DNA from: a virus
Reading direction: 5' to 3' (one strand)
Length of the DNA stretch: 64,000 nucleotides
Virus record (IMG/VR): IMGVR_UViG_3300030101_002520
Span: 51,140-115,139 of that record
Every line of letters begins with the position of its first letter. The first letter of the stretch is position 1. Positions 1 to 64,000 of this stretch are shown piece after piece. The notes beneath the pieces were generated by a model. It ran no database searches and was not told where the DNA came from. It worked only from the letters and a program-made list of their open reading frames with translations. Position numbers and translations under genes: made by a program.

Positions 1-3000
1 ACATACTCTCCTGTTTTACTTAGGGTAATGAGTGATTCTAATATGGGTGATATGCAAAACATGCCTGTAATTAAAGTTCAAAGTAAAAAGAATACATTTG
101 CTAAAGAGTATTTACAACAATGGGCAAATCTAATAAAGGATGATTATACAATTATACAAACTAATAGTAAAGAACTAAGAGATGTTACATTATTTCCTGT
201 AAGGAATGTACATAAAGGGTATAATGATATAGAAGCTTCTGATATTGATTTTACAAATGGTAATTTAAATCCTAATCTTGCAGATCCTAATAAAGCTAGA
301 GGTTTTAAAATGGGTTTAGGTACGGCAGATGTATTAACAATAAGAAAGGTTGGAGAGCAAAAAGAGTTTGATGAAAGTTTAAAGTTGCATTTAGAAAAAG
401 TAGCAAGAAGTTTTAAACCTGATGGCAGTCAGTATACTATAGAAGAGGCATATAAATCTTTTGTTAGTACTAAAACTGATGATTCAAGTGAAAGCGCACC
501 AAAAAGAAATGCAGGAAGATTTATACTAGATGCTTTAGAAGCACAGTATAAAAGGTTTGAAAGTGAGCTAGAGGATTTAGGAGCTGATACTTTAGTTGAT
601 AATAGAATAAAAAAAGGTTTAGCAAAAACAGGAAATACAGAATTTAAAAATAATGCAAGATTATCTCAAGCATTATTATTTTTAGGTACAGATGAAAGAT
701 CAAATCTAAGACAAATATATTTTAATAACTGGTTGCAAACTACACGTATTAATGATGTATATCTACCTAATCAAAGCATGTCACTAAAAGATGCAGTAGA
801 TGCTATTAAGAGAGCTAAGATGCAAAATGCTGGTGGAGCAAATACAGAATCATATATATCTGCGCCTGAATTAGGTATAAATAAACCACTTCAAGAATTA
901 CATGTACTTATTGGTACTGATCCTTTAGTTAAGAAAAAGTATGATGTAGATGGTGAAGATCAAAAACCTGGAGAGCAAACAGATGGTCAAGGTTACATGA
1001 CTACTAAAACTTTTAGAGCAACATGGTTTGGTTTAGGTAAGCTTACTGAGAATCAGGCAGATATGTTAAATAAAATAGAAAATAATCAACCAATTACAGA
1101 AGAAGAATTTTTTGGTGCTGTAGAAGAAACAGAAGCAGGTTTAAGTAGTTTAGGTTATAAGGATTATAAATCTCAAATAAACTCTAAGAAGTATGTTTAT
1201 GGAGACGGTAGTTTGTACTTTAAACTATCTTATACAGTTTTAACACCTGCTTTGGATAGTTATGCTGATGGTACACCATTAGAAAGTAGGAGAAGGTTGT
1301 ATAATTTAAGAACTACTTTGGAAGCCAAAGAAAAAAGGGATGATGTGTTTATGATGTATATACCAGAGTCTGCTTCTAAAATGCGTAAGACAGATATACT
1401 TGATAGAGAGACAAGTGAATTATTATTTGATCAAGGTCTTACTATTGGTGAAAGACTTGAAGGTTCACAAGTTATAACAGATATGGGTAAAAAGCTTGAA
1501 GATGCTATAGAAATTGTTCCTGCTAAATATATGAGACTACAACAAATAACTCCATCAAATAAAATGGAAGTTGTTGATCCTAGACAAATACAAAATCTTA
1601 TTCTTAATGAGCAGAATGATGATCAAGATATTACTTATATGGGTGAATCCTTGAAAGTAAAAGATCTTAAAAAAATGTATCAATGGTCTATATCTAATAG
1701 AAAACAAATTAACTACTTTAATAGACATAGTTTAGTTTTTGATTTACAACATGGATTACAATACTTACAAGAAGCTATTGATGAGAATAAAGTAACACCA
1801 GATCTAGATGCATTTGTTGATTATGCACAAAACTCCTTACAAGCATCACAAGCATCTACATTATTATTAGAATACTTTTCTAAAGCTAAGAATGGAGAGT
1901 CTAGGTATGAATTAAATAATCCGGTTACAATACAAAAGTTTACGGAACTTATTATGAGTTTCTTTAGTAAGGGTGTAATTGCAGATAGGCAACCTGGTAA
2001 GGCTGTTGTGCTTGTATCTGATTATGGAATGGATGTGTATAAAAGGGTTGATGCAGTTGATAATAATGGTACTCCTATAGCATGGACAGTGATAACAACA
2101 GAGGGTTGGAAACAATCATCTGCTCAACAAAGAGGTGCGTTAGTAGTAGATCCTACAGTAAATCCAAATGGAGATGTAATAGGTTTATCTGAAGATCAAG
2201 TTTATGTTGATAGGCTAAGACATGATGTAGTTGAATATAAAAGAGATACTAATGGAAAGCTTATTAGAGAGGATGGGGAGTTAGTTTCTACTGGAGAAGT
2301 GTATACAGAGTTTATGTTACCTCCACACTTTAGAGAAGAGATGCAACTAAATCCTGGTGATCCTATACCAGATGTAATAGCTAAACAGTTTGCAGTGCGT
2401 ATACCATCTCAAGATAAACACTCTGCTATTAATTTAAAATTAGTTGATCACCTTCCTGTATTCTATGGGTCATCCGGTGTATTTGCAAGAGAGTTATTAG
2501 AGATAACAGGATCTGACTTTGATATTGATAAATTTTATGTACATCATAAAGAGTTTTATGAAAATGAAAATGGTGAACTTGTAGAATATGGTAAAGGCAG
2601 AACTGCAGAAGAAAGGTATCAAGAATATCTAATGGCATCAGAGAAGGATATGTCAAAATCAGGAACAAATATTTTCTATGCATACAAGAAGTGGAGAGAA
2701 AGAAAAAGAACAGCTGATAAAGAAAAATACACAGATGTACAAGAAAAAATAAATAAAGAGTTTAATGAGTTTATACTTACTAGTGAAACAGGATTATTAC
2801 TTAGTGGTCAAGATCCTAAAACATTAAAAGAAGCTTTTGCAAAAGAAAGAGGATATGATTATGATTCAAAAGCTGATGAGTTTTATTTATCTCCTAACGA
2901 AGAAATTGGTGTTGAAGAACCAAATAAACAAGCAGCACTATTAGGATCTTTAAAGATTTTAAATCTACCGGTTACTATAGAGCAGTATGAACAGTTTAGA

Positions 3001-5943
3001 GAAGAGAATAAGTTTGTAACAGAAAGTGGTGCTACACTATTTAGAGAACCTTATGCACAAGCATATAGTAATAATATATTAGATTTTAAAATGTTATTGT
3101 TGGGTAATGACTCTATGTCAAAAGCTCAAGGTGGACGTTTACATGCTATAAAGAATGAGCCTGCTGTAGATAAACCTTTTGTAAATATATGGAATAGTTG
3201 GAAAGATAAACTACCAAACTACTATGAAAACAATAGAGTAGACTTAAACTTTAGTGTAAATAATATTAATGGTCAAACTAAATATTATAAAGATAGTAAA
3301 GAAGGTGCAAGAAATATTGGAGCTGTAGTTCAACCTAATACATACTTAGGATGGCATAAAATATTTAAAACAAAACTAAGAGATGGTCAACCAAATGAGA
3401 GTGGTATATATATAGGTCCTCCAACACTTAATGGACATACTTATAAAGACTATAATATAAACTACTTTATTGATCCTAGTAATGGAAAACAGCTAAAGGA
3501 TGGTGAAAGAATTCAATATGCTATGTCTGCATTAGTTTCTATTATGGTTGATAATGGAAAAAATCCATATGCAGCAAAGTTAGGTTTGAATAAACAACTT
3601 GTTGTAATGGTTGCAAATGCAATTGCATTAGGTATTAATCTTGAGACAGCATTATTACTTGTTAATCAACCTATTGTTCAGGATGCATTTAAACAATCTA
3701 ATATAACAGGTACTAATGCAATCTCAACTCTTCGGTCAGCTTACAATGGATTTATAAAAGGTGAAAAACCATTAAATACTGTATCTATGGGTACAGAGGT
3801 TACAGATGAATTTTTGGAAGATTTAATACGTAAGGCTAAAAGACCTTTAGATAAAGGAACAAAAAGAAGTGTAGAGAAAGAAATGGCAGGTCTTAGAGAG
3901 TTTTTAAATCTTAGTTATATTACTCAAGCAAATAATAACCTAGGAGCTATAGCTGCATTAGCAGAAAGTATGGGTAGAGATCTAGATGCTGTTGCTAATA
4001 CTAATAAAAATTTAAATGATTTAGGTTTGTTTTTAGACAAAGAAGATTATTTAGATGCTAGAGTAATGGGTAATCCAATACCTTTTGAGTATAATTTTGT
4101 TAAAGGAATAACAAATATAAATAGTATACCTGGTGTTAACACTAACCTATTTAAACACTTTACAGATCTTAGTGTACCGTATTTATTAACTCCAGCAACT
4201 GAAGTTTTCATTGGATTAGAAAACTTTTTGACTAGAGGTCTTAAAGGTATGACTCCTAAAAGAACAGCTGATGCTACATCTAAAATTAGAAAAGATTTAT
4301 TAAGTTATTTGACAATAAAATCTTATATGCATAATCTTAATCTATTAGGTGAGTCTGGTCAAGAATCATTAGCTTCATTGAATAACGCATTGATATATAA
4401 TGAAATGGAGGGCTCTATAAGGATTGACAAAGAAATTGAAAAAGTAAGAGACTTTTTAAAAGCCACTGATCAAAAGAATGAGTTTATTAATTTATTTATT
4501 AGAAATGATAGAACTGGAACTAAAAAGAATAAGACTGGTATTAATAGAGTAAGGACGCAAAATCTTGTTAAACTTAGTAACAATAAAGCTAATAGAATTC
4601 AAACATCCCTTATATCATTATTAAAAGATAAAACAACTAGAGCTGCTGTAACACACTTGATACACTATGAAATGGTTAAGAATGGATTTCAACAAAAAGC
4701 AGGATCATTTTTACAAGTTATAGCACCTGCATTACCAGATATTCAAATGTATTTAGGAGAAGCTAAAAGAGTTAAAGATCTTTTGTCAACTAAGTTTAAA
4801 AATTTAGAAGAGGTAGATGAAGGATTTAAAAATACATTTGGTTTAACACTTGATGAAACATTACAAGATTTAAGTCAATGGTTTAGATCATCTAAAGATT
4901 CTTATTATATTCCACGAATTGGAAAGGGTGTACAATTTAATACATCAAAAGGAGTGAGATCACCAATGTATATAAAAGATAATAAATTTATTGTAGATTA
5001 CCATCAAGGTACAACTGAGATTACAAAGTATAAATCTAAAGATCCAAATGATAAAAGAATAAAAATACCAAAACTAGAAATAGATATTGAAAAGAAGTCA
5101 TATGAAATATTAACAGGAGCAGGTTTTAGACCAAGTGGGTTAGGGTTTATATTTCCACAAGTTACATCAGTTTCCCAAACTTTAGCAGATGGCACCTCAA
5201 CAGTAAAATATTATTATTTAAATAGATTATTTTCTCCATATACAAAAGGTAAGACAAATACTAATTTATATGCTGCTGAGAAAGTTTCTAATGCTTTAGT
5301 TGGTACAACAGCTGAATATATAGAGTTTGATTTATTAGGTAGTAAAGATCAGTGGAAAATGGGTTTCATGTTTAATATTGCAAAGATTAATGGTAAAACT
5401 CAGTTACAACCCACACTTAAAGAGATAGCACAAAAAGAAAGTATGAATCAAACTGATGGAGCACCAATTCCTCCAAGTGATTATGCAGATCAGTCTTATA
5501 CTATTCCAGCTAATGTTGAACCTAGGAATACTGTAAATGATACCAACATTAATAGTATAGAAGCAAACAATGATAAAATAGAATTTAAAAAAGATGATAA
5601 CGTTGTTGGCTCAACTGAAAATCAAGATCCTCAAACTATTATAAATGCTAATGTTATTGTGGATAAAAAGAAGGCAGCTCCAGCATCTGCATTTAGTAAA
5701 GCTGAAGGAGTGGGTGCAAAGTTTTCTAAAGATAAGTTAGGGCCACAAACAAAAAAAGATAATAATTATGTTGATGTAATTAGAGAGTGGTTTCAATCAA
5801 CACCTGTTGGAGAACTTAATAAAGCTGCAGAAGCTAATTTGCTTACTGGTGCTAGATTAAAAGACTTTGTAACATATTATGAAAAGAATAGAAATGTTAC
5901 TAACTTAGATGACTTCATGTATAGACTTAAAAACTGTAAATAA
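1..5943 (+). CDS. Virion RNA polymerase of crAss-like phage, 5' end outside window
   Basis: The reading frame is open from the first base and has no upstream stop, so the ATG at 28 is probably internal and the gene starts outside the window. From that ATG 1971 residues are visible. A DFDID motif at residues 830-834 sits in a RELLEITGSDFDID context. This matches the metal-binding catalytic loop of the crAss-like virion RNA polymerase (Cellulophaga phage phi14:2 gp66, about 2180 residues), a two-barrel polymerase related to eukaryotic RNA-silencing polymerases. In that family the protein is packaged in the particle and transcribes early genes after injection. The missing N-terminal part would be roughly 200 residues if the length is similar. 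The TAA stop overlaps the ATG of the next giant gene (TAATG), which suggests translational coupling. The family call rests on the motif, the size and the neighbours; no second catalytic motif was verified. Confidence 0.82.
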   Translation, partial: TYSPVLLRVMSDSNMGDMQNMPVIKVQSKKNTFAKEYLQQWANLIKDDYTIIQTNSKELRDVTLFPVRNVHKGYNDIEASDIDFTNGNLNPNLADPNKARGFKMGLGTADVLTIRKVGEQKEFDESLKLHLEKVARSFKPDGSQYTIEEAYKSFVSTKTDDSSESAPKRNAGRFILDALEAQYKRFESELEDLGADTLVDNRIKKGLAKTGNTEFKNNARLSQALLFLGTDERSNLRQIYFNNWLQTTRINDVYLPNQSMSLKDAVDAIKRAKMQNAGGANTESYISAPELGINKPLQELHVLIGTDPLVKKKYDVDGEDQKPGEQTDGQGYMTTKTFRATWFGLGKLTENQADMLNKIENNQPITEEEFFGAVEETEAGLSSLGYKDYKSQINSKKYVYGDGSLYFKLSYTVLTPALDSYADGTPLESRRRLYNLRTTLEAKEKRDDVFMMYIPESASKMRKTDILDRETSELLFDQGLTIGERLEGSQVITDMGKKLEDAIEIVPAKYMRLQQITPSNKMEVVDPRQIQNLILNEQNDDQDITYMGESLKVKDLKKMYQWSISNRKQINYFNRHSLVFDLQHGLQYLQEAIDENKVTPDLDAFVDYAQNSLQASQASTLLLEYFSKAKNGESRYELNNPVTIQKFTELIMSFFSKGVIADRQPGKAVVLVSDYGMDVYKRVDAVDNNGTPIAWTVITTEGWKQSSAQQRGALVVDPTVNPNGDVIGLSEDQVYVDRLRHDVVEYKRDTNGKLIREDGELVSTGEVYTEFMLPPHFREEMQLNPGDPIPDVIAKQFAVRIPSQDKHSAINLKLVDHLPVFYGSSGVFARELLEITGSDFDIDKFYVHHKEFYENENGELVEYGKGRTAEERYQEYLMASEKDMSKSGTNIFYAYKKWRERKRTADKEKYTDVQEKINKEFNEFILTSETGLLLSGQDPKTLKEAFAKERGYDYDSKADEFYLSPNEEIGVEEPNKQAALLGSLKILNLPVTIEQYEQFREENKFVTESGATLFREPYAQAYSNNILDFKMLLLGNDSMSKAQGGRLHAIKNEPAVDKPFVNIWNSWKDKLPNYYENNRVDLNFSVNNINGQTKYYKDSKEGARNIGAVVQPNTYLGWHKIFKTKLRDGQPNESGIYIGPPTLNGHTYKDYNINYFIDPSNGKQLKDGERIQYAMSALVSIMVDNGKNPYAAKLGLNKQLVVMVANAIALGINLETALLLVNQPIVQDAFKQSNITGTNAISTLRSAYNGFIKGEKPLNTVSMGTEVTDEFLEDLIRKAKRPLDKGTKRSVEKEMAGLREFLNLSYITQANNNLGAIAALAESMGRDLDAVANTNKNLNDLGLFLDKEDYLDARVMGNPIPFEYNFVKGITNINSIPGVNTNLFKHFTDLSVPYLLTPATEVFIGLENFLTRGLKGMTPKRTADATSKIRKDLLSYLTIKSYMHNLNLLGESGQESLASLNNALIYNEMEGSIRIDKEIEKVRDFLKATDQKNEFINLFIRNDRTGTKKNKTGINRVRTQNLVKLSNNKANRIQTSLISLLKDKTTRAAVTHLIHYEMVKNGFQQKAGSFLQVIAPALPDIQMYLGEAKRVKDLLSTKFKNLEEVDEGFKNTFGLTLDETLQDLSQWFRSSKDSYYIPRIGKGVQFNTSKGVRSPMYIKDNKFIVDYHQGTTEITKYKSKDPNDKRIKIPKLEIDIEKKSYEILTGAGFRPSGLGFIFPQVTSVSQTLADGTSTVKYYYLNRLFSPYTKGKTNTNLYAAEKVSNALVGTTAEYIEFDLLGSKDQWKMGFMFNIAKINGKTQLQPTLKEIAQKESMNQTDGAPIPPSDYADQSYTIPANVEPRNTVNDTNINSIEANNDKIEFKKDDNVVGSTENQDPQTIINANVIVDKKKAAPASAFSKAEGVGAKFSKDKLGPQTKKDNNYVDVIREWFQSTPVGELNKAAEANLLTGARLKDFVTYYEKNRNVTNLDDFMYRLKNCK

Positions 5944-8900
5944 TGGCAACTTGTTTTAATAGAAATTTACCTGCATATCAAACACTTTTAGAGAAGTATG
6001 ATTCTCCTATGTTTGTAGATGGAGTTATTAATGGATGGCAAAAAGTAAATAGATCTGAACTTATGCCTACTGTACTTGAAGCAGAAGATTTTTTAAAAGA
6101 TCAAAAAGAAGTTGGTGTTTTAGATAAACAAAATTTAAAACAATCTATTCTTACAAACTTGGGTGTAAAAGGTAAAGGGTTAATTAGCAGATTTGGTGAA
6201 TCATATTATATAAATAATACTAATAAAGAAGTAAGAGCAATTAAAGGTGATGTACAAACATTAGAAAGAAATAAGAATAGTGTAGAAAGATTATTAGATT
6301 GGTGGCAAGTAACACCAGAGGCTGTAACAATAACAAAGACAGACAATTCTTATAGGTTAGATATAAATGCTAATCTACTAAATATGCAAGATGTTATAAC
6401 AGAAACGTCAGATGTAACACATTTGCAAGATATACTTCAACATCTAACAAGATTATTTCCTGATGTACAAATTCAAGTGATGAGTGAAACTGATGCAAAA
6501 AGAATGTATAATTCATTACCTCAATTTACATCAGAGTTTCAAAAGCCCATAGATTTTAAAGATATAAAAAGTTTTTATGTAGATGGTCAAGCCATATTAG
6601 TTGAAGGTAGAGTAACATCAGAAACAGCAATAGAAGAAGTATTACATCCATTTGTTAATGCTTTATATGCAGATAAATCAGAGTTGTTTAGAAGATTAAA
6701 AACAGAATCAGAACGTTCTTTTCCTAAACTAGCTCAAGAGATAGCTGGTGCATATACAAAGACTAAAGGTTTTGATAATATAGATAGAGATAAAGAGTTG
6801 GTTACACAAGCAATGGCTAGACACTTTAAGAGAGAGTATGAGCAAAATCCTACAGAAAGTTTTAGATCTAAGATTAGAGAGTTTATGAGATGGCTGATGG
6901 ATGTATTTAGAGATCTTAGTAAGTGGGTTGTAGGTAAAGATTTAGTATTAGCACCGGGTATGATAGACAATGCTAATAACTTAACAAGTCTTTCTAAAAT
7001 TTTGAATACAGGTGATTTAAAATTTGGTCTTGATAGAGCTATAAGACAAGATAGGAAAGTTAGATTTAGTTTAACACCTAAATTTCAAAAGATATACAAT
7101 AAAGTAAAAGGTAAAGCCACTTCACAAAAACAAATTACTAGGCTTGATGATCTTTATAATGTAAGCATTAATAGTCAAAAGCCTATAGATGACTTTACTG
7201 TTTCTATGTCAAAAAAGAAAAATCATCCTCTAGTAATATTAAATAAAAAAACACACAAATACATTAGTGTAGAAAACATTAATGACCCCTTTACAAGTGT
7301 AACTACAAAGATAGGAGGTTTTAGTTCTAAAAGCTATTCTATTAAAAAGGGTGATACTATAGCAAGCATTGCTAAAAGTTTAGGAACAACTATAAAAAAG
7401 ATTAAAGAGTTAAATCCAATAGGTGATAATTTAAATACGCTTACTAAAGCAAATGGTCAACCTATAAAACAATTATATGTGCCACAAGAAGATTTTCAAA
7501 TCAATATGGATATTGGTAATGATTTTGATTCTATAGTAAGTGCTATTGTATTAGATGAAGGTATAGACAGTGTAGACTTAAAAGTTGTTAGTAAAGAAGT
7601 TGCAGAAGATTTTTATAAAAAGATGAAGAAAGATCTTGCAGTATTAACAAGAAATGGTGGAATACTAATACCACAAGTTGTAGTATCAGATAAGCTTAAT
7701 CAAATAGCTGGTACTATAGATCTTTTATTTATGGATGAGAATGGAGCTTTAGAGATTATAGATATTAAAACAAGCAAGGATAGTTTAAATGCTCTTGTCA
7801 ATGGTAAATTAAAATATGAAGAAACTTATTTTCCTGTTACCTATGGTAGTATTTTTTATGATCCTGCTAAGTCTCATGCAGATCAGCAAAAGTTTACTAA
7901 AGAGCAAATGCAAGCATTGCAGGTAAATTCTTATGCTCAGATATTAAGAAATCAAGACTATGATATTGATTCTACTTTTACCTATCATGTGCATACACCC
8001 ACAACAGGGAAAGGTATTAATCAAAAATATACACAGAAATTTGTTATTGAGGGTATTAGAACACAATCAGAGACTGCTGATGTGCTTATTGGTGATCCAG
8101 GTAATAATAACTTTGCTTCTGAAATGATGGTAAAAGATTTTTCAGATCCTACAGCAAATGATAAATTATTTACTTTAGATAAAAAAACAGGAGAGAATGA
8201 GATAGAGGTAGATGAGTCTGAGATAGATGCAATAGCAGAGAATGTAACTTCTAAGATGATGTCAACAGAATCTGTACTTGAACAAATAACAGATTTTAGA
8301 GTTGCAATGAGTACAAGAAAAGAAAACTATCAAAGAGTAAAAAATCAAATTGCTTTTTTTAAAGATGGTAAAGATGTTGTTCAAGAGATTGATAGAACGT
8401 TAGCAATTATAGATGCTGGTGTTGAAGATGGCAATGTAATTCCATTATTTGAAGAGATTGTAAAACAATCAATAAAAGAATTAGATGACTTTATTGAATA
8501 TGTTAACAACCCAGATAGCTATTTACTGGATGATAAATATATATCTAAAGTGTTAAACTATTCAAAAATGGTGAGCACATATGAAAGTTTATCAGAAGTA
8601 GAAAAAGCAAAAGGTTTAACAAAGGCACAACTACAATTACTAGAAGAGTTAAGGGGAAAAATATATACAATTAACGGTAAAAGAGATGGTTTAGGAAATA
8701 TAATAGAGGGTAAAGAAGGTTTGATTAATACTGCTATAGATAATTTTGCTAAACAATTTATAAAAGATAATTCTAAAAGAGATTTTACACAAGAAGATTT
8801 AGAGGACATATTAAGGTGGGGTTCAGATATGGGTATGATAGAGTATCAAACAGGCACACTTGCCACATCAAGTGATACTATTCTAGCTTTAATGGATAAA

Positions 8901-11759
8901 ATATTTAAAAGAAAAAGACAAGAAATATTAGATAGAGTAGAAGAAAGAAATTCAGAAGTAAGAAAGCTAGCTTCTAAAATAGAAAAACTATCTCCGGGTA
9001 GAAAAGCTAATTTTGATTTTATGATTGTGCTTGGTGATGATGGTCAACCAACTGGAACTTATGTTAGAAAAATAGGTGACCAGTATTATAAAATGAAAAG
9101 ACAAAGAACTGACAAACTTAAAAATGCTGATGGTGATCCTTTAGAATATGTAATTAAAGATAAACTTACACCTGAAGAAATTGCTTATAATAAAAAGTTA
9201 TATAAAGATAGACAGGAGTATAGAGATTTTATGAAAGCAGAAAGAGTTATAGATAATAAATTAGAGGAAGGGAAGTATCATAAGTATAGTGATGTGTTTA
9301 AAAAAGAAAGATTGAAGTTTATGTTTTTTGATGGTCAACAATGGCAAAAAAGAGACAGAGTACCATTAAATGAATATCTAGAGTTTAGAACTAAGTATTA
9401 TAATCCATCTAGTTTTTTTAGACCAGAGTTTGATAAAGATGGATTTTCAGGTTATTTAAAAGAAAAGAAACAGGGATGGTTTGTTAAGTCTGAATATGTT
9501 GAAATTAAAGATGAGAGTTCAGAAGATTCAGGATCAGTAAATCTTTTAGACTCAAAGTATCAAAAGATTATGAATCCTACAGATGCATTGGGTAGAGCAC
9601 AAAAAGAGTTCTATGAAATGTATGTTAAGTATTTTGAAGAAGATCTTCTTACAAAACTTCCTATGCGTGTTGTGCAACAAATGCACGGTAGATTACCATT
9701 AATTAAAGATACACAATATCAACAACTTAAAAATGCTCCTAATATGATGTCTGAGTTATGGGCTAAAGTTAAAGGTGTTCCGCGTGGTATATATGATTTC
9801 TTTGCAACTAAAACTCAAAAGTCAAGAGTAGTTTTAACTGATGAGTATGGTAATTTTACAAGCACACTTCCAATATTCTATACAGGTAGTATTCAAACTC
9901 AGCAAGATCTTCAAGAAATATCTGATAAGATAAGAGCTAAAGAGGATGAAATAATTAGAGCTAATGGTGATACAAGAACAACACAAACTAAAATTGATAA
10001 ATTAAAACAGCAGCTTGAAGACCTAAAGGGTAAAAAAAGAAGAATGCAAAATAGACCTGAAGCAAGAGAATTAAGTAGAGATCTTGCTGATAGTTTGATA
10101 AGATTTAGTGCAATGGCTGAAAACTATGAGATTATGTCAGGTGTAGAAGATACTCTTAGTTCATTAATAAAAGTATTGGAAAGAAGAACCTATGATCCAG
10201 CAACTGGTGATGATCTTAAAACTTTTAAAGATGGTGTAATGCAAAAGGCTGGTTTGAAAGGAAACTCAGGTTTAGAAACACCGTTAATTGTTAGGAGAGC
10301 AAAGAAGTGGATGAAGATGGTTTTTTATGATGATGATCAGAAAACAGAGAATGTATTTGAAAAAATATCTAGAGGTTTAATTAGTTATACATCCTTAACA
10401 TATGTTGGTCTTAACCCTTGGGGTAATTTGAATAACTATGCTATAGGTAGATTAAATAATTTAGTAGAGACAGCTGGTGGTAGATGGTTTGATAGAAAAG
10501 CTGCTGTAAGAGCAACAAAAGAATTTAATCAAAGAATGATACCAGACTTTATGAAAAGAATGGGTGGTAGAACTTTTCTTAATGATGCTATAGGTGTAAG
10601 TCCAAGTCAATATGAAAAGTATAAACCAGGTAGTAAGTATGAGGCTCTTGTAGAATTATTTAGAATGATGGATGATAAAGCAGATATACGAGAGCAAAAT
10701 AAAACTGCTGGTAAAGAAAGTCCATTAAGAAAAGCTATGAGTTGGGGTTATATGTTGCAAGATGCTGCTGAGTATAATGTACAAACCAAGCTAGGTATGG
10801 CAATACTAATGTCTACTAAAATATTTAAGAGTGCTGACCCAGATGGAAGTAAAAGTGCTATATCTTTATTTGATGCTTATGAGTACAACCAAGAAACAGG
10901 CAAACTATCTCTACAAGAAGGGTATGATACAGTTATAGATTTTCAAACAGGCAAGCAACAAAAGATGTCTGATAAAGCAAGATATGATATTAGACAATAC
11001 ATACGTGAGGTTAACATACATGTACATGGTAACTATGCCTATGAGGATAGAATGGTATTACAGTCTAGCGCATTAGGACAACTAGCTGCACAGTTTCATA
11101 AATGGATTGCGCCAGCTGTTAAGGCAAGATATAGATCAGAATATTTTGATGAAAATCTAGGTTGGATAGAAGGTAGGTATAGAACCTTTTGGAATTTTAT
11201 GTCTTATACGGCTAAGAATATGACAGATATTAGAACAGCAGCTAAAGACTGGAAAGAGTTGCAGGGAGAGAAAGCAGAAATGAAAGTTAAAAATCTTCAT
11301 AGAGTTGCAGGTGAGTTAATGTTATTTATGATGACAGTAATGTTAAGACAGATGTTTGCTGCAATGTGGGATGATACAGATGAAGATAAAAAAGGAACAA
11401 TGAAAAGATTTCAAAATGCTTTTATGTATCAAATGGATAGACAAAGAAGAGAACTTATTCAGTTTGTAAATCCTGTAGATGCATTTATGTTAATGAAGTC
11501 TCCAATTAGTTCTGTAAGAATGATGAAAGAGATGTCTGAAGCATTAATGACTGGTGTACAAACACCTTTTGTTATTGGATCATATAAACTACGTGGTGAA
11601 GGAGATGTAGAATTAGATAAAAGAATATATTATCAAAGAGGTGCTAAGAAAGGAGATCTTAAACTTTACAAAGAATTTTATGACGCATTCCCAGGTCTCT
11701 ACGCATTAAACAGATGGATGTCATATGACAATGTAAAAAACTTCTGGGTAGGAGAATAA
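5943..11759 (+). CDS. Giant virion-associated multidomain protein (LysM and PD-(D/E)XK-like)
   Basis: This 1938-residue protein is probably a capsid cargo or ejection protein co-packaged with the upstream polymerase. An EEVLHPF segment near residue 230 recalls a degraded zincin-type site but lacks HExxH. Residues about 464-512 form a LysM-like module (YSIKKGDTIASIAKSLGTT) expected to bind peptidoglycan. Residues about 588-612 read GTIDLLF then EIIDIKTSK, the D...(D)xK core of PD-(D/E)XK nucleases. Charged helical stretches follow. Near the C-terminus there is one hydrophobic helix (LMLFMMTVMLRQMFAAMW) that could insert in a membrane. The order wall-binding, nuclease, helical and membrane parts fits a protein that travels with the DNA through the envelope; that is inference. 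The start is the ATG overlapping the previous stop. Confidence 0.7.
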   Translation: MATCFNRNLPAYQTLLEKYDSPMFVDGVINGWQKVNRSELMPTVLEAEDFLKDQKEVGVLDKQNLKQSILTNLGVKGKGLISRFGESYYINNTNKEVRAIKGDVQTLERNKNSVERLLDWWQVTPEAVTITKTDNSYRLDINANLLNMQDVITETSDVTHLQDILQHLTRLFPDVQIQVMSETDAKRMYNSLPQFTSEFQKPIDFKDIKSFYVDGQAILVEGRVTSETAIEEVLHPFVNALYADKSELFRRLKTESERSFPKLAQEIAGAYTKTKGFDNIDRDKELVTQAMARHFKREYEQNPTESFRSKIREFMRWLMDVFRDLSKWVVGKDLVLAPGMIDNANNLTSLSKILNTGDLKFGLDRAIRQDRKVRFSLTPKFQKIYNKVKGKATSQKQITRLDDLYNVSINSQKPIDDFTVSMSKKKNHPLVILNKKTHKYISVENINDPFTSVTTKIGGFSSKSYSIKKGDTIASIAKSLGTTIKKIKELNPIGDNLNTLTKANGQPIKQLYVPQEDFQINMDIGNDFDSIVSAIVLDEGIDSVDLKVVSKEVAEDFYKKMKKDLAVLTRNGGILIPQVVVSDKLNQIAGTIDLLFMDENGALEIIDIKTSKDSLNALVNGKLKYEETYFPVTYGSIFYDPAKSHADQQKFTKEQMQALQVNSYAQILRNQDYDIDSTFTYHVHTPTTGKGINQKYTQKFVIEGIRTQSETADVLIGDPGNNNFASEMMVKDFSDPTANDKLFTLDKKTGENEIEVDESEIDAIAENVTSKMMSTESVLEQITDFRVAMSTRKENYQRVKNQIAFFKDGKDVVQEIDRTLAIIDAGVEDGNVIPLFEEIVKQSIKELDDFIEYVNNPDSYLLDDKYISKVLNYSKMVSTYESLSEVEKAKGLTKAQLQLLEELRGKIYTINGKRDGLGNIIEGKEGLINTAIDNFAKQFIKDNSKRDFTQEDLEDILRWGSDMGMIEYQTGTLATSSDTILALMDKIFKRKRQEILDRVEERNSEVRKLASKIEKLSPGRKANFDFMIVLGDDGQPTGTYVRKIGDQYYKMKRQRTDKLKNADGDPLEYVIKDKLTPEEIAYNKKLYKDRQEYRDFMKAERVIDNKLEEGKYHKYSDVFKKERLKFMFFDGQQWQKRDRVPLNEYLEFRTKYYNPSSFFRPEFDKDGFSGYLKEKKQGWFVKSEYVEIKDESSEDSGSVNLLDSKYQKIMNPTDALGRAQKEFYEMYVKYFEEDLLTKLPMRVVQQMHGRLPLIKDTQYQQLKNAPNMMSELWAKVKGVPRGIYDFFATKTQKSRVVLTDEYGNFTSTLPIFYTGSIQTQQDLQEISDKIRAKEDEIIRANGDTRTTQTKIDKLKQQLEDLKGKKRRMQNRPEARELSRDLADSLIRFSAMAENYEIMSGVEDTLSSLIKVLERRTYDPATGDDLKTFKDGVMQKAGLKGNSGLETPLIVRRAKKWMKMVFYDDDQKTENVFEKISRGLISYTSLTYVGLNPWGNLNNYAIGRLNNLVETAGGRWFDRKAAVRATKEFNQRMIPDFMKRMGGRTFLNDAIGVSPSQYEKYKPGSKYEALVELFRMMDDKADIREQNKTAGKESPLRKAMSWGYMLQDAAEYNVQTKLGMAILMSTKIFKSADPDGSKSAISLFDAYEYNQETGKLSLQEGYDTVIDFQTGKQQKMSDKARYDIRQYIREVNIHVHGNYAYEDRMVLQSSALGQLAAQFHKWIAPAVKARYRSEYFDENLGWIEGRYRTFWNFMSYTAKNMTDIRTAAKDWKELQGEKAEMKVKNLHRVAGELMLFMMTVMLRQMFAAMWDDTDEDKKGTMKRFQNAFMYQMDRQRRELIQFVNPVDAFMLMKSPISSVRMMKEMSEALMTGVQTPFVIGSYKLRGEGDVELDKRIYYQRGAKKGDLKLYKEFYDAFPGLYALNRWMSYDNVKNFWVGE

Positions 11760-11804
11760 TTAATATTTCCTTAACAGTTACTTAATATTTACTTAATATT
11801 AGAG

Positions 11805-11818
11805 TTGTATATTATTAG
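11805..11818 (+). promoter_or_regulatory. Phage-type promoter-like motif
   Basis: TTGTATATTATTAG matches the motif found upstream of plus-strand gene blocks at 14133 and 22164. It follows a run of TTAATATT repeats in the A/T-rich spacer between convergent genes. Its target could only be a very short plus-strand peptide, so it may be a decoy or a relic. Confidence 0.3.
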
Positions 11819-11819
11819 T

Positions 11820-11894
11820 ATGAGAATAAACGTTACTAATTATATATATATAGCAATAATGATCACTGCTTTTGCTTTTGGTCTTTTGTTTTAA
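11820..11894 (+). CDS. Possible 24-residue membrane peptide
   Basis: An ATG two bases after the promoter-like motif opens a 24-codon frame encoding an almost wholly hydrophobic peptide (ATG...ITAFAFGLLF, TAA). It overlaps the DUF5522-like gene on the other strand. Only the hydrophobicity and the upstream motif support it, so it may be chance. Confidence 0.2.
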   Translation: MRINVTNYIYIAIMITAFAFGLLF

Positions 11895-12015
11895 AAGGAC
11901 AATGCTTACAACCACTGTTACAACAGTATCCTCTTTCTAAATGGTATGCTGCAGTCATGACTGTATTACCATCTTTATCTTTGTAAAAGTATGGACTAAA
12001 CTCAGTTGACTTCAC
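11863..12015 (-). CDS. Small Cys-cluster protein, DUF5522-like
   Basis: This frame of about 50 codons follows the ribonucleotide reductase. The segment TAAYHLERGYCC then GCKHCPF matches what I recall of the DUF5522 family, whose conserved core is YHLxRGYCCxxGCRHCPY. Four cysteines and a histidine suggest a metal-binding site; the function is unknown. No ATG precedes the conserved core, and a GTG at 12015 overlaps the last codons of the reductase in another frame, giving a likely coupled start. A programmed frameshift that appends this domain to the reductase is an alternative, because the two frames overlap without a gap. Confidence 0.6.
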   Translation of the reverse strand: MKSTEFSPYFYKDKDGNTVMTAAYHLERGYCCNSGCKHCPFKTKDQKQKQ

Positions 12016-13867
12016 AAGCACCACCAGCACACGCCAGCTCTCCCATTAAATTAGTTTCATCATCATCTTCTATAACCTTAGAAAGATCTATATCCATTAT
12101 TGATGTAACCATTGTATTAAACTTATGCTCATCTATATCTTCAAATGGAGCTTGAGTATAAGTACCACCATCATAAGGTAGTACAGCTAGTCCATTGTAG
12201 TGATCTCTATTATTCCACATCCATTCACCTGCATCATTCCAGTCTTCATCCTTTAAACTAATAGTAGCAGAAACATTATGACTGTTAGATCCTGTTCTAT
12301 GTCCAGGTTTTACCCATTCAGTTGCAACTTTTTTTACTCTTTCTAATAATTGAAAAGCAGATTCAGTTCTTAATATAGATCCTCCTGGTGCTTTTTGTGG
12401 TATACTTATTACAGCAGTATCATGACCACGGAACACACAGTCTTCTACAAGATCAGGGTGGTTCTTAGCAAGATATCCATATATAGATTCATTTTTACCA
12501 ACACGTATTCTTCTTACATAATAATCATTATGCCATGCATGAATCCCGGAACTAGTTCCTAATGTTAATGATGTTGTACCAGCAGGTTTTACTGTTGTTG
12601 TTCTAGCAGCCTTTCTGATACCAATTAAGTTAGCAACACGTGCATTTTCTTTATTTACAATTTTTGCTGCAGCTGTCATGTCTATATAGTCAGCAAGAAC
12701 TTTTTTAGATCCTATACCTGTCATAGATACACCAATTAGTGCATCTTTTTCTGTAGTCTCTTGCCATACTGGTCTGAGATAGTGGAAGTTAGTATATCCT
12801 GCTTGAAGTGTTCCTATAAATGCAGCAGCTTTAACTCTTGCTTCTAAATCTTCTTGAGCTTCAACATTACTAACATTAACTTCACAAAGGTTGCAGAACT
12901 GAAAAGGTCTTAGTGCTATCTCACAACAAGGATTAGTTCCCCAGTCTTTATCATTATTAAAGTAAATACCAGGCTCACCAGCTTTACTTAGTTCAACTCT
13001 TTTCCATAAGTCCATAAAGAAAGACTTAGTTATCTTATGTCTCATAAGCACAGCAGAGTTATTTGCTCTACCACGTTGTGGATTTAGTTCCCACCAAGAA
13101 CCAGCTTTGCAAGCTATCATTTCATTATCATCTGCGCTAAATAAACTAATTAAAGCAGCACGTCTAATACCACCAGCCAATACAGCATCAGCTATGTGAC
13201 AAACAATATCATGCACTTCTAATGTAGATAGTGCATCACCATCTTCTTTATTTTCTAAAACTCCTGTTACTTTTAGTATACATTCTTTTAATGGTTGTGG
13301 ACCAGGTGCTTTACCACCTGATGTTACAAGTCTAGCACCTTTTGGTCTTATGTCTGAATAGTCAAATACTATACGTGAACTTTTACCATTTAAATAAGAT
13401 TTCATTAATATCTTAATAGCATCAGCCCATCCTTCAATTGAATCACTAATTAGATAACGTCTAGTTCTTTTCTTATATGGTTTATTAATTAATGGAAGTT
13501 TTTCAACATGGTGCTGTTGAACCGAATAACCTACACCTGTTCCACCAAGCAACAAGAACATGGTTTCACTAAATGCATCTACATGATCTATAGGAAGGTA
13601 TGCACAATTATATATTCTGTTAGGACTTATCTCTATTGGCTTGCCAGCAAACTGCATAGATCTCATAGAAGGTAAAATCTTTTTATCATAAACATAAGTA
13701 TATGCATCTAGTATATCACTCTTTAATTTAGGATATTTTTTAATATGCATTGCCATATTTCTTGTTACTAATTCTTCCCAAGTTTCTCTACGTTTTAACT
13801 CTGGTAAGTATTTTGCATATTTCATATAGACAGTGATATCACTAAGGATCTTGTTATTCAATTCCAT
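12002..13867 (-). CDS. nrdJ: Adenosylcobalamin-dependent ribonucleoside-triphosphate reductase (class II)
   Basis: This enzyme reduces ribonucleotides to deoxyribonucleotides using a B12-generated thiyl radical. At 621 residues it is shorter than monomeric Lactobacillus-type enzymes (about 740). The phosphate/nucleotide segment GGTGVGYSV lies at 108-116. The redox cysteine pair is C88 (YNCAY) and C327. The radical site N314-P-C316-C-E318-I matches NxCxEI. PAGTTSLTLGTSSGIH is the usual substrate-site segment. A C-terminal CxxxxC pair (C613, C618) corresponds to the shuttle cysteines of the L. leichmannii enzyme. No radical-generating small subunit is visible nearby, consistent with class II. 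The gene lies alone on the minus strand between two plus-strand late blocks and has its own host-type promoter region upstream (14158-14188). It probably supplies dNTPs for replication. Confidence 0.92.
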   Translation of the reverse strand: MELNNKILSDITVYMKYAKYLPELKRRETWEELVTRNMAMHIKKYPKLKSDILDAYTYVYDKKILPSMRSMQFAGKPIEISPNRIYNCAYLPIDHVDAFSETMFLLLGGTGVGYSVQQHHVEKLPLINKPYKKRTRRYLISDSIEGWADAIKILMKSYLNGKSSRIVFDYSDIRPKGARLVTSGGKAPGPQPLKECILKVTGVLENKEDGDALSTLEVHDIVCHIADAVLAGGIRRAALISLFSADDNEMIACKAGSWWELNPQRGRANNSAVLMRHKITKSFFMDLWKRVELSKAGEPGIYFNNDKDWGTNPCCEIALRPFQFCNLCEVNVSNVEAQEDLEARVKAAAFIGTLQAGYTNFHYLRPVWQETTEKDALIGVSMTGIGSKKVLADYIDMTAAAKIVNKENARVANLIGIRKAARTTTVKPAGTTSLTLGTSSGIHAWHNDYYVRRIRVGKNESIYGYLAKNHPDLVEDCVFRGHDTAVISIPQKAPGGSILRTESAFQLLERVKKVATEWVKPGHRTGSNSHNVSATISLKDEDWNDAGEWMWNNRDHYNGLAVLPYDGGTYTQAPFEDIDEHKFNTMVTSIMDIDLSKVIEDDDETNLMGELACAGGACEVN

Positions 13868-13937
13868 TTTTTTGTTATTTAATAGTTAATAAATGTAGAC
13901 ACCTGAGATGAACAGGTAATTATAATATAATTAAAAA

Positions 13938-14117
13938 TTATGACTTAGAATGTAAGTATGTAAAAGAAATAGTAAAAAATAAAAATCCAAAAGATACTAT
14001 CATTGCAGGTTCCCATTTCTTAACAAACTGTACCTCACATTGTTGTATGTATATTCCTAATAAAGGAGATTCTGAAAGCATCTCAATTCCAAAGCTAAAT
14101 CTTTTCATATTTGTCAT
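13938..14117 (-). CDS. Small single-span membrane protein upstream of nrdJ
   Basis: This 59-residue frame with an ATG start ends about 70 bases before nrdJ on the same strand. The C-terminal half (MIVSFGFLFFTISFTYL) is a single transmembrane helix, and the N-terminal half is polar. I do not recognise the family. It would be the first gene of the nrdJ transcript from the promoter at 14158-14188. Confidence 0.5.
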   Translation of the reverse strand: MTNMKRFSFGIEMLSESPLLGIYIQQCEVQFVKKWEPAMIVSFGFLFFTISFTYLHSKS

Positions 14118-14132
14118 TTTTAATTGGTTATA

Positions 14133-14152
14133 TTTTTTTGTATATTATAATA
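14133..14152 (+). promoter_or_regulatory. Phage-type promoter motif, late block
   Basis: A seven-T run followed by GTATATTATAATA lies 30-50 bases before the first plus-strand gene at 14181. The same string, T7-GTATATTATTATA, recurs before 22203, with variants at 15465, 11807 and 51279. It differs from the host-like TAnnTTTG motifs on the minus strand. Use as a late promoter is inferred from position. Confidence 0.55.
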
Positions 14153-14157
14153 GTATA

Positions 14158-14188
14158 CAAATATAATAAAAATAAATACTATGGCAAA
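14158..14188 (-). promoter_or_regulatory. Bacteroidetes-type promoter for the nrdJ block
   Basis: On the minus strand TTTG (14185-14188) and TATATTTG (14158-14165) are separated by exactly 19 bases. This fits the Bacteroidetes -33/-7 consensus TTTG-N19-21-TAnnTTTG. It lies about 40 bases upstream of the 59-residue gene that precedes nrdJ and overlaps the start of the divergent gene at 14181. Confidence 0.6.
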
Positions 14189-14492
14189 TTCACCTTCAGG
14201 ATTAAATTCAGATCCTAAATTTAAAATGATGATTGATGTCCTGAGAGACACAATGATACAAGGTTATGCTAAACAAGGAGCAACTTTTATTAATGATACA
14301 GCTCAACATACAGCAGGATATTATGCAATACAAGGTATAAGTGCTGCAAAGTTAGATGTTAGTGACTGTGTTTTTGGTTCTGGTATGACAGACTTTGATG
14401 CAGATTTTACTATACCAAATGGAGCAATTATATATGGAAACTTTAGTACACTAAGTTTAGAAAGTGGTTCATGTATAGCTTATAAAAAATAA
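14181..14492 (+). CDS. Small virion-type protein of unknown function
   Basis: This 103-residue protein lacks a signal peptide or membrane segment. The second half is rich in short beta-prone segments and Gly/Ser, resembling the small MATLT-type paralogs downstream, although I see no clear sequence identity to them. It is the first gene after the phage-type promoter motif and is followed after two bases by a LamG-like gene. A structural or adhesin-associated role is inferred from position only. Confidence 0.6.
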   Translation: MANSPSGLNSDPKFKMMIDVLRDTMIQGYAKQGATFINDTAQHTAGYYAIQGISAAKLDVSDCVFGSGMTDFDADFTIPNGAIIYGNFSTLSLESGSCIAYKK

Positions 14493-14494
14493 TT

Positions 14495-15442
14495 ATGATT
14501 GGTATAGGTACATCAATATCTAAAGGTCAAGTAATTAATGACCCCTCATCAATATCTGACTTAGTTGTTTGGTATAATTTTACTGATGTAAGCAGCTTGC
14601 GTAAAAATAGAGATGGAACTACTGCTGTAACTACTAACAATGATGTTGTTCATTGGGCACAAAACCTTGCAAACGGTGATGCAAATGGAATACTAGGAAA
14701 TTTTATACGCTCAGAGGCAGATGGTTCTCAATATGGTGGTATATTTAAAACTGGTGGAATAAATGGTCAATCTTATTTACAATTTGCAGAAACTGATTCA
14801 GATAACTCACATGGGTTAAGATCTGGTTTTATAGCTGCTGATGCTACAGATGATGGTGGTGTTGCCTCTGATAAATTTAGTGATGTAAGTTTTAACGTAT
14901 CTGATCTTACAATTATTCAGGTTTTAAAACATGATGATACTGTTATAGAAGAAGATGATAATGCTTTTTTTATACAAGGTTATCCTGCAGTTGGTGGAGA
15001 TACTAACAGTTTTCAATATGCTGGCTCTAAGAGTCAGTCTACTGAAAAATTTGCTCTAGGATATGTAGTTTCTGCTGGAGGAATTGATTTTGAAAGTAAT
15101 GTAACAAATGATACTCTTGATGCAAGTATACATGCAATGGTTATGAGATCTACACCAGGAGCAAATAATATGACACTACAAGTTGACGGAGTTGTACAAA
15201 CAGATACAGATACACCAGATGATAGAACAATGAAATTTGATAGATCAACTGGAGTAACTACTAATTTAGCTGGAGCTGCTCTGTTAAGTATAGGTGGTAA
15301 TTTTACAGGTGGTGCTAATCTAACAAAGTCTTGGAGAGGTGCTATATATGAAACTATAATATATAGTAGATTTATAACTGATGAAGAATTAGCAAGTTTA
15401 GAGGTGTATTTTGCAGGTAAATATGGAATAACCTTCAGTTAA
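14495..15442 (+). CDS. LamG-like (concanavalin-type) domain protein, probable adhesin or tail protein
   Basis: This 315-residue protein opens with DLVVWYNFTDVSSL and ends with ETIIYSR...TDEELASLEVYFAGKYGI. Those are the first strand and the closing strand/helix of LamG/concanavalin-like jelly-roll domains found in phage and marine bacterial surface proteins. Such domains bind carbohydrate. There is no signal peptide, so it is probably carried on the virion rather than exported. It lies two bases after the preceding small gene, in the same transcription unit. Confidence 0.65.
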   Translation: MIGIGTSISKGQVINDPSSISDLVVWYNFTDVSSLRKNRDGTTAVTTNNDVVHWAQNLANGDANGILGNFIRSEADGSQYGGIFKTGGINGQSYLQFAETDSDNSHGLRSGFIAADATDDGGVASDKFSDVSFNVSDLTIIQVLKHDDTVIEEDDNAFFIQGYPAVGGDTNSFQYAGSKSQSTEKFALGYVVSAGGIDFESNVTNDTLDASIHAMVMRSTPGANNMTLQVDGVVQTDTDTPDDRTMKFDRSTGVTTNLAGAALLSIGGNFTGGANLTKSWRGAIYETIIYSRFITDEELASLEVYFAGKYGITFS

Positions 15443-15460
15443 TTTTAAAAATCATAAAAA

Positions 15461-15479
15461 ATTAGTATATTATAATATA
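15461..15479 (+). promoter_or_regulatory. Phage-type promoter-like motif
   Basis: ATTAGTATATTATAATATA shares the GTATATTATAATA core with the motif at 14133-14152 but lacks the preceding T run. It lies 13 bases before the ATG at 15492 and could give an internal start for the paralog array. Confidence 0.4.
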
Positions 15480-15491
15480 AAGTAATTTATA

Positions 15492-15728
15492 ATGGCAAGT
15501 AAAAAAGATATGGAAATGATGGCTGCGAACATGTTTCGTAAGCAACAAGAAGAGTCAATTATAGGTACTATTATGGATGAAATGGCAACTGAAAATATAC
15601 AGTTAAAAAATGCTATTCAACAAATGCAACTCAAAACCTCAAAAGAAAACTTAATAAACCAAGGTAGAACTAAACCTATAGATCTTAGTGTAAGAAGATC
15701 AGGTAAGAGAAAAGGAGGAACAATATAA
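15492..15728 (+). CDS. Hypothetical helical protein
   Basis: This 78-residue protein is rich in Met, Gln and Lys. It is probably helical over residues 1-55 and ends in a basic tail (SVRRSGKRKGGTI). I do not recognise a family. It precedes the four MATxT paralogs by 13 bases. The GG-containing basic tail resembles those of other small proteins in this late block. Confidence 0.55.
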   Translation: MASKKDMEMMAANMFRKQQEESIIGTIMDEMATENIQLKNAIQQMQLKTSKENLINQGRTKPIDLSVRRSGKRKGGTI

Positions 15729-15741
15729 ATAAATATTTAAT

Positions 15742-16149
15742 ATGGCAACTACTACAGCACAGTTAAAATTAGATAGTGCAGCTGGAAGTTTATTAACTTC
15801 TGTATTGGCTATTGATGATACAGCAACACTAACTAAATTAGGAACAGCAACTGGTTTAGAAAAAACTACCGGTTTAGCTAGGCAAACATTTGCAGCAGCA
15901 ACTGAAACTCAGTTAATAAACGCTGCTAATTATACAGCAGCTAAAGGACATAAACTGTATATAAAAAATACGGATACTTCAGGTACTGATACTGTAAAAT
16001 TGACATCAGGAACAATAGGTGATGTAAAGTCAATAGGCTATCTAGATCCAGATGATTGGGCTTTTATACCTTTTGGAGGAGAAAATGATATAAATGTAAT
16101 ATGTACATCTGCAACAACTGTAGTTGAATGGATGTTAATTTTTGAATAA
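15742..16149 (+). CDS. Small beta-rich virion-type protein, paralog 1 of 4
   Basis: This 135-residue protein begins MATTTAQLKLD. It has a central YIKNTD segment and an IPFGGENDINVI strand near the end. These match positions in three following proteins (MATLTxQxKL start, Y-(L/V)-RN segment, FPW-xAA-(V/T)-D-(V/I) segment), so all four arose by duplication. It has no signal peptide, membrane span or catalytic motif. A single-domain beta-sandwich decorating the capsid or tail is plausible. It is the most divergent of the first three copies. Confidence 0.65.
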   Translation: MATTTAQLKLDSAAGSLLTSVLAIDDTATLTKLGTATGLEKTTGLARQTFAAATETQLINAANYTAAKGHKLYIKNTDTSGTDTVKLTSGTIGDVKSIGYLDPDDWAFIPFGGENDINVICTSATTVVEWMLIFE

Positions 16150-16167
16150 TAAATAAAAAAATAAGAT

Positions 16168-16545
16168 ATGGCAACTTTAACCGCGCAAACTAAATTAACA
16201 GTATCAGATATAGTAGCTGATGCTATTGCATTAGATGTATCAATGACTCCTACTGTATTAGCAGGAGGTATTACAAGTAAAACTTTAACATCTGCAAGAG
16301 CAACAGGTTCTGCTTTAACTATTGTAGAAGCAACTCACTATAGTGCAGGTACTATAATTTATTTAAGAAATATGAGTAGTACAGAAACTATAGATGTAGA
16401 ATTAACGTCAGGTACAACGCATATTCAATTAAGTCCTTTACAGTTTGCATTGTTTCCTTGGGAAGCAGCAACTGATATAGAAGTATATTCAACTAATGGA
16501 AGTGAAGTTCCTCAGTTAGAAGTAGGGATATTCTCTGCAGCATAA
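16168..16545 (+). CDS. Small beta-rich virion-type protein, paralog 2 of 4
   Basis: This 125-residue protein begins MATLTAQTKL and ends LEVGIFSAA. The same ending closes the next gene, making copies 2 and 3 the closest pair. YLRNMS and FALFPWEAATDIEV correspond to the YVRNRE and WAVFPWPAAVDVLA segments of copy 3. A function as a virion decoration or fibre-base protein is inferred from the array and the late location. Confidence 0.66.
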   Translation: MATLTAQTKLTVSDIVADAIALDVSMTPTVLAGGITSKTLTSARATGSALTIVEATHYSAGTIIYLRNMSSTETIDVELTSGTTHIQLSPLQFALFPWEAATDIEVYSTNGSEVPQLEVGIFSAA

Positions 16546-16569
16546 TAATAATTAATAAAAAGTAATAAT

Positions 16570-16953
16570 ATGGCAACTTTAACAAGTCAAGTAAAATTAG
16601 ATATTTCAGGAGTAACTTCTGATCCTATTTCAATAGATAAGAGTTTTTCATATACTGCATTATCTGGAGGTGTAACTAGTAGATCTATTGATGCTACAGC
16701 TCATGGTTCTGCAGAGAAAATTTTAGAATCTAGTGAGTATTCAACAGGATGTGTTGTTTATGTAAGAAATAGAGAAGCTGCAGGAGGTAAATCAATAACA
16801 ATTATGTTATCAGCAGCAGCAAATGGAGAAATAGTATTACAAGGTCAGCAGTGGGCAGTATTTCCTTGGCCAGCTGCAGTAGATGTATTAGCCTTTGCTT
16901 CATCTGCTACTCCAGGACCTATATTAGAAGTAGGAATATTTTCAGCAGCATAG
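16570..16953 (+). CDS. Small beta-rich virion-type protein, paralog 3 of 4
   Basis: This 127-residue protein begins MATLTSQVKLDISG, has the YVRNRE and FPWPAAVDV segments and ends LEVGIFSAA like copy 2. The TAG stop is followed after three bases by the next ATG. The recurring spacer AATAAxAATATGGC before each copy suggests that whole gene-plus-leader units were duplicated. Confidence 0.66.
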   Translation: MATLTSQVKLDISGVTSDPISIDKSFSYTALSGGVTSRSIDATAHGSAEKILESSEYSTGCVVYVRNREAAGGKSITIMLSAAANGEIVLQGQQWAVFPWPAAVDVLAFASSATPGPILEVGIFSAA

Positions 16954-16956
16954 GTT

Positions 16957-17241
16957 ATGGCAAAAGAATTATCAGAAGATTCAAAGTTTGAAATAAGTCT
17001 AAAGACACTTGGTGGTATAGGTTTTCTAATTACTACACTTGTAAGTATGTGGTTTGTATTACAAGCAGATATTGCTGAAGCTAAAGAACTTCCTGTACCC
17101 CCTCCGCCTGATGTTACTAGGATGGAGTTTCAGATGAAAGATGAAAACATAAGACTATCAATAAAGAACACAGAAGAGAATGTAAAGAAATTGGAGGATA
17201 GACTTATAAGGATAGAGGATAAAATAGATGACATGAAATGA
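16957..17241 (+). CDS. Membrane-anchored coiled-coil protein, possible inner spanin-like protein
   Basis: This 94-residue protein has one transmembrane helix at about residues 18-36 (GGIGFLITTLVSMWFVLQ). A proline-rich stretch (PVPPPPDV) and a charged C-terminal coiled coil (about residues 55-94) follow. Helix-plus-coiled-coil architecture is seen in inner spanins and in small phage membrane proteins of unknown role. It overlaps the start of the thioredoxin-like gene by four bases (ATGA). No lipoprotein partner lies next to it, so the spanin reading is tentative. Confidence 0.55.
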   Translation: MAKELSEDSKFEISLKTLGGIGFLITTLVSMWFVLQADIAEAKELPVPPPPDVTRMEFQMKDENIRLSIKNTEENVKKLEDRLIRIEDKIDDMK

Positions 17242-17603
17242 AATGGATAGTTTTAATATGCCTATTATTTTCTTATATATGTAGTGGGCAAGAAGTGCTG
17301 ACTGATAAAACATTTAGTGATAGTCAAGAAGGTGTAACAGTTGTAGAATTTTGGGCAGATTGGAATGCAAAAAATGAATGTGCATGGTTACAAGATTTAG
17401 AAGATGCAGAAGTATATAGAATAGATCTTAATACAAATGCTGCTAAAGAAAATAAAATAACAGTTTTACCTACTGTTATAGTTTTTGATGATGGAGAAGA
17501 GGTTGAAAGGTTTGAAGGAGATATTTCTTTTAGTCTTTGTCCAGAAAAAACACCTAAAAAGGTACAAAAAGAGATTAATGAATTAGTATTAAATAAATTT
17601 TAA
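17238..17603 (+). CDS. Exported thioredoxin-fold protein with missing active-site cysteines
   Basis: Residues 1-18 form a signal peptide ending CSGQ. The rest has a thioredoxin fold: VVEFWADWN at 35-43 and the cis-proline segment TVLPTVIVF with P78. The WCxxC site is replaced: W42 is followed by N43-A-K-N46-E-C48, so both catalytic cysteines are Asn and one cysteine lies two residues beyond. Disulfide exchange by the usual mechanism is therefore unlikely. A binding or scaffold role in the periplasm, or single-cysteine chemistry, remains possible. It is followed by a Cys-rich peptide and, one gene later, by the large T9SS substrate. Confidence 0.75.
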   Translation: MKWIVLICLLFSYICSGQEVLTDKTFSDSQEGVTVVEFWADWNAKNECAWLQDLEDAEVYRIDLNTNAAKENKITVLPTVIVFDDGEEVERFEGDISFSLCPEKTPKKVQKEINELVLNKF

Positions 17604-17604
17604 T

Positions 17605-17703
17605 ATGAAAAAATTTTTATGTAAATTATTATGTATAGTTAGTTTTAACTATATATGTTTAAAATGGTGTGATGACAAATCATGCTGCAAAGACAAGTGT
17701 TAA
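17605..17703 (+). CDS. 32-residue cysteine-rich peptide
   Basis: An ATG two bases after the thioredoxin-like stop opens a 32-codon frame with six or more cysteines, the last four in WCDDKSCCKDKC. The N-terminal half is hydrophobic (FLCKLLCIVSFNYICL) and could be a signal or membrane segment. The Cys pattern suggests a metal-binding or disulfide-rich tail. I do not recognise a family. The codon use and the tight spacing support a real gene. Confidence 0.5.
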   Translation: MKKFLCKLLCIVSFNYICLKWCDDKSCCKDKC

Positions 17704-17723
17704 ATTAAATAAATTTAAGAAAT

Positions 17724-18095
17724 ATGGCAACTTTAACGAGTATAATTCAACTTTCTACAAGTGGTGTAGCAAAAGATAGAGTAAATTTTACATGTTCTAA
17801 AATATCAAATGTAAAAAATCCTGCTATCCAAACTGGTACTTTAGATATTTCAACTATTGCTACTATAGCTACTGCACCGGCAGGAACAAGTTCAAGTGAT
17901 GGAATGTACATGTATGTAAGAAATTTAGACCCTACAGCTCATTTAGATCTTACTTTTGATAGTAACAATACATTAAAAGTAGGACCAGGTGAAATGAGTT
18001 TTTTCTGTGTACATGATTCTAGAGTAGTAAAAGGTACTGCTAGTACTGGAACTATAAAGGTTGAATACGGCACATGGACATTAGATAAGTATTAA
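17724..18095 (+). CDS. Small beta-rich virion-type protein, paralog 4 of 4
   Basis: This 123-residue protein begins MATLTSIIQLSTSGV and contains YMYVRNLD, matching the MATLT start and Y-V-R-N segment of copies 1-3, but it ends differently (KVEYGTWTLDKY). It is separated from copy 3 by the membrane coiled-coil, thioredoxin-like and Cys-rich genes. Those genes therefore appear to have been inserted into, or duplicated around, the array. Confidence 0.62.
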   Translation: MATLTSIIQLSTSGVAKDRVNFTCSKISNVKNPAIQTGTLDISTIATIATAPAGTSSSDGMYMYVRNLDPTAHLDLTFDSNNTLKVGPGEMSFFCVHDSRVVKGTASTGTIKVEYGTWTLDKY

Positions 18096-18113
18096 AAGTA
18101 ATACTTATTTAAT

Positions 18114-21095
18114 ATGAGACAACTAATATTCTTTTTATTAGTTCCTTTTCTCTTGTTTTCACAAGAGTCTTGGATAAATGTGCAGTTATTAACAGATGAT
18201 TATCCAGAAGAAACATCTTGGACTATAACTCCTCCAGGTGGATCACCAATTATTGCACAGTCTGATTCTATAATGCAAGATCAAACTTTGTATGATACAA
18301 TAGTTGATCTTGGAGGAACTATTATTTTTTCTTTATTTGATGAATATGGAGATGGATTAGGTGGCTTTAATGGTTCACCAGAAGGATGGCTTTTAGTACA
18401 AAATGATTGTCAAGATACTATATTATATGTAGCAGGTGATTTTGGTTTTGATTATATAGATACATTAACCATAGCTCCCTGTGCTCCCCCTCTTGCTGGA
18501 TGTCTAGATTCTTTAGCAATAAACTTTAATCCTCTTGCAACTGTAGATGATGGCTCATGTGAGTATCCAGGTTGTGATGGGATTCTTACATCTAATGCAT
18601 ATGATATATGTATAGGTGGAGGAACACAAACACAAATTATATTTGAATGGACATTAGATGATTACAATCCTAATTGTGAAGTAACTAATGTTATTGTATC
18701 AAATGAAGAAGGTTTAGGTCCTCTAAATCTTCCACCAGCTCCCGTAAATAACTTTGGCTTTATAGCAGGTAATGGACAAATGCCACCTAACTGGAGTGTA
18801 GAGCACTACTGTGTATTAGAATTTCTAGATGGTTCTATATCTGATACAATAGTTTATACACCATCTCCATGTATTGCTGGTTGCACAGATCCCACACAAA
18901 TAGCTTATAACCCATGGGCAACATTTGATGATGGTACTTGTACAGGAACATCTTGTGATACAACATCTCAGTATCAGATTACAATGGAGATTATGTTTGA
19001 CAACTGGCCAGGTGAAACAGGTTGGACAATGGTAACCAATTCTGGACAAGATATGCAAATGCCAAATGGGTCATATAACTTTCAAGATATAGGACAAACA
19101 TATACTTATACATTTTGTGTAGATCAAGTTGCACCATGGGAATTAATTGTTACAGATGATTATGGTGATGGTATGGCTGGATCTTCTTCAGGAGGTAATA
19201 TGGATGGTACAATTGTAGTTTATGATTGTGCTGGAGATACTTTATGGAATATGGATAATCCTGGTTTTGGTGATGTATTATACTCAGGAGCACAAAATGC
19301 AAACCCCTGTCCTACTGTACCAACAATACCCGGTTGTGTAGATGATGATTATGTTGAGTTTAACCCAGAAGCCAATGAAGATGATGGATCATGTGCTACA
19401 CTACATACTTATGGTTGTATTAATCCAAATGCTTTTAATTATGATCCTAGCGCAACTATAATGGATTTAGTTCCAGACTGCAACTATGAACTATGGATAG
19501 GTGATGCAGGTGGTGATGGTTGGGGTAATTCTTACTTGGGAATTATGCAGAATGGTCTCATAATAGGTACATATACAATGGGTCCAGGATCTTATGAACA
19601 AACATTTGGTCTTATACTAGATCCAGGTGTGCCAGTTGAAGTATATTACTTTGAGGTAGGAGGGCCACAGCAACCACCTCAAGAAGTAGAGTTTCAAACC
19701 TGGCACAATTCATTTAAGCTAACCAATGCTAATGGTGTTGAGCTAATGTATGAAGGTTATAATCCATTTGCAGATAATGGTCAAGGTGCTTTACAAAACT
19801 TTACATCTCCTTTCTGGACAAAGTATATAGAGATACCCTTTTGTGGGACATACTGTATACCTACAGTTGTTGGTTGTTTAGATCCAACAGCATATAATTA
19901 TAATGAAGAAGCTAACACTGATGACGGATCATGTGAACCTATAGTAGAGGGATGTACAAATGATTTAGCATTTAACTACAATCCAGAAGCTAATGTAGAT
20001 GATGATTCTTGTGTAGCTCTTGTAGTTGGATGTACTGATTCTTCTGCTTGGAACTACAATGCAGATGCAAATGAGGATGACGGTGCTTGTATATACCTAG
20101 GTTGCACTGACTCTTCAGCATGTAACTATAATCCAGGTGCAAATGCAGATAGTGGAGGATGCACTTATCCTGATCAATACTATAATTGCAGTGATGTATG
20201 CATAAATGATACTGACTCAGATGGAATTTGTGATGAGCTTGAAATACTAGGGTGTACTAGTGTAGCTGCTATTAACTATATGCCGGAAGCAACTGATGAT
20301 GACGGCAGTTGTGTTGGTATAGTATACGGTTGTACAGATCCCACTGCTTTTAATTATGACGCTACAGCTAATACAGACAATGGTTCATGTGTGCCTGTAA
20401 TATATGGATGTATAGATAGTACAGCATTCAACTATGATCCAACTGCTAACACAGATAATGGCACTTGTATAGAATTTGTATATGGTTGCATAGATGAAAC
20501 AGCTCTTAACTATGATCCACTAGCAAATACTTTAGATAACTCTTGTTGTTATCTTGGAGGTTGTACTGATGCTACTGCACTAAACTATGATGAAGATGCT
20601 TGTTTTGATGATGGTAGTTGTGTAGTTATAATAGAAGGATGTGCTGACCCTAATGCATACAACTATGATCCGCTAGTTAACTTACCAGACAATAGTGTTT
20701 GTTTATATGATGCTGGTTGCTATGGTGGACCTGGAGAACCTTATTGGTTAAATGATCCTTGTTATGCTTGGGTTATAGATATAGATGGCTATTGTTGTAC
20801 TGAACTATGGGATGAAACTTGTCAATCAATGTATAACTACTGTGAAGATGGTTGGCCTGTAGATCTAGATGAGTTATCAGGTAGTGATATAATTGTTTAT
20901 CCTAACCCTACAGCAAACACATTTACTATAGAAACAAGATTAAATGTAGATGTAGAACTTTATAACATAGTAGGAGAGCTTATACAAACAAATAATATTA
21001 AAAGAATAGATTTATCAGATTATCCAAATGGTATGTATAATTTGATTATTACATATGATAAAATAAGAATAACTAAGAAGATAATTAAACTATAA
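18114..21095 (+). CDS. Type IX secretion substrate: large surface protein with 14 Cys-pair repeats and C-terminal sorting domain
   Basis: This 993-residue protein has a signal peptide at 1-17 (LLVPFLLFSQ). Residues 925-993 are a canonical type A T9SS C-terminal domain: YPNP at 929-932, then ELYNIVGELI, DLSDYPNGMYNL and a final KKIIKL. Between them lie three related sandwich-like modules (DDYPEETSW...FDEYGDGLGG near the N-terminus, a second near residue 290 and a third near residue 455). There are fourteen copies of a repeat with the pattern GCxDxxAxNYxPxAxxDDGSC, the last ten in tandem from about 587 to 865. A DTDSDGICDE segment resembles a calcium-binding thrombospondin-type repeat. In Bacteroidetes such proteins cross the inner membrane by Sec, then the outer membrane by T9SS, and stay on the surface or are released. 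The gene overlaps the next by one base (TAATG). Why a phage carries it is unknown: host-surface change, adhesion between cells, or assembly onto the virion outside the cell. Confidence 0.88.
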   Translation: MRQLIFFLLVPFLLFSQESWINVQLLTDDYPEETSWTITPPGGSPIIAQSDSIMQDQTLYDTIVDLGGTIIFSLFDEYGDGLGGFNGSPEGWLLVQNDCQDTILYVAGDFGFDYIDTLTIAPCAPPLAGCLDSLAINFNPLATVDDGSCEYPGCDGILTSNAYDICIGGGTQTQIIFEWTLDDYNPNCEVTNVIVSNEEGLGPLNLPPAPVNNFGFIAGNGQMPPNWSVEHYCVLEFLDGSISDTIVYTPSPCIAGCTDPTQIAYNPWATFDDGTCTGTSCDTTSQYQITMEIMFDNWPGETGWTMVTNSGQDMQMPNGSYNFQDIGQTYTYTFCVDQVAPWELIVTDDYGDGMAGSSSGGNMDGTIVVYDCAGDTLWNMDNPGFGDVLYSGAQNANPCPTVPTIPGCVDDDYVEFNPEANEDDGSCATLHTYGCINPNAFNYDPSATIMDLVPDCNYELWIGDAGGDGWGNSYLGIMQNGLIIGTYTMGPGSYEQTFGLILDPGVPVEVYYFEVGGPQQPPQEVEFQTWHNSFKLTNANGVELMYEGYNPFADNGQGALQNFTSPFWTKYIEIPFCGTYCIPTVVGCLDPTAYNYNEEANTDDGSCEPIVEGCTNDLAFNYNPEANVDDDSCVALVVGCTDSSAWNYNADANEDDGACIYLGCTDSSACNYNPGANADSGGCTYPDQYYNCSDVCINDTDSDGICDELEILGCTSVAAINYMPEATDDDGSCVGIVYGCTDPTAFNYDATANTDNGSCVPVIYGCIDSTAFNYDPTANTDNGTCIEFVYGCIDETALNYDPLANTLDNSCCYLGGCTDATALNYDEDACFDDGSCVVIIEGCADPNAYNYDPLVNLPDNSVCLYDAGCYGGPGEPYWLNDPCYAWVIDIDGYCCTELWDETCQSMYNYCEDGWPVDLDELSGSDIIVYPNPTANTFTIETRLNVDVELYNIVGELIQTNNIKRIDLSDYPNGMYNLIITYDKIRITKKIIKL

Positions 21096-22153
21096 TGAGA
21101 ACAGTTCTTTACATATTACTACTTCTATCATTCACGATAAACGCACAAGAAGAAAATAAATTTAAAAAAGAACTTAAAAAAACTTTTAAATTCTCTACAT
21201 TCTATGCTGCAGTAAACGGTGGTACTTCTATTTCAGATCAGAATACATATTCTATATTAGATGGACTTCAAACCGATGTAATAGAAACTCCATTTGATTA
21301 CGCACTAACTTTAGGTGTAAGAAAGATACAAAGATTTGGATACGAGAACAAGGCTAACACATTCAAGGATGGCACAGAGTCTTCATACTCTGATGCCGCT
21401 ACTATTGGACGAACTAGAGGGTTTGAGTTTTTGTTTGAGGCAGATTACAAAAGACAACAAGGTGACTCTTATGTAGACCAACATCACTTCTTACGATACC
21501 TAGCAGACAAATGGGTTGTTAAGGTAGAGTATCTACAAGACGGTTTTGCTGATGTAGAGTATCTAGAAGCATCACAACGATATAGACAAAAGATAGGCAA
21601 AAGATTTTCACTTACTGCAGGGGCAGCACAAAGGATATCCGAACCATATGGTTATGATCCTCTAGCTGAATGGGTATTATCTAACGGAAACATACACTAC
21701 ACAAACCTTGCTTTAGAAGAAGGGTACACCATTGCATTTGACCCAACAGGAATAGAGTATCTATCTCCTAATGGATCTGTTGCAGCTACAAGTACAGAAG
21801 TCTGGGAAGAGGTTGTTATACCTCAAGTTATAGATGACTATGTTAAAGCAAGCAAAGATGCACTCCCTGTACAATGGTGTCACTCTCTTGTAGTAGGTCT
21901 TGATTATTACTACTACACTAAGAAGATCTGGTTACACTCATGGGCAAATGTGCTCCCTTATCACCTCAATACTGGGGGTGAATACTCATATCATAATTTC
22001 AATGGTGGTAATTGGATAGATTATTCTGGCGGATTAATCTTTGGATATAAGATTAACAGGAACCTTGGAATCTTTATTGAAGGTAAATACAATAAGTATT
22101 GGAATAGAGATTGGCATGACTTCAAGTTTGGAATAAATTATATCATTCTTTAA
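21095..22153 (+). CDS. Outer-membrane beta-barrel-like protein
   Basis: This 352-residue protein has a signal peptide at about 1-18 (LLLLSFTINAQ), many alternating aromatic strands (FEFLFEADYKR, WVVKVEYLQDG, SLVVGLDYYYYT, IFIEGKYNKYW) and the terminal strand FKFGINYIIL, all typical of Bacteroidetes outer-membrane barrels. I recall close relatives in other marine phages, without a known function. The start ATG overlaps the stop of the T9SS substrate, so the two are probably made together. A PorP/SprF-like helper role for the substrate is an attractive guess, but I see no PorP motif. Confidence 0.7.
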   Translation: MRTVLYILLLLSFTINAQEENKFKKELKKTFKFSTFYAAVNGGTSISDQNTYSILDGLQTDVIETPFDYALTLGVRKIQRFGYENKANTFKDGTESSYSDAATIGRTRGFEFLFEADYKRQQGDSYVDQHHFLRYLADKWVVKVEYLQDGFADVEYLEASQRYRQKIGKRFSLTAGAAQRISEPYGYDPLAEWVLSNGNIHYTNLALEEGYTIAFDPTGIEYLSPNGSVAATSTEVWEEVVIPQVIDDYVKASKDALPVQWCHSLVVGLDYYYYTKKIWLHSWANVLPYHLNTGGEYSYHNFNGGNWIDYSGGLIFGYKINRNLGIFIEGKYNKYWNRDWHDFKFGINYIIL

Positions 22154-22163
22154 TTTCTAGGTA

Positions 22164-22185
22164 TTTTTTTGTATATTATTATATA
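22164..22185 (+). promoter_or_regulatory. Phage-type promoter motif
   Basis: Seven T residues followed by GTATATTATTATATA lie 18 bases before the ATG at 22203. The match to the motif at 14133-14152 extends over 18 of 20 positions. It probably starts the transcript for the block of small Lys/Gly-rich proteins. Confidence 0.55.
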
Positions 22186-22202
22186 ACCAAAACCGTATTT
22201 AT

Positions 22203-22352
22203 ATGAACTGGATAAACAGTTGGCGTGAGGGAAACAAGAAGAATATTGTTGATCTTACATTTAGATTTGGGGTATTAACCCTGTTTGAATTAAATTGGAA
22301 CCCGAAGAAAAGCTTCAGGTTAATAGTATTAAACTTTGGATTTGAAATATAA
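22203..22352 (+). CDS. Hypothetical 49-residue protein
   Basis: The frame runs from the first ATG after the promoter motif (MNWINSWREGNKKN...) and ends LIVLNFGFEI. The alternating hydrophobic pattern near the end suggests two beta strands. The stop overlaps the ATG of the next tiny gene. I do not recognise it. Confidence 0.5.
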   Translation: MNWINSWREGNKKNIVDLTFRFGVLTLFELNWNPKKSFRLIVLNFGFEI

Positions 22353-22423
22353 TGTGTGTGTGCCCAATATGTGTTATAGTAGCAGCTGTTGCTATAGTAA
22401 GTTATAAGCTAATTAAAACATAA
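22352..22423 (+). CDS. 23-residue membrane peptide
   Basis: This frame (MCVCPICVIVAAVAIVSYKL...) is coupled to the preceding stop. It has three cysteines in its first seven residues, then one hydrophobic helix and a basic end. A small membrane peptide of unknown role, supported by its position between tightly packed genes. Confidence 0.4.
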   Translation: MCVCPICVIVAAVAIVSYKLIKT

Positions 22424-22427
22424 TATT

Positions 22428-22658
22428 ATGATGAAAGGATTAAAAAATGTTATGGTCACTGATCAAAGAACTCAGATGACTTTTTGTGCAAGCTGTAAAA
22501 GCTGTCCTGCAATTGATATTTCCAAAGACTCAGACAAAGTTATTGTTGGAGGTGATGACGAAGGTTACACTGAGTTCACCAAAGATCAATTTGCTTTGTT
22601 TGTGAAAACAGTTAAGGAAGGTATGTATGATAAGTACCTTCCTGAAACTAAAGATTAA
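22428..22658 (+). CDS. Hypothetical protein with CxxCxxC motif
   Basis: This 76-residue protein contains FCASCKSCP at about residues 19-27, a possible metal site or iron-sulfur ligand set. An acidic, well-conserved-looking segment (VIVGGDDEGYTEFTKDQF) and a short helix follow. I recall similar proteins in other marine phages but no function. It lies two bases before the next gene. Confidence 0.55.
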   Translation: MMKGLKNVMVTDQRTQMTFCASCKSCPAIDISKDSDKVIVGGDDEGYTEFTKDQFALFVKTVKEGMYDKYLPETKD

Positions 22659-22660
22659 AG

Positions 22661-22921
22661 ATGGCAAAAAAGTGGATACAGGATGCAATAAAGAAACCGG
22701 GATCTTTAACAGCAGCAGCTAAAAGAGAGGGTAAAAGTATTACAGAATATTGTAAGACACCACCTTCCACTAAAGCAAAACAAAGGTGTAATTTAGCTAA
22801 TACCTTAAGAAAAATAGCTAAGAAAAGAAAAAAGAAAGCTTGTGGCGGATCAGTTATGTTTTGTGGTGGAGAATATCATTCACCAGTTAAACAAGCTGTA
22901 GGCCCAAATAAAATTTTATAA
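22661..22921 (+). CDS. Small basic protein with C-terminal GPNxxL tag
   Basis: This 86-residue protein opens with KKWIQDAIKKPGSLTAAAKR, a start shared with many short proteins of marine phages that I recall, and carries a helical basic middle (TLRKIAKKRKKK). The Gly/Cys-rich end contains CGG twice and finishes AVGPNKIL. The same ending (GPN-x-(I/V)-L) closes three other proteins in this window. The basic charge suggests nucleic-acid binding or packaging with the DNA; the tag is of unknown meaning. Confidence 0.6.
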   Translation: MAKKWIQDAIKKPGSLTAAAKREGKSITEYCKTPPSTKAKQRCNLANTLRKIAKKRKKKACGGSVMFCGGEYHSPVKQAVGPNKIL

Positions 22922-22923
22922 CT

Positions 22924-23298
22924 ATGGCAGCAAAAGGCCCACTAAGAAATATGTTACTTAGGCTTTTAGGTAAAAGTAAAAATGTTACTACAAACGTTCC
23001 TACAGGCCCTATTAAAGGAAGTCTTGATGAAAGTTTTCAAAAATTTGTTATAAAAAATAACATGTTAAATCAAAAAGGATTTTTTGGACCAGGTGGTTAT
23101 AGAGGAGGTGTAGATAATTTTCAAAAAAGAATAGATCAATTAAAACTTAATACAAAACCTAAAATGACTTTGGAGGAGTATCAAAGGAGTATTGATAACT
23201 TAAGATTACCAGATAATCCACCAAATTCAGGTAAACAATTGGATTTATTTAAAGATAAAAAAAAGGGTGGAAGCGTAGGACCAAATGGAGTGTTATGA
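22924..23298 (+). CDS. Small basic protein with GPNxxL tag and QLDLF motif
   Basis: This 124-residue protein has a polar N-terminal part, a predicted helical centre (YQRSIDNLRLPDN), then QLDLF and the terminal KKGGSVGPNGVL. QLDLF matches the bacterial sliding-clamp-binding consensus QL(S/D)LF, which may be chance. Its last four bases overlap the next start. The function is unknown; the shared tag links it to its neighbours. Confidence 0.55.
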   Translation: MAAKGPLRNMLLRLLGKSKNVTTNVPTGPIKGSLDESFQKFVIKNNMLNQKGFFGPGGYRGGVDNFQKRIDQLKLNTKPKMTLEEYQRSIDNLRLPDNPPNSGKQLDLFKDKKKGGSVGPNGVL

Positions 23299-23546
23299 AA
23301 CTATTTAATAAGTTAAGGAAAAGAAGAATAAGTAATAAGATTAATAAACTTAATCAGGAGACTGAAAATCTTCAAGGTAAAGGTTATGGTGTATTTCAAC
23401 CTGCATGGAATGAAGGTGGTAAACAAATTGTAAAGAATACAAAGAAAGTAATGGATTTACAAGATAAATTAAAAAAGTTAAGTAAAAAACATTGCGGTGG
23501 AGGTATGATGTGTGGAGGTGCTGTAGGACCAAATGGTATATTATGA
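23295..23546 (+). CDS. Small Lys-rich protein with CGGG/GPNxxL C-terminus
   Basis: This 83-residue protein is a long basic helix (residues about 1-65, KKVMDLQDKLKKLSKKH) followed by a Cys/Gly-rich end, CGGGMMCGGAVGPNGIL. The start overlaps the previous gene (ATGA) and the end overlaps the next ATG. The helix-plus-tag layout is shared with the two upstream proteins, but the helices differ. Confidence 0.55.
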   Translation: MKLFNKLRKRRISNKINKLNQETENLQGKGYGVFQPAWNEGGKQIVKNTKKVMDLQDKLKKLSKKHCGGGMMCGGAVGPNGIL

Positions 23547-24043
23547 AAAAATTAATTACATTTTTATTACTAGCACTAACTGCACTAGTTTATGGGCAAG
23601 ATAAAAATGTAAGACCAATAGATGTAGTAGAGAATATAAGTGTATACTTTGTAGACACAGCTTATTATAAGTCTTTGACACTTGACTCACTACATATACA
23701 AAATGTAACTGAGTTTGTTTATGTATCAAACGCAGTAGCTGACACACTAGTTGTGCCTGTTATAGAATTTGTTGAGAGAGTTACAGTTGATACGCTACAC
23801 ATACACGTACCTGAATGCAGAGTAGAATATGTAGAAGTGTATGTAACCGAAGAATTATTGATGCAGGATACTATTGTAGAGATAGAATTTAAAAATGCAC
23901 TTATAAGTTCTAACTCAGGAGTTCAAGAGATTTTAGATAAATCTTTTGGTAATAATATACTATATGATCTTCAAGGTAATCAAATAAGAAGACCAATGGG
24001 AGTTTATATAGAGAATGGTAAAATAAAGTATATAAAAATTTAA
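23543..24043 (+). CDS. Exported protein with T9SS-tail-like C-terminus
   Basis: The chosen ATG at 23543 gives a signal peptide (MKKLITFLLLALTALVYGQ) and overlaps the preceding stop; a longer frame from 23492 would hide it. The 166-residue product has strand-rich repeats (VTVDTLHIHVPE, VEYVEVYVTE). It ends LYDLQGNQIRRPMGVYIENG followed by KIKYIKI. That closing pattern (YDLQGxxV...GxYIxNGKK) is the one seen in short Bacteroidetes T9SS/Por secretion tails. It is probably exported and perhaps surface-delivered like the 993-residue protein. The tail call is by eye and less certain than for that protein. Confidence 0.6.
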   Translation: MKKLITFLLLALTALVYGQDKNVRPIDVVENISVYFVDTAYYKSLTLDSLHIQNVTEFVYVSNAVADTLVVPVIEFVERVTVDTLHIHVPECRVEYVEVYVTEELLMQDTIVEIEFKNALISSNSGVQEILDKSFGNNILYDLQGNQIRRPMGVYIENGKIKYIKI

Positions 24044-24054
24044 AATTTAAAGTT

Positions 24055-24777
24055 ATGCCCGCAAATATGAAAAAATCTGGAATGTCATACAAGAAAGGAG
24101 GTTCCAAAAAAATGTACGGAGGTACAATGAAAAAAAAGAAAATGTATGGAGGAACCATGAAAAAGAAAATGTATGGTGGCTCCAAAAAGAAAATGATGAA
24201 GAAAGGTGGAATGATGAAAGCTAATAAAGGTTTAGAGAAATTAGCTGAAGCAAATCCTGAGCTTACGTATACAAAAAAAATGTATGGTGGTATGGCTAAT
24301 CCAAACAAAGATGAAATGATGATGTATGGTGGTGCTATGTATAAAAAGATGATGAAGATGGCAGGTGGTCCAATGATGAATGAAGAAGGAATGAAAGTAC
24401 CAGGTATGATGAAAGCTGGTGGTGGATTAAGAAAAATGCCAGGTGGTGGTTACATGAGAGATATGGATCTACCTAAAGCACAGTCTGGACTTTTTACAAA
24501 AGGTCTTAAAGGAATAGCAAAAAAATTGGGAAAAGGTAAAATAACAAATCCAAGCACAATAGATAATGTGAATGTGAAGAAAACTCTTTTTCAAGGTGTA
24601 AATAAGAAAGGTGAACAGGTTTTTAAATTAGGAACAGATGGTAATGTATTTACAAAAAAAGATAATGCAATGGCTCCTTTTTTACAGAATAAGGCAAAGA
24701 TCTTAGAAATATTAAGGGGAAACAATCCTACAAAAAATAAAGTTTATAAAAAAGGAACTTTATATGGTCCTAAATAA
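24055..24777 (+). CDS. Lys/Met/Gly-rich low-complexity protein with MYGG repeats
   Basis: This 240-residue protein has an N-terminal half built of five MYGG units separated by Lys/Met runs (KKKMYGGTM). The middle contains MMKAGGG and DLPKAQSG, and the C-terminal half is a more ordinary globular-looking domain (FKLGTDGNVFTKKDN). LPKAQ followed by G also occurs near the start of the protein at 25182. Strong positive charge suggests DNA or membrane contact. I do not know a function. Confidence 0.55.
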   Translation: MPANMKKSGMSYKKGGSKKMYGGTMKKKKMYGGTMKKKMYGGSKKKMMKKGGMMKANKGLEKLAEANPELTYTKKMYGGMANPNKDEMMMYGGAMYKKMMKMAGGPMMNEEGMKVPGMMKAGGGLRKMPGGGYMRDMDLPKAQSGLFTKGLKGIAKKLGKGKITNPSTIDNVNVKKTLFQGVNKKGEQVFKLGTDGNVFTKKDNAMAPFLQNKAKILEILRGNNPTKNKVYKKGTLYGPK

Positions 24778-24789
24778 AAAAAATAAACT

Positions 24790-25185
24790 ATGAGTATACT
24801 AAAAAAGATTTTTTCAGGTGCCGGAAGCAACCTGGTAGAATCAGTTGGCGGTGTGATTGATAATTTAGTAACAACAGATGAGGAAAAATTAGAAGCCAAA
24901 AGAAAACTAAAAGAACTCATTATGAGTCATGAGGCTCAGATGGAGAAGAACATAACTGACCGTTGGACAGCAGATATGAACTCTGACTCCTGGCTGAGTA
25001 AAAATGTAAGACCCATGGTTCTTATATTTTTAATTGTATGTACTATGCTATTGATCTTTATTGATGCTGGTGCACTTACGTTTACAGTAGAAGAGAAGTG
25101 GACAGATCTTTTACAATTAGTTTTAATTACAGTAATAGGTGCATATTTTGGTGGCCGTTCTGTAGAAAAATTTAAAAAGAAATGA
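24790..25185 (+). CDS. Holin, GTA/3TM-type
   Basis: This 131-residue protein starts with an amphipathic region. It then has the segment WTADMNSDSWLSKNVRPMV and two or three membrane spans (about 77-95 and 105-122), ending GAYFGGRSVEKFKKK. This pattern matches the phage 3TM holin family known from gene transfer agents. Holins permeabilise the inner membrane at the end of infection and release the endolysin; here the probable endolysin is at 59140. The stop overlaps the next ATG (ATGA). Confidence 0.75.
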   Translation: MSILKKIFSGAGSNLVESVGGVIDNLVTTDEEKLEAKRKLKELIMSHEAQMEKNITDRWTADMNSDSWLSKNVRPMVLIFLIVCTMLLIFIDAGALTFTVEEKWTDLLQLVLITVIGAYFGGRSVEKFKKK

Positions 25186-25799
25186 GAAAAATAAAAAAAG
25201 AATTACCTAAAGCACAGAGAGGTTATCTTGGGAGACAAGTTGCAAAAATTCTTGGTTTTAGTGATGAAGCTTTAGAAGCAGCTAGAAAAAAACAAGCACA
25301 AATAAATAAGAGGAAGCCTACTAATAAGAATACTAATAAAAGTAAAATTAATACAAATAAAAAGAAGAAGAGTAATAAACAATCTTTTCTTGATAAGCAA
25401 TTTGAGTTTAAAAGTCCTAGTTTACGTCAACTAAATCCACTTAGGATAATTAACCCAGGAATACCAAATACTGCTAGGTTTATTAAAAAAAATCCTCTTG
25501 GTACTGGTGCACTTGGCCTTTCTTTAGCGGCATATTTAAGATCAAGACAACCTGGTATTGATCCAGTACAACCTATAGAAAATTTTAATATTCCAAGTAA
25601 CTTTAGTAATGATTTTAATATAAGCAGAAATACTGAAGCTCCAAATGTAAATTTAGATAGTATTTTGCGTAGTCAAGACTTGTTAAATTTTGATAAGAAA
25701 GGTGGACGTGTTAAAGCTAGAGGTGGTAAAACAGCTCCGGGTATGAGAAAACAAGGTGGTGGTCTTAAGATAGACCGTAATGGTAAATACTACAGGTAA
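25182..25799 (+). CDS. Basic protein with LPKAQ motif and Gly-rich tail
   Basis: This 205-residue protein has ELPKAQRGYLG near the start and a Lys/Asn-rich run at about 40-70. A hydrophobic stretch (GTGALGLSLAAYL, about 107-119) is perhaps a membrane helix. The C-terminal part reads KKGGRVKARGGK and KQGGGL. It shares LPKAQ with the protein at 24055 and GG-basic motifs with several neighbours. Possibly a packaged or membrane-linked virion protein. Confidence 0.52.
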   Translation: MRKIKKELPKAQRGYLGRQVAKILGFSDEALEAARKKQAQINKRKPTNKNTNKSKINTNKKKKSNKQSFLDKQFEFKSPSLRQLNPLRIINPGIPNTARFIKKNPLGTGALGLSLAAYLRSRQPGIDPVQPIENFNIPSNFSNDFNISRNTEAPNVNLDSILRSQDLLNFDKKGGRVKARGGKTAPGMRKQGGGLKIDRNGKYYR

Positions 25800-25924
25800 T
25801 GGCAGCTAGAAACACGTTTACATTTAGAAGCAATGGTGGTAAGAAAAGAAGAGGTGTCCACAGTAAAAATGCTAGCAAATCTCAAAATGCCTATAAGAAA
25901 CCCTATAGAGGGCAAGGAAGATAA
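25799..25924 (+). CDS. 41-residue basic protein with GVHSKN/YRGQGR motifs
   Basis: Its ATG overlaps the previous stop (TAATG). The product contains RRGVHSKNASKSQNAYKK and ends PYRGQGR. I recall the GVHSKN...YRGQGR pattern from tiny proteins in many crAss-like and other Bacteroidetes phages, which supports a real conserved gene. The function is unknown. It is the last gene of this plus-strand block. Confidence 0.6.
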   Translation: MAARNTFTFRSNGGKKRRGVHSKNASKSQNAYKKPYRGQGR

Positions 25925-25925
25925 A

Positions 25926-25952
25926 AAAGAGGAGACTATTGATCTCCTCTTT
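25926..25952. terminator. Bidirectional terminator between convergent blocks
   Basis: A perfect 10-bp stem (AAAGAGGAGA / TCTCCTCTTT) has a 7-base loop. It has A-runs on one side and T-runs on the other, so it can act in both directions. It lies two bases after the last plus-strand gene and overlaps the last codons of the convergent minus-strand gene. Confidence 0.75.
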
Positions 25953-26256
25953 CTTTTATAAGCCCCTCAAGAATTATAAGATAGTTTATGGCATCTCCTA
26001 TTTTTTCTTCTAACAGTTCATCTGTTGGGACCTCTCCGGGACATTTGCTTATAATGGTTTTAATACATTCAAAATGTTTGCAAGCATATTCCCAAGCTAC
26101 ACCTTCTGGTGTATCATGAAAAGAAAAACCTACACCATTTTTAAATGATTGGAATACATCTAGGTCAGTAGCATATTCGTTCATCTTAATAGCATAAGTT
26201 TCTCTAGTTTTAGTGAACCTCTGTTCTAGAAGTTCCATGAATTTGTCATAAGTCAT
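25936..26256 (-). CDS. MazG/Nmad1-like all-helical protein
   Basis: This 106-residue all-helical protein contains KMNEYATDLDVFQSF and ends with EEKIGDAINYLIILEGLIKE. The pattern of an N-terminal NEYxxDxxVF segment and a closing E-K-(I/L)-x-D-x-x-N-Y-(L/I)-x-L helix resembles phage MazG-like and nucleotide-modification-associated (Nmad1/DUF1599) proteins. Those act on, or are tied to, nucleotide pools. The start overlaps the stop of the upstream 38-residue gene. The specific activity is unknown. Confidence 0.5.
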   Translation of the reverse strand: MTYDKFMELLEQRFTKTRETYAIKMNEYATDLDVFQSFKNGVGFSFHDTPEGVAWEYACKHFECIKTIISKCPGEVPTDELLEEKIGDAINYLIILEGLIKERGDQ

Positions 26257-26369
26257 ACTTCTTTTTCAAGCTTTCTTAAGACTTCAGGATCAACAATTGG
26301 CATGCCATCCTCATTCACATTATTAGGAACAGTTGGTTCCTCCATAGAAATCATTTTTTCTAAATCCAT
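26253..26369 (-). CDS. 38-residue hypothetical protein
   Basis: This frame (MDLEKMISMEEP...) ends KLEKEV and overlaps the next start as ATGA. It is acidic and has no recognised motif. Support comes from coupling and from filling the gap between two same-strand genes. Confidence 0.45.
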   Translation of the reverse strand: MDLEKMISMEEPTVPNNVNEDGMPIVDPEVLRKLEKEV

Positions 26370-26386
26370 AAATAAATAATTAAAAA

Positions 26387-26560
26387 TTAAAGTTCTTCAC
26401 CAAAACATTTTTTCATTAATCTTGTTAATCTTAACTCAATGCTGGTGATTAATTCAGTTAAAGTGGTTAAAGCTAATGCTGTAACCCAGAATATTATAAT
26501 GATAATTAGTAGCATAGAACCGCTAATCATCTTAATGCAATTTAATAAAAATTTTCCCAT
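26387..26560 (-). CDS. 57-residue single-span membrane protein
   Basis: Starts MGKFLLNCIKMISG, then has a long hydrophobic helix (SMLLIIIIIFWVTALAL) and a charged C-terminal helix. It begins one base after the stop of the radical-SAM gene. It could be a small membrane regulator or a lysis-related peptide; no family recognised. Confidence 0.5.
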   Translation of the reverse strand: MGKFLLNCIKMISGSMLLIIIIIFWVTALALTTLTELITSIELRLTRLMKKCFGEEL

Positions 26561-26561
26561 T

Positions 26562-27440
26562 TTAAAATATATATCTAATTTTATTCCAAGGTATTACGTT
26601 ATCATGTTCTTTTATAAATGCATCAATAAATTGTTCTTTTAATTTATGTTTATATCTAACGTTTCTACCTCCATACTGTGATGTTTTACTCTCCTGCAGA
26701 CTAGGTGTCCACAAATCTATTTCTTGTTTTTCTTTATGATCTATTAAGTTTTTATAATGTTTATTCTTGTTATGTGTTAAAAATATACACTCAGCATAAA
26801 CACCTTCTTCATATCTTACATTGTTATTTATTAAAGCAAATAACTCTTCATAGTCATCTAACCAGCCTTCATAAACTAATATGGGACTAAAGTTAATATG
26901 AACATCATATCCTGCTTCTTTAAACTTATCTATTGCTTGTACTCTTTCTAATATTGTTGATGTATTGGGTTCATGTAATGCACGTTTCTTTTCAGGCATC
27001 ATACTAAACCGTATTCTAATCTTCTTGTTTGGATTGTATTTAAGTAATTCTTTGTTAACATATTTAGTTGCAAAGCTTCCCATTATATCTTCATTATACT
27101 TGAAAAAATCAAATATAAATTGCCAATCATGGTATTTACAATGAAGAGCAAAGTCTTCATTACAACTAATATCATATGTAATATATTTTGGATGTGTTTG
27201 ATTTGGTTTTTTTGTTTCTAGTTTTGCAAATATAGAATGGTTGTTTATCTCTGTAAGTATTTGGTTTGCATTTGTTGCTATTGATAATCCTTCAGGCTTG
27301 TGCCTTTTCATATAACAATATGAACAATCATATAAACATCCCCAACCAAAGCTTGGAGATATAAAGTCTGTAGATCTACCCGAAGGTCTAATCTTCAGAC
27401 TTTTTCTAATATCTCTAGTGACTAATGTCATATCTTCCAC
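26562..27440 (-). CDS. Radical SAM protein, spore-photoproduct-lyase-like
   Basis: This 292-residue protein has SPSFGWGCLYDCSYCYM at about 28-44, giving C35-x3-C39-x2-C42 for a 4Fe-4S cluster. The first half also has a conserved-looking YDISCNEDFALH segment. The context and spacing are those of the spore photoproduct lyase (SplB) family, which repairs thymine dimers or acts on related substrates by radical chemistry. In a phage, a role in DNA repair or base modification is plausible. The start ATG lies inside the end of the DUF932-like gene. Confidence 0.72.
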   Translation of the reverse strand: MEDMTLVTRDIRKSLKIRPSGRSTDFISPSFGWGCLYDCSYCYMKRHKPEGLSIATNANQILTEINNHSIFAKLETKKPNQTHPKYITYDISCNEDFALHCKYHDWQFIFDFFKYNEDIMGSFATKYVNKELLKYNPNKKIRIRFSMMPEKKRALHEPNTSTILERVQAIDKFKEAGYDVHINFSPILVYEGWLDDYEELFALINNNVRYEEGVYAECIFLTHNKNKHYKNLIDHKEKQEIDLWTPSLQESKTSQYGGRNVRYKHKLKEQFIDAFIKEHDNVIPWNKIRYIF

Positions 27441-28264
27441 TCTTCAAATGTGTCATAATCTTGCGCTTCAAGATCTGCAAATAACCCATCAGTAGTGTCA
27501 ATTGTAGGTGTAACCCAAGTTGTATCTTTCTGATGTAATCCTGCTTGACTTAATAACTCTGCAGTCATAAACTCATGAAATCTAACTTGATCACTCATCC
27601 AGGTACGTGGATGTGACTTCTTAAAAGAATGTGTAACATGATTGTAAAATGTCCATGCATTATTAAGATCAGCTGAATAATGATATGATGGATCTTTCAT
27701 CTCTGCTTTTATAACAGAAACTTGTGATGCATCAATAATCTCTTCATCTAAGAATAATCTTCCAACTAGTTCTGCCTGACTCTTTTTAGGTAGAAATATT
27801 TGTCTCATCTTATTCTTATCATCAATTAACTTATCAAAGTATTTGTTGGCTGACTTAATTTGTGAACTTATTTGAGTATGAATGTCATGATCTGCTTTAC
27901 CTGTATGTTTTCTAGCATAGTTTGCCATGTCTCCACATAACATACCATTGCTACATACATTTACGAAAGCTCCTACAGCACACTGAAACCGTGTACTTTT
28001 ATCATAAGAGTTAGTCCAGGCAAACATCATGCCCATTTCTTCATCTTTGGTAGAGGCAAGGTGATATACACCCTGCGCTACCTTTGCATTCATATTAGCT
28101 CTATATAGCTCTTTTGTGATTCTAAATCCATTATTGTCTAATAGAGTTTTAGTTGTCTCTATGACATCTTTATGAGGAATAACTGTGTAAGTTTTTCCAT
28201 GATTAGGTAGTGGAGCTGCCACTAAAAAATCTTTTGTAGTATTTATTGGTCTTGTGTATCCCAT
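27428..28264 (-). CDS. DUF932-like phage protein
   Basis: This 278-residue protein contains YTVIPHKDVIETTKTLL near the start and FAWTNSYDKSTRFQCAVGAF with VNVCSNGMLCGD in the centre. This matches the layout I know from DUF932 (phage/plasmid-like) proteins. Their function is not established; they often accompany replication or mobile-element genes. It follows a host-type promoter and a GC-rich hairpin and so starts its own transcript together with the radical-SAM gene. Confidence 0.7.
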   Translation of the reverse strand: MGYTRPINTTKDFLVAAPLPNHGKTYTVIPHKDVIETTKTLLDNNGFRITKELYRANMNAKVAQGVYHLASTKDEEMGMMFAWTNSYDKSTRFQCAVGAFVNVCSNGMLCGDMANYARKHTGKADHDIHTQISSQIKSANKYFDKLIDDKNKMRQIFLPKKSQAELVGRLFLDEEIIDASQVSVIKAEMKDPSYHYSADLNNAWTFYNHVTHSFKKSHPRTWMSDQVRFHEFMTAELLSQAGLHQKDTTWVTPTIDTTDGLFADLEAQDYDTFEEWKI

Positions 28265-28288
28265 AATTTGTTGATTTTAATGCCAGAG

Positions 28289-28321
28289 GGGAGCCGTGCA
28301 CGAACGAAATCCTTGGCTCCC
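28289..28321 (-). other. GC-rich hairpin in 5' leader
   Basis: GGGAGCC and GGCTCCC form a 7-bp stem with a 19-base loop, between the promoter at 28347 and the ATG at 28264. No T-run follows on the minus strand, so it is more likely a leader structure than a terminator. The string GGGAGCCGT recurs in the terminator at 31190-31223. Confidence 0.45.
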
Positions 28322-28346
28322 TTGGACTTTATGAATTATAACATTA

Positions 28347-28376
28347 CAAATATAATAATAAAACTTATTGAAACAA
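28347..28376 (-). promoter_or_regulatory. Bacteroidetes-type promoter
   Basis: On the minus strand TTG (28374-28376) and TATATTTG (28347-28354) are separated by 19 bases, fitting the Bacteroidetes consensus. It overlaps the end of the polymerase gene and lies about 80 bases before the DUF932-like ATG. Confidence 0.6.
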
Positions 28377-30269
28377 TAACAATTGGTTATTTTTTACACC
28401 AATTATGTTATTTATTTCTTTCTCAATTGCATTTAGATAATATTTCTCATTAATGTCATAGTCTGACCATTTTTTATTTTCTATCTTATTCATTACAGTT
28501 TGGACCCATTGCCCAGACTCTAACTGTATTTCTCTCTTATCATTCTTATTTATCTTGACTATCTTACAACCTTTATTTGAAATATAATATCTATTAATTT
28601 TTTGCAATTCATCTTGTTTAGCAACACCTTTATCTACATATATAGCATGTTGCCTCCATGCACCTTTAGATTTTGCTCCTATACAATAATCAAGAATATT
28701 TCTATTATGTTTTATTGTATATTCTGGTAAAGTTCCATCAACAAAGTAGGCATACAATGCTTTTGGAATGATCAGTTTAGACTTGTTCTTATGAAGTGCT
28801 AACCCCTCAAACTCAAATCTACCTTTACATTTAGCTTTACCATTAGTATCCACTGCTATATAGTTGTTAACATCAGCTAACACTAGTTTACTATATTGAT
28901 CATGTTCAAGATTAAGACCGGTTATCTGTTCCCACTCTTTACAAACTTCCATATAAGTATCTATATACTCACGTGGTATGATAGTTTCTACACCATCAGT
29001 ATTTTGCATGAGTGCTACAGCATCTGGTATTCTTGTCATAATCATTTCATACAACATCATTAATGTTAATTGACCATTAACAGTAATAAACATAGTAAAC
29101 TGAGGATCATATAGAAAAGAGTTCTTATCATTACTTAACCCATAGGTTGAGTTTAAGATAATTTTATATACATAGTTCATTGGATCACTCTTTGGTATCT
29201 TCTTTCTTTCATCAAAGAACCATTGATATAATTCACAAAACTTTTCTTTAGGTATATGAGCTGGTGCATACTTATTAACAATAGCTAAGTTAGGATAGAA
29301 GCTAGTAACATCCGAAGACATTATAACTCTCTGAGCATCAGACTCATATACTCCAGGTTTAGTAGCACCATGAGCACCGCCTAATCCAAAGTCAGTCTTT
29401 ACACCTTTATATATAACAGAAGATTTGAATCCTCCTTTAGTATAATTAGGATTTATTTCTACAGTTTTAAACCTTTCTAATAAATTTTTAAACTCAGGTG
29501 TTTCAAACTTAACATAGTCTAATATAAGATCCTTAACTTTAATTACATTTCTAAATGTTCTTAACTTCTTAACTTCATGTCTTGGCATGTCTAGTTCTTT
29601 ACTAAGATAGTAAGCAAAGATTTCTTTACTTATCCTTGGTTCAGATGCACTAAATAGATTAATATCATATCTTTCAGTTAAGTTCTTTCTTAATGCAATT
29701 AAAGGTTTACATCTATTAAAAACTTCTTTAGTAGCTTCTACATCATTGATACAGTATTCAATAACTAAATCTAACTGATTCTGTGTATTTATCTCTGTAT
29801 TATGATGTATAGGCATGTCTAATATATTATCCCAGTCCATGGTATATTCTATCCATTTAAGACTAGATCTCTTAGCCATATTATCCCAATGATTTAGCTT
29901 AAACACATCTATCTGTTTAATGCACATATGCCATTCAGGAAATTCTTGAAACTCATGGTTATGTGCTTTCTCTATACATTGTTGCGCATAACTATATATC
30001 TCACCGGCAATGTCTTCTCCCTCCATTAAGTCCCATTCTTTGTAATGTTTTATAATATAGTGAGTGATCTGTGCATCAAATGCTAATCCGTTATAGGATA
30101 TATGCCACTCTTTATTTTCCGTATTTTCTTTAAGAAACTCTAGGAACTTACTAAAGTCATTACGCTGTTTGCATATTGCAAAGACTTTAGTTTCTTCAGT
30201 CTTGTAGTGTTTAAATACACCAACAAAACAGTTCACTAGGGTTTCATAATCCATTACCCAGTGATTCAT
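28365..30269 (-). CDS. Family B DNA polymerase with exonuclease domain
   Basis: This 634-residue replicative polymerase has exonuclease motifs D7-x-E9, SYNGLAFD (N60, D65) and YCIND (Y172, D176). Polymerase motif A is SSDVTSFYPNLAI (D320), motif B is KIILNSTYG (K369, N373), and motif C is QNTDG (D425). Motif C lacks the first Asp of the usual DTDS. The protein ends QLLLFQ, which fits the bacterial clamp-binding consensus QLxLF, so it may recruit the host sliding clamp. Crassvirales carry either a family A or a family B polymerase; this one is B. It is in the same minus-strand unit as uracil-DNA glycosylase. Confidence 0.9.
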   Translation of the reverse strand: MNHWVMDYETLVNCFVGVFKHYKTEETKVFAICKQRNDFSKFLEFLKENTENKEWHISYNGLAFDAQITHYIIKHYKEWDLMEGEDIAGEIYSYAQQCIEKAHNHEFQEFPEWHMCIKQIDVFKLNHWDNMAKRSSLKWIEYTMDWDNILDMPIHHNTEINTQNQLDLVIEYCINDVEATKEVFNRCKPLIALRKNLTERYDINLFSASEPRISKEIFAYYLSKELDMPRHEVKKLRTFRNVIKVKDLILDYVKFETPEFKNLLERFKTVEINPNYTKGGFKSSVIYKGVKTDFGLGGAHGATKPGVYESDAQRVIMSSDVTSFYPNLAIVNKYAPAHIPKEKFCELYQWFFDERKKIPKSDPMNYVYKIILNSTYGLSNDKNSFLYDPQFTMFITVNGQLTLMMLYEMIMTRIPDAVALMQNTDGVETIIPREYIDTYMEVCKEWEQITGLNLEHDQYSKLVLADVNNYIAVDTNGKAKCKGRFEFEGLALHKNKSKLIIPKALYAYFVDGTLPEYTIKHNRNILDYCIGAKSKGAWRQHAIYVDKGVAKQDELQKINRYYISNKGCKIVKINKNDKREIQLESGQWVQTVMNKIENKKWSDYDINEKYYLNAIEKEINNIIGVKNNQLLLFQ

Positions 30270-30271
30270 AT

Positions 30272-30460
30272 TTAATAGTTTTCATAAATACAAACATTAT
30301 CATTACATAATGAACTGTTTGTAAAATATAGTTGATTTACATTGTGACCATTATAGTTAGGATCAAAGTTTATTGCATCCCAATCACAACAAACTTGATC
30401 CTCTAACTCTCTTTCACAACTTGTAAATATTAATAATAAAAGTATTATATATTTATACAT
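30272..30460 (-). CDS. Small lipoprotein with a Cys-pair repeat like the 993-residue surface protein
   Basis: The ATG at 30460 (not the one at 30469, which overlaps the previous gene) gives MYKYIILLLLIFTSC, a lipoprotein signal peptide with the acylated cysteine at residue 15. The mature part has AINFDPNYNG...CNDNVCIY, a single copy of the A-x-N-(Y/F)-D-P...DN-x-C pattern that is repeated 14 times in the protein at 18114. It would sit in a membrane facing the periplasm or surface. A role with that surface protein, for example as a partner or decoy, is speculation. Confidence 0.65.
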   Translation of the reverse strand: MYKYIILLLLIFTSCERELEDQVCCDWDAINFDPNYNGHNVNQLYFTNSSLCNDNVCIYENY

Positions 30461-30462
30461 AG

Positions 30463-31173
30463 CTACCAATTTATTGGTTCTTCACCATTATTAATTAAGT
30501 TTTCATTTATTTTTTTAAATACATTGTCTGAATCCCATTTGCCACCACGGTATGCAGCAGCTGCAGGATGTGCAACAAAATGTTTATTGTGATCATTAGG
30601 AATCATCTTTGCAAAAGGTTTAGCTTTAGCACCCATAAATACAAACTCAAGTATTTTAGGATAATCAGCTAAAGTATGTGCAAAAATAGATGAACTCCAA
30701 TTTTTCCATATCTTAACATGAGCACCAATGTTATCTACCTCACATGTTAGTGCAGTATTTAACATAAGCACGCCTTGCTTAGACCATCTACTTAGATCAC
30801 AGTCTCTGGTTGCATCTGGATACTGTGTTTGTAGTTCATCAAATATATATCTCAATGATGGTTGTTCTTTATTAGTCTTTGAACAACTAAATGCTATACC
30901 ATCAGCAACACCTTCTTGAGGATATGGATCTTGACCAACAATTATAACTTTAAGTTTTTTATATGGGCACATCTCATACGCTTTGAGTAGATCACGAAAT
31001 TTAGGTGTAAACTTCTTGCCATTATCAACTTCTTTAGCTAATTCTAATAGTGGATCAGAAAATGCTTTTGAATGTATTGTATTCCAAAGTGTTTCTGCCC
31101 AACTTGTATATGGACTTTCAGAAGCATCTGAAAGCTTATTCATAAATTTTTCTTGTATTTCTTTTATATTCAT
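30463..31173 (-). CDS. ung: Uracil-DNA glycosylase, family 1
   Basis: Removes uracil from DNA. With the ATG at 31173 the protein has 236 residues and the water-activating motif GQDPYP at 80-85 (D82). Further segments are GVLMLNTALT and a C-terminal H202-P followed by AAAAYRGG in place of the usual HPSPLSxxRG. The frame could extend to 31233, but that stretch overlaps the terminator hairpin, so the shorter start is preferred. Uracil-DNA glycosylase is a recurrent gene of crAss-like phages. It is followed by the lipoprotein and the polymerase. Confidence 0.9.
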   Translation of the reverse strand: MNIKEIQEKFMNKLSDASESPYTSWAETLWNTIHSKAFSDPLLELAKEVDNGKKFTPKFRDLLKAYEMCPYKKLKVIIVGQDPYPQEGVADGIAFSCSKTNKEQPSLRYIFDELQTQYPDATRDCDLSRWSKQGVLMLNTALTCEVDNIGAHVKIWKNWSSSIFAHTLADYPKILEFVFMGAKAKPFAKMIPNDHNKHFVAHPAAAAYRGGKWDSDNVFKKINENLINNGEEPINW

Positions 31174-31189
31174 AATGTGATTTTTGTGT

Positions 31190-31223
31190 AAAAAAAAGGG
31201 AGCCGTCACACAAACCAGCTCCC
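31190..31223 (-). terminator. Intrinsic terminator after the 31263 gene
   Basis: On the minus strand GGGAGC, a 14-base loop and GCTCCC are followed by eight T residues. This is a textbook intrinsic terminator, placed between the upstream 145-residue gene and ung. Confidence 0.7.
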
Positions 31224-31237
31224 TAGAAAACAAAGAC

Positions 31238-31258
31238 AGGACATTTTTAGGCTGTCCT
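31238..31258 (-). other. Small hairpin after stop codon
   Basis: AGGACA and TGTCCT can pair around a 9-base loop directly after the stop at 31263 and just before the terminator. It may protect the transcript end. Confidence 0.35.
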
Positions 31259-31262
31259 ACAC

Positions 31263-31700
31263 CTATGCCTTTTCAACTATATCAGGTTTTCCAACCGGAA
31301 TAATTTTATCTTTATCCTCTTTAGGATATAAGAAAGACTTATAATCAAATGTTTTTGAATTGATTGCAAAAGATTCTACAAATCCTTCAATCTCTTCTGG
31401 GGTAAGCAAATAGAATTCTGAAAAAGTATCAACTAATCTTCTTTCTTCCTTGTATTCTTTACCATTTGGTCTTTTACTTTTTGCTTTGATAGGATCACCA
31501 TTGTCATCTAACTTAGCTACCATGTGGTAAGATTGCTTCATTGTTTTAGTGATAACTGCCATTACATTATCTTTTTCTGAGTATATACACTCAACAAAAG
31601 GACAGCTGTTAGTTACAGGTATCATCTTAAATGCTTTAGCCATACTTTGAAAGTCTGGTGCATTTATTAATATCATATTTTTGCCAATTTTTTCGCTCAT
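31263..31700 (-). CDS. Hypothetical protein, separately transcribed
   Basis: This 145-residue soluble protein (ILINAPDFQSMAKAFKMIP...; AVITKTMKQSYHMVAKLDD) has no recognised domain. A beta-rich middle and acidic end (YPKEDKDK) are visible. It is flanked by a host-type -7 element upstream and an intrinsic terminator downstream. It is therefore a one-gene transcription unit, which suggests strong or early expression. Confidence 0.6.
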   Translation of the reverse strand: MSEKIGKNMILINAPDFQSMAKAFKMIPVTNSCPFVECIYSEKDNVMAVITKTMKQSYHMVAKLDDNGDPIKAKSKRPNGKEYKEERRLVDTFSEFYLLTPEEIEGFVESFAINSKTFDYKSFLYPKEDKDKIIPVGKPDIVEKA

Positions 31701-31718
31701 AATATATTATTTAAAAAG

Positions 31719-31726
31719 CAAATATA
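31719..31726 (-). promoter_or_regulatory. Host-type -7 element
   Basis: TATATTTG on the minus strand lies about 20 bases before the ATG at 31700. No good TTG is found 19-21 bases upstream, so the promoter is only partly supported. Confidence 0.4.
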
Positions 31727-31731
31727 ATAAA

Positions 31732-32310
31732 TTATTTAAATAATTGAAGTTCTAGTACTTGTTTTTTAAAATCCTCTTTATCCAAATCCGGTTTATCACA
31801 TAGCTCTACAGTTTCTATTAACAGAGATACAGGTACATTTAAAATTTCAGAGTAAACATCATAATATTTTTCAGGAAATAAATAACTCTCCATATATTTA
31901 GATATAGTTCCTATATCACCAAAAAAGTCTAATATAATATCTTTAGTTAACCCAGCAAACTTTGAATATTTCCCAGCTCTAAACATTTTTATATCATGTT
32001 TAAAATAATCTAAATTAAATACAATTATTTCTAAATCATCTGTATGATGTCTTGAGTGGTAGAATTTATTAGTCTCTAAATACTTTGTAACAAATGCATT
32101 AAACTCTTGTTTGGTTCGTACCTCTTCTTCATTCTTAGTTACTTTACTAATTTGATATGCACATATTAATACATTTTCAGAATCAATAAGATCATGATTC
32201 CAAGTTATATATGTTTCTGCAGGAACAAATCTTATACCCTTTTTAATTCCTAATAAAGGGTATAAGAATACTTTGCTCTTTTGAAAATAAGATTTATAAA
32301 TTTGTTTCAT
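31732..32310 (-). CDS. Hypothetical protein of the replication block
   Basis: This 192-residue protein overlaps the nuclease gene upstream by four bases. Features are KGIRFVPAETYITWNHDLI, an FYHSRHHTDDLEIIVFNLD segment with two adjacent His, and a helical C-terminal half ending LELQLFK. It looks like a soluble alpha/beta protein. I do not recognise it. Confidence 0.55.
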   Translation of the reverse strand: MKQIYKSYFQKSKVFLYPLLGIKKGIRFVPAETYITWNHDLIDSENVLICAYQISKVTKNEEEVRTKQEFNAFVTKYLETNKFYHSRHHTDDLEIIVFNLDYFKHDIKMFRAGKYSKFAGLTKDIILDFFGDIGTISKYMESYLFPEKYYDVYSEILNVPVSLLIETVELCDKPDLDKEDFKKQVLELQLFK

Positions 32311-33299
32311 AGTGTTACATTACCGTTTGCAAAATCATATGGCAAGTCATATTTTCTTTCACTGTAGTGATAATTTGCTAACTGTAGTGCTCTATTTAAT
32401 TCATTCATCCATCTTAGTAAGGTTTCTTCTGATACAGGAAATACATAGACTTGATCATACTTATCTATAACAACAAATTTAAAAATAATTTTGTAATCTT
32501 GCTGCTTTTCATCAACATTTTTAATAACAAGTAGTGAATATACAGCTGCTTGTAGCCAATAATTGTAAAAATCTACAGTTTCTGCAAAGTTTTCTAATGG
32601 TTTTGCAGTAGTTTTAAGATCTACAATAGTTATTGTCTTTGACTCATCATCAACTATATACTTATCAACAATACCTTTTAATCCAAATTTATAATCAGAT
32701 AAATCACATTGTAATTTTTTCTCATTGTATACTTGAATGGTATCCATTTCAAAATCAGTGGCTTCTTGCATTAGTAACTTAGTTACATCATCATTAGCCC
32801 GGATTATAACAACACGATCCATACAACGTGCAAATGTATCCGCATCAATTATAGTTTTACCTGTTGTTTGTAGAAATTTAAAATACTCCTCACTCTCCTC
32901 TGTTATTATTTTATCTAGTCTTTTACTATCTTCCTTAAACGATTGATATAAATTCTCTTCTTTCAAAGCTTTTAATATCTGATCATCTAAATCTTTTAAT
33001 TTTATATAATTTTTTGGATCAACAATTTTACTGCTGACATTTCTTAATACTCTTTTTACAGAATCCGATGGCATCTTTAGTGGTGTCATCACGAATTCTT
33101 CATTAAACCTATCTGGTTCTAATAGTAGCAGGTGTATTAGTCTACCTTCTATTAGATGTTTATCCATCTTAGTTTCCCTTTCTTTAAGGATATAATCTCT
33201 ATAAAAGAGTTTGGGTGAGAATAACAATCTGTTCAAGGAAGAGTAGCTGAAGCTAAACTCTCCCTTATAAAACAGATCTTCTTTGACTTTATCTATCAT
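32307..33299 (-). CDS. PD-(D/E)XK nuclease, RecE/Cas4-like
   Basis: This 330-residue protein has an N-terminal FSYSSLNRLLFSPKLFYRDY segment and EGRLIHLLLLEPDRF. The catalytic core follows: GLKGIVDKYIVDD, then TIVDLKTTAKP, and a QAAVYSLLV helix. This order is that of RecE/AddB-type PD-(D/E)XK exonucleases. It probably processes DNA ends for recombination together with the Sak4-like ATPase and SSB of the same block. Both ends overlap neighbours by four bases. Confidence 0.8.
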   Translation of the reverse strand: MIDKVKEDLFYKGEFSFSYSSLNRLLFSPKLFYRDYILKERETKMDKHLIEGRLIHLLLLEPDRFNEEFVMTPLKMPSDSVKRVLRNVSSKIVDPKNYIKLKDLDDQILKALKEENLYQSFKEDSKRLDKIITEESEEYFKFLQTTGKTIIDADTFARCMDRVVIIRANDDVTKLLMQEATDFEMDTIQVYNEKKLQCDLSDYKFGLKGIVDKYIVDDESKTITIVDLKTTAKPLENFAETVDFYNYWLQAAVYSLLVIKNVDEKQQDYKIIFKFVVIDKYDQVYVFPVSEETLLRWMNELNRALQLANYHYSERKYDLPYDFANGNVTL

Positions 33300-34558
33300 A
33301 ATCTATGTGATTCAGTATGCATATCAACAAGATCTTCCATATACTGTAGATCTTCTTGAGTTGGAATTATCTTCTCTTTAAGTTCCGGTTTTAGTTGGAT
33401 ACTTTCAGGACTGATACTAAATACATTTTTACTATCAATACCCATCTGAGATGACAATACATCATCATACATTTTTTGAGCAACTTCTTTCCAAGCAATT
33501 TCAGTTAATGCATTATCTTTAATTAGATATTCAATCAAGTAATTATAATTATGACACCAGTTCCAACCATTCATTTGTATATACTTATCAAACTTTTTCC
33601 TCACGGATTTAAAGTTAACAGTATTCCAAACAGATGAATCTCTCATAGAGTCACTTAAGAATGAAAATAATAATGCTATATATGTATGAGACTTTTGAAT
33701 ATTACAATTAGCAATGATGCTCAAAGCTAAGTTCATATTCTCTTTGTCCCTAGTACCTTGCCAACCACAACCACTTTCGGTCTTTTCCCAACCAAGCATA
33801 GTTTTAAGTTGTATATACATCTCTTCTGTTAATACTTCAGAGTCTTCTGTAGCAACATCATTAATATTACTGTCCCAAACAAGTTTTGATAGATTAGCTT
33901 GTATATCATTCCACTGATCTAATGATTCAATGTAATAATGATATTTAGTATTTCTACCTATATCTCTTGCTTTTTCACACATCTTAGAGTATCTATCAAT
34001 ATTACTAGCACCATCGTGGTAATATGAACTAAACCATTCTGATTCATATACAATATGAGCATCTGCAGGTATTTTTTTTAGTGCATTTACAACTTCATCA
34101 AAAAGATCCTCTTCAAAACAATCTTGATAAATTTGTGCCCAAGAAAGTACATCTGCAGGATCTGCTTGTGCAAGCCATCTGCTAACAAATAATCCATCAA
34201 AATACTTTTCAGATACAATACCATAGTCTGCCTGGTGAAAATCTCTTTTCAATTTAAGATCAAACTTTTCTTGTAGTATCTTTACCTTATCTCTTGATAA
34301 ACTAAGTCTAGGAAATCTATATAATGAATCAGCATTTTTAAGATCATCAGATGTAATAGTTCCAATACCATTCATTATTTCTTTGATCTTTGTGTTATTA
34401 CTTTTATTTCTATATCTACCACCACTATCACCTGATTCTATATAATGACCCAATTGTTTTACTTTAAGGCAGCCACTTTGCATTATTAAAGCATTATTTA
34501 TTTTATCCATTTTATTTGGGTCAATATCAATTAACCACAGTTGTTTTAAATCTGTCAT
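33296..34558 (-). CDS. Unrecognised partner of the MoxR/VWA cassette (420 residues)
   Basis: The protein starts with LKQLWLIDIDPNK and has a Gly/Ser-rich loop (GDSGGRYRNKSNN). A long helical region with many Trp and Asp residues follows (RWLAQADPADVLSWAQIYQD; GWNWCHNYNYLIEYLI). It has no membrane segment or known catalytic motif. It overlaps both neighbours by four bases, so it is translated with the 352-residue protein and the nuclease. It could be a substrate or adaptor for the ATPase upstream. Confidence 0.6.
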   Translation of the reverse strand: MTDLKQLWLIDIDPNKMDKINNALIMQSGCLKVKQLGHYIESGDSGGRYRNKSNNTKIKEIMNGIGTITSDDLKNADSLYRFPRLSLSRDKVKILQEKFDLKLKRDFHQADYGIVSEKYFDGLFVSRWLAQADPADVLSWAQIYQDCFEEDLFDEVVNALKKIPADAHIVYESEWFSSYYHDGASNIDRYSKMCEKARDIGRNTKYHYYIESLDQWNDIQANLSKLVWDSNINDVATEDSEVLTEEMYIQLKTMLGWEKTESGCGWQGTRDKENMNLALSIIANCNIQKSHTYIALLFSFLSDSMRDSSVWNTVNFKSVRKKFDKYIQMNGWNWCHNYNYLIEYLIKDNALTEIAWKEVAQKMYDDVLSSQMGIDSKNVFSISPESIQLKPELKEKIIPTQEDLQYMEDLVDMHTESHRL

Positions 34559-35613
34559 TTCTTAATTTTTAAATATTTTCTATACTCCTCTTTAACTTGT
34601 ACTTTAAAGGTATATAGTTCTCTATTATTAATACTAATTTCTTTACGAACAATAGGTTCAAGATACCTAAATGATTCTGCATCAAGACATTCTTCTTCCT
34701 CTAATGCTTTAATCATATCCTCAGCACTATGGCGAGCATAAGAATTAAAGTTAGCTTTATCTGCCCAATAGTTCATATCTTTATCTCTATTAAATCTATA
34801 CATATAACCATTAACTTCTTTTGCTAGTTTCCATATAAGATGTTTCTTCTTTCTATAGTCAATAGCAGGAATCATTTTTTTAACTAGTTCTCTTTCTTCC
34901 TCACTACCATGTTGAATCATTCTAATAAGATCATCCAGTAGTTGTTGATCAAGAATTGTTTTATTTGCTGACTCATTTAAACATGTCTCAGCATATATAA
35001 CAGGTATTTGTTCATGTCTAATACGATAAGCAATTTGTATAGCTAATGGTGTAATAACCCATTTTTCATACAAATCAGCATCATAATCCATAGAGTTTCT
35101 ACTATATGTTTCTGCCATCTTATCATCAAATACAATTTGAATATTAGGATCTACATTTGGTTCACCATCTTTATTAGCTAAGTTTTCACTTACACTAATA
35201 TCCATAGCTTCATAGTTCATGGCCTTAAACATCATGGTGTTAGTTCTAATTGACTCACCATCACAATGATATTTACTCCACTCATCATGGGTTACAAAGA
35301 AATCAGCTGCACTGTAATCATTTGTTACAGTAATCTTGTGCTCTCTTAATGCTTCCTTTAACCTAGGTAATGATACCGGGCATCCTGGAATTATAAAAGC
35401 TTTTTTATATTGAGTTAGATCTACTACATCTATCTCATCTTGAAACATATTTCTCATTACTTTGTAGGTATTGTTCATGTCAGAGAATATGGCTTGACCC
35501 ATATCCCAACTTTGTCTAGAAAGAGCAACCTGATATACAGGCTGCCCTTCTAAACCAAAGTCTTCTAACTGCTCTTTAATAGCACCCAAAGTACAATTAT
35601 AAACTTTACTCAT
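34555..35613 (-). CDS. Unrecognised partner of the MoxR/VWA cassette (352 residues)
   Basis: This soluble alpha/beta protein contains KKAFIIPGCPVSLPRLKEAL and DYSAADFFVTHDEWSKY, which look like a Rossmann- or BRCT-type fold segment. A charged helical C-terminal half follows. It lies one base after the ATPase stop. I do not recognise a family. The tight coupling with the ATPase and VWA genes suggests a shared job. Confidence 0.6.
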   Translation of the reverse strand: MSKVYNCTLGAIKEQLEDFGLEGQPVYQVALSRQSWDMGQAIFSDMNNTYKVMRNMFQDEIDVVDLTQYKKAFIIPGCPVSLPRLKEALREHKITVTNDYSAADFFVTHDEWSKYHCDGESIRTNTMMFKAMNYEAMDISVSENLANKDGEPNVDPNIQIVFDDKMAETYSRNSMDYDADLYEKWVITPLAIQIAYRIRHEQIPVIYAETCLNESANKTILDQQLLDDLIRMIQHGSEEERELVKKMIPAIDYRKKKHLIWKLAKEVNGYMYRFNRDKDMNYWADKANFNSYARHSAEDMIKALEEEECLDAESFRYLEPIVRKEISINNRELYTFKVQVKEEYRKYLKIKK

Positions 35614-35614
35614 T

Positions 35615-36877
35615 TTATTTCATTGTCATTTTGATGATTTCTGGATTCATCATCATTTTGTTAAACTTAGTTTTATTACCATTAAAAATAGTTCTAACAA
35701 TAAGATACTTCAGATCATTAGCAAATACATCTTTAGTACATAATGCTATCAATCTTTCATTAATCTTTGGTGTTACAGTATTTTCATTAGCATAAACAAC
35801 TGAATAGTTAGCTAGTCTTGTTGCAAGAGTAGATGCAATATCCGCTCTATATGTGTCACCTTTTCCTAGAACACTATTTAATTCTCCAATAATGTAATCT
35901 TGGTTTTCATGTGTTAACATATCTTTAGGTGTGACCAGCTTGTCTAGTTTGTTGTTAATAAACGTAGTAAACATAGAAGCAAATGTGTCCCCAACAGAAC
36001 CTTCACCAATCATTTGGATCATGCTTAGGTCATCTTCAAACTTTTCAAAACTTGAAATAGAATTAAAGAATGCTGTGATGGATCTTGCATTAGTTTCTTT
36101 ATTAACTAACTCAGGATGCAGTAACAGGAAGTTAATACAACGTGTGTCTATGTGCTGCTCTTCAGCCCATCTTGCCCATACGTTTGCATCAAACTTCAGG
36201 TTAGCAGTAATATACCTAGTCTTTTGTGCTGAGTCAACACTATTAACCATATAGTCACCATTATCTGGATTACTAGTTAGTATAATATGCCAATCAGCCG
36301 GTAAAGACCATGATATATACTGTTGTCTGTCAACCAATTCCATTACTGCTTGAATAAATCTAACATCTGCACGGTTCCAGTCATCAAGAAGCAAGATACC
36401 ACCTTTTTTCTTATCAGCAATCCACTCTGGTGCACAGTAAGACATTCTATTCTTACCAGTCATCTTCCATCCTTTTCTTAGATACTCTTCAACTGCAAGT
36501 TCATCAACCCATTGGCCAATCTTCTTAGTTATAGTAGAGTCTGCAACTTGTGCAGATGCTGCAGCTTTCTGAGCTACTGTATAAGAAAGATCATCTATCT
36601 TCTTAGGAACTTGTTTTTCTCTAAACATTTGAAACTGTCTAACAGGAAAACCAACTAAGTCACCTAATTCTTCTATCTGTGCAAGATTAAGCTTAACAAA
36701 ATCTAATTCATTTTCTTTAGCTAAATCTAGTACAGCAGATGTCTTACCAATACCTGATTCACCAACTACTTCTACAGCAACTGGGTTCTTCCCTTGCTCT
36801 TGTAAGAATCTATTATTCTTTATTATATGGTTTACAAAACCTTTTAATTCATCAATATTTAAATTTACTTGTGCCAT
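35615..36877 (-). CDS. MoxR-like AAA+ ATPase
   Basis: This 420-residue ATPase has Walker A GESGIGKTS (39-47, K45), Walker B GILLLDDWNRA (D165, D166) and sensor 1 ILTSNP (N203). This matches the MoxR/AAA_5 branch, whose members work as chaperone-like remodelers with VWA-domain partners. Here the gene lies next to a VWA-metallopeptidase protein (one-base gap), which is the classic pairing. In a phage it could remodel a host or virion complex. Confidence 0.82.
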   Translation of the reverse strand: MAQVNLNIDELKGFVNHIIKNNRFLQEQGKNPVAVEVVGESGIGKTSAVLDLAKENELDFVKLNLAQIEELGDLVGFPVRQFQMFREKQVPKKIDDLSYTVAQKAAASAQVADSTITKKIGQWVDELAVEEYLRKGWKMTGKNRMSYCAPEWIADKKKGGILLLDDWNRADVRFIQAVMELVDRQQYISWSLPADWHIILTSNPDNGDYMVNSVDSAQKTRYITANLKFDANVWARWAEEQHIDTRCINFLLLHPELVNKETNARSITAFFNSISSFEKFEDDLSMIQMIGEGSVGDTFASMFTTFINNKLDKLVTPKDMLTHENQDYIIGELNSVLGKGDTYRADIASTLATRLANYSVVYANENTVTPKINERLIALCTKDVFANDLKYLIVRTIFNGNKTKFNKMMMNPEIIKMTMK

Positions 36878-36878
36878 T

Positions 36879-38045
36879 TTAATGTGTGTTTAATTGTATT
36901 GTTTTCCCTGGTAAATGATCAGTCCAATTAGATCTTGCACTAAGAACCCACAATGTGTTCTTTGGACAATCTTCTGGAGCTGGTGCTTCACCATCTGTTA
37001 AATATATAAGGGCAGTATATCTACCTCTCATTTCATTGAAGTGGTCAATAACCGGTTGGAAGCATGTACCTCCTCTACCTTTTATTTGCCAATCCTTTCT
37101 ACTATTGAAAGGGGATATATCACTAATACCTGTATCACATTGTGCTACAGTTATTTGATGTCCCGTTTTCTGAACATGAACCATTTCACTCATAAAGTGT
37201 TCTAGTTCCTTCGTGTTAACAGATGCAGAAGTATCAACACCAATCAATATATGATTTTTGTGTTTGATCTTAAGACCTGGATTATCTGTATACCTTTTGT
37301 TGAATTTTCTTCTCAACTTCTTTGTGAAAGTAAACACGGAGTTACCCACAAATCTTTTTAAATAACCCTTCCAATCAAATGATGGAGGGAGCACGGTTCT
37401 TAGTTTACTAATTAATTCAGCTAATTCACCTGGAATAGTTCCTCTTCTCTTTTCAGTTTGCTCTGCAGTTTCTTTTAGTTGATGTTCAATCTGTCTTTCA
37501 ACTAGCTTCTTCTCTGCTTCTGTAAGATCTTCAAACTCTTCCCATGTTTTATGATCATATTGACTGTCACCATCCATCTGATCTAGTATAGATTCTAGTG
37601 ACTGACAAGGATTATCCTTGCACTCTTGTTCCAATAAATCATAATACTTTTTAGTACCGGCTTTCTTTGGTAGCTTTAGTTCAGCAAAACTATCTAAAGT
37701 CAAACCACCTTCAGGAAGCATGTTTGCATCTATATACTGATTGATCTCAAGATCTGCAGCAATATTAAACAACTTCTTGTTAGGATAAGAGTCTCTCATC
37801 ATAAGATGACCAAATGATACATGCAATAGTTCATGTTTAAGTAAACCTATCTGGTGTTCATCTGGTAACTTCATAAAGAAATCCGGGTTAATAGATAGTT
37901 GTATACCTATACCATTTTTACTGACACCCGCTGTTGGGACGTCTTTTCTTATTTTCTTGTTAAGTCCAATAAGAAAGAGCCCATAAAAGGGCTCTCTTAA
38001 TATTAGTGACTTACAAGCTCTTGCTAATTTATCCTGTATGTCCAT
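36879..38045 (-). CDS. Zinc-metallopeptidase plus VWA-like protein (DUF2201 type)
   Basis: This 388-residue protein has an N-terminal zincin domain with HELLHVSFGH (H71, E72, H75, H80) followed by FNIAADLEINQYI. A linker and a VWA-like domain follow, with the metal-ion site DTSAS (D271, S273, S275) and ALIYLTDGEAP near the end. The same two-domain layout is known from VWA-like metallopeptidase proteins (DUF2201) encoded beside MoxR ATPases. All catalytic residues appear intact. It overlaps the upstream gene by 17 bases. Confidence 0.85.
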   Translation of the reverse strand: MDIQDKLARACKSLILREPFYGLFLIGLNKKIRKDVPTAGVSKNGIGIQLSINPDFFMKLPDEHQIGLLKHELLHVSFGHLMMRDSYPNKKLFNIAADLEINQYIDANMLPEGGLTLDSFAELKLPKKAGTKKYYDLLEQECKDNPCQSLESILDQMDGDSQYDHKTWEEFEDLTEAEKKLVERQIEHQLKETAEQTEKRRGTIPGELAELISKLRTVLPPSFDWKGYLKRFVGNSVFTFTKKLRRKFNKRYTDNPGLKIKHKNHILIGVDTSASVNTKELEHFMSEMVHVQKTGHQITVAQCDTGISDISPFNSRKDWQIKGRGGTCFQPVIDHFNEMRGRYTALIYLTDGEAPAPEDCPKNTLWVLSARSNWTDHLPGKTIQLNTH

Positions 38046-38388
38046 TCCAATTTAATTTTATATCAACGTTACTAATAAATGACCAAGTATTTTTAAAGAC
38101 AGGAAGCATCTGCTCATGTACTTCATATTCTACTATATCTCTTTCAGTATGATGTAAACTTTTCTTTAAATTTTTAAACATATCATTCCATTCTTTAATA
38201 GCATAACTATCTAACTTAAATTTTTCACAAAAGTCTTGTCTTCTACCAAACATTAAAGATTTAGCAAACATCATTAATACTATATTATTTAGTTTTAGAT
38301 TTTTTATATTCTCACATGCAACTGTATAATCTTCATCAGATGCATGTAGTAGTTCTCTTAATTTTATATATTCTTCTAATTTAATCAT
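38029..38388 (-). CDS. Hypothetical helical protein
   Basis: A 119-residue all-helical protein, rich in Lys, Asp and His (LRELLHASDEDYTVACENIK...). It lies between the DUF6915-like protein and the VWA protein with overlaps at both ends, so it may belong to the cassette. No family recognised. Confidence 0.5.
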   Translation of the reverse strand: MIKLEEYIKLRELLHASDEDYTVACENIKNLKLNNIVLMMFAKSLMFGRRQDFCEKFKLDSYAIKEWNDMFKNLKKSLHHTERDIVEYEVHEQMLPVFKNTWSFISNVDIKLNWNGHTG

Positions 38389-38728
38389 TGATTTTCATTG
38401 TTTTAATCATCCACAAGGGTAGTTTTTTCTTGTGTATGTTATCTAACCATTCTTTGGCAGAGGGAATGTAGTTATTACAATCCTCTCTTACATGCTGCTC
38501 TGCAACATATCTTGTATAAACAGGTTTACCATCTGAATTTGTAAATACTGGCCCGAATTTTCTTTCACATTCAAATATACCTTCACTATGATGACGAAAC
38601 ATTCTGTGTAAGTGATTGCCCACCCAACTTTTTGTTGCATCTAACCAGTTATGTATATGTATGTAATCATCAGGACACCCACCAAACTTCTTTACAGAAG
38701 ATTTGGCATGAATATTTGGATGTGCCAT
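38381..38728 (-). CDS. DUF6915-like protein
   Basis: This 115-residue His-rich protein starts MAHPNIHAKSSVKKFGG. It contains IHNWLDATK, HRMFRHHSEGIFECERKFG and RYVAEQHVREDC. I recall this order of motifs from the DUF6915 family of phage proteins of unknown function. The many conserved His and the E/D residues suggest a metal site. It overlaps both neighbours. Confidence 0.65.
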   Translation of the reverse strand: MAHPNIHAKSSVKKFGGCPDDYIHIHNWLDATKSWVGNHLHRMFRHHSEGIFECERKFGPVFTNSDGKPVYTRYVAEQHVREDCNNYIPSAKEWLDNIHKKKLPLWMIKTMKIND

Positions 38729-39105
38729 TAAAAGAAATGTTGTTTATTATCAGTACTAAAATCTATATCATCATAATAATGATCTTCACAAACACGTTGT
38801 GTATGATTAATATTAACTTTCCATGGAGTTTTTGTACAATCAATTATCATTTGACCGTATCCTCCATCATTATTAATCCAATCCCATTCTATATGCTGAC
38901 TTAACGTATCATATAATAAGTCATCCCACTCTGCTTCTACTTCACCATCTAATTTAACATCAATAGTATCACCATTAATGTCTTCATATCTAACTTCATC
39001 TAAACATCCGTCATCACCACCACCATTATAATCTACTTCTATTTTTGCTATATTGTGATCTTTAATCACTTGAACTGCTAGGTTTCTTTTTAACTTTGTT
39101 TCCAT
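38728..39105 (-). CDS. Acidic hypothetical protein, possibly DUF6878-like
   Basis: This 125-residue, strongly acidic protein has KIEVDYNGGGDDGCLDEV and WINNDGGYGQMIID. The pairing of a GGGDDG loop with a later GGYG motif reminds me of DUF6878, seen in phages and plasmids; I am not sure of the number. The start overlaps the end of the RusA-like gene by 44 bases. Confidence 0.5.
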   Translation of the reverse strand: METKLKRNLAVQVIKDHNIAKIEVDYNGGGDDGCLDEVRYEDINGDTIDVKLDGEVEAEWDDLLYDTLSQHIEWDWINNDGGYGQMIIDCTKTPWKVNINHTQRVCEDHYYDDIDFSTDNKQHFF

Positions 39106-39469
39106 TTTTAATTAACTTAATTTCTACACCGGGGTTTTCCTTATCATATTCATAAGGTTCAAATACGGGTAGAATGTTTTCACAATTGTCATCATCAATC
39201 CAATTATGTTTAACCATATCATCTTGCACTGTCTGTGCAGGATTAATATAATCAAACTTGTGTTTAGATCCTCTGATGAATTTAAATGATATCTTAACAG
39301 GTAACTCAAGTTTAGATAGTTGTTTTCTAAACCCTTTTCTATACATATCATAGTATTTGGCTGTTGCTTTTCTATACTTAGTTGTTGCTTTGCTGGACAC
39401 AAAATACCTTCCTGTCCATCTACGTCCATTTTTACTACTTGGTACGTTACCTGGTATAAACCATTTCAT
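39062..39469 (-). CDS. RusA-like Holliday junction resolvase
   Basis: This 135-residue protein starts WFIPGNVPSSKNGRRW. It contains KISFKFIRGSKHKFDYINPA and QTVQDDMVKHNWIDDDN, in keeping with the RusA family, where the Asp residues bind metal and cut four-way junctions. It would resolve recombination intermediates produced by the Sak4/SSB/nuclease set. Four-base overlap with the primase gene. Confidence 0.72.
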   Translation of the reverse strand: MKWFIPGNVPSSKNGRRWTGRYFVSSKATTKYRKATAKYYDMYRKGFRKQLSKLELPVKISFKFIRGSKHKFDYINPAQTVQDDMVKHNWIDDDNCENILPVFEPYEYDKENPGVEIKLIKNGNKVKKKPSSSSD

Positions 39470-40422
39470 AAAATACTTTTAAGTTTAACTTTTATTTCTT
39501 TATGAGCATCATCAAAGCCTTTCTCTTTTACAAGATCAGCAATGTCTTTGCTACTGTCTAACCATGTCCCGGATATGTTATACAGCTCTTTATACTTCTT
39601 AACTGCATTATGTCCAGCAACATCATTATCAAATAAAGTTACAACTTTTTTATAATTTTTCTTAAAATTTTCAATCATATAAGGTTTTATTACAGTATTC
39701 TCTGAGTCAGGTGCAACAACTTCAATGTTATATCCAAATTGTTTTAAACACATTGCATCTTTCAAAGAAGAACATATAATAAGATAAGGTTGTTTAAATT
39801 CTAATTGATCTAATCCTTGAAGCCAAGGTTTAACTTTAATAAATTTAAACTTCTTATTTCTTGGTTGATAAATTTTATAAACTTCACCTACACTAGCCCA
39901 GTATCCATATATATAAGGTTGTTGTATAGTAATTCTGTCATTCTCTTTAACCATATGATAATAATCTATAGCCGTTACATTGTATTTATTTAATATATCT
40001 TCACCAATATTAAATTGTAACCAAAACTTCTTATCATATTTATTCCATGCTCTTACTACTACACCATCAACTTTATACTTTGCTTCTGGTTTTAATGTAG
40101 ACTGTGTGTATGCACCTTTATCTGTAATAAACTTGTTATAGTCCTGACCTATTTTAAATACAGCTTTAGAATAATCTATATTAAATAACTCTTTGACTAA
40201 GTCAATTCTATTACCACCTTTACCTGTAGAAAAATCTTTAAATTTATATTGACCCTTGTCTACAAATACCCACATGCTTGGAGTTCTTTCTGATGGGTGA
40301 AATACAGATTTAATCTGTACATTCTGCCCATTTAGTCTTTCTGGTAAATCCAAATAGAACTCAAACACCCATGTACTTGGAACTTTAGATCCATCTAATA
40401 TGAGATTCTTTGTACTTATCAT
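39466..40422 (-). CDS. DnaG-type primase with TOPRIM domain
   Basis: This 318-residue protein has an N-terminal part with FHPSERTPSMWVF and FKDFSTGKGGNRIDLV. That resembles the DnaG zinc-domain fold but lacks the zinc-binding cysteines. The TOPRIM part has YLIICSSLKDAMCL, where Ser replaces the usual Glu, and TLFDNDVAGHNA with D265 and D267. Both changes fit what I recall of crAss-like primases. It makes RNA primers with the DnaB-type helicase of the same block. A terminator hairpin lies just upstream of the start. Confidence 0.82.
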   Translation of the reverse strand: MISTKNLILDGSKVPSTWVFEFYLDLPERLNGQNVQIKSVFHPSERTPSMWVFVDKGQYKFKDFSTGKGGNRIDLVKELFNIDYSKAVFKIGQDYNKFITDKGAYTQSTLKPEAKYKVDGVVVRAWNKYDKKFWLQFNIGEDILNKYNVTAIDYYHMVKENDRITIQQPYIYGYWASVGEVYKIYQPRNKKFKFIKVKPWLQGLDQLEFKQPYLIICSSLKDAMCLKQFGYNIEVVAPDSENTVIKPYMIENFKKNYKKVVTLFDNDVAGHNAVKKYKELYNISGTWLDSSKDIADLVKEKGFDDAHKEIKVKLKSIL

Positions 40423-40432
40423 AGTTAATAGA

Positions 40433-40456
40433 AAAGGGAGGACGTGCCTCCCCTTT
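40433..40456 (-). terminator. Terminator/attenuator between SSB and primase
   Basis: GGGAGG and CCTCCC pair around a 5-base loop, extended by three A-T pairs past a one-base bulge. On the minus strand this is followed by TTTTC. It lies after the SSB stop and only 10 bases before the primase ATG, so it may lower primase expression relative to SSB. Confidence 0.6.
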
Positions 40457-40483
40457 CAGTGTTAACTTAATAATAACTAATTA

Positions 40484-41179
40484 TTAAAGCTCAAAATCAG
40501 AACCTGATCCTGAGTTTGCTTTAAATGGTGTTTCATCATTAGAAGACTCTTTCTTAACTAAAGCTTTTACATGCACAGCACGATCAAACTTAAGTAATCT
40601 AGAATTTTCTTTGTCTAATGCTTCCATTGCAATTCCATCTTTAGATATACGTGGTAAGTAAAGATCATTATTTACATAACCTTCTTTGTTTTCCCACTCA
40701 CGGCCACCAATGCACATATTAATAAGTTTAGAAGCACCCATTAATCTGTCACATTCAGTCATAAACTCTTCTATAGTTTGTGCTTCAATAGAATCTAATC
40801 CATCTCTCATATCTAATGTTTCAGCAAGAGTAATCATATGCTTTAAGATCTCTTGATCTCTACTAATTTCTCTACCACTTGGTAATGTAGTATCTTTAAA
40901 TGGAAAAGGACTAATCCTTACTCTACCAATTTGACCGTCATATCTACCTTTAGATTGATCATTATAGTCTCTAAAGAAACCTTCAAAGCCACCTCCAATA
41001 GGTGCAGTTTCTACATGTAAATGTATATTGTATGACTCTGAATCATACGGTGTTTGATCTAATGTAATAGAATTAATCTTTACTACATGGTTACCTGGAT
41101 CTAATACAGGCTTTGTGCGTCCGCTTCCAGCAGACATGTCTTTAGTATTTAGCATAACTTTATTTTTTACTTCATTCAT
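40484..41179 (-). CDS. Single-stranded DNA-binding protein
   Basis: This 231-residue protein has an OB-like beta-rich N-terminal part (NHVVKINSITLDQTPYDSES...; INMCIGGREW), a linker and a polar tail ending SGSGSDFEL. An acidic or hydrophobic tip is typical of SSBs and recruits partner proteins. The gene is paired with the Sak4-like ATPase (five-base gap), a frequent phage recombination pair. Similar SSBs occur in crAss-like phages. It is followed by a terminator. Confidence 0.72.
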   Translation of the reverse strand: MNEVKNKVMLNTKDMSAGSGRTKPVLDPGNHVVKINSITLDQTPYDSESYNIHLHVETAPIGGGFEGFFRDYNDQSKGRYDGQIGRVRISPFPFKDTTLPSGREISRDQEILKHMITLAETLDMRDGLDSIEAQTIEEFMTECDRLMGASKLINMCIGGREWENKEGYVNNDLYLPRISKDGIAMEALDKENSRLLKFDRAVHVKALVKKESSNDETPFKANSGSGSDFEL

Positions 41180-41184
41180 TTTTA

Positions 41185-41868
41185 TTAATTTTCATATTCA
41201 ATAATAGCATCTTTAACAACTTGTAATGAATTATTTATACGTGCATCAGCAAACATACCGTCTGGTGACTTACAAGTATTTTCTCCATTATTAACTGTTT
41301 CAAATACATAACTTAACTTATCATCTTCTCCTTTGACAACTTTGCCAAATAGAACTATAGAGAATAGACCTTCCAAAGTTAAAGCATTATCTATCATTTT
41401 ACCTACAGTTTTTGCTTTTACTTTTCTGTGTCCATTCACATCTGTTGATTCTTCAGAGTGTGTAAGAAAGAATATATATAAGTCATCTCTCATGTCTTTA
41501 GGCATCTTAGCAACTTGTGCAAGATTCTTTGCAATAGAGGTAAACTTATCATAACCTTTCTCATCAGCTCTATCAAAGTACTCAAAGCTGGACATATACT
41601 GCCAGTCATCAATTACTAAATTTTTAATATGAGGCATTTTATCATTAACATGCATCATAGCTTTCATAATCCCTGCAGCAGTAGCTGTAGCAGCCATATT
41701 GCCTTTTGGATTATCTTTACCAATCATTGCATAATTCTTTTTCCATCCTTTAAATGGTAAAGGTTTATTAGCAATGTTAATTATAAACGTCTCTTTAGGA
41801 TCTAAATCCCTAATTGATGTTGATTTACCTGACCCGGAGTCAGCTATAACTAATACAGATTGTGCCAT
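41185..41868 (-). CDS. RecA-fold ATPase, AAA_24/Sak4-like recombinase
   Basis: This 227-residue ATPase has Walker A DSGSGKST (10-17) and Walker B NLVIDDW (D87, D88). FFLTHSEE and the KAKTVGKMID segment match AAA_24/Sak4 proteins, which act in single-strand annealing with a cognate SSB. The SSB gene lies directly downstream. Probably used for phage recombination-dependent replication. Confidence 0.78.
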   Translation of the reverse strand: MAQSVLVIADSGSGKSTSIRDLDPKETFIINIANKPLPFKGWKKNYAMIGKDNPKGNMAATATAAGIMKAMMHVNDKMPHIKNLVIDDWQYMSSFEYFDRADEKGYDKFTSIAKNLAQVAKMPKDMRDDLYIFFLTHSEESTDVNGHRKVKAKTVGKMIDNALTLEGLFSIVLFGKVVKGEDDKLSYVFETVNNGENTCKSPDGMFADARINNSLQVVKDAIIEYEN

Positions 41869-41869
41869 T

Positions 41870-42343
41870 TTATTTACTTAATTTTTGGTTTATACTTAAT
41901 AATGCTCTTTCAATTCCTTTAAGAACATCTACTATATCTCTTTCATCTGGATTCTTAATTGCAACTTTTTCTTCAATTGCACTTGATCTATCAGTTACAT
42001 CATTAATAACTTTAAGTTCACTTACAGGTACAATATGTCTCTCAAATCCAGAACTACTAATAACTTTTTCATATTCTTCAGCCCAATGTTTATTGTGCTT
42101 TAGTAAATATAGTGTTCTTTTAGGATCTTCTGATTCATATTCAATACTTACAAATTCAGTAAATATATCTTTACCTTTTTGAAATTCACTTGGAAAGAAT
42201 GATACATGTAGTTCATCTTTACCGGATGGCCTGTATGCCATCTTAGGAATATATAATGCATTTGTATTATCTGTTCTTTCAAAATAATTTAAATGCTCTT
42301 TTTTTAATTCTAATACTTTTGCTTTACGCTCTTGTGGTGTCAT
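41870..42343 (-). CDS. Hypothetical protein of the replication block
   Basis: A 157-residue soluble protein, basic at the N-terminus (TPQERKAKVLELKKEHL), with a beta-rich middle (ELHVSFFPSEFQKGK) and a helical C-terminus. It lies between the helicase and the Sak4-like ATPase with gaps of three and one bases. No family recognised; it may be a helicase or recombination accessory. Confidence 0.55.
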   Translation of the reverse strand: MTPQERKAKVLELKKEHLNYFERTDNTNALYIPKMAYRPSGKDELHVSFFPSEFQKGKDIFTEFVSIEYESEDPKRTLYLLKHNKHWAEEYEKVISSSGFERHIVPVSELKVINDVTDRSSAIEEKVAIKNPDERDIVDVLKGIERALLSINQKLSK

Positions 42344-42346
42344 ATA

Positions 42347-43303
42347 TTATCTTCTTTGTTGTTGAGGTGGTGTATCCATCTCAGTTATTTGCATTCTTTC
42401 AAATTGTGCTTTGAAGAAACTCATACGTGTATCACCATTTCTTGCTTTTAGAAAGTGTAATACAAGAGTTCTATCATCTTCTATTATATATCTATCAGGA
42501 CCATAATATCTAATCTTTTGTTTAGCAGGCCGGTTGATACCAATTAAAGTATCAGCATGTTGTAACATTGCATCTGAACCAAATATATCTGATTCTAATA
42601 CATAGTTACCATACTTACCATCTTGTGCTCTGTCTGGATTATCTATGTTCCTATTTAATTGTGATAAACATATAAACATACATGGATAGTCTCTTTTACA
42701 TTGTGTAAAGAACTCACCTAATTCAAATAACATATCTAATCTGTTATTCTGATATGGTGCTCTCTTTACTAAAATACTATGATCAAGAGTTATAATAGTT
42801 TTTTTACCTTGATGTAAATTCATATAGATATCTACTTGATCTCTCATTTGATTTACAGTCATTGGTGTAGTAATTATATCTACAGGACTTTTAACTCTAT
42901 TCTTTGCATACGCATGACATTTGTCAAATGTATCCTTCTGTAAAGTTGTTCCTGCACTACATAATTCTTTATATGTTTTACCAGTTAGAGACGAAAATTC
43001 TCTTAATGCTGATGTTCTACCAACCATTTCAAAGCTAAATTCTAATACTCTATACTCTTCAGCTGGATTTAGAATGAAAGATTCTCTTACTATCTGATCC
43101 TTGATCAAAGTTTTACCTGATCCAGGTCTTCCCCCAATGACTGTAAGAGTATTCCATTCTAATCCATCTGTAATAGCATCATTAAACTTAGGCCATGGAG
43201 TTTGTATAGATTTCTCTTTACCACTCTGCCTAGCAAGCATATATTTCAGTGCTTCATTAAAAGACTGATATTGTCCGTCCCATGCTGGTTTAATTTTGCT
43301 CAT
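42347..43303 (-). CDS. DnaB-type replicative helicase
   Basis: This 318-residue helicase has Walker A GGRPGSGKT (57-65), Walker B KTIITLDHSILV, CLSQLNRNI and a C-terminal HFLKARNGDTRMSFF segment, the usual order for the DnaB C-terminal motor. The DnaB N-terminal primase-binding domain is absent, so the length is about two thirds of cellular DnaB. It overlaps the upstream winged-helix-like gene by four bases, which suggests that gene acts with it. Confidence 0.85.
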   Translation of the reverse strand: MSKIKPAWDGQYQSFNEALKYMLARQSGKEKSIQTPWPKFNDAITDGLEWNTLTVIGGRPGSGKTLIKDQIVRESFILNPAEEYRVLEFSFEMVGRTSALREFSSLTGKTYKELCSAGTTLQKDTFDKCHAYAKNRVKSPVDIITTPMTVNQMRDQVDIYMNLHQGKKTIITLDHSILVKRAPYQNNRLDMLFELGEFFTQCKRDYPCMFICLSQLNRNIDNPDRAQDGKYGNYVLESDIFGSDAMLQHADTLIGINRPAKQKIRYYGPDRYIIEDDRTLVLHFLKARNGDTRMSFFKAQFERMQITEMDTPPQQQRR

Positions 43304-43902
43304 ACTACTTTCTCTTTAAAATGATCTTTAGTTTCTGGCTCAACACCATCTCTAACCATATCACAATAATCAGCTAACTCTGAATGCTTTACCTTATGTT
43401 TATCTGATTTACAAATAAAATATTGACTTGTCTTCATATACATATAATCTTTATCTCTATATTCATCTATGTACATTACTGTTGCTTGTGTAACCTCATC
43501 CCATGAATAATCATAAGTATCAAAGAACCATCTAAATGCATTTTCTAACGTTTTAACATTCTGCCTACCTGGTTTACCACTTGGTAATTTACCTGCAGGC
43601 CATGCTTCTCTATATAACTTAAGCATATCTGCATAACCTTTACCAAGCAATTGTGTTGTGGTTCTTTTCTTTGCTACTCTAAAGTACTGATCATATTTAA
43701 CACATAAACTCTTACCTTTTTTAGTTAAAATTAACTTGTTATCTTTATTATATACTGCTAACTCTAAACTAAATATTTGTGATGCATCTTTTGCATTTAC
43801 TCCATTAGGAAAGAAAGTAATACTATTCTTTATCCCATACAAGAGAAGTAATTGGTTCGGTGTAAGCTTGTCCTTTAATATCTTCTGGAATAGTTCTAAC
43901 AT
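43300..43902 (-). CDS. Winged-helix-like replication accessory
   Basis: The N-terminal part of this 200-residue protein (LTPNQLLLLYGIKNSI) resembles the winged-helix start found in crAss-like replication proteins. A Lys/Gly-rich linker (LPSGKPGRQNV) and a helical C-terminal half follow. It overlaps the DnaA-like gene upstream by 80 bases; no later Met is plausible before residue 90, so the overlap seems real. A helicase-loader or origin-binding role is inferred from position. Confidence 0.6.
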   Translation of the reverse strand: MLELFQKILKDKLTPNQLLLLYGIKNSITFFPNGVNAKDASQIFSLELAVYNKDNKLILTKKGKSLCVKYDQYFRVAKKRTTTQLLGKGYADMLKLYREAWPAGKLPSGKPGRQNVKTLENAFRWFFDTYDYSWDEVTQATVMYIDEYRDKDYMYMKTSQYFICKSDKHKVKHSELADYCDMVRDGVEPETKDHFKEKVV

Positions 43903-44374
43903 AATTTCTAATATTTTCTTTTAATTTTTTATAAGCCTGACAAACTATAGGATCACCTATATCTAATAAAGTTGTAGCTTGTCTAATGCTATGTAATACA
44001 CTAGCATGATGTTTATTAATATGAGAACCTGTATATTGTAAAGTAAACCCCATCTTATTACATATATAACAAAATAACTGTTTAAATACTACAAACTCTC
44101 TAATTCTACAATCTTTACCTAAAGATCTCCATCCTTTAAAATCAGGATATTGTTCTCTCATTGTCTTTAATACTAGTTTTTCTAGTATCTCTATAGTTTT
44201 AATCTGATGTGCCTCTTTCATTGCATGTATTTCATCTTCCCATTGTTTGACGTTAAATACAACACTAGATTTATCACTGACTAAAATATTCAAATATTTT
44301 TTATATTTATTTTCAAATTTTTTTTTGAATGACTGTATATCATTAGTCATTTCAATTATATCTTCTTTAAACAT
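43823..44374 (-). CDS. DnaA domain IV-like DNA-binding protein
   Basis: This 183-residue protein has a helical, charged N-terminal half. Residues about 94-134 read VVFKQLFCYICNKMG...TGSHINKHHASVLHSIRQ, which matches the helix-turn-helix and signature (RDHTTVLHA) of DnaA domain IV. There is no ATPase domain. It is the first gene of the long minus-strand replication operon and is divergent from 44443, with overlapping promoters and a palindrome between. It may bind the phage origin or regulate this promoter. Confidence 0.68.
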   Translation of the reverse strand: MFKEDIIEMTNDIQSFKKKFENKYKKYLNILVSDKSSVVFNVKQWEDEIHAMKEAHQIKTIEILEKLVLKTMREQYPDFKGWRSLGKDCRIREFVVFKQLFCYICNKMGFTLQYTGSHINKHHASVLHSIRQATTLLDIGDPIVCQAYKKLKENIRNYVRTIPEDIKGQAYTEPITSLVWDKE

Positions 44375-44383
44375 AATACGTGG

Positions 44384-44415
44384 TTTGCAAAGATAACAAA
44401 AATTGTGTATCTTTA
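44384..44415 (+). promoter_or_regulatory. Bacteroidetes-type promoter, plus direction
   Basis: TTTG (44384-44387), a 20-base spacer and TATCTTTA (44408-44415) match the host consensus except for the final base. It lies 28 bases before the ATG at 44443 and overlaps the minus-direction element. Confidence 0.55.
44388..44395 (-). promoter_or_regulatory. Bacteroidetes-type -7 element of the replication operon
   Basis: TATCTTTG on the minus strand is a perfect TAnnTTTG element, about 14 bases before the ATG of the DnaA-like gene. No clear TTTG is found at the -33 position. It overlaps the plus-direction promoter, so only one direction may fire at a time. Confidence 0.5.
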
Positions 44416-44427
44416 ATTATATAATTA
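44414..44427. promoter_or_regulatory. Perfect 14-bp palindrome, possible operator
   Basis: TAATTATATAATTA is its own reverse complement. It overlaps the plus-direction -7 element and lies upstream of the minus-direction promoter, a place suited to a dimeric repressor. A/T richness makes chance possible. Confidence 0.35.
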
Positions 44428-44442
44428 TAAAAACTTATAGCA

Positions 44443-44940
44443 ATGGCTAAGAAAAAATCATCACCAAAGTCAAAGGAAAAAAAAGTATCTAATGTTCCTG
44501 ATCCAATAGAACTAACTGATAAAGATAGAGAAAAAACAGTTGATAAGATAAAGAAACTTAGAGGTAGTCAAGTAATGACTCTACCTGATGAAGCTATTGT
44601 AAGTATACCTGTATCAGGATCATATCATAAAGCCATAGAAGGTTTATTTTTCTACTTAATGGAACCTATGAATGCATCTGAAGTTATTGCAACAATGCAA
44701 CATATTAAAAATAATTTTAAAGATGTACCTGAAGAAAAGATCTCAAATAGACAAAAAGCTATTTGGACTATTATGACGTTATTATCTGAAATTCAATGGC
44801 AAGCTGATGCTCAAGGAAAATTAGTTAAAACAGAACAAAAAGTTGGTAATCTTATTCAAGATCTTTTAACTGGTGTTGATGGTGCATCAGGTGCAGTTGC
44901 TGCAACAATTGAAGCTGCAAAGAAATCTAACGAAGATTAA
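44443..44940 (+). CDS. Lone plus-strand hypothetical protein
   Basis: This 165-residue protein has a basic, disordered N-terminus (MAKKKSSPKSKEKK) and a helical body with EPMNASEVIATMQHIKNNF and TEQKVGNLIQDLL. The only plus-strand gene between two long minus-strand blocks, it ends by overlapping the convergent gene by 14 bases. The divergent position next to the DnaA-like gene hints at a role in early control or packaging. No family recognised. Confidence 0.6.
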   Translation: MAKKKSSPKSKEKKVSNVPDPIELTDKDREKTVDKIKKLRGSQVMTLPDEAIVSIPVSGSYHKAIEGLFFYLMEPMNASEVIATMQHIKNNFKDVPEEKISNRQKAIWTIMTLLSEIQWQADAQGKLVKTEQKVGNLIQDLLTGVDGASGAVAATIEAAKKSNED

Positions 44941-45310
44941 CCCCCGTAAAATCCCCCATTTCAATTAAGGACTGTATAACTAGATTTAGTTCTTGTTTAC
45001 TGCAGTCCTTAAATGATTTACAATATTCTTGCTTGTCTCTAACAAAACATAAACCTGTTTTTCTTTTAGCTTCAAGTTTAAGTTCTGCAAATGTGTGACC
45101 TACTTCATTTGCTAATTCTCTGATCATAGCATGGATCTTTGCAAGTTGTGCATTAGTTCCATCCTCTCCAGCTACACTAACAAATATCTCTACCTTTGTA
45201 CCTTCAGGTAACTCTTTAATCCAATTTTTATAAAGAGTACCTTTAGCTTTTATAGTGTGAACTAGATCACCATCTACCTTTTTTAATATTGAAAAGAAGT
45301 TATTTTTCAT
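44927..45310 (-). CDS. Possible recombination-mediator protein (NinB/Orf-like)
   Basis: This 127-residue protein has a beta-rich start and VEIFVSVAGE. The helical segment AQLAKIHAMIRELANEVGHT then has FAELKLEAKRKTG and a final QELNLVIQSLIEMG helix. The Q-x-x-K-(I/L)-H-A-M-I pattern recalls phage NinB/Orf-type recombination proteins, but similarity is weak. It overlaps the upstream 50-residue gene by 11 bases. Confidence 0.45.
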   Translation of the reverse strand: MKNNFFSILKKVDGDLVHTIKAKGTLYKNWIKELPEGTKVEIFVSVAGEDGTNAQLAKIHAMIRELANEVGHTFAELKLEAKRKTGLCFVRDKQEYCKSFKDCSKQELNLVIQSLIEMGDFTGVNLR

Positions 45311-45452
45311 ATACTTTAATTATAATTCTATTAGTAAACTTATTAAAGTAATGTTTACATACAACTCCTGTTTCTAGTTTAATAGTTTCAATTAGTATTT
45401 CATTTTTAAAACTATTCAGTATCCAATTTCTAAATTGTTTAAATATTCTCAT
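45300..45452 (-). CDS. 50-residue basic hypothetical protein
   Basis: The frame (MRIFKQFRNWILNSFKNE...) ends IIIKVYEK and overlaps both neighbours by 11-14 bases, which is usual in this operon. It is basic with several beta-prone segments. No motif recognised. Confidence 0.45.
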   Translation of the reverse strand: MRIFKQFRNWILNSFKNEILIETIKLETGVVCKHYFNKFTNRIIIKVYEK

Positions 45453-45696
45453 GATAATCAGTTATTTCTTTTTCTAATTCATACATAACATCCGGACATA
45501 ATTCATAGAAGAAATCAGCCATATCCACAGGTTCATCAGTGGATACATTAACGTGTTCATTCCATAAATAAATAGCAAGTACTTCTACTGTTGATCCTGT
45601 ACCAGGATGATCATGTGTAGCTTCTTCAGCTGGTATATAATTATAGTCTATATTTAGATCCCATTCATATATTTTTTTTGTATAACTCTTCAACAT
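45439..45696 (-). CDS. Acidic hypothetical protein
   Basis: This 85-residue acidic protein contains YIPAEEATHDHPGTGSTVEV and ADFFYELCPDVMYELEKE. I recall related short acidic proteins with an E-A-T-x-x-x-P-G-x-(G/S) segment in phages, without function. It overlaps the start region of the 45-residue gene upstream. Confidence 0.5.
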   Translation of the reverse strand: MLKSYTKKIYEWDLNIDYNYIPAEEATHDHPGTGSTVEVLAIYLWNEHVNVSTDEPVDMADFFYELCPDVMYELEKEITDYHENI

Positions 45697-45802
45697 GTTT
45701 TCTGTATTCTTTTTCTTTTAATATTTTCTTAAGGTATTCTGCAGGAGTTCCCTCCCATTTTTCATTTTTCATTTGAATGTAAATGTTTTTCATTTTTCCC
45801 AT
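45665..45802 (-). CDS. 45-residue helical hypothetical protein
   Basis: The frame contains KWEGTPAEYLKKILKEKEYR and is a charged helix. It overlaps the following gene by 32 bases and the preceding one by 41 bases. Support is moderate, from start-stop coupling and codon pattern. Confidence 0.35.
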   Translation of the reverse strand: MGKMKNIYIQMKNEKWEGTPAEYLKKILKEKEYRKHVEELYKKNI

Positions 45803-45923
45803 TACTTATTCTTTTTTTTATCCAATAATCTATTTGTGTACAAAAGTACATACCTGCACAGAAGGATGCTGCCATTCCTAAGACGGCAGCAACTCCTATA
45901 ACATAAATTTCTATTATCTCCAT
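45762..45923 (-). CDS. 53-residue membrane protein
   Basis: Begins MEIIEIYVIGVAAVLGMAAS and continues with FCAGMYFCTQIDYW, a membrane helix with two cysteines, then a basic tail. The start lies within the last codons of the His-rich secreted protein. No family recognised. Confidence 0.45.
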   Translation of the reverse strand: MEIIEIYVIGVAAVLGMAASFCAGMYFCTQIDYWIKKRISNGKNEKHLHSNEK

Positions 45924-46399
45924 CTACGTATATTATTTTTAACTTTTTTACTAAAATATCTTCTAAGAGATTCAGGACAATCATATTCCCAATAACCATC
46001 TCTATGTACTATAATGCTATAATCATGCATAAGATCAACATCATACATTGGATTCTCAAATGTTGCAACAACATTAGGTTTACCATAATCATTAAAATAT
46101 GGTGCTTGATAGTTTTTTCTTCTACTTTCAAGTACCCATTCATCTCTTCTTGGTATGTATCTAAAATGTAATTCTAATACAGTATTATCATTCCAACCAT
46201 AATCATTATAATAATAGTTTGGTCTATTGTTATTACCTATTACATCTAGTAGTGCCATACCAAACCAAAAATTATAGTTAGGTTTATGAACATGATGGTT
46301 ATGGTGTTTACCTTTATGACCATGTTTATTCTTATGCTTTGGCTTCTGTGCAAAACTAATACTAGTTATTAGTAATGCTAATAAAATTATTTTTTTCAT
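45914..46399 (-). CDS. Secreted His-rich protein
   Basis: This 161-residue protein has a signal peptide at about 1-18 (KKIILLALLITSISFAQ). A His/Lys-rich stretch follows (HKNKHGHKGKHHNHHVHK, about 21-38), then an aromatic-rich domain with YIPRRDEWVLESRR and YWEYDCPESLRRYF. The histidine run should bind metal ions such as zinc or copper. It would act in the periplasm or be lodged in the outer membrane; the function is unknown. It overlaps the helicase end by four bases. Confidence 0.6.
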   Translation of the reverse strand: MKKIILLALLITSISFAQKPKHKNKHGHKGKHHNHHVHKPNYNFWFGMALLDVIGNNNRPNYYYNDYGWNDNTVLELHFRYIPRRDEWVLESRRKNYQAPYFNDYGKPNVVATFENPMYDVDLMHDYSIIVHRDGYWEYDCPESLRRYFSKKVKNNIRRWR

Positions 46400-47502
46400 T
46401 TATTTAACGGATTATAAAATTTAACTTTAGTTTGATCAAATGTGCTAAGTGCAGAATTAACCCACTTAACATCCTGAGTATTTTTATAACATAATATATG
46501 ACATGTAGCAGTCTCAGTAGGATTAAGACGTAACAAACGCCCTATTCTTTGTGCAGACTTACGCTCATTACCATATGCATGCATAATGATACCCTGTTTT
46601 AGATTAGGTATAGTAACACCCTCACTTAATTGTAATACACAAGATAGCTTATCTATCCTGCCATCAGAAAATAACTGTAGGTTATCTTCTGAGTCAGGAT
46701 TTTTAGAGTGATAACTATGATCACACATTCTATCAGCTTGTTTTTGTGTGTTAGCAAATACAATACACTTATGTCCTATATTTCTAATTAAACCTTTAGC
46801 ATAATTTTCTTTTGTAGGATAATCCATCATGGCTTTCATACGCATGATAGATAGGTATTGTCTTTGCTTTGGTGTTTGAGCATCACCCAATGCACCTGTA
46901 AAGTACTGATAGTCAGATAGTTCTGATGTATACCATGTTCTTCCATCTTTTGCAGACTTCTTAACATTCTTTATTTTAGATAGTTCAAGTTCATGTACTA
47001 TGATTTGATAGTCATTAAGTATATCATTATCAGCTGCATCATCTACACTAAATGTATATCTAACAGGACAATATCTATTAACCATCTTTAGTTTTTCACC
47101 AGATTTAGGTGGTGTACCAGTTAAACCTAATATTCTACCTTTAAACTGATTTAAAAACTCATCATGACTTTCTAATAAACTATGACATTCATCTAAATAG
47201 ACTGTATCATAATCATTTGCTCTCTTCTTATTTAATGACAAGTATGTTGTAAACTCTATATGTGGTAATAAAGATTGTTTACCCATTAAATTTATCTCAT
47301 TGACCCATGAGTCTTTAACAGACCATTTTGGAACAACAACTAAAACTCTTGTAAAAGCATCAAAGAGTTTTTCTAAATGATATAGTGCAATTCTAGTTTT
47401 ACCAACACCCATTGATATTGCTAGTGTGCCTCTTTCATATTCAAGTGCTTTGTGTAAAGCCTTGAGTTGTACTTCTTCTCTTGATATTTCTTTCACTTCC
47501 AT
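46396..47502 (-). CDS. SF2 DNA helicase
   Basis: This 368-residue helicase has motif I MGVGKT (31-36), motif II DECH (104-107), motif III LGLTGTP and motif VI QRIGRLLR. The second RecA domain is short, as in many phage SF2 helicases. It probably helps replication, recombination or transcription-coupled steps. It overlaps the upstream gene by one base. Confidence 0.85.
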   Translation of the reverse strand: MEVKEISREEVQLKALHKALEYERGTLAISMGVGKTRIALYHLEKLFDAFTRVLVVVPKWSVKDSWVNEINLMGKQSLLPHIEFTTYLSLNKKRANDYDTVYLDECHSLLESHDEFLNQFKGRILGLTGTPPKSGEKLKMVNRYCPVRYTFSVDDAADNDILNDYQIIVHELELSKIKNVKKSAKDGRTWYTSELSDYQYFTGALGDAQTPKQRQYLSIMRMKAMMDYPTKENYAKGLIRNIGHKCIVFANTQKQADRMCDHSYHSKNPDSEDNLQLFSDGRIDKLSCVLQLSEGVTIPNLKQGIIMHAYGNERKSAQRIGRLLRLNPTETATCHILCYKNTQDVKWVNSALSTFDQTKVKFYNPLNK

Positions 47503-47765
47503 TAGTTTAAGCCTATATTATTATCTTTTAATAGTTTATGTAATTCATGATGAGCATCCATCTCATCAAAATGCTGCTTAATATTGTCAAGTTTAGCATT
47601 TATTTCTGGTGGTAATGAAGTTACTTCAAACCCATTAACATCATTTATTATATGCAATAGTGTTTCTTGATCTATAACATCAGGGTTATTTGATAGAAAC
47701 ATTGCAAGATCATATAAATCTTCTTTTTGTAAATTATCTGCTAGATATTTTAATAATTTTATCAT
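47502..47765 (-). CDS. Hypothetical helical protein
   Basis: An 87-residue acidic helical protein (KYLADNLQKEDLYDLAMFLS...), fully between the HNH protein and the helicase with one- and four-base overlaps. No recognised family; it may be a helicase partner. Confidence 0.5.
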   Translation of the reverse strand: MIKLLKYLADNLQKEDLYDLAMFLSNNPDVIDQETLLHIINDVNGFEVTSLPPEINAKLDNIKQHFDEMDAHHELHKLLKDNNIGLN

Positions 47766-48025
47766 ATTCTTTTTATTGAAAATCCTAATTCTTCTGCGTC
47801 TACTGGATTAAGTTCAATCCAATTGTGACAAGTTCTACATACTGATAGCCAAGTGTTTACATCATTGTGATATATACCTCTACCTTTCTTATGATGGACA
47901 TCTGTGGACTTATTTGTACATTTAGGCAATGCAGCTTGACACAAAGGATACTCAGCCAAGAATTCTCTTCTTAGCTGACTATACTTTGCCTCAATCTTTT
48001 GCATTTTTTTAGATCTTTGTCTCAT
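47762..48025 (-). CDS. HNH-type zinc-finger protein
   Basis: This 87-residue protein has C29 and C36, the catalytic-like TDVHHKKGR (H44, H45), and a second metal pair C63-x2-C66-H67 (VCRTCHNW). The layout is that of small HNH endonucleases and NinG-like recombination proteins. It may nick DNA in recombination or packaging. The distal HNH Asn/His is not clearly identified. Confidence 0.68.
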   Translation of the reverse strand: MRQRSKKMQKIEAKYSQLRREFLAEYPLCQAALPKCTNKSTDVHHKKGRGIYHNDVNTWLSVCRTCHNWIELNPVDAEELGFSIKRI

Positions 48026-48531
48026 TTTAAACTTAAATAGTTTTTAGGTAATAAACCTGTACCCATAAATTTGATTACTAAATCTTCATAAGTTAAACCT
48101 AAATCCTTTAAGTACATTTTATTTTTATAGTCAGGTAAATATTCAAAAGGCATTTCATAAATATCCTTACCTAATTCTGACTGTGCAAATATACGAAATA
48201 AAGGCTTAACTTGTTGCCATGTAACAAATTGTTTTAGTTCATTAACAACATGTTGACCACGCTTCCATACTTTGGTGATTCTTCTTTTCTTATCCCAATG
48301 CATTTTAGCTATCTCTTCTCTGTCATACATCTTTAAACCATGCAATACTCTCTTAAATAAGAAGTGTTGTACTGGATTAAGTTTTGTATACACAAGAGTT
48401 TGCTTTGGTTCTTTAATAAATAATTGATATTCAGATAGCATACCTAAGTATGTGTATCTTGCTTCTTCTCTTTGTATTTTAAATTGTTCTAACTTTGGTT
48501 TTAATTTTATAATTTGTTCTTTACTAAGCAT
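48022..48531 (-). CDS. Hypothetical protein
   Basis: A 169-residue, strongly basic, helical protein (QIIKLKPKLEQFKIQREEAR; HWDKKRRITKVWKRG) with many aromatic residues, ending LLPKNYLSLK. Probably nucleic-acid binding. It starts downstream of a stack of hairpins, so it may be expressed at a lower level than the upstream SSB-like gene. Confidence 0.55.
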   Translation of the reverse strand: MLSKEQIIKLKPKLEQFKIQREEARYTYLGMLSEYQLFIKEPKQTLVYTKLNPVQHFLFKRVLHGLKMYDREEIAKMHWDKKRRITKVWKRGQHVVNELKQFVTWQQVKPLFRIFAQSELGKDIYEMPFEYLPDYKNKMYLKDLGLTYEDLVIKFMGTGLLPKNYLSLK

Positions 48532-48566
48532 AATATATTCTATTAGTGAGTTATTGATAAATAGAA

Positions 48567-48591
48567 AAGGGCCCCCATGACAAGAGCCCTT
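48567..48591 (-). terminator. Terminator hairpin 3 of 3
   Basis: AAGGGC and GCCCTT pair around a 13-base loop; on the minus strand the stem is followed by TTC and a T-rich stretch. It is the last of three hairpins after the SSB-like gene. Confidence 0.55.
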
Positions 48592-48616
48592 CTCAAATGA
48601 AAAATTTATTTAAAAA

Positions 48617-48641
48617 GATGCGAGGTAACAAAGTCCGCATC
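48617..48641 (-). terminator. Terminator hairpin 2 of 3
   Basis: GATGCG and CGCATC form a 6-bp stem with a 13-base loop; on the minus strand five T residues follow directly. This is a good intrinsic terminator. Confidence 0.6.
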
Positions 48642-48650
48642 AAATCAAAT

Positions 48651-48670
48651 TGACCAGTTAAGGTTGGTCA
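48651..48670 (-). other. Hairpin 1 of 3 after the SSB-like gene
   Basis: TGACCA and TGGTCA pair around an 8-base loop, four bases after the stop at 48674. No T-run follows, so it may stabilise the transcript end or precede the terminators. Confidence 0.4.
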
Positions 48671-48673
48671 TTC

Positions 48674-49243
48674 CTATAATTCAAAAGTTTCTTCTTCCAT
48701 TTCTACTTCTTGTTCTACAACTTCCTCTACCTCCTCTACTTTTTCTGCTTTCTTCTTATCTTTCTTAGCCATTAGCTTGTTAAGATCTTCTTGAGTTACA
48801 GTTTTCTTAGAGTCAGTACCATTAGCTTCTCTAATAGCATCAGCATTAGTATGTGCTACTAATACATCTTGTTCTTTACCTGAAGCATCATAGAAAGTTC
48901 TTCTGTAGATAGGTTCACCATGTGCACAGCAAATTATACCTGTATCACCTGCTTTTTTAAGATCTCTATCAGGATTACTGCTGTTAAATGGTTCAGTTTG
49001 TTCTCTAATAACTATGTTACCAGAAAGTTCTTGACCTGGCTCAAAGCCCATAGCTTTAAGGTCTTCTAATTTACCATGTACTAATGTAGATCTACTTTTA
49101 TTGTCTACCCAACCTTGTGTATTAAAGAATACTTTTTGTTGAACTAATCTAATGTGAGCATATTCTGCATTAGTTTTTGATACTCTGATTGCGTTACCTT
49201 GTTCATCCGGAACAATAGTAACAGATTGTGAATTTGAATTCAT
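48674..49243 (-). CDS. SSB-like protein with acidic tail
   Basis: This 189-residue protein has a beta-rich N-terminal two thirds (SVTIVPDEQGNAIRVSKTN; FEPGQELSGNIVIRE) resembling an OB-type fold. A Lys-rich linker and a Glu-rich tail ending ETFEL follow. Its tip resembles that of the SSB at 40484 (DFEL). It shares the G-N-x-x-x-x-x-K-T and QEL-x-G-x-(I/V)-V pattern with the 101-residue protein at 50839, so the two are probably paralogs. A DNA- or RNA-binding role is likely; its three terminators suggest strong expression. Confidence 0.55.
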   Translation of the reverse strand: MNSNSQSVTIVPDEQGNAIRVSKTNAEYAHIRLVQQKVFFNTQGWVDNKSRSTLVHGKLEDLKAMGFEPGQELSGNIVIREQTEPFNSSNPDRDLKKAGDTGIICCAHGEPIYRRTFYDASGKEQDVLVAHTNADAIREANGTDSKKTVTQEDLNKLMAKKDKKKAEKVEEVEEVVEQEVEMEEETFEL

Positions 49244-49286
49244 GTCTTTGTTTTTGTTTTAATTAATTATTTGTGTTAACTATGAC

Positions 49287-49553
49287 TTATACGTCATCTC
49301 TATGAAAGTAGGAATCATCCATCTTCTCTATATCCTTGATCTCATCAAGGTTTGGTTCACGTTCATGTGAGTCCAATATTTTTTTATCTATTTTCTGCTT
49401 ACTTTTTAAAGCAGATTTATAAAAAGGATTAGTGATATCTGAAGTATAATCATTACCAAGACCATTTAGATCTCTGATCTCATCATCAGTTAAAGCTAAG
49501 TACTCTTCAATACTAAGTTCAATGATGCGTCCATTTGGTAATTGATAAATCAT
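49287..49553 (-). CDS. Acidic hypothetical protein
   Basis: The ATG at 49553 is preferred over the TTG at 49559. The 88-residue acidic protein contains IIELSIEEYLALTDDEIRDL and LDEIKDIEKMDDSYF. No family recognised. A TATATTTG element ends directly before the ATG, so if used it would give a leaderless transcript. Confidence 0.5.
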   Translation of the reverse strand: MIYQLPNGRIIELSIEEYLALTDDEIRDLNGLGNDYTSDITNPFYKSALKSKQKIDKKILDSHEREPNLDEIKDIEKMDDSYFHRDDV

Positions 49554-49632
49554 ATGCAAATATATGTGATTCAGTTATTATACCCTAATGATTTTGAATC
49601 AGCACTAATAATAATTTACAGTAGTATAGCTA

Positions 49633-49872
49633 TCATACTAATAGAAATTTTCTACCAATCCTCTTTATATATCCTTTTTGCTTTAATTTATTAAGATTTC
49701 TATGTATTGTACTTGGATTTACATCACATAAATCAGCCAATGTATTAATAGAAGGATAACAAGTTCTATTTTTATTTGCGTAAGTACATAACAAAGCATA
49801 CAAACCTTTAGCTTGCATAGATAGCTCTGGATCAGTTAATATATCTTTATTAACTATGCCAAAGGCTTCCAT
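49633..49872 (-). CDS. Winged helix-turn-helix DNA-binding protein (HTH_36 type)
   Basis: This 79-residue protein has a start (VNKDILTDPELSMQAKGLYA) and core helices (PSINTLADLCDVNPSTIHRN, LNKLKQKGYI) matching the HTH_36 replication/regulatory domain: helix 2, the turn with DVNPSTI, and the wing KGYIKRIG. It is the natural candidate for a regulator of this block. It overlaps the upstream gene by 19 bases. Confidence 0.75.
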   Translation of the reverse strand: MEAFGIVNKDILTDPELSMQAKGLYALLCTYANKNRTCYPSINTLADLCDVNPSTIHRNLNKLKQKGYIKRIGRKFLLV

Positions 49873-50282
49873 AACTCTATAATGTTAGATCTCTTTACCC
49901 TTACTTCTTTATATTGTACATCTTCATTACCTTTAATTCTTAAGTGAGCATGTATTTTATATTCAGTTGCATAAGGATTACATTCATCTCTATAACCACA
50001 ATCACTTATAATTTTACCTTTTATATAACCATATTCATTCATAAGTTTTGCATCTTTCATTATATCTTCTTGGATTAAATCTTTAAGATCATACTTGTTA
50101 TCTATAGGATCAAACCAAACTATATCATTTTTTTTAAGTAATTCATGCTTCCTTTCATTAACTATCTCATCCATTACAGCGCCCTTTTGTTCATCACTTA
50201 AATACGATATCATCATCTTTAGTATAAACTCATCATCTATTGAGTCTTTTATTATCTTATATGTTATTCTTTCTAAATTCAT
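49854..50282 (-). CDS. Hypothetical protein
   Basis: This 142-residue acidic protein has a helical N-terminal half (ISYLSDEQKGAVMDEIVNE) and a beta-rich second half with ISDCGYRDECNPYATEYKIH, including two cysteines. It is the first gene of the minus-strand unit that contains the HTH protein. No family recognised. Confidence 0.5.
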   Translation of the reverse strand: MNLERITYKIIKDSIDDEFILKMMISYLSDEQKGAVMDEIVNERKHELLKKNDIVWFDPIDNKYDLKDLIQEDIMKDAKLMNEYGYIKGKIISDCGYRDECNPYATEYKIHAHLRIKGNEDVQYKEVRVKRSNIIELWKPLA

Positions 50283-50793
50283 ATCAATTATTATTATGGA
50301 CCAAGAGGATGACGTAGCTATATATCATCCCCTTAATCACTACTCACTTAATAGAATAGATATTACCTATTCAAATAATAAACATTATACCCCTATAATG
50401 CTATGGTACTGTTTGTATTGCATACATGCAACAAAAAACAATTATACTTGCCTAACCCAAATAGGTTAGGACTTTGGTAGGTTGTTTGATTTTATACAGT
50501 TTACTCTGCTAAGTTGCGGTTACTATGTCTCTTATCCTATAGAGAGAGAACATAAGACTATAACAAGAGTAGTTACATTGGTCTGCATTATCATTAACCT
50601 CTGCAATTACTCTAGTTATAGCTATATTATTTATTATGGTGTTAACCATGTTGGTTTATGGTAGAAAGTGGTAATATGTGGGAATTGAGACCTCACACAC
50701 ACAACTTAACGCACATAATTTGTTTTTTTTATGCACGGTAACCAAATTATTATGGACTCTGTAACCAAATGTGGTTGCTGACGCCCATAAAAG
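50283..50793. other. Gene-free intergenic region with repeats and hairpins
   Basis: I see no convincing gene in this stretch; a 60-codon plus-strand frame starting with TTG at 50482 has no support. It contains a perfect 7-bp hairpin CCTAACC/GGTTAGG (50451-50470) and the inverted repeat TTGCAT/ATGCAA (50418-50431). It also has two direct copies of GTAACCAAAT (50738-50747 and 50761-50770). It is less A/T-rich than most spacers here and lies between two minus-strand units, so a regulatory or origin role is possible. Confidence 0.45.
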
Positions 50794-50830
50794 AATAAAG
50801 TGTAGCTACTATTGTTCACTACACTTTATT
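50794..50830 (-). terminator. Strong terminator after the 50839 gene
   Basis: A perfect 12-bp stem (AATAAAGTGTAG / CTACACTTTATT) has a 13-base loop and is followed on the minus strand by CTTTTAT. It ends the one-gene unit at 50839-51144. Confidence 0.7.
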
Positions 50831-50838
50831 TAGAACTC

Positions 50839-51144
50839 TTATCCTACAAACTCTGCCCAGTTCAGTCCAGTTGGTTCCTTGGTATCTCTGTCTAATACAG
50901 GAGAACCAGAATCAACTACACCTTCAAGTTCTTGATCTGCTTGGAAATCATAGTCACGAGGATCAACAGTGTTACCTTCTGAATCCGTAATTATGAGTAA
51001 GCAGAACTGAGCTTGGTTTCTAACGAAAGCTTCTTGCCCGTTGATCATTCTTTTTGTTCTACTTGCTGAAGTCTTGCAGATCACACTGTTTAAAGGATTA
51101 CCCTGTGCATCTACTGCATACTTGTGGAAAAATAAATTTTGCAT
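50839..51144 (-). CDS. Paralog of the SSB-like protein, without tail
   Basis: This 101-residue beta-rich protein (DAQGNPLNSVICKTSAS; QADQELEGVVDSGSPVLDRD) shares its layout with the first two thirds of the protein at 48674 but lacks the acidic tail. Flanked by a strong terminator and a long upstream spacer, it is a one-gene unit, probably well expressed. No known family; an OB-type nucleic-acid binder is my guess. Confidence 0.55.
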   Translation of the reverse strand: MQNLFFHKYAVDAQGNPLNSVICKTSASRTKRMINGQEAFVRNQAQFCLLIITDSEGNTVDPRDYDFQADQELEGVVDSGSPVLDRDTKEPTGLNWAEFVG

Positions 51145-51278
51145 CTTTGTTTTAATTTTAAGTTAATATTCTACGAAGCAACACAGGGGGTACCTGCGCT
51201 GCACATTCTAGTAGGGGAGCAGAAATATAGAACGTCTCTAGAACTTAATGCATACAAAATTTCAATTTAGGTGAGAAA

Positions 51279-51296
51279 TTTGTTATATTATATATG
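51279..51296 (+). promoter_or_regulatory. Phage-type promoter-like motif
   Basis: TTTGTTATATTATATATG resembles the TTTGTATATTATWATA motif upstream of other plus-strand blocks with one inserted base. A start just downstream would place the RNA 5' end at the structured element beginning at 51293. Confidence 0.42.
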
Positions 51297-51366
51297 TAGG
51301 GGGATTTAGGTATACAGCCCCATCCTTTACAAAAAGGTATGTGCAGTAACTTACCATCCCTACATA
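51293..51366 (+). ncRNA. Structured leader RNA element, function unknown
   Basis: TATGTAGGG (51293-51301) and CCCTACATA (51358-51366) form a perfect 9-bp closing stem around 56 bases. Inside are a CCTTT/AAAGG hairpin (51324-51337) and an alternative GGGG/CCCC pairing. A multi-helix element 145 bases before the ATG of a well-isolated gene suggests a leader that stabilises or regulates the transcript, or a small RNA. No known riboswitch pattern is recognised. Confidence 0.45.
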
Positions 51367-51511
51367 AACACACCCAAGTATATTAATTATTGCTTATTGG
51401 GTAATGATAAATGTCGTAAGTATATGTAAGGTTCGTGTTTATAATGTTTAGGGATAGTGTTTAGGAAAGTCCTTTATGCCCCTTTATGTTTAATTTTTAA
51501 ATTTTTTAATT

Positions 51512-51949
51512 ATGGCAATTTCAAGTATGTCGGGCGCAAAGCCTTATTTATATTTCTTAGATGGAGCAAACACGGATGTAACTTTTAAAGCAGAAGATTT
51601 ATTATGGATGGAAAAAGATGGTGCAGCGGCACTTAACATTTATTTTAGATCACCTAAGTTTAACTCGGTTTTATTAACTGATGATAGTGATGTTACAGCA
51701 GCTCAAGCTTATCAAACAAGAGCTAACTGTAAAATTGTATTAGCAGTAGCTACAGGTTTAGGTAAACAAGTAATGAAGTCTATTATTGCTGCATTGAACT
51801 CTCCAGTTTCAGTTGGAGATCCTAATGCTAGATTTGATAGAGGATTTATTACTGTAGCTGATGATGTTAATAGTAGTTATGTAGATGCTGGAATTACAGC
51901 AGTAACATCAATTACATTTGATGCTAAAGCTACTGACGCAATAGCATAG
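51512..51949 (+). CDS. Probable abundant structural protein
   Basis: A 145-residue protein (AISSMSGAKPYLYFLDGANT...) without signal peptide or membrane span. The sequence is Ala/Thr/Val-rich and balanced in charge, as in virion proteins. A structured 5' leader and a terminator-like hairpin set it apart as a single-gene unit, which suggests high expression; a capsid decoration or head-associated protein is a fair guess. It does not match the major capsid protein in size. Confidence 0.6.
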   Translation: MAISSMSGAKPYLYFLDGANTDVTFKAEDLLWMEKDGAAALNIYFRSPKFNSVLLTDDSDVTAAQAYQTRANCKIVLAVATGLGKQVMKSIIAALNSPVSVGDPNARFDRGFITVADDVNSSYVDAGITAVTSITFDAKATDAIA

Positions 51950-51967
51950 TAGTTTTTTGAAGAGTAC

Positions 51968-52024
51968 AGGGACCTCTGTTGGTTTGGGCCCAATCTTGTT
52001 ATCACGCACTATCAAGTCCCTTTT
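51968..52024 (+). terminator. Terminator-like structure after the 51512 gene
   Basis: AGGGAC (51968-51973) pairs with GTCCCT (52016-52021) and is followed by three more T residues. The enclosed segment has the perfect palindrome TTGGGCCCAA (51984-51993). This probably ends the single-gene unit partly or fully. Confidence 0.5.
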
Positions 52025-52053
52025 CTTCTTTAATTAAATTAAAAATAAATAAT

Positions 52054-52362
52054 ATGAAAGATCAAAATCCAGATGACTTCTTACCAGAAATGAGTGAGTC
52101 AGAAAAATATGAGGTTGAACAGATGATGATAGATAAAGCGTTTGATAATTCGTACTTGGTATTAACTAATAGAGCTACTATAGAAGAATTATTAGAAAGA
52201 AAATCTAAGTATGGAATGAAAGGTATAATGATGTTTGACCCAGGTGATGAGCCGGATGAGGATTTATTTGATGATGTAATATATTATTATGAGGATCTTG
52301 AAGAGTATGAACGTTGTGCGGAATTATTGAAGATTAAGAAAAAGAAATTTAAAAATGTATAG
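52054..52362 (+). CDS. Acidic hypothetical protein
   Basis: The ATG at 52054 follows the spacer pattern AATAAATAATATG used by neighbours, and a longer frame from 51979 runs through the terminator, so the shorter start is chosen. The 102-residue protein is very acidic in the middle (FDPGDEPDEDLFDD) and basic at the end (KIKKKKFKNV). No family recognised. Its end overlaps the nuclease start by eight bases. Confidence 0.55.
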   Translation: MKDQNPDDFLPEMSESEKYEVEQMMIDKAFDNSYLVLTNRATIEELLERKSKYGMKGIMMFDPGDEPDEDLFDDVIYYYEDLEEYERCAELLKIKKKKFKNV

Positions 52363-52726
52363 TTATAATGCAAAGTGCATAAGAGTAGTAGATGGAGATA
52401 CTATAGATGCAGAAATAGATCTTGGCTTTGATGTTAAGATTAAAAAAAGAATAAGGCTAGCTGGTATTAATGCACCAGAGTCTAGAACTAGAAATAAGGT
52501 TGAAAAGAAGTTAGGCTTAGCAGCAAAGGAAAGATTAATTGAAATGTTAGATGGTGCTGCTAATTATTTTGAATTAGAATCACAAGAACTTGGTAAGTAT
52601 GGTAGAGTTCTTGGTAGATTACACATAGATAAAATAGCAGGCAAAGATACAATTACTAAAGTATGTGTAAATGATTGCCTCGTAAAAGAAGGACACGCCG
52701 TAGAATATAACGGTGGTAAACGTTAA
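52355..52726 (+). CDS. Thermonuclease-like (SNase) protein
   Basis: This 123-residue protein has VVDGDTIDAEIDLGF (11-25) and RIRLAGINAPES (32-43), with the expected Asp, Arg and Glu of the staphylococcal nuclease active site. YGRVLGRLH carries the second Arg. It lacks a signal peptide, so it acts in the host cytoplasm or within the particle, perhaps degrading host nucleic acid. It is at the head of the small basic-protein cluster. Confidence 0.82.
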   Translation: MYSYNAKCIRVVDGDTIDAEIDLGFDVKIKKRIRLAGINAPESRTRNKVEKKLGLAAKERLIEMLDGAANYFELESQELGKYGRVLGRLHIDKIAGKDTITKVCVNDCLVKEGHAVEYNGGKR

Positions 52727-52749
52727 TATTAACAATTAAAATTAAAATT

Positions 52750-53013
52750 ATGCCAAAACATGGAATGAAATATCACAAGGGTGGTTCAAATGCTAAAATG
52801 CCAAAATCAGTTATTAAAAAAGGTGGGGCAACTTGCATAGGTAAAGTTAAAGGTGTTGATGTATGTGCTTTAACATTAAGACAACAAAAAACATTAAAAA
52901 AACATTCTGTACACCATACAAAGAAACATATGCAAATGATGGTTAATGCTATGAAAAATGGTGCATCATTTGGAGCTTCTCATAAAATGGCACAGAAAAA
53001 AGTAGGAAAATAA
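52750..53013 (+). CDS. Small basic His-rich protein of marine-virus type
   Basis: This 87-residue protein has a Gly/Lys-rich start (HKGGSNAKMPKSVIKKGG). The conserved-looking block is LRQQKTLKKHSVHHTKKHMQ followed by MMVNAMKNGASFGASHKMA. I recall this RQ...KKHSxHHTxKHM...M...G pattern from many marine phages and giant viruses. It is probably a packaged nucleic-acid-binding protein. Its stop shares a base with the next ATG (TAATG). Confidence 0.62.
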   Translation: MPKHGMKYHKGGSNAKMPKSVIKKGGATCIGKVKGVDVCALTLRQQKTLKKHSVHHTKKHMQMMVNAMKNGASFGASHKMAQKKVGK

Positions 53014-53324
53014 TGCCTAAGAAAAAAAAGGATCCTAGAGTAGGGACTGGAAAAAAACCAAAAGGTAGTGGTAGAAGACTATATACGGATGAAAATCCTA
53101 AAGATACTGTACGTATAAAGTTTGCTACACCTGCAGATGCAAGAGCAACTGTAGCTAAAGTTAAGAAGATTAGTAAACCTTATGCTAGAAAGATTCAAAT
53201 ACTAACTGTAGGAGAACAAAGAGCAAAGGTTATGAAAAAAACACAGGTTGCTGCAATATTTAAAAGAGGTAAAGAAGCAATAAGAAAGAAGCATAAAAAA
53301 AAGAAAGATGTCAAAAAGAAGTAA
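53013..53324 (+). CDS. Small basic protein of marine-virus type (DUF5824-like by recollection)
   Basis: This 103-residue protein has GSGRRLYTDENPKDTVRIKF and a body rich in Lys, with an extremely basic tail. The GRRLYTDENPKDTVxxKF block is a hallmark I recall from marine phages and giant algal viruses; I am unsure of the family number. The C-terminal codons overlap the next gene. Confidence 0.6.
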   Translation: MPKKKKDPRVGTGKKPKGSGRRLYTDENPKDTVRIKFATPADARATVAKVKKISKPYARKIQILTVGEQRAKVMKKTQVAAIFKRGKEAIRKKHKKKKDVKKK

Positions 53325-53574
53325 AAAAGGTGGAATGTCAGGATGTACAATCAAAAATGGTTGTAAAAGTAAATCTGGTGGTCTTACAGCTAAAGGGCGT
53401 AAGATGATTAACCGTAAAACAGGATCTAAACTAAAAGCTCCACAGCCAGGAGGAGGTCCACGTAAAAGATCTTTTTGTGCTAGAAATCTTGGGCAAATAA
53501 AAAAGTTTAATATTGATTGCAGGAAGACTCCTAAAAAAAGAGCATGTCTTGCAAGAAAACGTTGGAAATGTTAA
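53308..53574 (+). CDS. Small basic Cys-containing protein of marine-virus type
   Basis: This 88-residue protein has GGLTAKGRKMINRKTGSKLK, then RKRSFCARNLGQIK and a closing RACLARKRWKC. The SFCARM...RKWKC pattern is shared by tiny proteins of marine phages and cyanophages. Cysteines and high positive charge suggest zinc-aided DNA or RNA contact. It overlaps the preceding gene by 17 bases. Confidence 0.6.
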   Translation: MSKRSKKGGMSGCTIKNGCKSKSGGLTAKGRKMINRKTGSKLKAPQPGGGPRKRSFCARNLGQIKKFNIDCRKTPKKRACLARKRWKC

Positions 53575-53585
53575 AATAAATAATT

Positions 53586-53750
53586 ATGGCAAAGAAAAAA
53601 AAGAAAAAAGCTAAAAGAGATGCTTGTTACAGTAAAGTAAGAGCAAGATATAGTGTATGGCCTTCAGCTTATGCATCCGGTGCATTGGTAAGATGTAGAA
53701 AGGTAGGAGCTGCCAATTGGGGTAATAAGTCTAAAAAGAAAAAGAAATAA
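53586..53750 (+). CDS. 54-residue basic protein of marine-virus type
   Basis: Contains RDACYSKVRARYSVWPSAYA and SGALVRCRKVGAANWGNKSK. This is a very recognisable pattern (ACYxKVKxRYxVWPSAYASGALVxCRKVGAxNWG) that I know from marine phages and giant viruses. The function is unknown. Its stop shares a base with the next ATG. Confidence 0.65.
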   Translation: MAKKKKKKAKRDACYSKVRARYSVWPSAYASGALVRCRKVGAANWGNKSKKKKK

Positions 53751-53965
53751 TGGCTAAAGAAAGCTTACATAAGTGGTTTAGTAGAAACAAAGGTAAAGGT
53801 TGGATAGATTGTAAAACTGGTAAACCTTGTGGAAGGAAGTCAGCAAAAGGTGGATCTAAAAGACCTTATCCTGCTTGCAGACCTACTAAAGCACAATGTA
53901 CATCTGCAGCTAGAAAAAAAACTAGTTCAAAAAGAATTAGCTGGAAAAAACGTAAAAAGAAATAG
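53750..53965 (+). CDS. 71-residue basic protein, DUF5872-like
   Basis: This protein has LHKWFSRNKGKGWIDCKTGK followed by PCGRKSAKGGSKRPYPACRP and a Lys-rich tail. The KGWIDCKTGKPCGR...KRPYPACRP pattern is what I recall for DUF5872, found in marine viruses and bacteria. The Cys pairs suggest a small metal-binding fold. Confidence 0.65.
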   Translation: MAKESLHKWFSRNKGKGWIDCKTGKPCGRKSAKGGSKRPYPACRPTKAQCTSAARKKTSSKRISWKKRKKK

Positions 53966-53967
53966 TT

Positions 53968-54111
53968 ATGAAAATTAATAAAAAAGATAAATCTTCTAAA
54001 GTAAAAGAAGATAAAATTGAAAAAGCTAAACAAAAATATAGAAGTGGTGGACAAGTGCAAGGTTGTGGTTGTCCTTATGGAATGAATATGGGACCTAATA
54101 GTGTATTATAA
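53968..54111 (+). CDS. 47-residue protein with C-terminal GPNxxL tag
   Basis: The frame begins MKINKKDKSSKVKEDKIEKA and ends CGCPYGMNMGPNSVL. The tag is that of the three proteins at 22661-23546, almost 30 kb away. The body is a basic helix, as in those proteins. The tag is therefore not simply inherited by local gene duplication, unless the genes moved later. Confidence 0.6.
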   Translation: MKINKKDKSSKVKEDKIEKAKQKYRSGGQVQGCGCPYGMNMGPNSVL

Positions 54112-54122
54112 ATTATATAAAT

Positions 54123-54698
54123 ATGTCATATCATAATAATCAAAGTAGTAATAGTAATTTAAGAGTAAATAGAGGTGCAAGACGTACGGTCAACCCATCA
54201 GCTTTATCAGAATCAGGAGCAATTTATCAAGATCCAACTGTAAGAAACACTAGAGTTACTTCACAGATTCAAACAATTAATCAAGAATTAATACCTTATG
54301 ATAATCAATTACAATCAGAATTATCTACAAGTGTAGCTATTAATAATAGTGGTGCAAAATCTAAATCACAAGATCTTCTTTTTATTTTAACTAATAATAA
54401 TTTAGAAATGGGTGTTAGATTTATTTTTGAAACATTAGCAAATAAAAGAGGTAAGAAAACTCAAGATATGTTAAAAGATGGATTAACTTTTAATAGTTTA
54501 TATAATCAACTACAAGATATATTAAGTTTAGCAAAACAAGTTGTTGAAGGTACAGCTGGTGATGATAGAAAAAATTTTGGTACATGTAAATGCACAAATC
54601 CTCCATCATTAGGTTTTTGTGTAGAAGGGCTATGTATTAAAGCTAATTTTAATTTTACTAAACTAGAAGGAAGTTTATCAATAACAATACCTTTTTAA
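54123..54698 (+). CDS. Hypothetical virion-type protein
   Basis: This 191-residue protein has a disordered, Ser/Asn-rich first third and a helical middle (LTNNNLEMGVRFIFETLANK). A Cys-rich segment (FGTCKCTNPPSLGFCVEGLC) and a beta-rich end follow. It lies between the small basic cluster and the tail-fibre genes. No family recognised. Confidence 0.55.
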   Translation: MSYHNNQSSNSNLRVNRGARRTVNPSALSESGAIYQDPTVRNTRVTSQIQTINQELIPYDNQLQSELSTSVAINNSGAKSKSQDLLFILTNNNLEMGVRFIFETLANKRGKKTQDMLKDGLTFNSLYNQLQDILSLAKQVVEGTAGDDRKNFGTCKCTNPPSLGFCVEGLCIKANFNFTKLEGSLSITIPF

Positions 54699-54700
54699 TT

Positions 54701-54913
54701 ATGAATATATTTAAAGATAATAATGATTGGAATGAAAAAGCTATAATAGGTTTTGTAGCATTTGTCATTATGTGTATAATAATGGTTGCTGATCTAGTAA
54801 CAGGCTGGGTAGGTAAAGACTTAGTAATTAATGAGTTTGTTTATGATTCATTTGTTTGGGTGGTTCTCGGCTGCTTTGGTATCAGTGGCGTTGAGAAATT
54901 TGCCAAAAAATGA
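54701..54913 (+). CDS. Two-span membrane protein, holin-like
   Basis: This 70-residue protein has two membrane helices (IIGFVAFVIMCIIMVADLV and FVWVVLGCFGISGV) and a basic end (EKFAKK). Size and layout fit a small holin or antiholin; the 3TM holin at 24790 ends with a similar SVEKFKKK. Stop and next start overlap (ATGA), linking it to the tail fibre. Confidence 0.55.
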   Translation: MNIFKDNNDWNEKAIIGFVAFVIMCIIMVADLVTGWVGKDLVINEFVYDSFVWVVLGCFGISGVEKFAKK

Positions 54914-57837
54914 AATGGATAGGAAAACACCCAGTATTTAGTGATCTAATGATAGGAAGTGTTCTTCTTACACCTCCTGATAATCAATATGAATATGAGT
55001 TAACATTACCTGATAATGATGGTACTGCAGGTCAAGTACTAACCACGGATGGAAATGGTTTACTTACTTGGACTACGGTTAGTTCTGGTAGTGGAACTGT
55101 CACCTCTATTACTCCAGCTGCAGATGTAGGATCAGGAACAGCAATTACAACTTCAGGTACTCTTACATTTACGGGAGGTACAAATGTTACAACAGTAGTA
55201 TCAGGAACAACAGTAACATTTGATGCAGCTGGTACCGGTGTGTCTATGACTAATGGTGTTGATAACCGGGTTATGACTGCTACAAATGCATCATCTATAA
55301 CTGGAGATTCTGCATTAACTTTTGATAATACGAATGAGCTTTTAACTATAGGTGATATGCAACTTAGAGGTGAAAGTAATACTTATAATGGATCACTTGT
55401 TGCAAGTTATATACAACTTCCATCTGATACTTCATTTGGTGCTGGTGTAGGATCTGTTATTAAAGTTGAAGATACAAGTAGTTCTACAGGAGCTAATTTA
55501 CAACTTGAGGGAGGAGATGCTGATGGCACAGATAAAGCTGGGGGTAATATGATTTTTAAACTAGGAGCAAAAACTGGTACTGGTGCTACTGGTATATTTG
55601 ATTTTATAGGGGGCAGTGGAAGTCAAATTGCTAAAATATATGATACTGGTATTAGACTACCTATTGCAGATCAAGCAATAGTATTTGAAGGTGGTTCACA
55701 TGATACTACATTTAAAGCACAAACAACTGCAGGAGCTGCAAGAACAATAACATTACCTGATGCTACTGGAACTGTTGCTTTAACAAGTGATATACCTGCA
55801 TTATCAGTTCCAGTTACTATAGGTCAAGGAGGAACAGGGCAAACAACGGCTCAAGCGGCTATGAATGCTTTAGCGGGTAGTGTTTTGAGTGGTAAATACT
55901 TAAGAGGAGATGGTGCTGATGTTACTTTAACAAACATACAAGCTGGTGATGTACCAACATTAAATCAAGACACAACTGGTAATGCTAACACTGCAACTGC
56001 GTTAGAAACAGCAAGGAATATTGCAGGTGTGTCCTTTGATGGAACTGCTGATATTTCATTAAATAATAATGCTATTACTAATGGCGCAGGTTATACAACT
56101 AATACGGGTACTGTAACTTCTGTTAGTGGTACTGGAACAGAAAATGGATTAACATTAACAGGTACTGTAACTTCATCAGGCAATCTAACTCTTGGTGGAA
56201 CTCTTGCAATTAGTAATGATGATTGGTCAGGAACTGATCTAGCTATTGCTAATGGTGGAACAGGATCAAGTACAGCACAAGCAGCAATAGATGCTTTGTC
56301 ACAAGTAAGTGGAGCAACAGCAGGTCATGTGTTAACTAAAGATGGTAGTGGTAATGCTACATTTCAAGCACCAGTGGATACAAAGATAACATTAACTGGC
56401 ACAACAGTTGGTGGTTTAGCTACATATGCTAGTGCTGATAATCTTAATATTAATGCTTTTGGAACATTTAATTTTAGTCCTATAACATCTACTTTAAAGT
56501 TAATGTCACCACAAGATACAGGTGATCTTCTTCAAATAGATGTAACAACACATGGAGCTACTACTTTTACAACAACAGATGATAATGCTACAGCAGCAGA
56601 TTTAATTTTTACTCCTGATGGAGATGTTCGTTTTAATATATTAGATGCTGATGTTGATTCTTTGTTTAAAATAGCAACTGTTGGTGGAACCAATCATTTT
56701 TTAGAAATTTCTGGAGAATCTGGTAATTATTCTAAATTTAAAATGTATGAAGCTGGTGGAGATAGTACAGATGATTACTTTGAAATTGATGTTCAAGAAC
56801 ATGGAGCAACTACAATTAAAGCTGAAGATGCTTCTGGTGGCCAAGCATCATCTTTACATTTAGATACTGATGGGTTAATAATTCTTGATGCTGATAGATC
56901 AGGTATAATAAAAATACAAGATTCAAGTGCACATTATGCAGGATTTTCTACTGCAGGTACTTTATCTAATTTTACTTTATATGAAGCAGCTGGTGCTAGT
57001 TTAAATGATTTTTTTGAAATATCTACTGCTGCAGCAGGTGCTACAACAATAAGTACAGTTGATGCTGCAGGAACTGCAGCTAATTTAACTTTAGATATTG
57101 ATGGAACTATAATAATAGATTCAACTGATGGTGTAATAAATTTTGAGGATGATGGAGCTTCTATGGCACAAATTCAAAATAATCTAGGTACTAATTTAAC
57201 TGTACATGGAACTAATCTTGGACCTGCTAAATTAAGATTAAGAGAAGTTACAACCAATGGTACAAATGATATTGAAATAAGACCTCCTAATTCAATAGCT
57301 AGTGATAAAGTTCAGTCATTGCAAGATAAAGATGGAACTATAGCTTTAACTGATACAGCAAGATCATTTATTGATTTAAGAAAAGATGATTTATATATTC
57401 AGTTTATGTCTTCACAAAATAGGTGGTATGGAACAGGTAGGGCAGGTACAAGTATAGGTACAGGTAGTACATTAGATGGTGTTGCTATTAATAATAGAAC
57501 TGCTATAAGCAACGGAGCGTTTACGGCTACAAGAAACTGTACACTACATTCTGTTCAAATAACATTTTATCCAACTCAAACAAATGATTATGAATTTGAA
57601 ATACTTAAAGTACCTTTTGTTGATGATTCTACTTCTAGTATCACTTTGGCTAAAATGACACACACAGATCATAATGCTAGTTATACAGCAAATAGAAATT
57701 ATACTAAAACATTTACAATAACAGGTGGTAACACATTAACAGCTGGACAAGGTATTATTTTTGCTTTAAGAAGAACAGCAGCAGGTAGTACACCTTTTAT
57801 TAATGGTATGTTAGTAGGAGAAATAGAAATGACTTAA
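54910..57837 (+). CDS. Tail fibre protein
   Basis: This 975-residue protein is dominated by Gly/Thr/Ser-rich beta repeats (GTVTSITPAADVGSGTAITT), with typical fibre phrases such as TIGQGGTGQTTAQAAMNALA and the dispersed ATTIKAEDASGGQASSLHLD units. The N-terminal segment (KWIGKHPVFSDLMIGSVLL) probably attaches it to the tail. The last 120 residues differ in composition and would be the receptor-binding tip. No chaperone or cleavage motif was recognised. Confidence 0.75.
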   Translation: MKWIGKHPVFSDLMIGSVLLTPPDNQYEYELTLPDNDGTAGQVLTTDGNGLLTWTTVSSGSGTVTSITPAADVGSGTAITTSGTLTFTGGTNVTTVVSGTTVTFDAAGTGVSMTNGVDNRVMTATNASSITGDSALTFDNTNELLTIGDMQLRGESNTYNGSLVASYIQLPSDTSFGAGVGSVIKVEDTSSSTGANLQLEGGDADGTDKAGGNMIFKLGAKTGTGATGIFDFIGGSGSQIAKIYDTGIRLPIADQAIVFEGGSHDTTFKAQTTAGAARTITLPDATGTVALTSDIPALSVPVTIGQGGTGQTTAQAAMNALAGSVLSGKYLRGDGADVTLTNIQAGDVPTLNQDTTGNANTATALETARNIAGVSFDGTADISLNNNAITNGAGYTTNTGTVTSVSGTGTENGLTLTGTVTSSGNLTLGGTLAISNDDWSGTDLAIANGGTGSSTAQAAIDALSQVSGATAGHVLTKDGSGNATFQAPVDTKITLTGTTVGGLATYASADNLNINAFGTFNFSPITSTLKLMSPQDTGDLLQIDVTTHGATTFTTTDDNATAADLIFTPDGDVRFNILDADVDSLFKIATVGGTNHFLEISGESGNYSKFKMYEAGGDSTDDYFEIDVQEHGATTIKAEDASGGQASSLHLDTDGLIILDADRSGIIKIQDSSAHYAGFSTAGTLSNFTLYEAAGASLNDFFEISTAAAGATTISTVDAAGTAANLTLDIDGTIIIDSTDGVINFEDDGASMAQIQNNLGTNLTVHGTNLGPAKLRLREVTTNGTNDIEIRPPNSIASDKVQSLQDKDGTIALTDTARSFIDLRKDDLYIQFMSSQNRWYGTGRAGTSIGTGSTLDGVAINNRTAISNGAFTATRNCTLHSVQITFYPTQTNDYEFEILKVPFVDDSTSSITLAKMTHTDHNASYTANRNYTKTFTITGGNTLTAGQGIIFALRRTAAGSTPFINGMLVGEIEMT

Positions 57838-57848
57838 AACAATTAATT

Positions 57849-58427
57849 ATGGCACTAGCAGATAAAAAATTTACAGAATTATATGGATCAAGTAAAAAAA
57901 CAGCTATAGAGGCTGTTCATGCAGAAGGTTTACTATCACATATGGCAGATAATCCAGAAGATGATCCTTTTTTATCATCTGTTTTAAAAGAAATAAAAGA
58001 CTTACAAGAAGAGATAGATGCTCTTAGAACAGAGATCTCAACTAATAAAGATAAATCTGGAATAACAACTAGTCAAGCTAATGCTATTACAGCTAATACG
58101 GCTAAAGTTAGTTTTCCAGGATTTGGCTCTAAAAATAGTCAAGCGTTAGCAGGTAATACAACAACTATATCTACAGCACAAGCTAACGCTATAACTGCTA
58201 ATACAGCTAAAACTACATTTCCAGGTTTAGGCACTACTAGCACTACAGCATTAGCAGGAAATACTAATTTAGTTGGTATAGGTGCTAAGACAACATTATC
58301 ATTTGGAGATATGGTTGCTACAACAGTAAAAGGTAAAACAACATATAGTATAGTATTATCTGTGACTACAGATTTTGGAGGTAAAACAGGAAAGTTAACT
58401 AAATCAACAACATTAACACTAATATAA
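57849..58427 (+). CDS. Fibre-type protein with trimeric coiled coil and repeats
   Basis: This 192-residue protein has a helical coiled-coil part (EIKDLQEEIDALRTEIS, about 50-66). Two copies of a repeat then follow, (T/S)-x-AQANAITANTAK-x-x-FPG and ALAGNT, at about 76-140. Such N-A-I-T-A-N-T heptads are usual in phage fibres and tail needles. Probably a fibre segment or adaptor beside the main fibre. Confidence 0.62.
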   Translation: MALADKKFTELYGSSKKTAIEAVHAEGLLSHMADNPEDDPFLSSVLKEIKDLQEEIDALRTEISTNKDKSGITTSQANAITANTAKVSFPGFGSKNSQALAGNTTTISTAQANAITANTAKTTFPGLGTTSTTALAGNTNLVGIGAKTTLSFGDMVATTVKGKTTYSIVLSVTTDFGGKTGKLTKSTTLTLI

Positions 58428-58428
58428 C

Positions 58429-58773
58429 ATGATATATAATATAAAACAGAATCACACTGGCACTACAGATAATACACTACTTGGTCATGCTAAACAAGCA
58501 AATGGATTTACTTATAAGGTACATTCTTGTAAGATAGCTAATACAGATACAACTAGTGTATATGTTGCTGTAAAATTACATGACGGTACAAATACTATAG
58601 ATATTTTAAAAACATTTTATATAAGAAAAGGTTATACACTAGAATTATTTAATGAACCATTTGAATATCCGGATAAGTATGATTTAATGATTTCATTAGA
58701 TAATGCAGCATATCAAGTAAGTTGGGTTTGTAAAACCGAAGTATTAGAAGATATTGCTAAAATAGAATCATAA
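58429..58773 (+). CDS. Small beta-rich virion-type protein
   Basis: This 114-residue protein contains KVHSCKIANTDTTSVYVAVK, FYIRKGYTLELFNEPFEYP and LMISLDNAAYQVSW. The order of strands resembles the MATLT paralogs and other phage collar or fibre-tip domains, without clear identity. Its ATG lies one base after the stop of the preceding fibre gene. Confidence 0.55.
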   Translation: MIYNIKQNHTGTTDNTLLGHAKQANGFTYKVHSCKIANTDTTSVYVAVKLHDGTNTIDILKTFYIRKGYTLELFNEPFEYPDKYDLMISLDNAAYQVSWVCKTEVLEDIAKIES

Positions 58774-58813
58774 AAAAATACTTTAAACTTCTTTTATTTA
58801 AATTTTTTTTATT

Positions 58814-58821
58814 TATATTTG
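58814..58821 (+). promoter_or_regulatory. Host-type -7 element before the packaging block
   Basis: TATATTTG lies 29 bases before the ATG at 58851 in an A/T-rich 77-base gap. The -33 site is only T-rich. If used, it starts the endolysin-IHF-terminase block from a host-type promoter, unlike the other plus-strand blocks. Confidence 0.4.
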
Positions 58822-58850
58822 CCTAATTATTAATTTTAAAATATATTAAA

Positions 58851-59147
58851 ATGGCAAAAAATGAAAATATAGTTGAGCAAGATGAAAAAGATCTTGTTGA
58901 AAAAAGAGAGGAAATAACAAAATATTATGAAGAAAATATTCCTCATTTAAAAACTCAGCTTGAATATGAATCTATATTAAGAGATATTGAAAAAACTAGA
59001 GCTGAAAGATTACAAGCACAAATGTTTATGGCTAAGAGTCAAGCTGCTCCACCTGTACCACAAGCACCTCAAACTGGACAGACTCCAGAAAAAGCTGCTT
59101 CAACACCAGCTAAAAGAACCTTAAAAAAAGCAGAAACTAATGACTAA
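58851..59147 (+). CDS. Coiled-coil protein with Pro/Ala-rich tail
   Basis: This 98-residue protein has a charged helix (residues about 8-65, DEKDLVEKREEITKYYEENI) and a flexible tail with APPVPQAPQTGQTPEK. It overlaps the endolysin-like gene by eight bases. Possibly a scaffold-like or structural helper; no family recognised. Confidence 0.5.
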   Translation: MAKNENIVEQDEKDLVEKREEITKYYEENIPHLKTQLEYESILRDIEKTRAERLQAQMFMAKSQAAPPVPQAPQTGQTPEKAASTPAKRTLKKAETND

Positions 59148-59808
59148 ACCAATTAATATAACAAGGGAACAAATAGAGCAGACTATAAAGCAAATGACTG
59201 ATTACTTATGGTTTGAGAAAGGAAACTATAATCTTAATATTGTAGGTATCAGAAATTCTAGTACTGGCGCTAATGTTACTAATAGGTTTGATGATAAAAT
59301 TACATTATCATATAAAACTGGTGAGGTTAAAGATGACAATGGAAATATAATTACTCCTGGAGTATGGAAATTTCATTGTTATGACTGTACTACAGATCCT
59401 GGAACTCATTGGGTAGAAAACATAATGAGAAAAGCTGGAGTTGCAATTCTTAAACCTGGTCAATATAGAGGTAGTCACATTATAAGAAAACATCAAGGTA
59501 GATATGATGCATTAGGTCAAGATAGACCTGTAAAGGTTTATAGAGATAACAATAGAGATGGTCAATATAATCTTTATGAAGAATCTGTGCAAGAAGGTTT
59601 ATTTGGTATTAATATACATAGAGCTACTAAGTATGCAGGTAAAAAATCTACACAAGTAGATAAGTGGTCTGCTGGTTGTCAAGTAATAGCAGCCAATGAT
59701 GATTGGAAAGAGTTTATGAGTATTTGCAGAAAGTCAAAAAAAATATGGGGTAATAGATTTACCTATACTTTATTAGAGAGTGATAAAATATTAACTACAT
59801 GGCTTTAG
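59140..59808 (+). CDS. Probable endolysin, cell-wall peptidase type
   Basis: This 222-residue protein has FHCYDCTTDPGTHWV in the middle. GINIHRATKYAGKKSTQVDK then precedes WSAGCQVIAAND, giving H160 and S177-A-G-C180. A His before an S-x-G-C motif is the pattern of L,D-transpeptidase (YkuD)-like enzymes, and I recall the same block in lysis genes of other Bacteroidetes phages. It has no signal peptide, so it would need the holins at 24790 or 54701 to cross the inner membrane. Confidence 0.6.
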   Translation: MTKPINITREQIEQTIKQMTDYLWFEKGNYNLNIVGIRNSSTGANVTNRFDDKITLSYKTGEVKDDNGNIITPGVWKFHCYDCTTDPGTHWVENIMRKAGVAILKPGQYRGSHIIRKHQGRYDALGQDRPVKVYRDNNRDGQYNLYEESVQEGLFGINIHRATKYAGKKSTQVDKWSAGCQVIAANDDWKEFMSICRKSKKIWGNRFTYTLLESDKILTTWL

Positions 59809-60170
59809 TAAATAAAGTAGACAAGAAAGTTAAAATGAGTAAGGATGAGGTTATTAAATATCAAATCCTTACTTATTGCTTTTTAAATGATATACAAATT
59901 AGCAATTCTGATTTAATATGTTTATCAATTTTAGCAAAGAATAGTAATGTAGAACTTACTAAATTTTGTGAACTTATATCTACAAATGGTATTTTTAAAA
60001 GTGCTCAATCTTGTAGAAATGCATTGACAAAAGCAGAGAAAAAAAATTTAATAGTTAAAAATGGATCTAATAAAAAAACTATATGTATAAATCCTATTAT
60101 GAATATACAAACAAATGGTATAATATTATTAGATTATAAAATTTTAGGGTTTGAAGCCAAAGAGTCATAA
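59799..60170 (+). CDS. Hypothetical helix-turn-helix-like protein
   Basis: This 123-residue basic protein (DEVIKYQILTYCFLNDIQIS; FKSAQSCRNALTKAEKKNLI) has a predicted helix pattern that suggests a winged-helix DNA-binding domain. It overlaps the endolysin end by 10 bases and the IHF-like start by 20 bases, placing it in the packaging block. No named family. Confidence 0.5.
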   Translation: MALVNKVDKKVKMSKDEVIKYQILTYCFLNDIQISNSDLICLSILAKNSNVELTKFCELISTNGIFKSAQSCRNALTKAEKKNLIVKNGSNKKTICINPIMNIQTNGIILLDYKILGFEAKES

Positions 60171-60510
60171 AAGTTTTTTTAATGATGTTGCAAAAGAAGT
60201 GGGTGTACATAAAGATGTAGTTGAAGATTTAATTGCTTTTTATTATGGTAAAATAAGAAAAAATTTATCTAACTTAACAGATACACATATTAATATTTCT
60301 AATCTTGGTACTTTTAAGTTAAGAAAAAAAAGATTAGAAAAAAATATAAAAAGAAATAAAGATATTATAGGTAATCTTGAAAAAATGACCTATAAAGGTT
60401 ATGATAAGTATATACCTGTTAAAAATAAATTGCAAAAAATGGAACAAGCTTTAAGCATGTTAAATAAAAAATTAGAAAATAAAAAAAAATTTAGAAATGA
60501 GAATAAATAA
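60151..60510 (+). CDS. IHF/HU-like DNA-bending protein
   Basis: This 119-residue protein has an N-terminal helical part (FFNDVAKEVGVHKDVVEDLI). The strand motif THINISNLGTFKLRKKRLEK matches the (V/I)-x-(L/I)-x-x-(F/L)-G-x-(F/W) beta arm of HU/IHF proteins. Crassvirales encode such IHF-like subunits in the capsid/packaging region. It probably bends or condenses phage DNA. It has an extended Lys-rich tail. Confidence 0.75.
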   Translation: MKPKSHKSFFNDVAKEVGVHKDVVEDLIAFYYGKIRKNLSNLTDTHINISNLGTFKLRKKRLEKNIKRNKDIIGNLEKMTYKGYDKYIPVKNKLQKMEQALSMLNKKLENKKKFRNENK

Positions 60511-60823
60511 AATTATTGGAGCTTTTGGAAATTTAGATCAAATCTTAGAAGGTGTAAAAAATAAAATATTTAAAAAGGAAGATGTTGAACAGATAGCTGA
60601 TTTAAGATGGATGAAATGTGTTACTTGTAAAGCTTTAGATGAAACAGGTAAAGATTGTGCAGTAAGAGGAACTCAACCATGTTGTAGTGATTGTGGTTGC
60701 AGTTTAGGTTTAAAATTAAGAGCATTATCATCTAGTTGTCCTCAAGGTAAATGGCATGCAGTTACAACAAGTGATGGAGAAAAAGCTATTAAAAAACAAA
60801 TTAAAGATGGCAGTAATATTTAA
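60497..60823 (+). CDS. Cys-rich zinc-ribbon-like protein
   Basis: This 108-residue protein has MKCVTCKALDETGKDC, QPCCSDCGCSLGLKLR and SSSCPQGKWH, a set of four Cys pairs or clusters that would bind zinc. I recall this C-x2-C...CC-x2-CGC...SCP-x-GKW pattern from packaging regions of Bacteroidetes phages. It may bind DNA ends or proteins. Its end overlaps the nuclease start. Confidence 0.6.
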   Translation: MRINKIIGAFGNLDQILEGVKNKIFKKEDVEQIADLRWMKCVTCKALDETGKDCAVRGTQPCCSDCGCSLGLKLRALSSSCPQGKWHAVTTSDGEKAIKKQIKDGSNI

Positions 60824-61637
60824 ACAAGATGGTCACATATATGAAAGTCTAACTGATGATCTTGAAAAAGATAAGATAAAATGGACTAGTGTTACATCAT
60901 TTGTAGGAATGTTTAAACCTAAATTTAATGCTGAATCTCAAGCTAAAAAATCATCTAAAAATAAAAGATCTAAGTGGTATAAAATACCACCAAAAAAAAT
61001 ATTAGAAATTTGGAATAAAGAATCAGAAAGAGCTATTGAGTTAGGTAATTGGTATCATGATGAAAGAGAAAAAAGATTATTAGAATTTTCAACAATAGAA
61101 AGAGATGGCGTTGAAGTACCAATAATAAAACCTATAACTGATAATAATGGTATTAAAATAGCACCAAAACAAAAATTACTTGATGGTGTTTATCCAGAAC
61201 ATTTTGTGTATTTAAAATCTGCAGGTTTATGTGGTCAAGCAGATCTTGTAAGTATAGTAAATGGAAAAATTAATATACTTGATTATAAAACAAATAAAGA
61301 AATTAAGAAAAAAGGATTTACTAATTGGGAAGGTATAACATCTAAAATGTATAATCCTGTTAGCCATTTGGATGATTGTAATTTAAAACATTATAATTTA
61401 CAATTAAGTTTATATGCTTATATAATTAAAAAACATAATCCTAAACTTAAAATAGGTGAGTTAAAAATACAGCATGTTATATTTGAAGAAGAAGGTAAAG
61501 ATAAATATGGTTATCCTATAAGTAAATATGTAAACGGAGAACCTGTTGTAAAAGAAGTTATTATATATAAATTACCATACTTAAAAGATGAAATACAAAG
61601 TCTTATAATGTGGCTAAAAGATAATCCTCTATGCTAA
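60807..61637 (+). CDS. PD-(D/E)XK nuclease of the packaging block
   Basis: The ATG at 60807 is preferred, because the longer frame from 60756 runs through the previous gene. The 276-residue protein has KWTSVTSFVGMFKPKFN near the start. The core GLCGQADLVSIVNGKINILDYKTNKE follows (in two parts: GQADLVSIVNGK, then INILDYKTNK), and QLSLYAYIIKK after it. The D...D-x-K order is typical. Such nucleases are common beside TerL in crAss-like phages. It may help end processing or recombination. Confidence 0.75.
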   Translation: MAVIFKQDGHIYESLTDDLEKDKIKWTSVTSFVGMFKPKFNAESQAKKSSKNKRSKWYKIPPKKILEIWNKESERAIELGNWYHDEREKRLLEFSTIERDGVEVPIIKPITDNNGIKIAPKQKLLDGVYPEHFVYLKSAGLCGQADLVSIVNGKINILDYKTNKEIKKKGFTNWEGITSKMYNPVSHLDDCNLKHYNLQLSLYAYIIKKHNPKLKIGELKIQHVIFEEEGKDKYGYPISKYVNGEPVVKEVIIYKLPYLKDEIQSLIMWLKDNPLC

Positions 61638-62149
61638 TAAAATTATTTGATATACAGAATAATAAAGTTGTACCTACAGAACATTGTTATACACTAAAGT
61701 CTTTAAAAACTATTATGGATCAATATCCTAATACATATCTTTCCATATATCAGTATATATTTTATATGACGTGTCCTGATCCTGATATGAATCCTTTTTT
61801 CAATATGCCTGAACATGAGAAAGAAGATATGATTATAGAAGAAATAGGATTAGAAGACTCTCCAGAAGATGGTGCTATAAGACATGGTTTAGATACATGC
61901 AAAGAATTATATCAAACACCTACATATAGAGCATATAAAGGAATTAAAACAATGTTAGATAGATTAGCTAGATATATGGAAACTACATCTATTGAGCATG
62001 GAAGAGATGGTAATCTTACATCTCTTGTTAATACTGCTGCTAAATTTGATCAAATAAGACAATCATTTAAAGGAGCGTATAATGATATGAAAGATGAACA
62101 AAAAAGCTCTGTCCGCGGTGGGCAAGGGTTAGCATATGATCAATTATAA
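61631..62149 (+). CDS. Hypothetical packaging-region protein
   Basis: This 172-residue acidic protein contains FYMTCPDPDMNPFFNMPEHE, EEIGLEDSPEDGAIRH and a helical C-terminus with FDQIRQSFKGAYNDMKDEQK. I recall a conserved gene with this pattern next to TerL in crAss-like phages; a small-terminase role is possible but not shown. It overlaps the nuclease by seven bases. Confidence 0.6.
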   Translation: MLIKLFDIQNNKVVPTEHCYTLKSLKTIMDQYPNTYLSIYQYIFYMTCPDPDMNPFFNMPEHEKEDMIIEEIGLEDSPEDGAIRHGLDTCKELYQTPTYRAYKGIKTMLDRLARYMETTSIEHGRDGNLTSLVNTAAKFDQIRQSFKGAYNDMKDEQKSSVRGGQGLAYDQL

Positions 62150-62159
62150 ATTTAAAACT

Positions 62160-62459
62160 ATGATAAAAGAAAACGTAAAAAGTTATAAAGTTATTCCTAT
62201 TGGTAAAAGAATTTTATTAAAACCAGTAGAAGTTGTTGCAGAGACTACAACAGGTATTTTATTACCAGAATCTCAGATTCAACAAAAACCACAGGGAACA
62301 GTAGTAGCTGTAGGTCCTGATGTAAAAGAAATAGAAGTTGGTGATTTTATTCAATGGGTTATTGGAATGTCAGTAGATGATAAAGAATTTATACATGAAG
62401 GAGAGCGCCACATACTGTTACATCAAGATGCAATAGTATGTAAACTACAAGATGTATAA
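62160..62459 (+). CDS. GroES-like co-chaperonin
   Basis: The ATG at 62160 is preferred over the one at 62136, which lies inside the previous gene. The 99-residue protein has VIPIGKRILLKPVEVVAETT and GILLPESQIQQKPQGTVVAV, which then runs on as GPDVKEIEVGDFIQW. This is the Cpn10 fold with its mobile-loop region (TTGILLP). Phage co-chaperonins (T4 gp31) modify host GroEL so that large capsid proteins fold. It directly precedes TerL, overlapping by eight bases. Confidence 0.8.
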   Translation: MIKENVKSYKVIPIGKRILLKPVEVVAETTTGILLPESQIQQKPQGTVVAVGPDVKEIEVGDFIQWVIGMSVDDKEFIHEGERHILLHQDAIVCKLQDV

Positions 62460-64000
62460 AAAAGTACCTACATATAAAAATAATAAATGGGGCTATAAAG
62501 AGTTTGAAACTAGAGAAAGTTTTATACAATTTATATACACTTTATTTAAAGAACCAGGGCAGTATGATTTTGATGATACTGCCTATCTTTTTAATAAACA
62601 AGCTCAGATATTTAATGATCAAGGATTTTATTGTGATAAGCCTTTTAGATCTAAAGATTATATTGCTTATTGGAATGATCAAAAGGAAAAGTGTCAAGAA
62701 GGTGTTATATACTATGGATCAAAAAATGTATTCTATATAACCAGAGATTACTATATGTGGTTAAACTTCTTACCTATATTTGATAAAGAAGAAAAAAAAT
62801 ATGGCTTTGCTAAAGTAAGAGATGCTCAATATCATATGGCACTATATGAGTTATTAGCTGAACTACATTATAAGCATGCAGCAATATTAAAGAAAAGACA
62901 GATAGCTTCTTCATATTTTCATATGGCAAAACTAATAAATCAATTTTGGTTTGAAGAAGGATCTATATGTAAGATGGGTGCATCACTTAAAGATTATATT
63001 AATGATAAAGGATCTTGGAAGTTTTTAGATGAATATAAAACTTTTCTTAATGAACATACAGCATGGTATAGACCATGTACTCCTGAAAAAGTATTACTAT
63101 GGGAGCAAAAAATAGAAGTAAGAATAAATAATAGAAAAACCAATAAAGGATTAATGTCTAAAATACAAGGTGCATCTTTTGAAAAAAACCCAACAACTGG
63201 TGTAGGTGGACCTTGTACTTACTTCTTTCATGAGGAGGCTGGTATTGCTCCTAAGATGGATCAGACATATGAATATATTAGACCTGCTATGACATCAGGT
63301 ATGATGACTACAGGTATGTTTATTGCTGCAGGATCAGTGGGTGATCTTGATCAGTGTGAACCATTAAAGAACATGGTATTATCACCAGAAGCAAATGATA
63401 TATTTGCTGTTGAAACTGATCTTATGGATGATAAAGGTATGATAGGTAAAGCAGGATTATTTATTCCTGAACAATGGTCTATGCCTCCTTTTATTGATAA
63501 GTATGGTAATTCTCTAATTAAAGAAGCAATAGAGGCTATTAAAAATGAAAGAAGTCAATGGCAAAAAGAATTAAACCCAGAACAATATCAACTTAGAATT
63601 TCACAGAAACCAATGAATATTGCAGAAGCATTTGCTTACAGAAAAGCAGCAATATTTCCTCAAGCTATAATATCTAAACAATTAAAAAGAATAGAAGATA
63701 AAGAATATGCATATGAATTTATAAACTTAGAAAGAGAGAATAATAAAATAAAGGCAACTAAAACTAGTAAACTTCCTATATTACAGTTCCCTGTTAAAAA
63801 GAAATTAGAAGATAAATCTGGATCTATAGTAATGTGGGAGAAACCTGTAAAAGATCCAAAGTTTGGAATGTATTATGCATCTATTGACCCTGTATCAGAG
63901 GGTAAGACAACTACATCAGATTCTTTATGTAGTATATTTGTTTATAAGAATGCTGTTGAAGTAACAAGAGAAACAAAGGATGGATTAGAAACATTTATAT
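62452..64000 (+). CDS. terL: Terminase large subunit (TerL), 3' end outside window
   Basis: The frame opens at the ATG at 62452 and is still open at the right edge (516 residues visible). The ATPase part has KRQIASSY in the Walker A position and TYFFHEEAG as Walker B. The nuclease part begins with YYASIDPVSEGKTTTSDS, where an Asp should bind metal. The order is that of crAss-like terminases, which cut and drive DNA into the capsid. The start overlaps the GroES-like gene by eight bases. The portal and major capsid genes probably lie beyond the window. Confidence 0.85.
   Translation, partial: MYKKVPTYKNNKWGYKEFETRESFIQFIYTLFKEPGQYDFDDTAYLFNKQAQIFNDQGFYCDKPFRSKDYIAYWNDQKEKCQEGVIYYGSKNVFYITRDYYMWLNFLPIFDKEEKKYGFAKVRDAQYHMALYELLAELHYKHAAILKKRQIASSYFHMAKLINQFWFEEGSICKMGASLKDYINDKGSWKFLDEYKTFLNEHTAWYRPCTPEKVLLWEQKIEVRINNRKTNKGLMSKIQGASFEKNPTTGVGGPCTYFFHEEAGIAPKMDQTYEYIRPAMTSGMMTTGMFIAAGSVGDLDQCEPLKNMVLSPEANDIFAVETDLMDDKGMIGKAGLFIPEQWSMPPFIDKYGNSLIKEAIEAIKNERSQWQKELNPEQYQLRISQKPMNIAEAFAYRKAAIFPQAIISKQLKRIEDKEYAYEFINLERENNKIKATKTSKLPILQFPVKKKLEDKSGSIVMWEKPVKDPKFGMYYASIDPVSEGKTTTSDSLCSIFVYKNAVEVTRETKDGLETFI

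Follow-up and report, generated by a model that had tools for sequence, protein, structure and literature searches.

What would a phage gain from a protein addressed to the secretion system of its host? The 64,000-nt stretch of DNA analysed here (the window) makes up the final 64 kb of the 115,139-bp viral record IMGVR_UViG_3300030101_002520. At 18114-21095 it carries an open reading frame that begins with ATG on the plus strand, opposite a stop-rich strand, and encodes a 993-aa protein that we refer to as the cargo, laid out as follows:

18114..21095, +: T9SS (type IX secretion system) type A cargo, 993 aa; above the cut-offs of TIGR04183 and PF18962, with homologues in 27 viral loci
18114..18161, +: signal peptide, residues 1-16; Q17 near-invariant in 30 homologues, predicted cleavage before Gln17
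18174..19832, +: N-terminal half, residues 21-573, with about four beta-sandwich modules (AlphaFold2 strands) and four interspersed Cys repeats (129, 256, 407 and 434)
19872..20702, +: main Cys-repeat array, residues 587-863, from the pattern count against shuffles and the spacing of the DNA copies
20709..20849, +: conserved Cys module adjoining the repeats, residues 866-912 (NDPCYAWVIDIDGYCC...WDETC), from the family alignment
20889..21092, +: C-terminal T9SS sorting domain (CTD), residues 926-993, from TIGR04183, PF18962, AlphaFold2 and dN/dS

A sequence-only reading of this gene had proposed a signal peptide, a full C-terminal sorting domain (YPNP at residues 929-932 and a C-terminus of KKIIKL) and export through the host T9SS. 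The motif and the terminus are present as described. A search with TIGR04183, suggested at that time, gave a match over residues 928-992 (41.2 bits, E 1.2e-10; curated cut-off 23), and PF18962 also matched above its cut-off (42.9 bits against 27), which bears out the domain; the outcome named beforehand as a refutation, absence of a TIGR04183 match, did not arise. It is the sole T9SS sorting domain in the 115,139-bp record, and in the AlphaFold2 model residues 926-992 form a beta domain of their own. The signal peptide was judged from hydropathy and alignment. The N-terminus is hydrophobic and consists of MRQLIFFLLVPFLLFS followed by Q, and at least 90% of 30 aligned cargo homologues retain this Gln17, in agreement with the Bacteroidetes Q-rule, which predicts a Gln after the signal peptidase I cleavage site (PMC5837995). 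Hydropathy and the near-invariant Gln17 thus uphold the proposed signal peptide as well.

Both signals are retained across the phage family, and the CTD was found at every complete C-terminus among the cargo homologues of the 27-locus scan. NG86 dN/dS values of 0.05-0.16 against four close relatives, a rough estimate from a short region, point to purifying selection on the CTD; the same ratio is uninformative for the signal peptide, which has 15 codons and is saturated. Some divergent homologues bear a shorter C-terminal tail, LFYIYDDGTVEKK, in place of the CTD. This tail has no Pfam match (searched in L067), and TIGR04183 matched none of the records that bear it. Matches to the tail are encoded in 30 of 79 genomes of the host order, and in the loci fetched from such genomes the motif lies 17-18 residues from a C-terminus. 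The phages seem to follow the two tail types of their hosts, and we infer that the short tail is itself a T9SS signal.

The body of the cargo is less readily interpreted. A regular expression found 13 Cys-pair repeats, against at most two in any of 2,000 shuffles of the protein, and a further copy, GCTDPTQIAYNPWATFDDGTC at residues 256-276, was recognised by eye; the total is therefore 14, the number given by the sequence-only reading. The sandwich modules that it had named are likewise seen: strands predicted by AlphaFold2 form about four of them, in addition to the C-terminal beta domain. With a pLDDT of 72 and a pTM of 0.35, the modules of this model are usable and their overall arrangement is not. 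A fold search with the whole model returned only generic Ig/FnIII-type matches with TM of at most 0.10 by query length, and for that reason nothing is claimed from it. Across most of the main array the DNA copies are spaced by 72-78 nt, and repeat number varies from 8 to 24 among cargo homologues. The composition (53 Cys, net charge -139) makes a sticky or calcium-bound protein plausible. The densest stretch of invariant residues in the family alignment is the Cys module at 866-912, and a profile of this module was used to locate the cargo in other loci. In the position of the cargo, the divergent locus L162 (8372-8899) encodes a 175-aa protein, possibly a minimal cargo, with a signal peptide, one sandwich-like stretch, a short tail and no Cys repeats, which suggests that the repeats are not the essential part. 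Repeats of the same type are frequent in Flavobacteriales proteins (61 of 196 genomes).

Similar repeats also occur elsewhere in this phage. In the tail muzzle protein (PF25731; L003:4498-13437, record 21498-30437), an M12 reprolysin-type metallopeptidase domain (PF13688, E 7.3e-9) precedes about four similar Cys repeats, so that a virion protein and an exported protein have a module in common. On the minus strand at 30272-30469, a 65-aa lipoprotein-like gene with an FTSC lipobox contains one Cys-repeat-like stretch (CCDWDAINFDPN).

The phage, a marine one, is assigned to Crassvirales by its crAss capsid (PF23898, E 3.6e-30) and muzzle (PF25731, E 4.1e-17) proteins. It is far from cultured phages; its portal protein is nearest to those of crAss-like phages and of Leptolyngbya phage Lbo-JY46, at no more than 34% identity, and none of 50,697 phage records contains a match to the cargo. 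In tblastn searches of those records neither the cargo nor the outer-membrane barrel encoded next to it (below) gave a credible match, and a PHROGs search matched neither protein. A query with the CTD found weak matches in unannotated metagenomic records, and in Pfam and NCBIfam the CTD was the sole match of the cargo.

The cargo gene does not stand by itself. It adjoins three genes on the same strand:

21095..22153, +: outer-membrane beta-barrel (the barrel), 352 aa; 12 long strands, PDB neighbours, Q-rule signal peptide
16957..17241, +: TMCC, 94 aa, a single TM segment and a coiled-coil-like tail, judged from sequence; 24 homologues
17238..17603, +: Trx, an exported thioredoxin-fold protein with NxxN for CxxC; PF00085, 25.6 bits (cut-off 23.5)

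The start of the barrel gene overlaps the stop codon of the cargo (TAATG), and the barrel is more strongly conserved than the cargo. Its model has 12 long strands at medium confidence (pLDDT 74); the best PDB neighbours, NanC, Bam/BamA, FapF and porins, have low TM-scores, and the nearest viral model is A0A516LKJ4 (TM 0.71). A Q-rule signal peptide is present in 62 of 62 barrels. Membership of PorP/SprF was considered and rejected, as hhalign against TIGR03519 members gave a probability of 4.4% where control halves of that family gave 100%. SprF and PorG are linked to the GldK track through a conserved Cys (PMC12635249), and among the invariant or near-invariant columns of the 62 barrels there is no Cys. 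The mean column identity of TMCC is 72% over 24 homologues, and inspection of its alignment by eye suggests an inner-membrane TM segment with a periplasmic coiled coil. At the active-site position of Trx, WNxxN or FNxxN stands in 84 of 84 homologues and the cis-Pro is retained. An active thioredoxin was ruled out, and Trx is not a redox enzyme, since NxxN replaces CxxC throughout. A search of phage records with Trx found only short, weak thioredoxin matches.

To define how constant this arrangement is, we counted distinct contigs with at least 7 kb of flank on each side, using the barrel as seed. Cargo, barrel, TMCC and Trx lie on one strand in 41 of 41 such contigs, with a median span of 4.9 kb. 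Because this count is conditional on the barrel, it was redone with Trx as seed: among 41 full-flank loci, 34 contain the whole set and 39 have barrel, TMCC and Trx. When both sets were pooled and reduced to distinct Trx genes, all four were present in 64 of 71 loci; as the loci are mutually related, these counts are not independent trials. Three gene orders were found, cargo-barrel-TMCC-Trx (34 loci), barrel-TMCC-Trx-cargo (20) and TMCC-Trx-cargo-barrel (10). All are rotations of one circle, barrel-TMCC-Trx-cargo, with which the seven incomplete loci are also compatible. Three siphoviral loci keep the core of barrel, TMCC and Trx and have no recognisable cargo.

The carriers of this cassette differ in their virions. 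Among the 34 cassette records examined, 15, the window included, encode the crAss capsid and three further records a contractile tail sheath. In two of the latter (L019 and L030) the sheath is accompanied by major head proteins of the T4 kind, and from these sheath and head families we take them to be T4-like. L152 encodes a tape-measure protein and is for that reason a long-tailed phage, a siphovirus by its genes. The cassette thus occurs in crAss-like podoviruses and T4-like myoviruses, and as its three-gene core in siphoviruses. T4-like phages have barrels that share 58-63% identity with that of the window and fall in one clade with crAss-like barrels, despite the different capsid and tail families of their carriers; siphoviral barrels are far more distant, and the tree holds too few typed genomes for transfers to be dated. 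The cargo is thus a near-constant member of a four-gene envelope set common to unrelated phages. A separate observation concerns L007 and L008, which are one contig of 245,646 bp. The cargo region occurs in it twice, in versions that differ and lie about 119 kb from each other, and the contig may therefore represent two phage genomes joined in assembly.

In the genome collection, barrel matches were confined to four MAG contigs, which resemble binned phage. Both Bacteroidota MAGs that hold a cassette contig encode the SprA translocon, and the presumed hosts thus possess a T9SS. A third barrel-bearing contig was assigned to an archaeal MAG, and the cassette contigs may be misbinned. The CTD, the Q-rule peptide, the dN/dS values and SprA together give strong support, at the level of sequence, to the earlier proposal that the cargo is exported through the host T9SS; a route by Sec and then by that system is well supported.

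The sequence-only reading had also placed the cargo in the late region, which fits its surroundings: a virion structural gene lies upstream and a holin gene downstream. The lysis genes of the window are:

24790..25185, +: holin, 2.6 kb downstream of the cassette; phrog_3427, E 1.4e-32
59140..59808, +: candidate endolysin, 37 kb from the cassette; match to a profile of the L013 and L024 genes (endolysin phrog_33083)

A holin or endolysin lies within 5 kb of the cassette in 51 of 71 loci and within 1 kb in 34; in the other 20, a search of about 8 kb of flank with six lysis families recognised no lysis gene within 5 kb. The endolysin gene starts 10-31 bp past Trx in L019, L030, L111, L176 and L203, and the siphoviruses L152, L153 and L155 have the order barrel-TMCC-Trx-holin-endolysin. 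Small fibre-like genes crowd the region in crAss-like members, and a fibre-like family occurs in 33 of 41 barrel-seeded contigs. A small TM protein (FKDNNDxNEK...), which resembles TssN (PF17555) weakly and with a score below the cut-off, is encoded directly upstream of the cassette in the T4-like phages (L019:9231-9500 and L030:9745-9999) and 32 kb off in the window (54701-54913).

These observations provide the basis for a three-step model, to which as a whole (T9SS export, envelope set and end-of-infection role) we give a probability of about 0.5. The cargo would leave the cytoplasm by Sec and be cut before Gln17, and the host T9SS would carry it across the outer membrane by means of the CTD, to the surface or the medium. 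Cargo and partners would then make up one envelope-spanning set, with TMCC in the inner membrane, the redox-dead Trx exported and the barrel in the outer membrane, in presumed contact with one another. At the end of infection this set would act with holin and endolysin, opening or disconnecting the outer envelope or freeing virions; the cassette would fill the place that spanins hold in other Gram-negative phages, with the acidic, Cys-rich cargo on the outer face. Joint action is suggested because the four genes are co-inherited across unrelated phages, and a spanin-like role because TMCC, Trx and barrel, taken together, would reach from the inner membrane through the periplasm to the outer membrane, like spanin systems. 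Shared gene sets that neighbour holin and endolysin and hold their order in phages with different virions are, classically, lysis modules. It is this order and position that point to the end of infection, and co-inheritance and proximity to holin and endolysin therefore indicate that stage first. Gene position, on which the assignment depends, makes a lysis-stage role the most likely one for the cassette. A more specific version, which we advance tentatively and would put below even odds, is that an undescribed spanin-replacing module of inner-membrane coiled coil, redox-dead Trx, barrel and T9SS cargo attacks the outer membrane from both faces, found in phages of marine Bacteroidota, among them crAss-like and T4-like ones, and, as its core, in siphoviruses.

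Several observations weigh against the lysis role. Clustering is usual for late genes in any case, and the cassette often has fibre-like genes as neighbours too; the candidate endolysin of the window is 37 kb away, and 20 of 71 loci have no lysis gene nearby. A lysis set has no obvious need of a surface protein of about 1,000 aa, and three siphoviral loci do without a recognisable cargo. The barrel model (pLDDT 74, low PDB TM-scores) and the possibly misbinned MAG contigs also count against the model. With regard to the earlier interpretation, export by the host T9SS stands, and the roles suggested (blocking superinfection, linking cells or joining virions), which presuppose a stand-alone adhesin, received no specific support; that the gene is one of four co-inherited envelope genes had been overlooked.

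In the main rival explanation the cargo would remodel the surface, coating the infected cell and, with the barrel, masking or blocking receptors against superinfection or re-adsorption to debris. T5 Llp blocks its receptor in this way, keeping progeny off debris. The CTD would direct the cargo outside, its repeat number varies from 8 to 24 in the manner of adhesins, and the barrel is an outer-membrane protein. However, exclusion genes are usually accessory and variable, whereas the cassette is almost constant across three virion types, and a coat leaves the inner-membrane and periplasmic members and the nearby lysis genes unaccounted for. We consider this possible but rather doubtful, even though superinfection exclusion is proposed by the Cryophage authors for the cargoes of that phage (PMC7468147). 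A different division of labour, in which TMCC, Trx and barrel serve as chaperones and shuttle for one Cys-rich adhesin to be displayed on the surface, as SprF does for SprB, is in keeping with the overlap of the barrel gene and the cargo stop, an arrangement comparable to substrate/shuttle pairs (PMC12618676), and a Trx fold free of redox Cys could bind a protein with 53 Cys. It is unlikely, because siphoviruses retain the core without a recognisable cargo and because profile comparison sets the barrel apart from PorP/SprF (4% probability, against 100% for the control); in addition, type A cargoes use PorV (PMC12618676).

Two further explanations place the cargo in the particle or in the host. 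Fibre-like and virion genes are nearby and the muzzle of the same phage has similar repeats, as would be expected if the cargo were a decoration protein or a fibre. Assembly of virion proteins takes place in the cytoplasm, however, whereas the cargo has a conserved signal peptide and CTD, and its family occurs alongside unrelated virions; a place in the particle is accordingly very improbable. The commonness of such repeats in Flavobacteriales (61 of 196 genomes) might instead suggest a host gene acquired by chance, or host DNA misassembled into a viral contig. This is ruled out by synteny and hardly credible, as dozens of viral contigs have this gene in the same company and host matches, the cassette-bearing MAG contig excepted, are partial and mostly to the repeats.

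Phage T9SS cargoes as such are not new, since two cases were reported earlier. In Cryophage, three T9SS-tagged proteins (an endoglucanase, a GH39 protein and a PA14 protein) vary between phage variants; they have type A sorting domains like that of the window cargo and are presumed to use the host system, and the sections consulted do not describe a conserved partner cassette (PMC7468147). Likewise, the crAss-BACON cluster 2 protein carries a T9SS sorting domain, and such proteins are encoded near head genes in crAss-related contigs, like the window cargo; they differ in having BACON domains instead of Cys repeats, and the sections consulted describe no partner genes (PMC6949934). In the literature that we found, phage T9SS cargoes are isolated, variable genes, whereas the window cargo belongs almost invariably to a four-gene set. 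The gene context, a four-gene envelope cassette, is the new part. In the open-access literature we found no description of the set, which is weak as evidence of absence.

Other known systems share single features with the cassette. Type B T9SS substrates pair with PorP/SprF barrels (PMC9143113, PMC12618676), and in SprB/SprF-type pairs, as in the cassette, the substrate gene adjoins that of an outer-membrane protein of similar size; those substrates, however, have type B CTDs, whereas the window cargo is type A and its barrel lacks PorP/SprF profile similarity. The cassette Trx has the fold and cis-proline common to thioredoxins (PF00085) but is exported, with NxxN for CxxC. In resemblance to spanins (Rz/Rz1 or unimolecular), a small protein with an apparent N-terminal TM segment and a coiled-coil-like tail may be combined with an outer-membrane partner, in many loci beside holin and endolysin. 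Unlike spanins, the cassette has a 352-aa beta-barrel and no short lipoprotein, with a periplasmic Trx and a T9SS surface protein in addition, and no cassette member scanned matched a spanin family. To our knowledge, the breach of the outer membrane by Bacteroidota phages is poorly known, and the cassette is a concrete candidate for it. Sharing by unrelated phages normally marks a function needed by every phage of a host. If the cargo were a surface coat instead, a widespread, secretion-dependent reshaping of marine cells during infection would follow, and on either reading the T9SS would be drawn into the life cycle of the phage. Named spanins of Bacteroidota phages are few; examples are given in PMC8776804.

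Three other genes of the window were recorded in passing. Positions 28-5943 are the end of a giant frame; it starts before the window, runs from position 42143 of the record onwards and, judged from its coordinates, has a length of about 4,980 aa. On the minus strand, 26562-27440 encodes a spore photoproduct lyase-like radical SAM protein (PF20903, E 5.8e-26) that is kept in relatives. Outside the cassette and also on the minus strand, 45914-46399 encodes an exported protein of 161 aa, which has a Q-rule signal peptide and whose start is rich in His and Lys.
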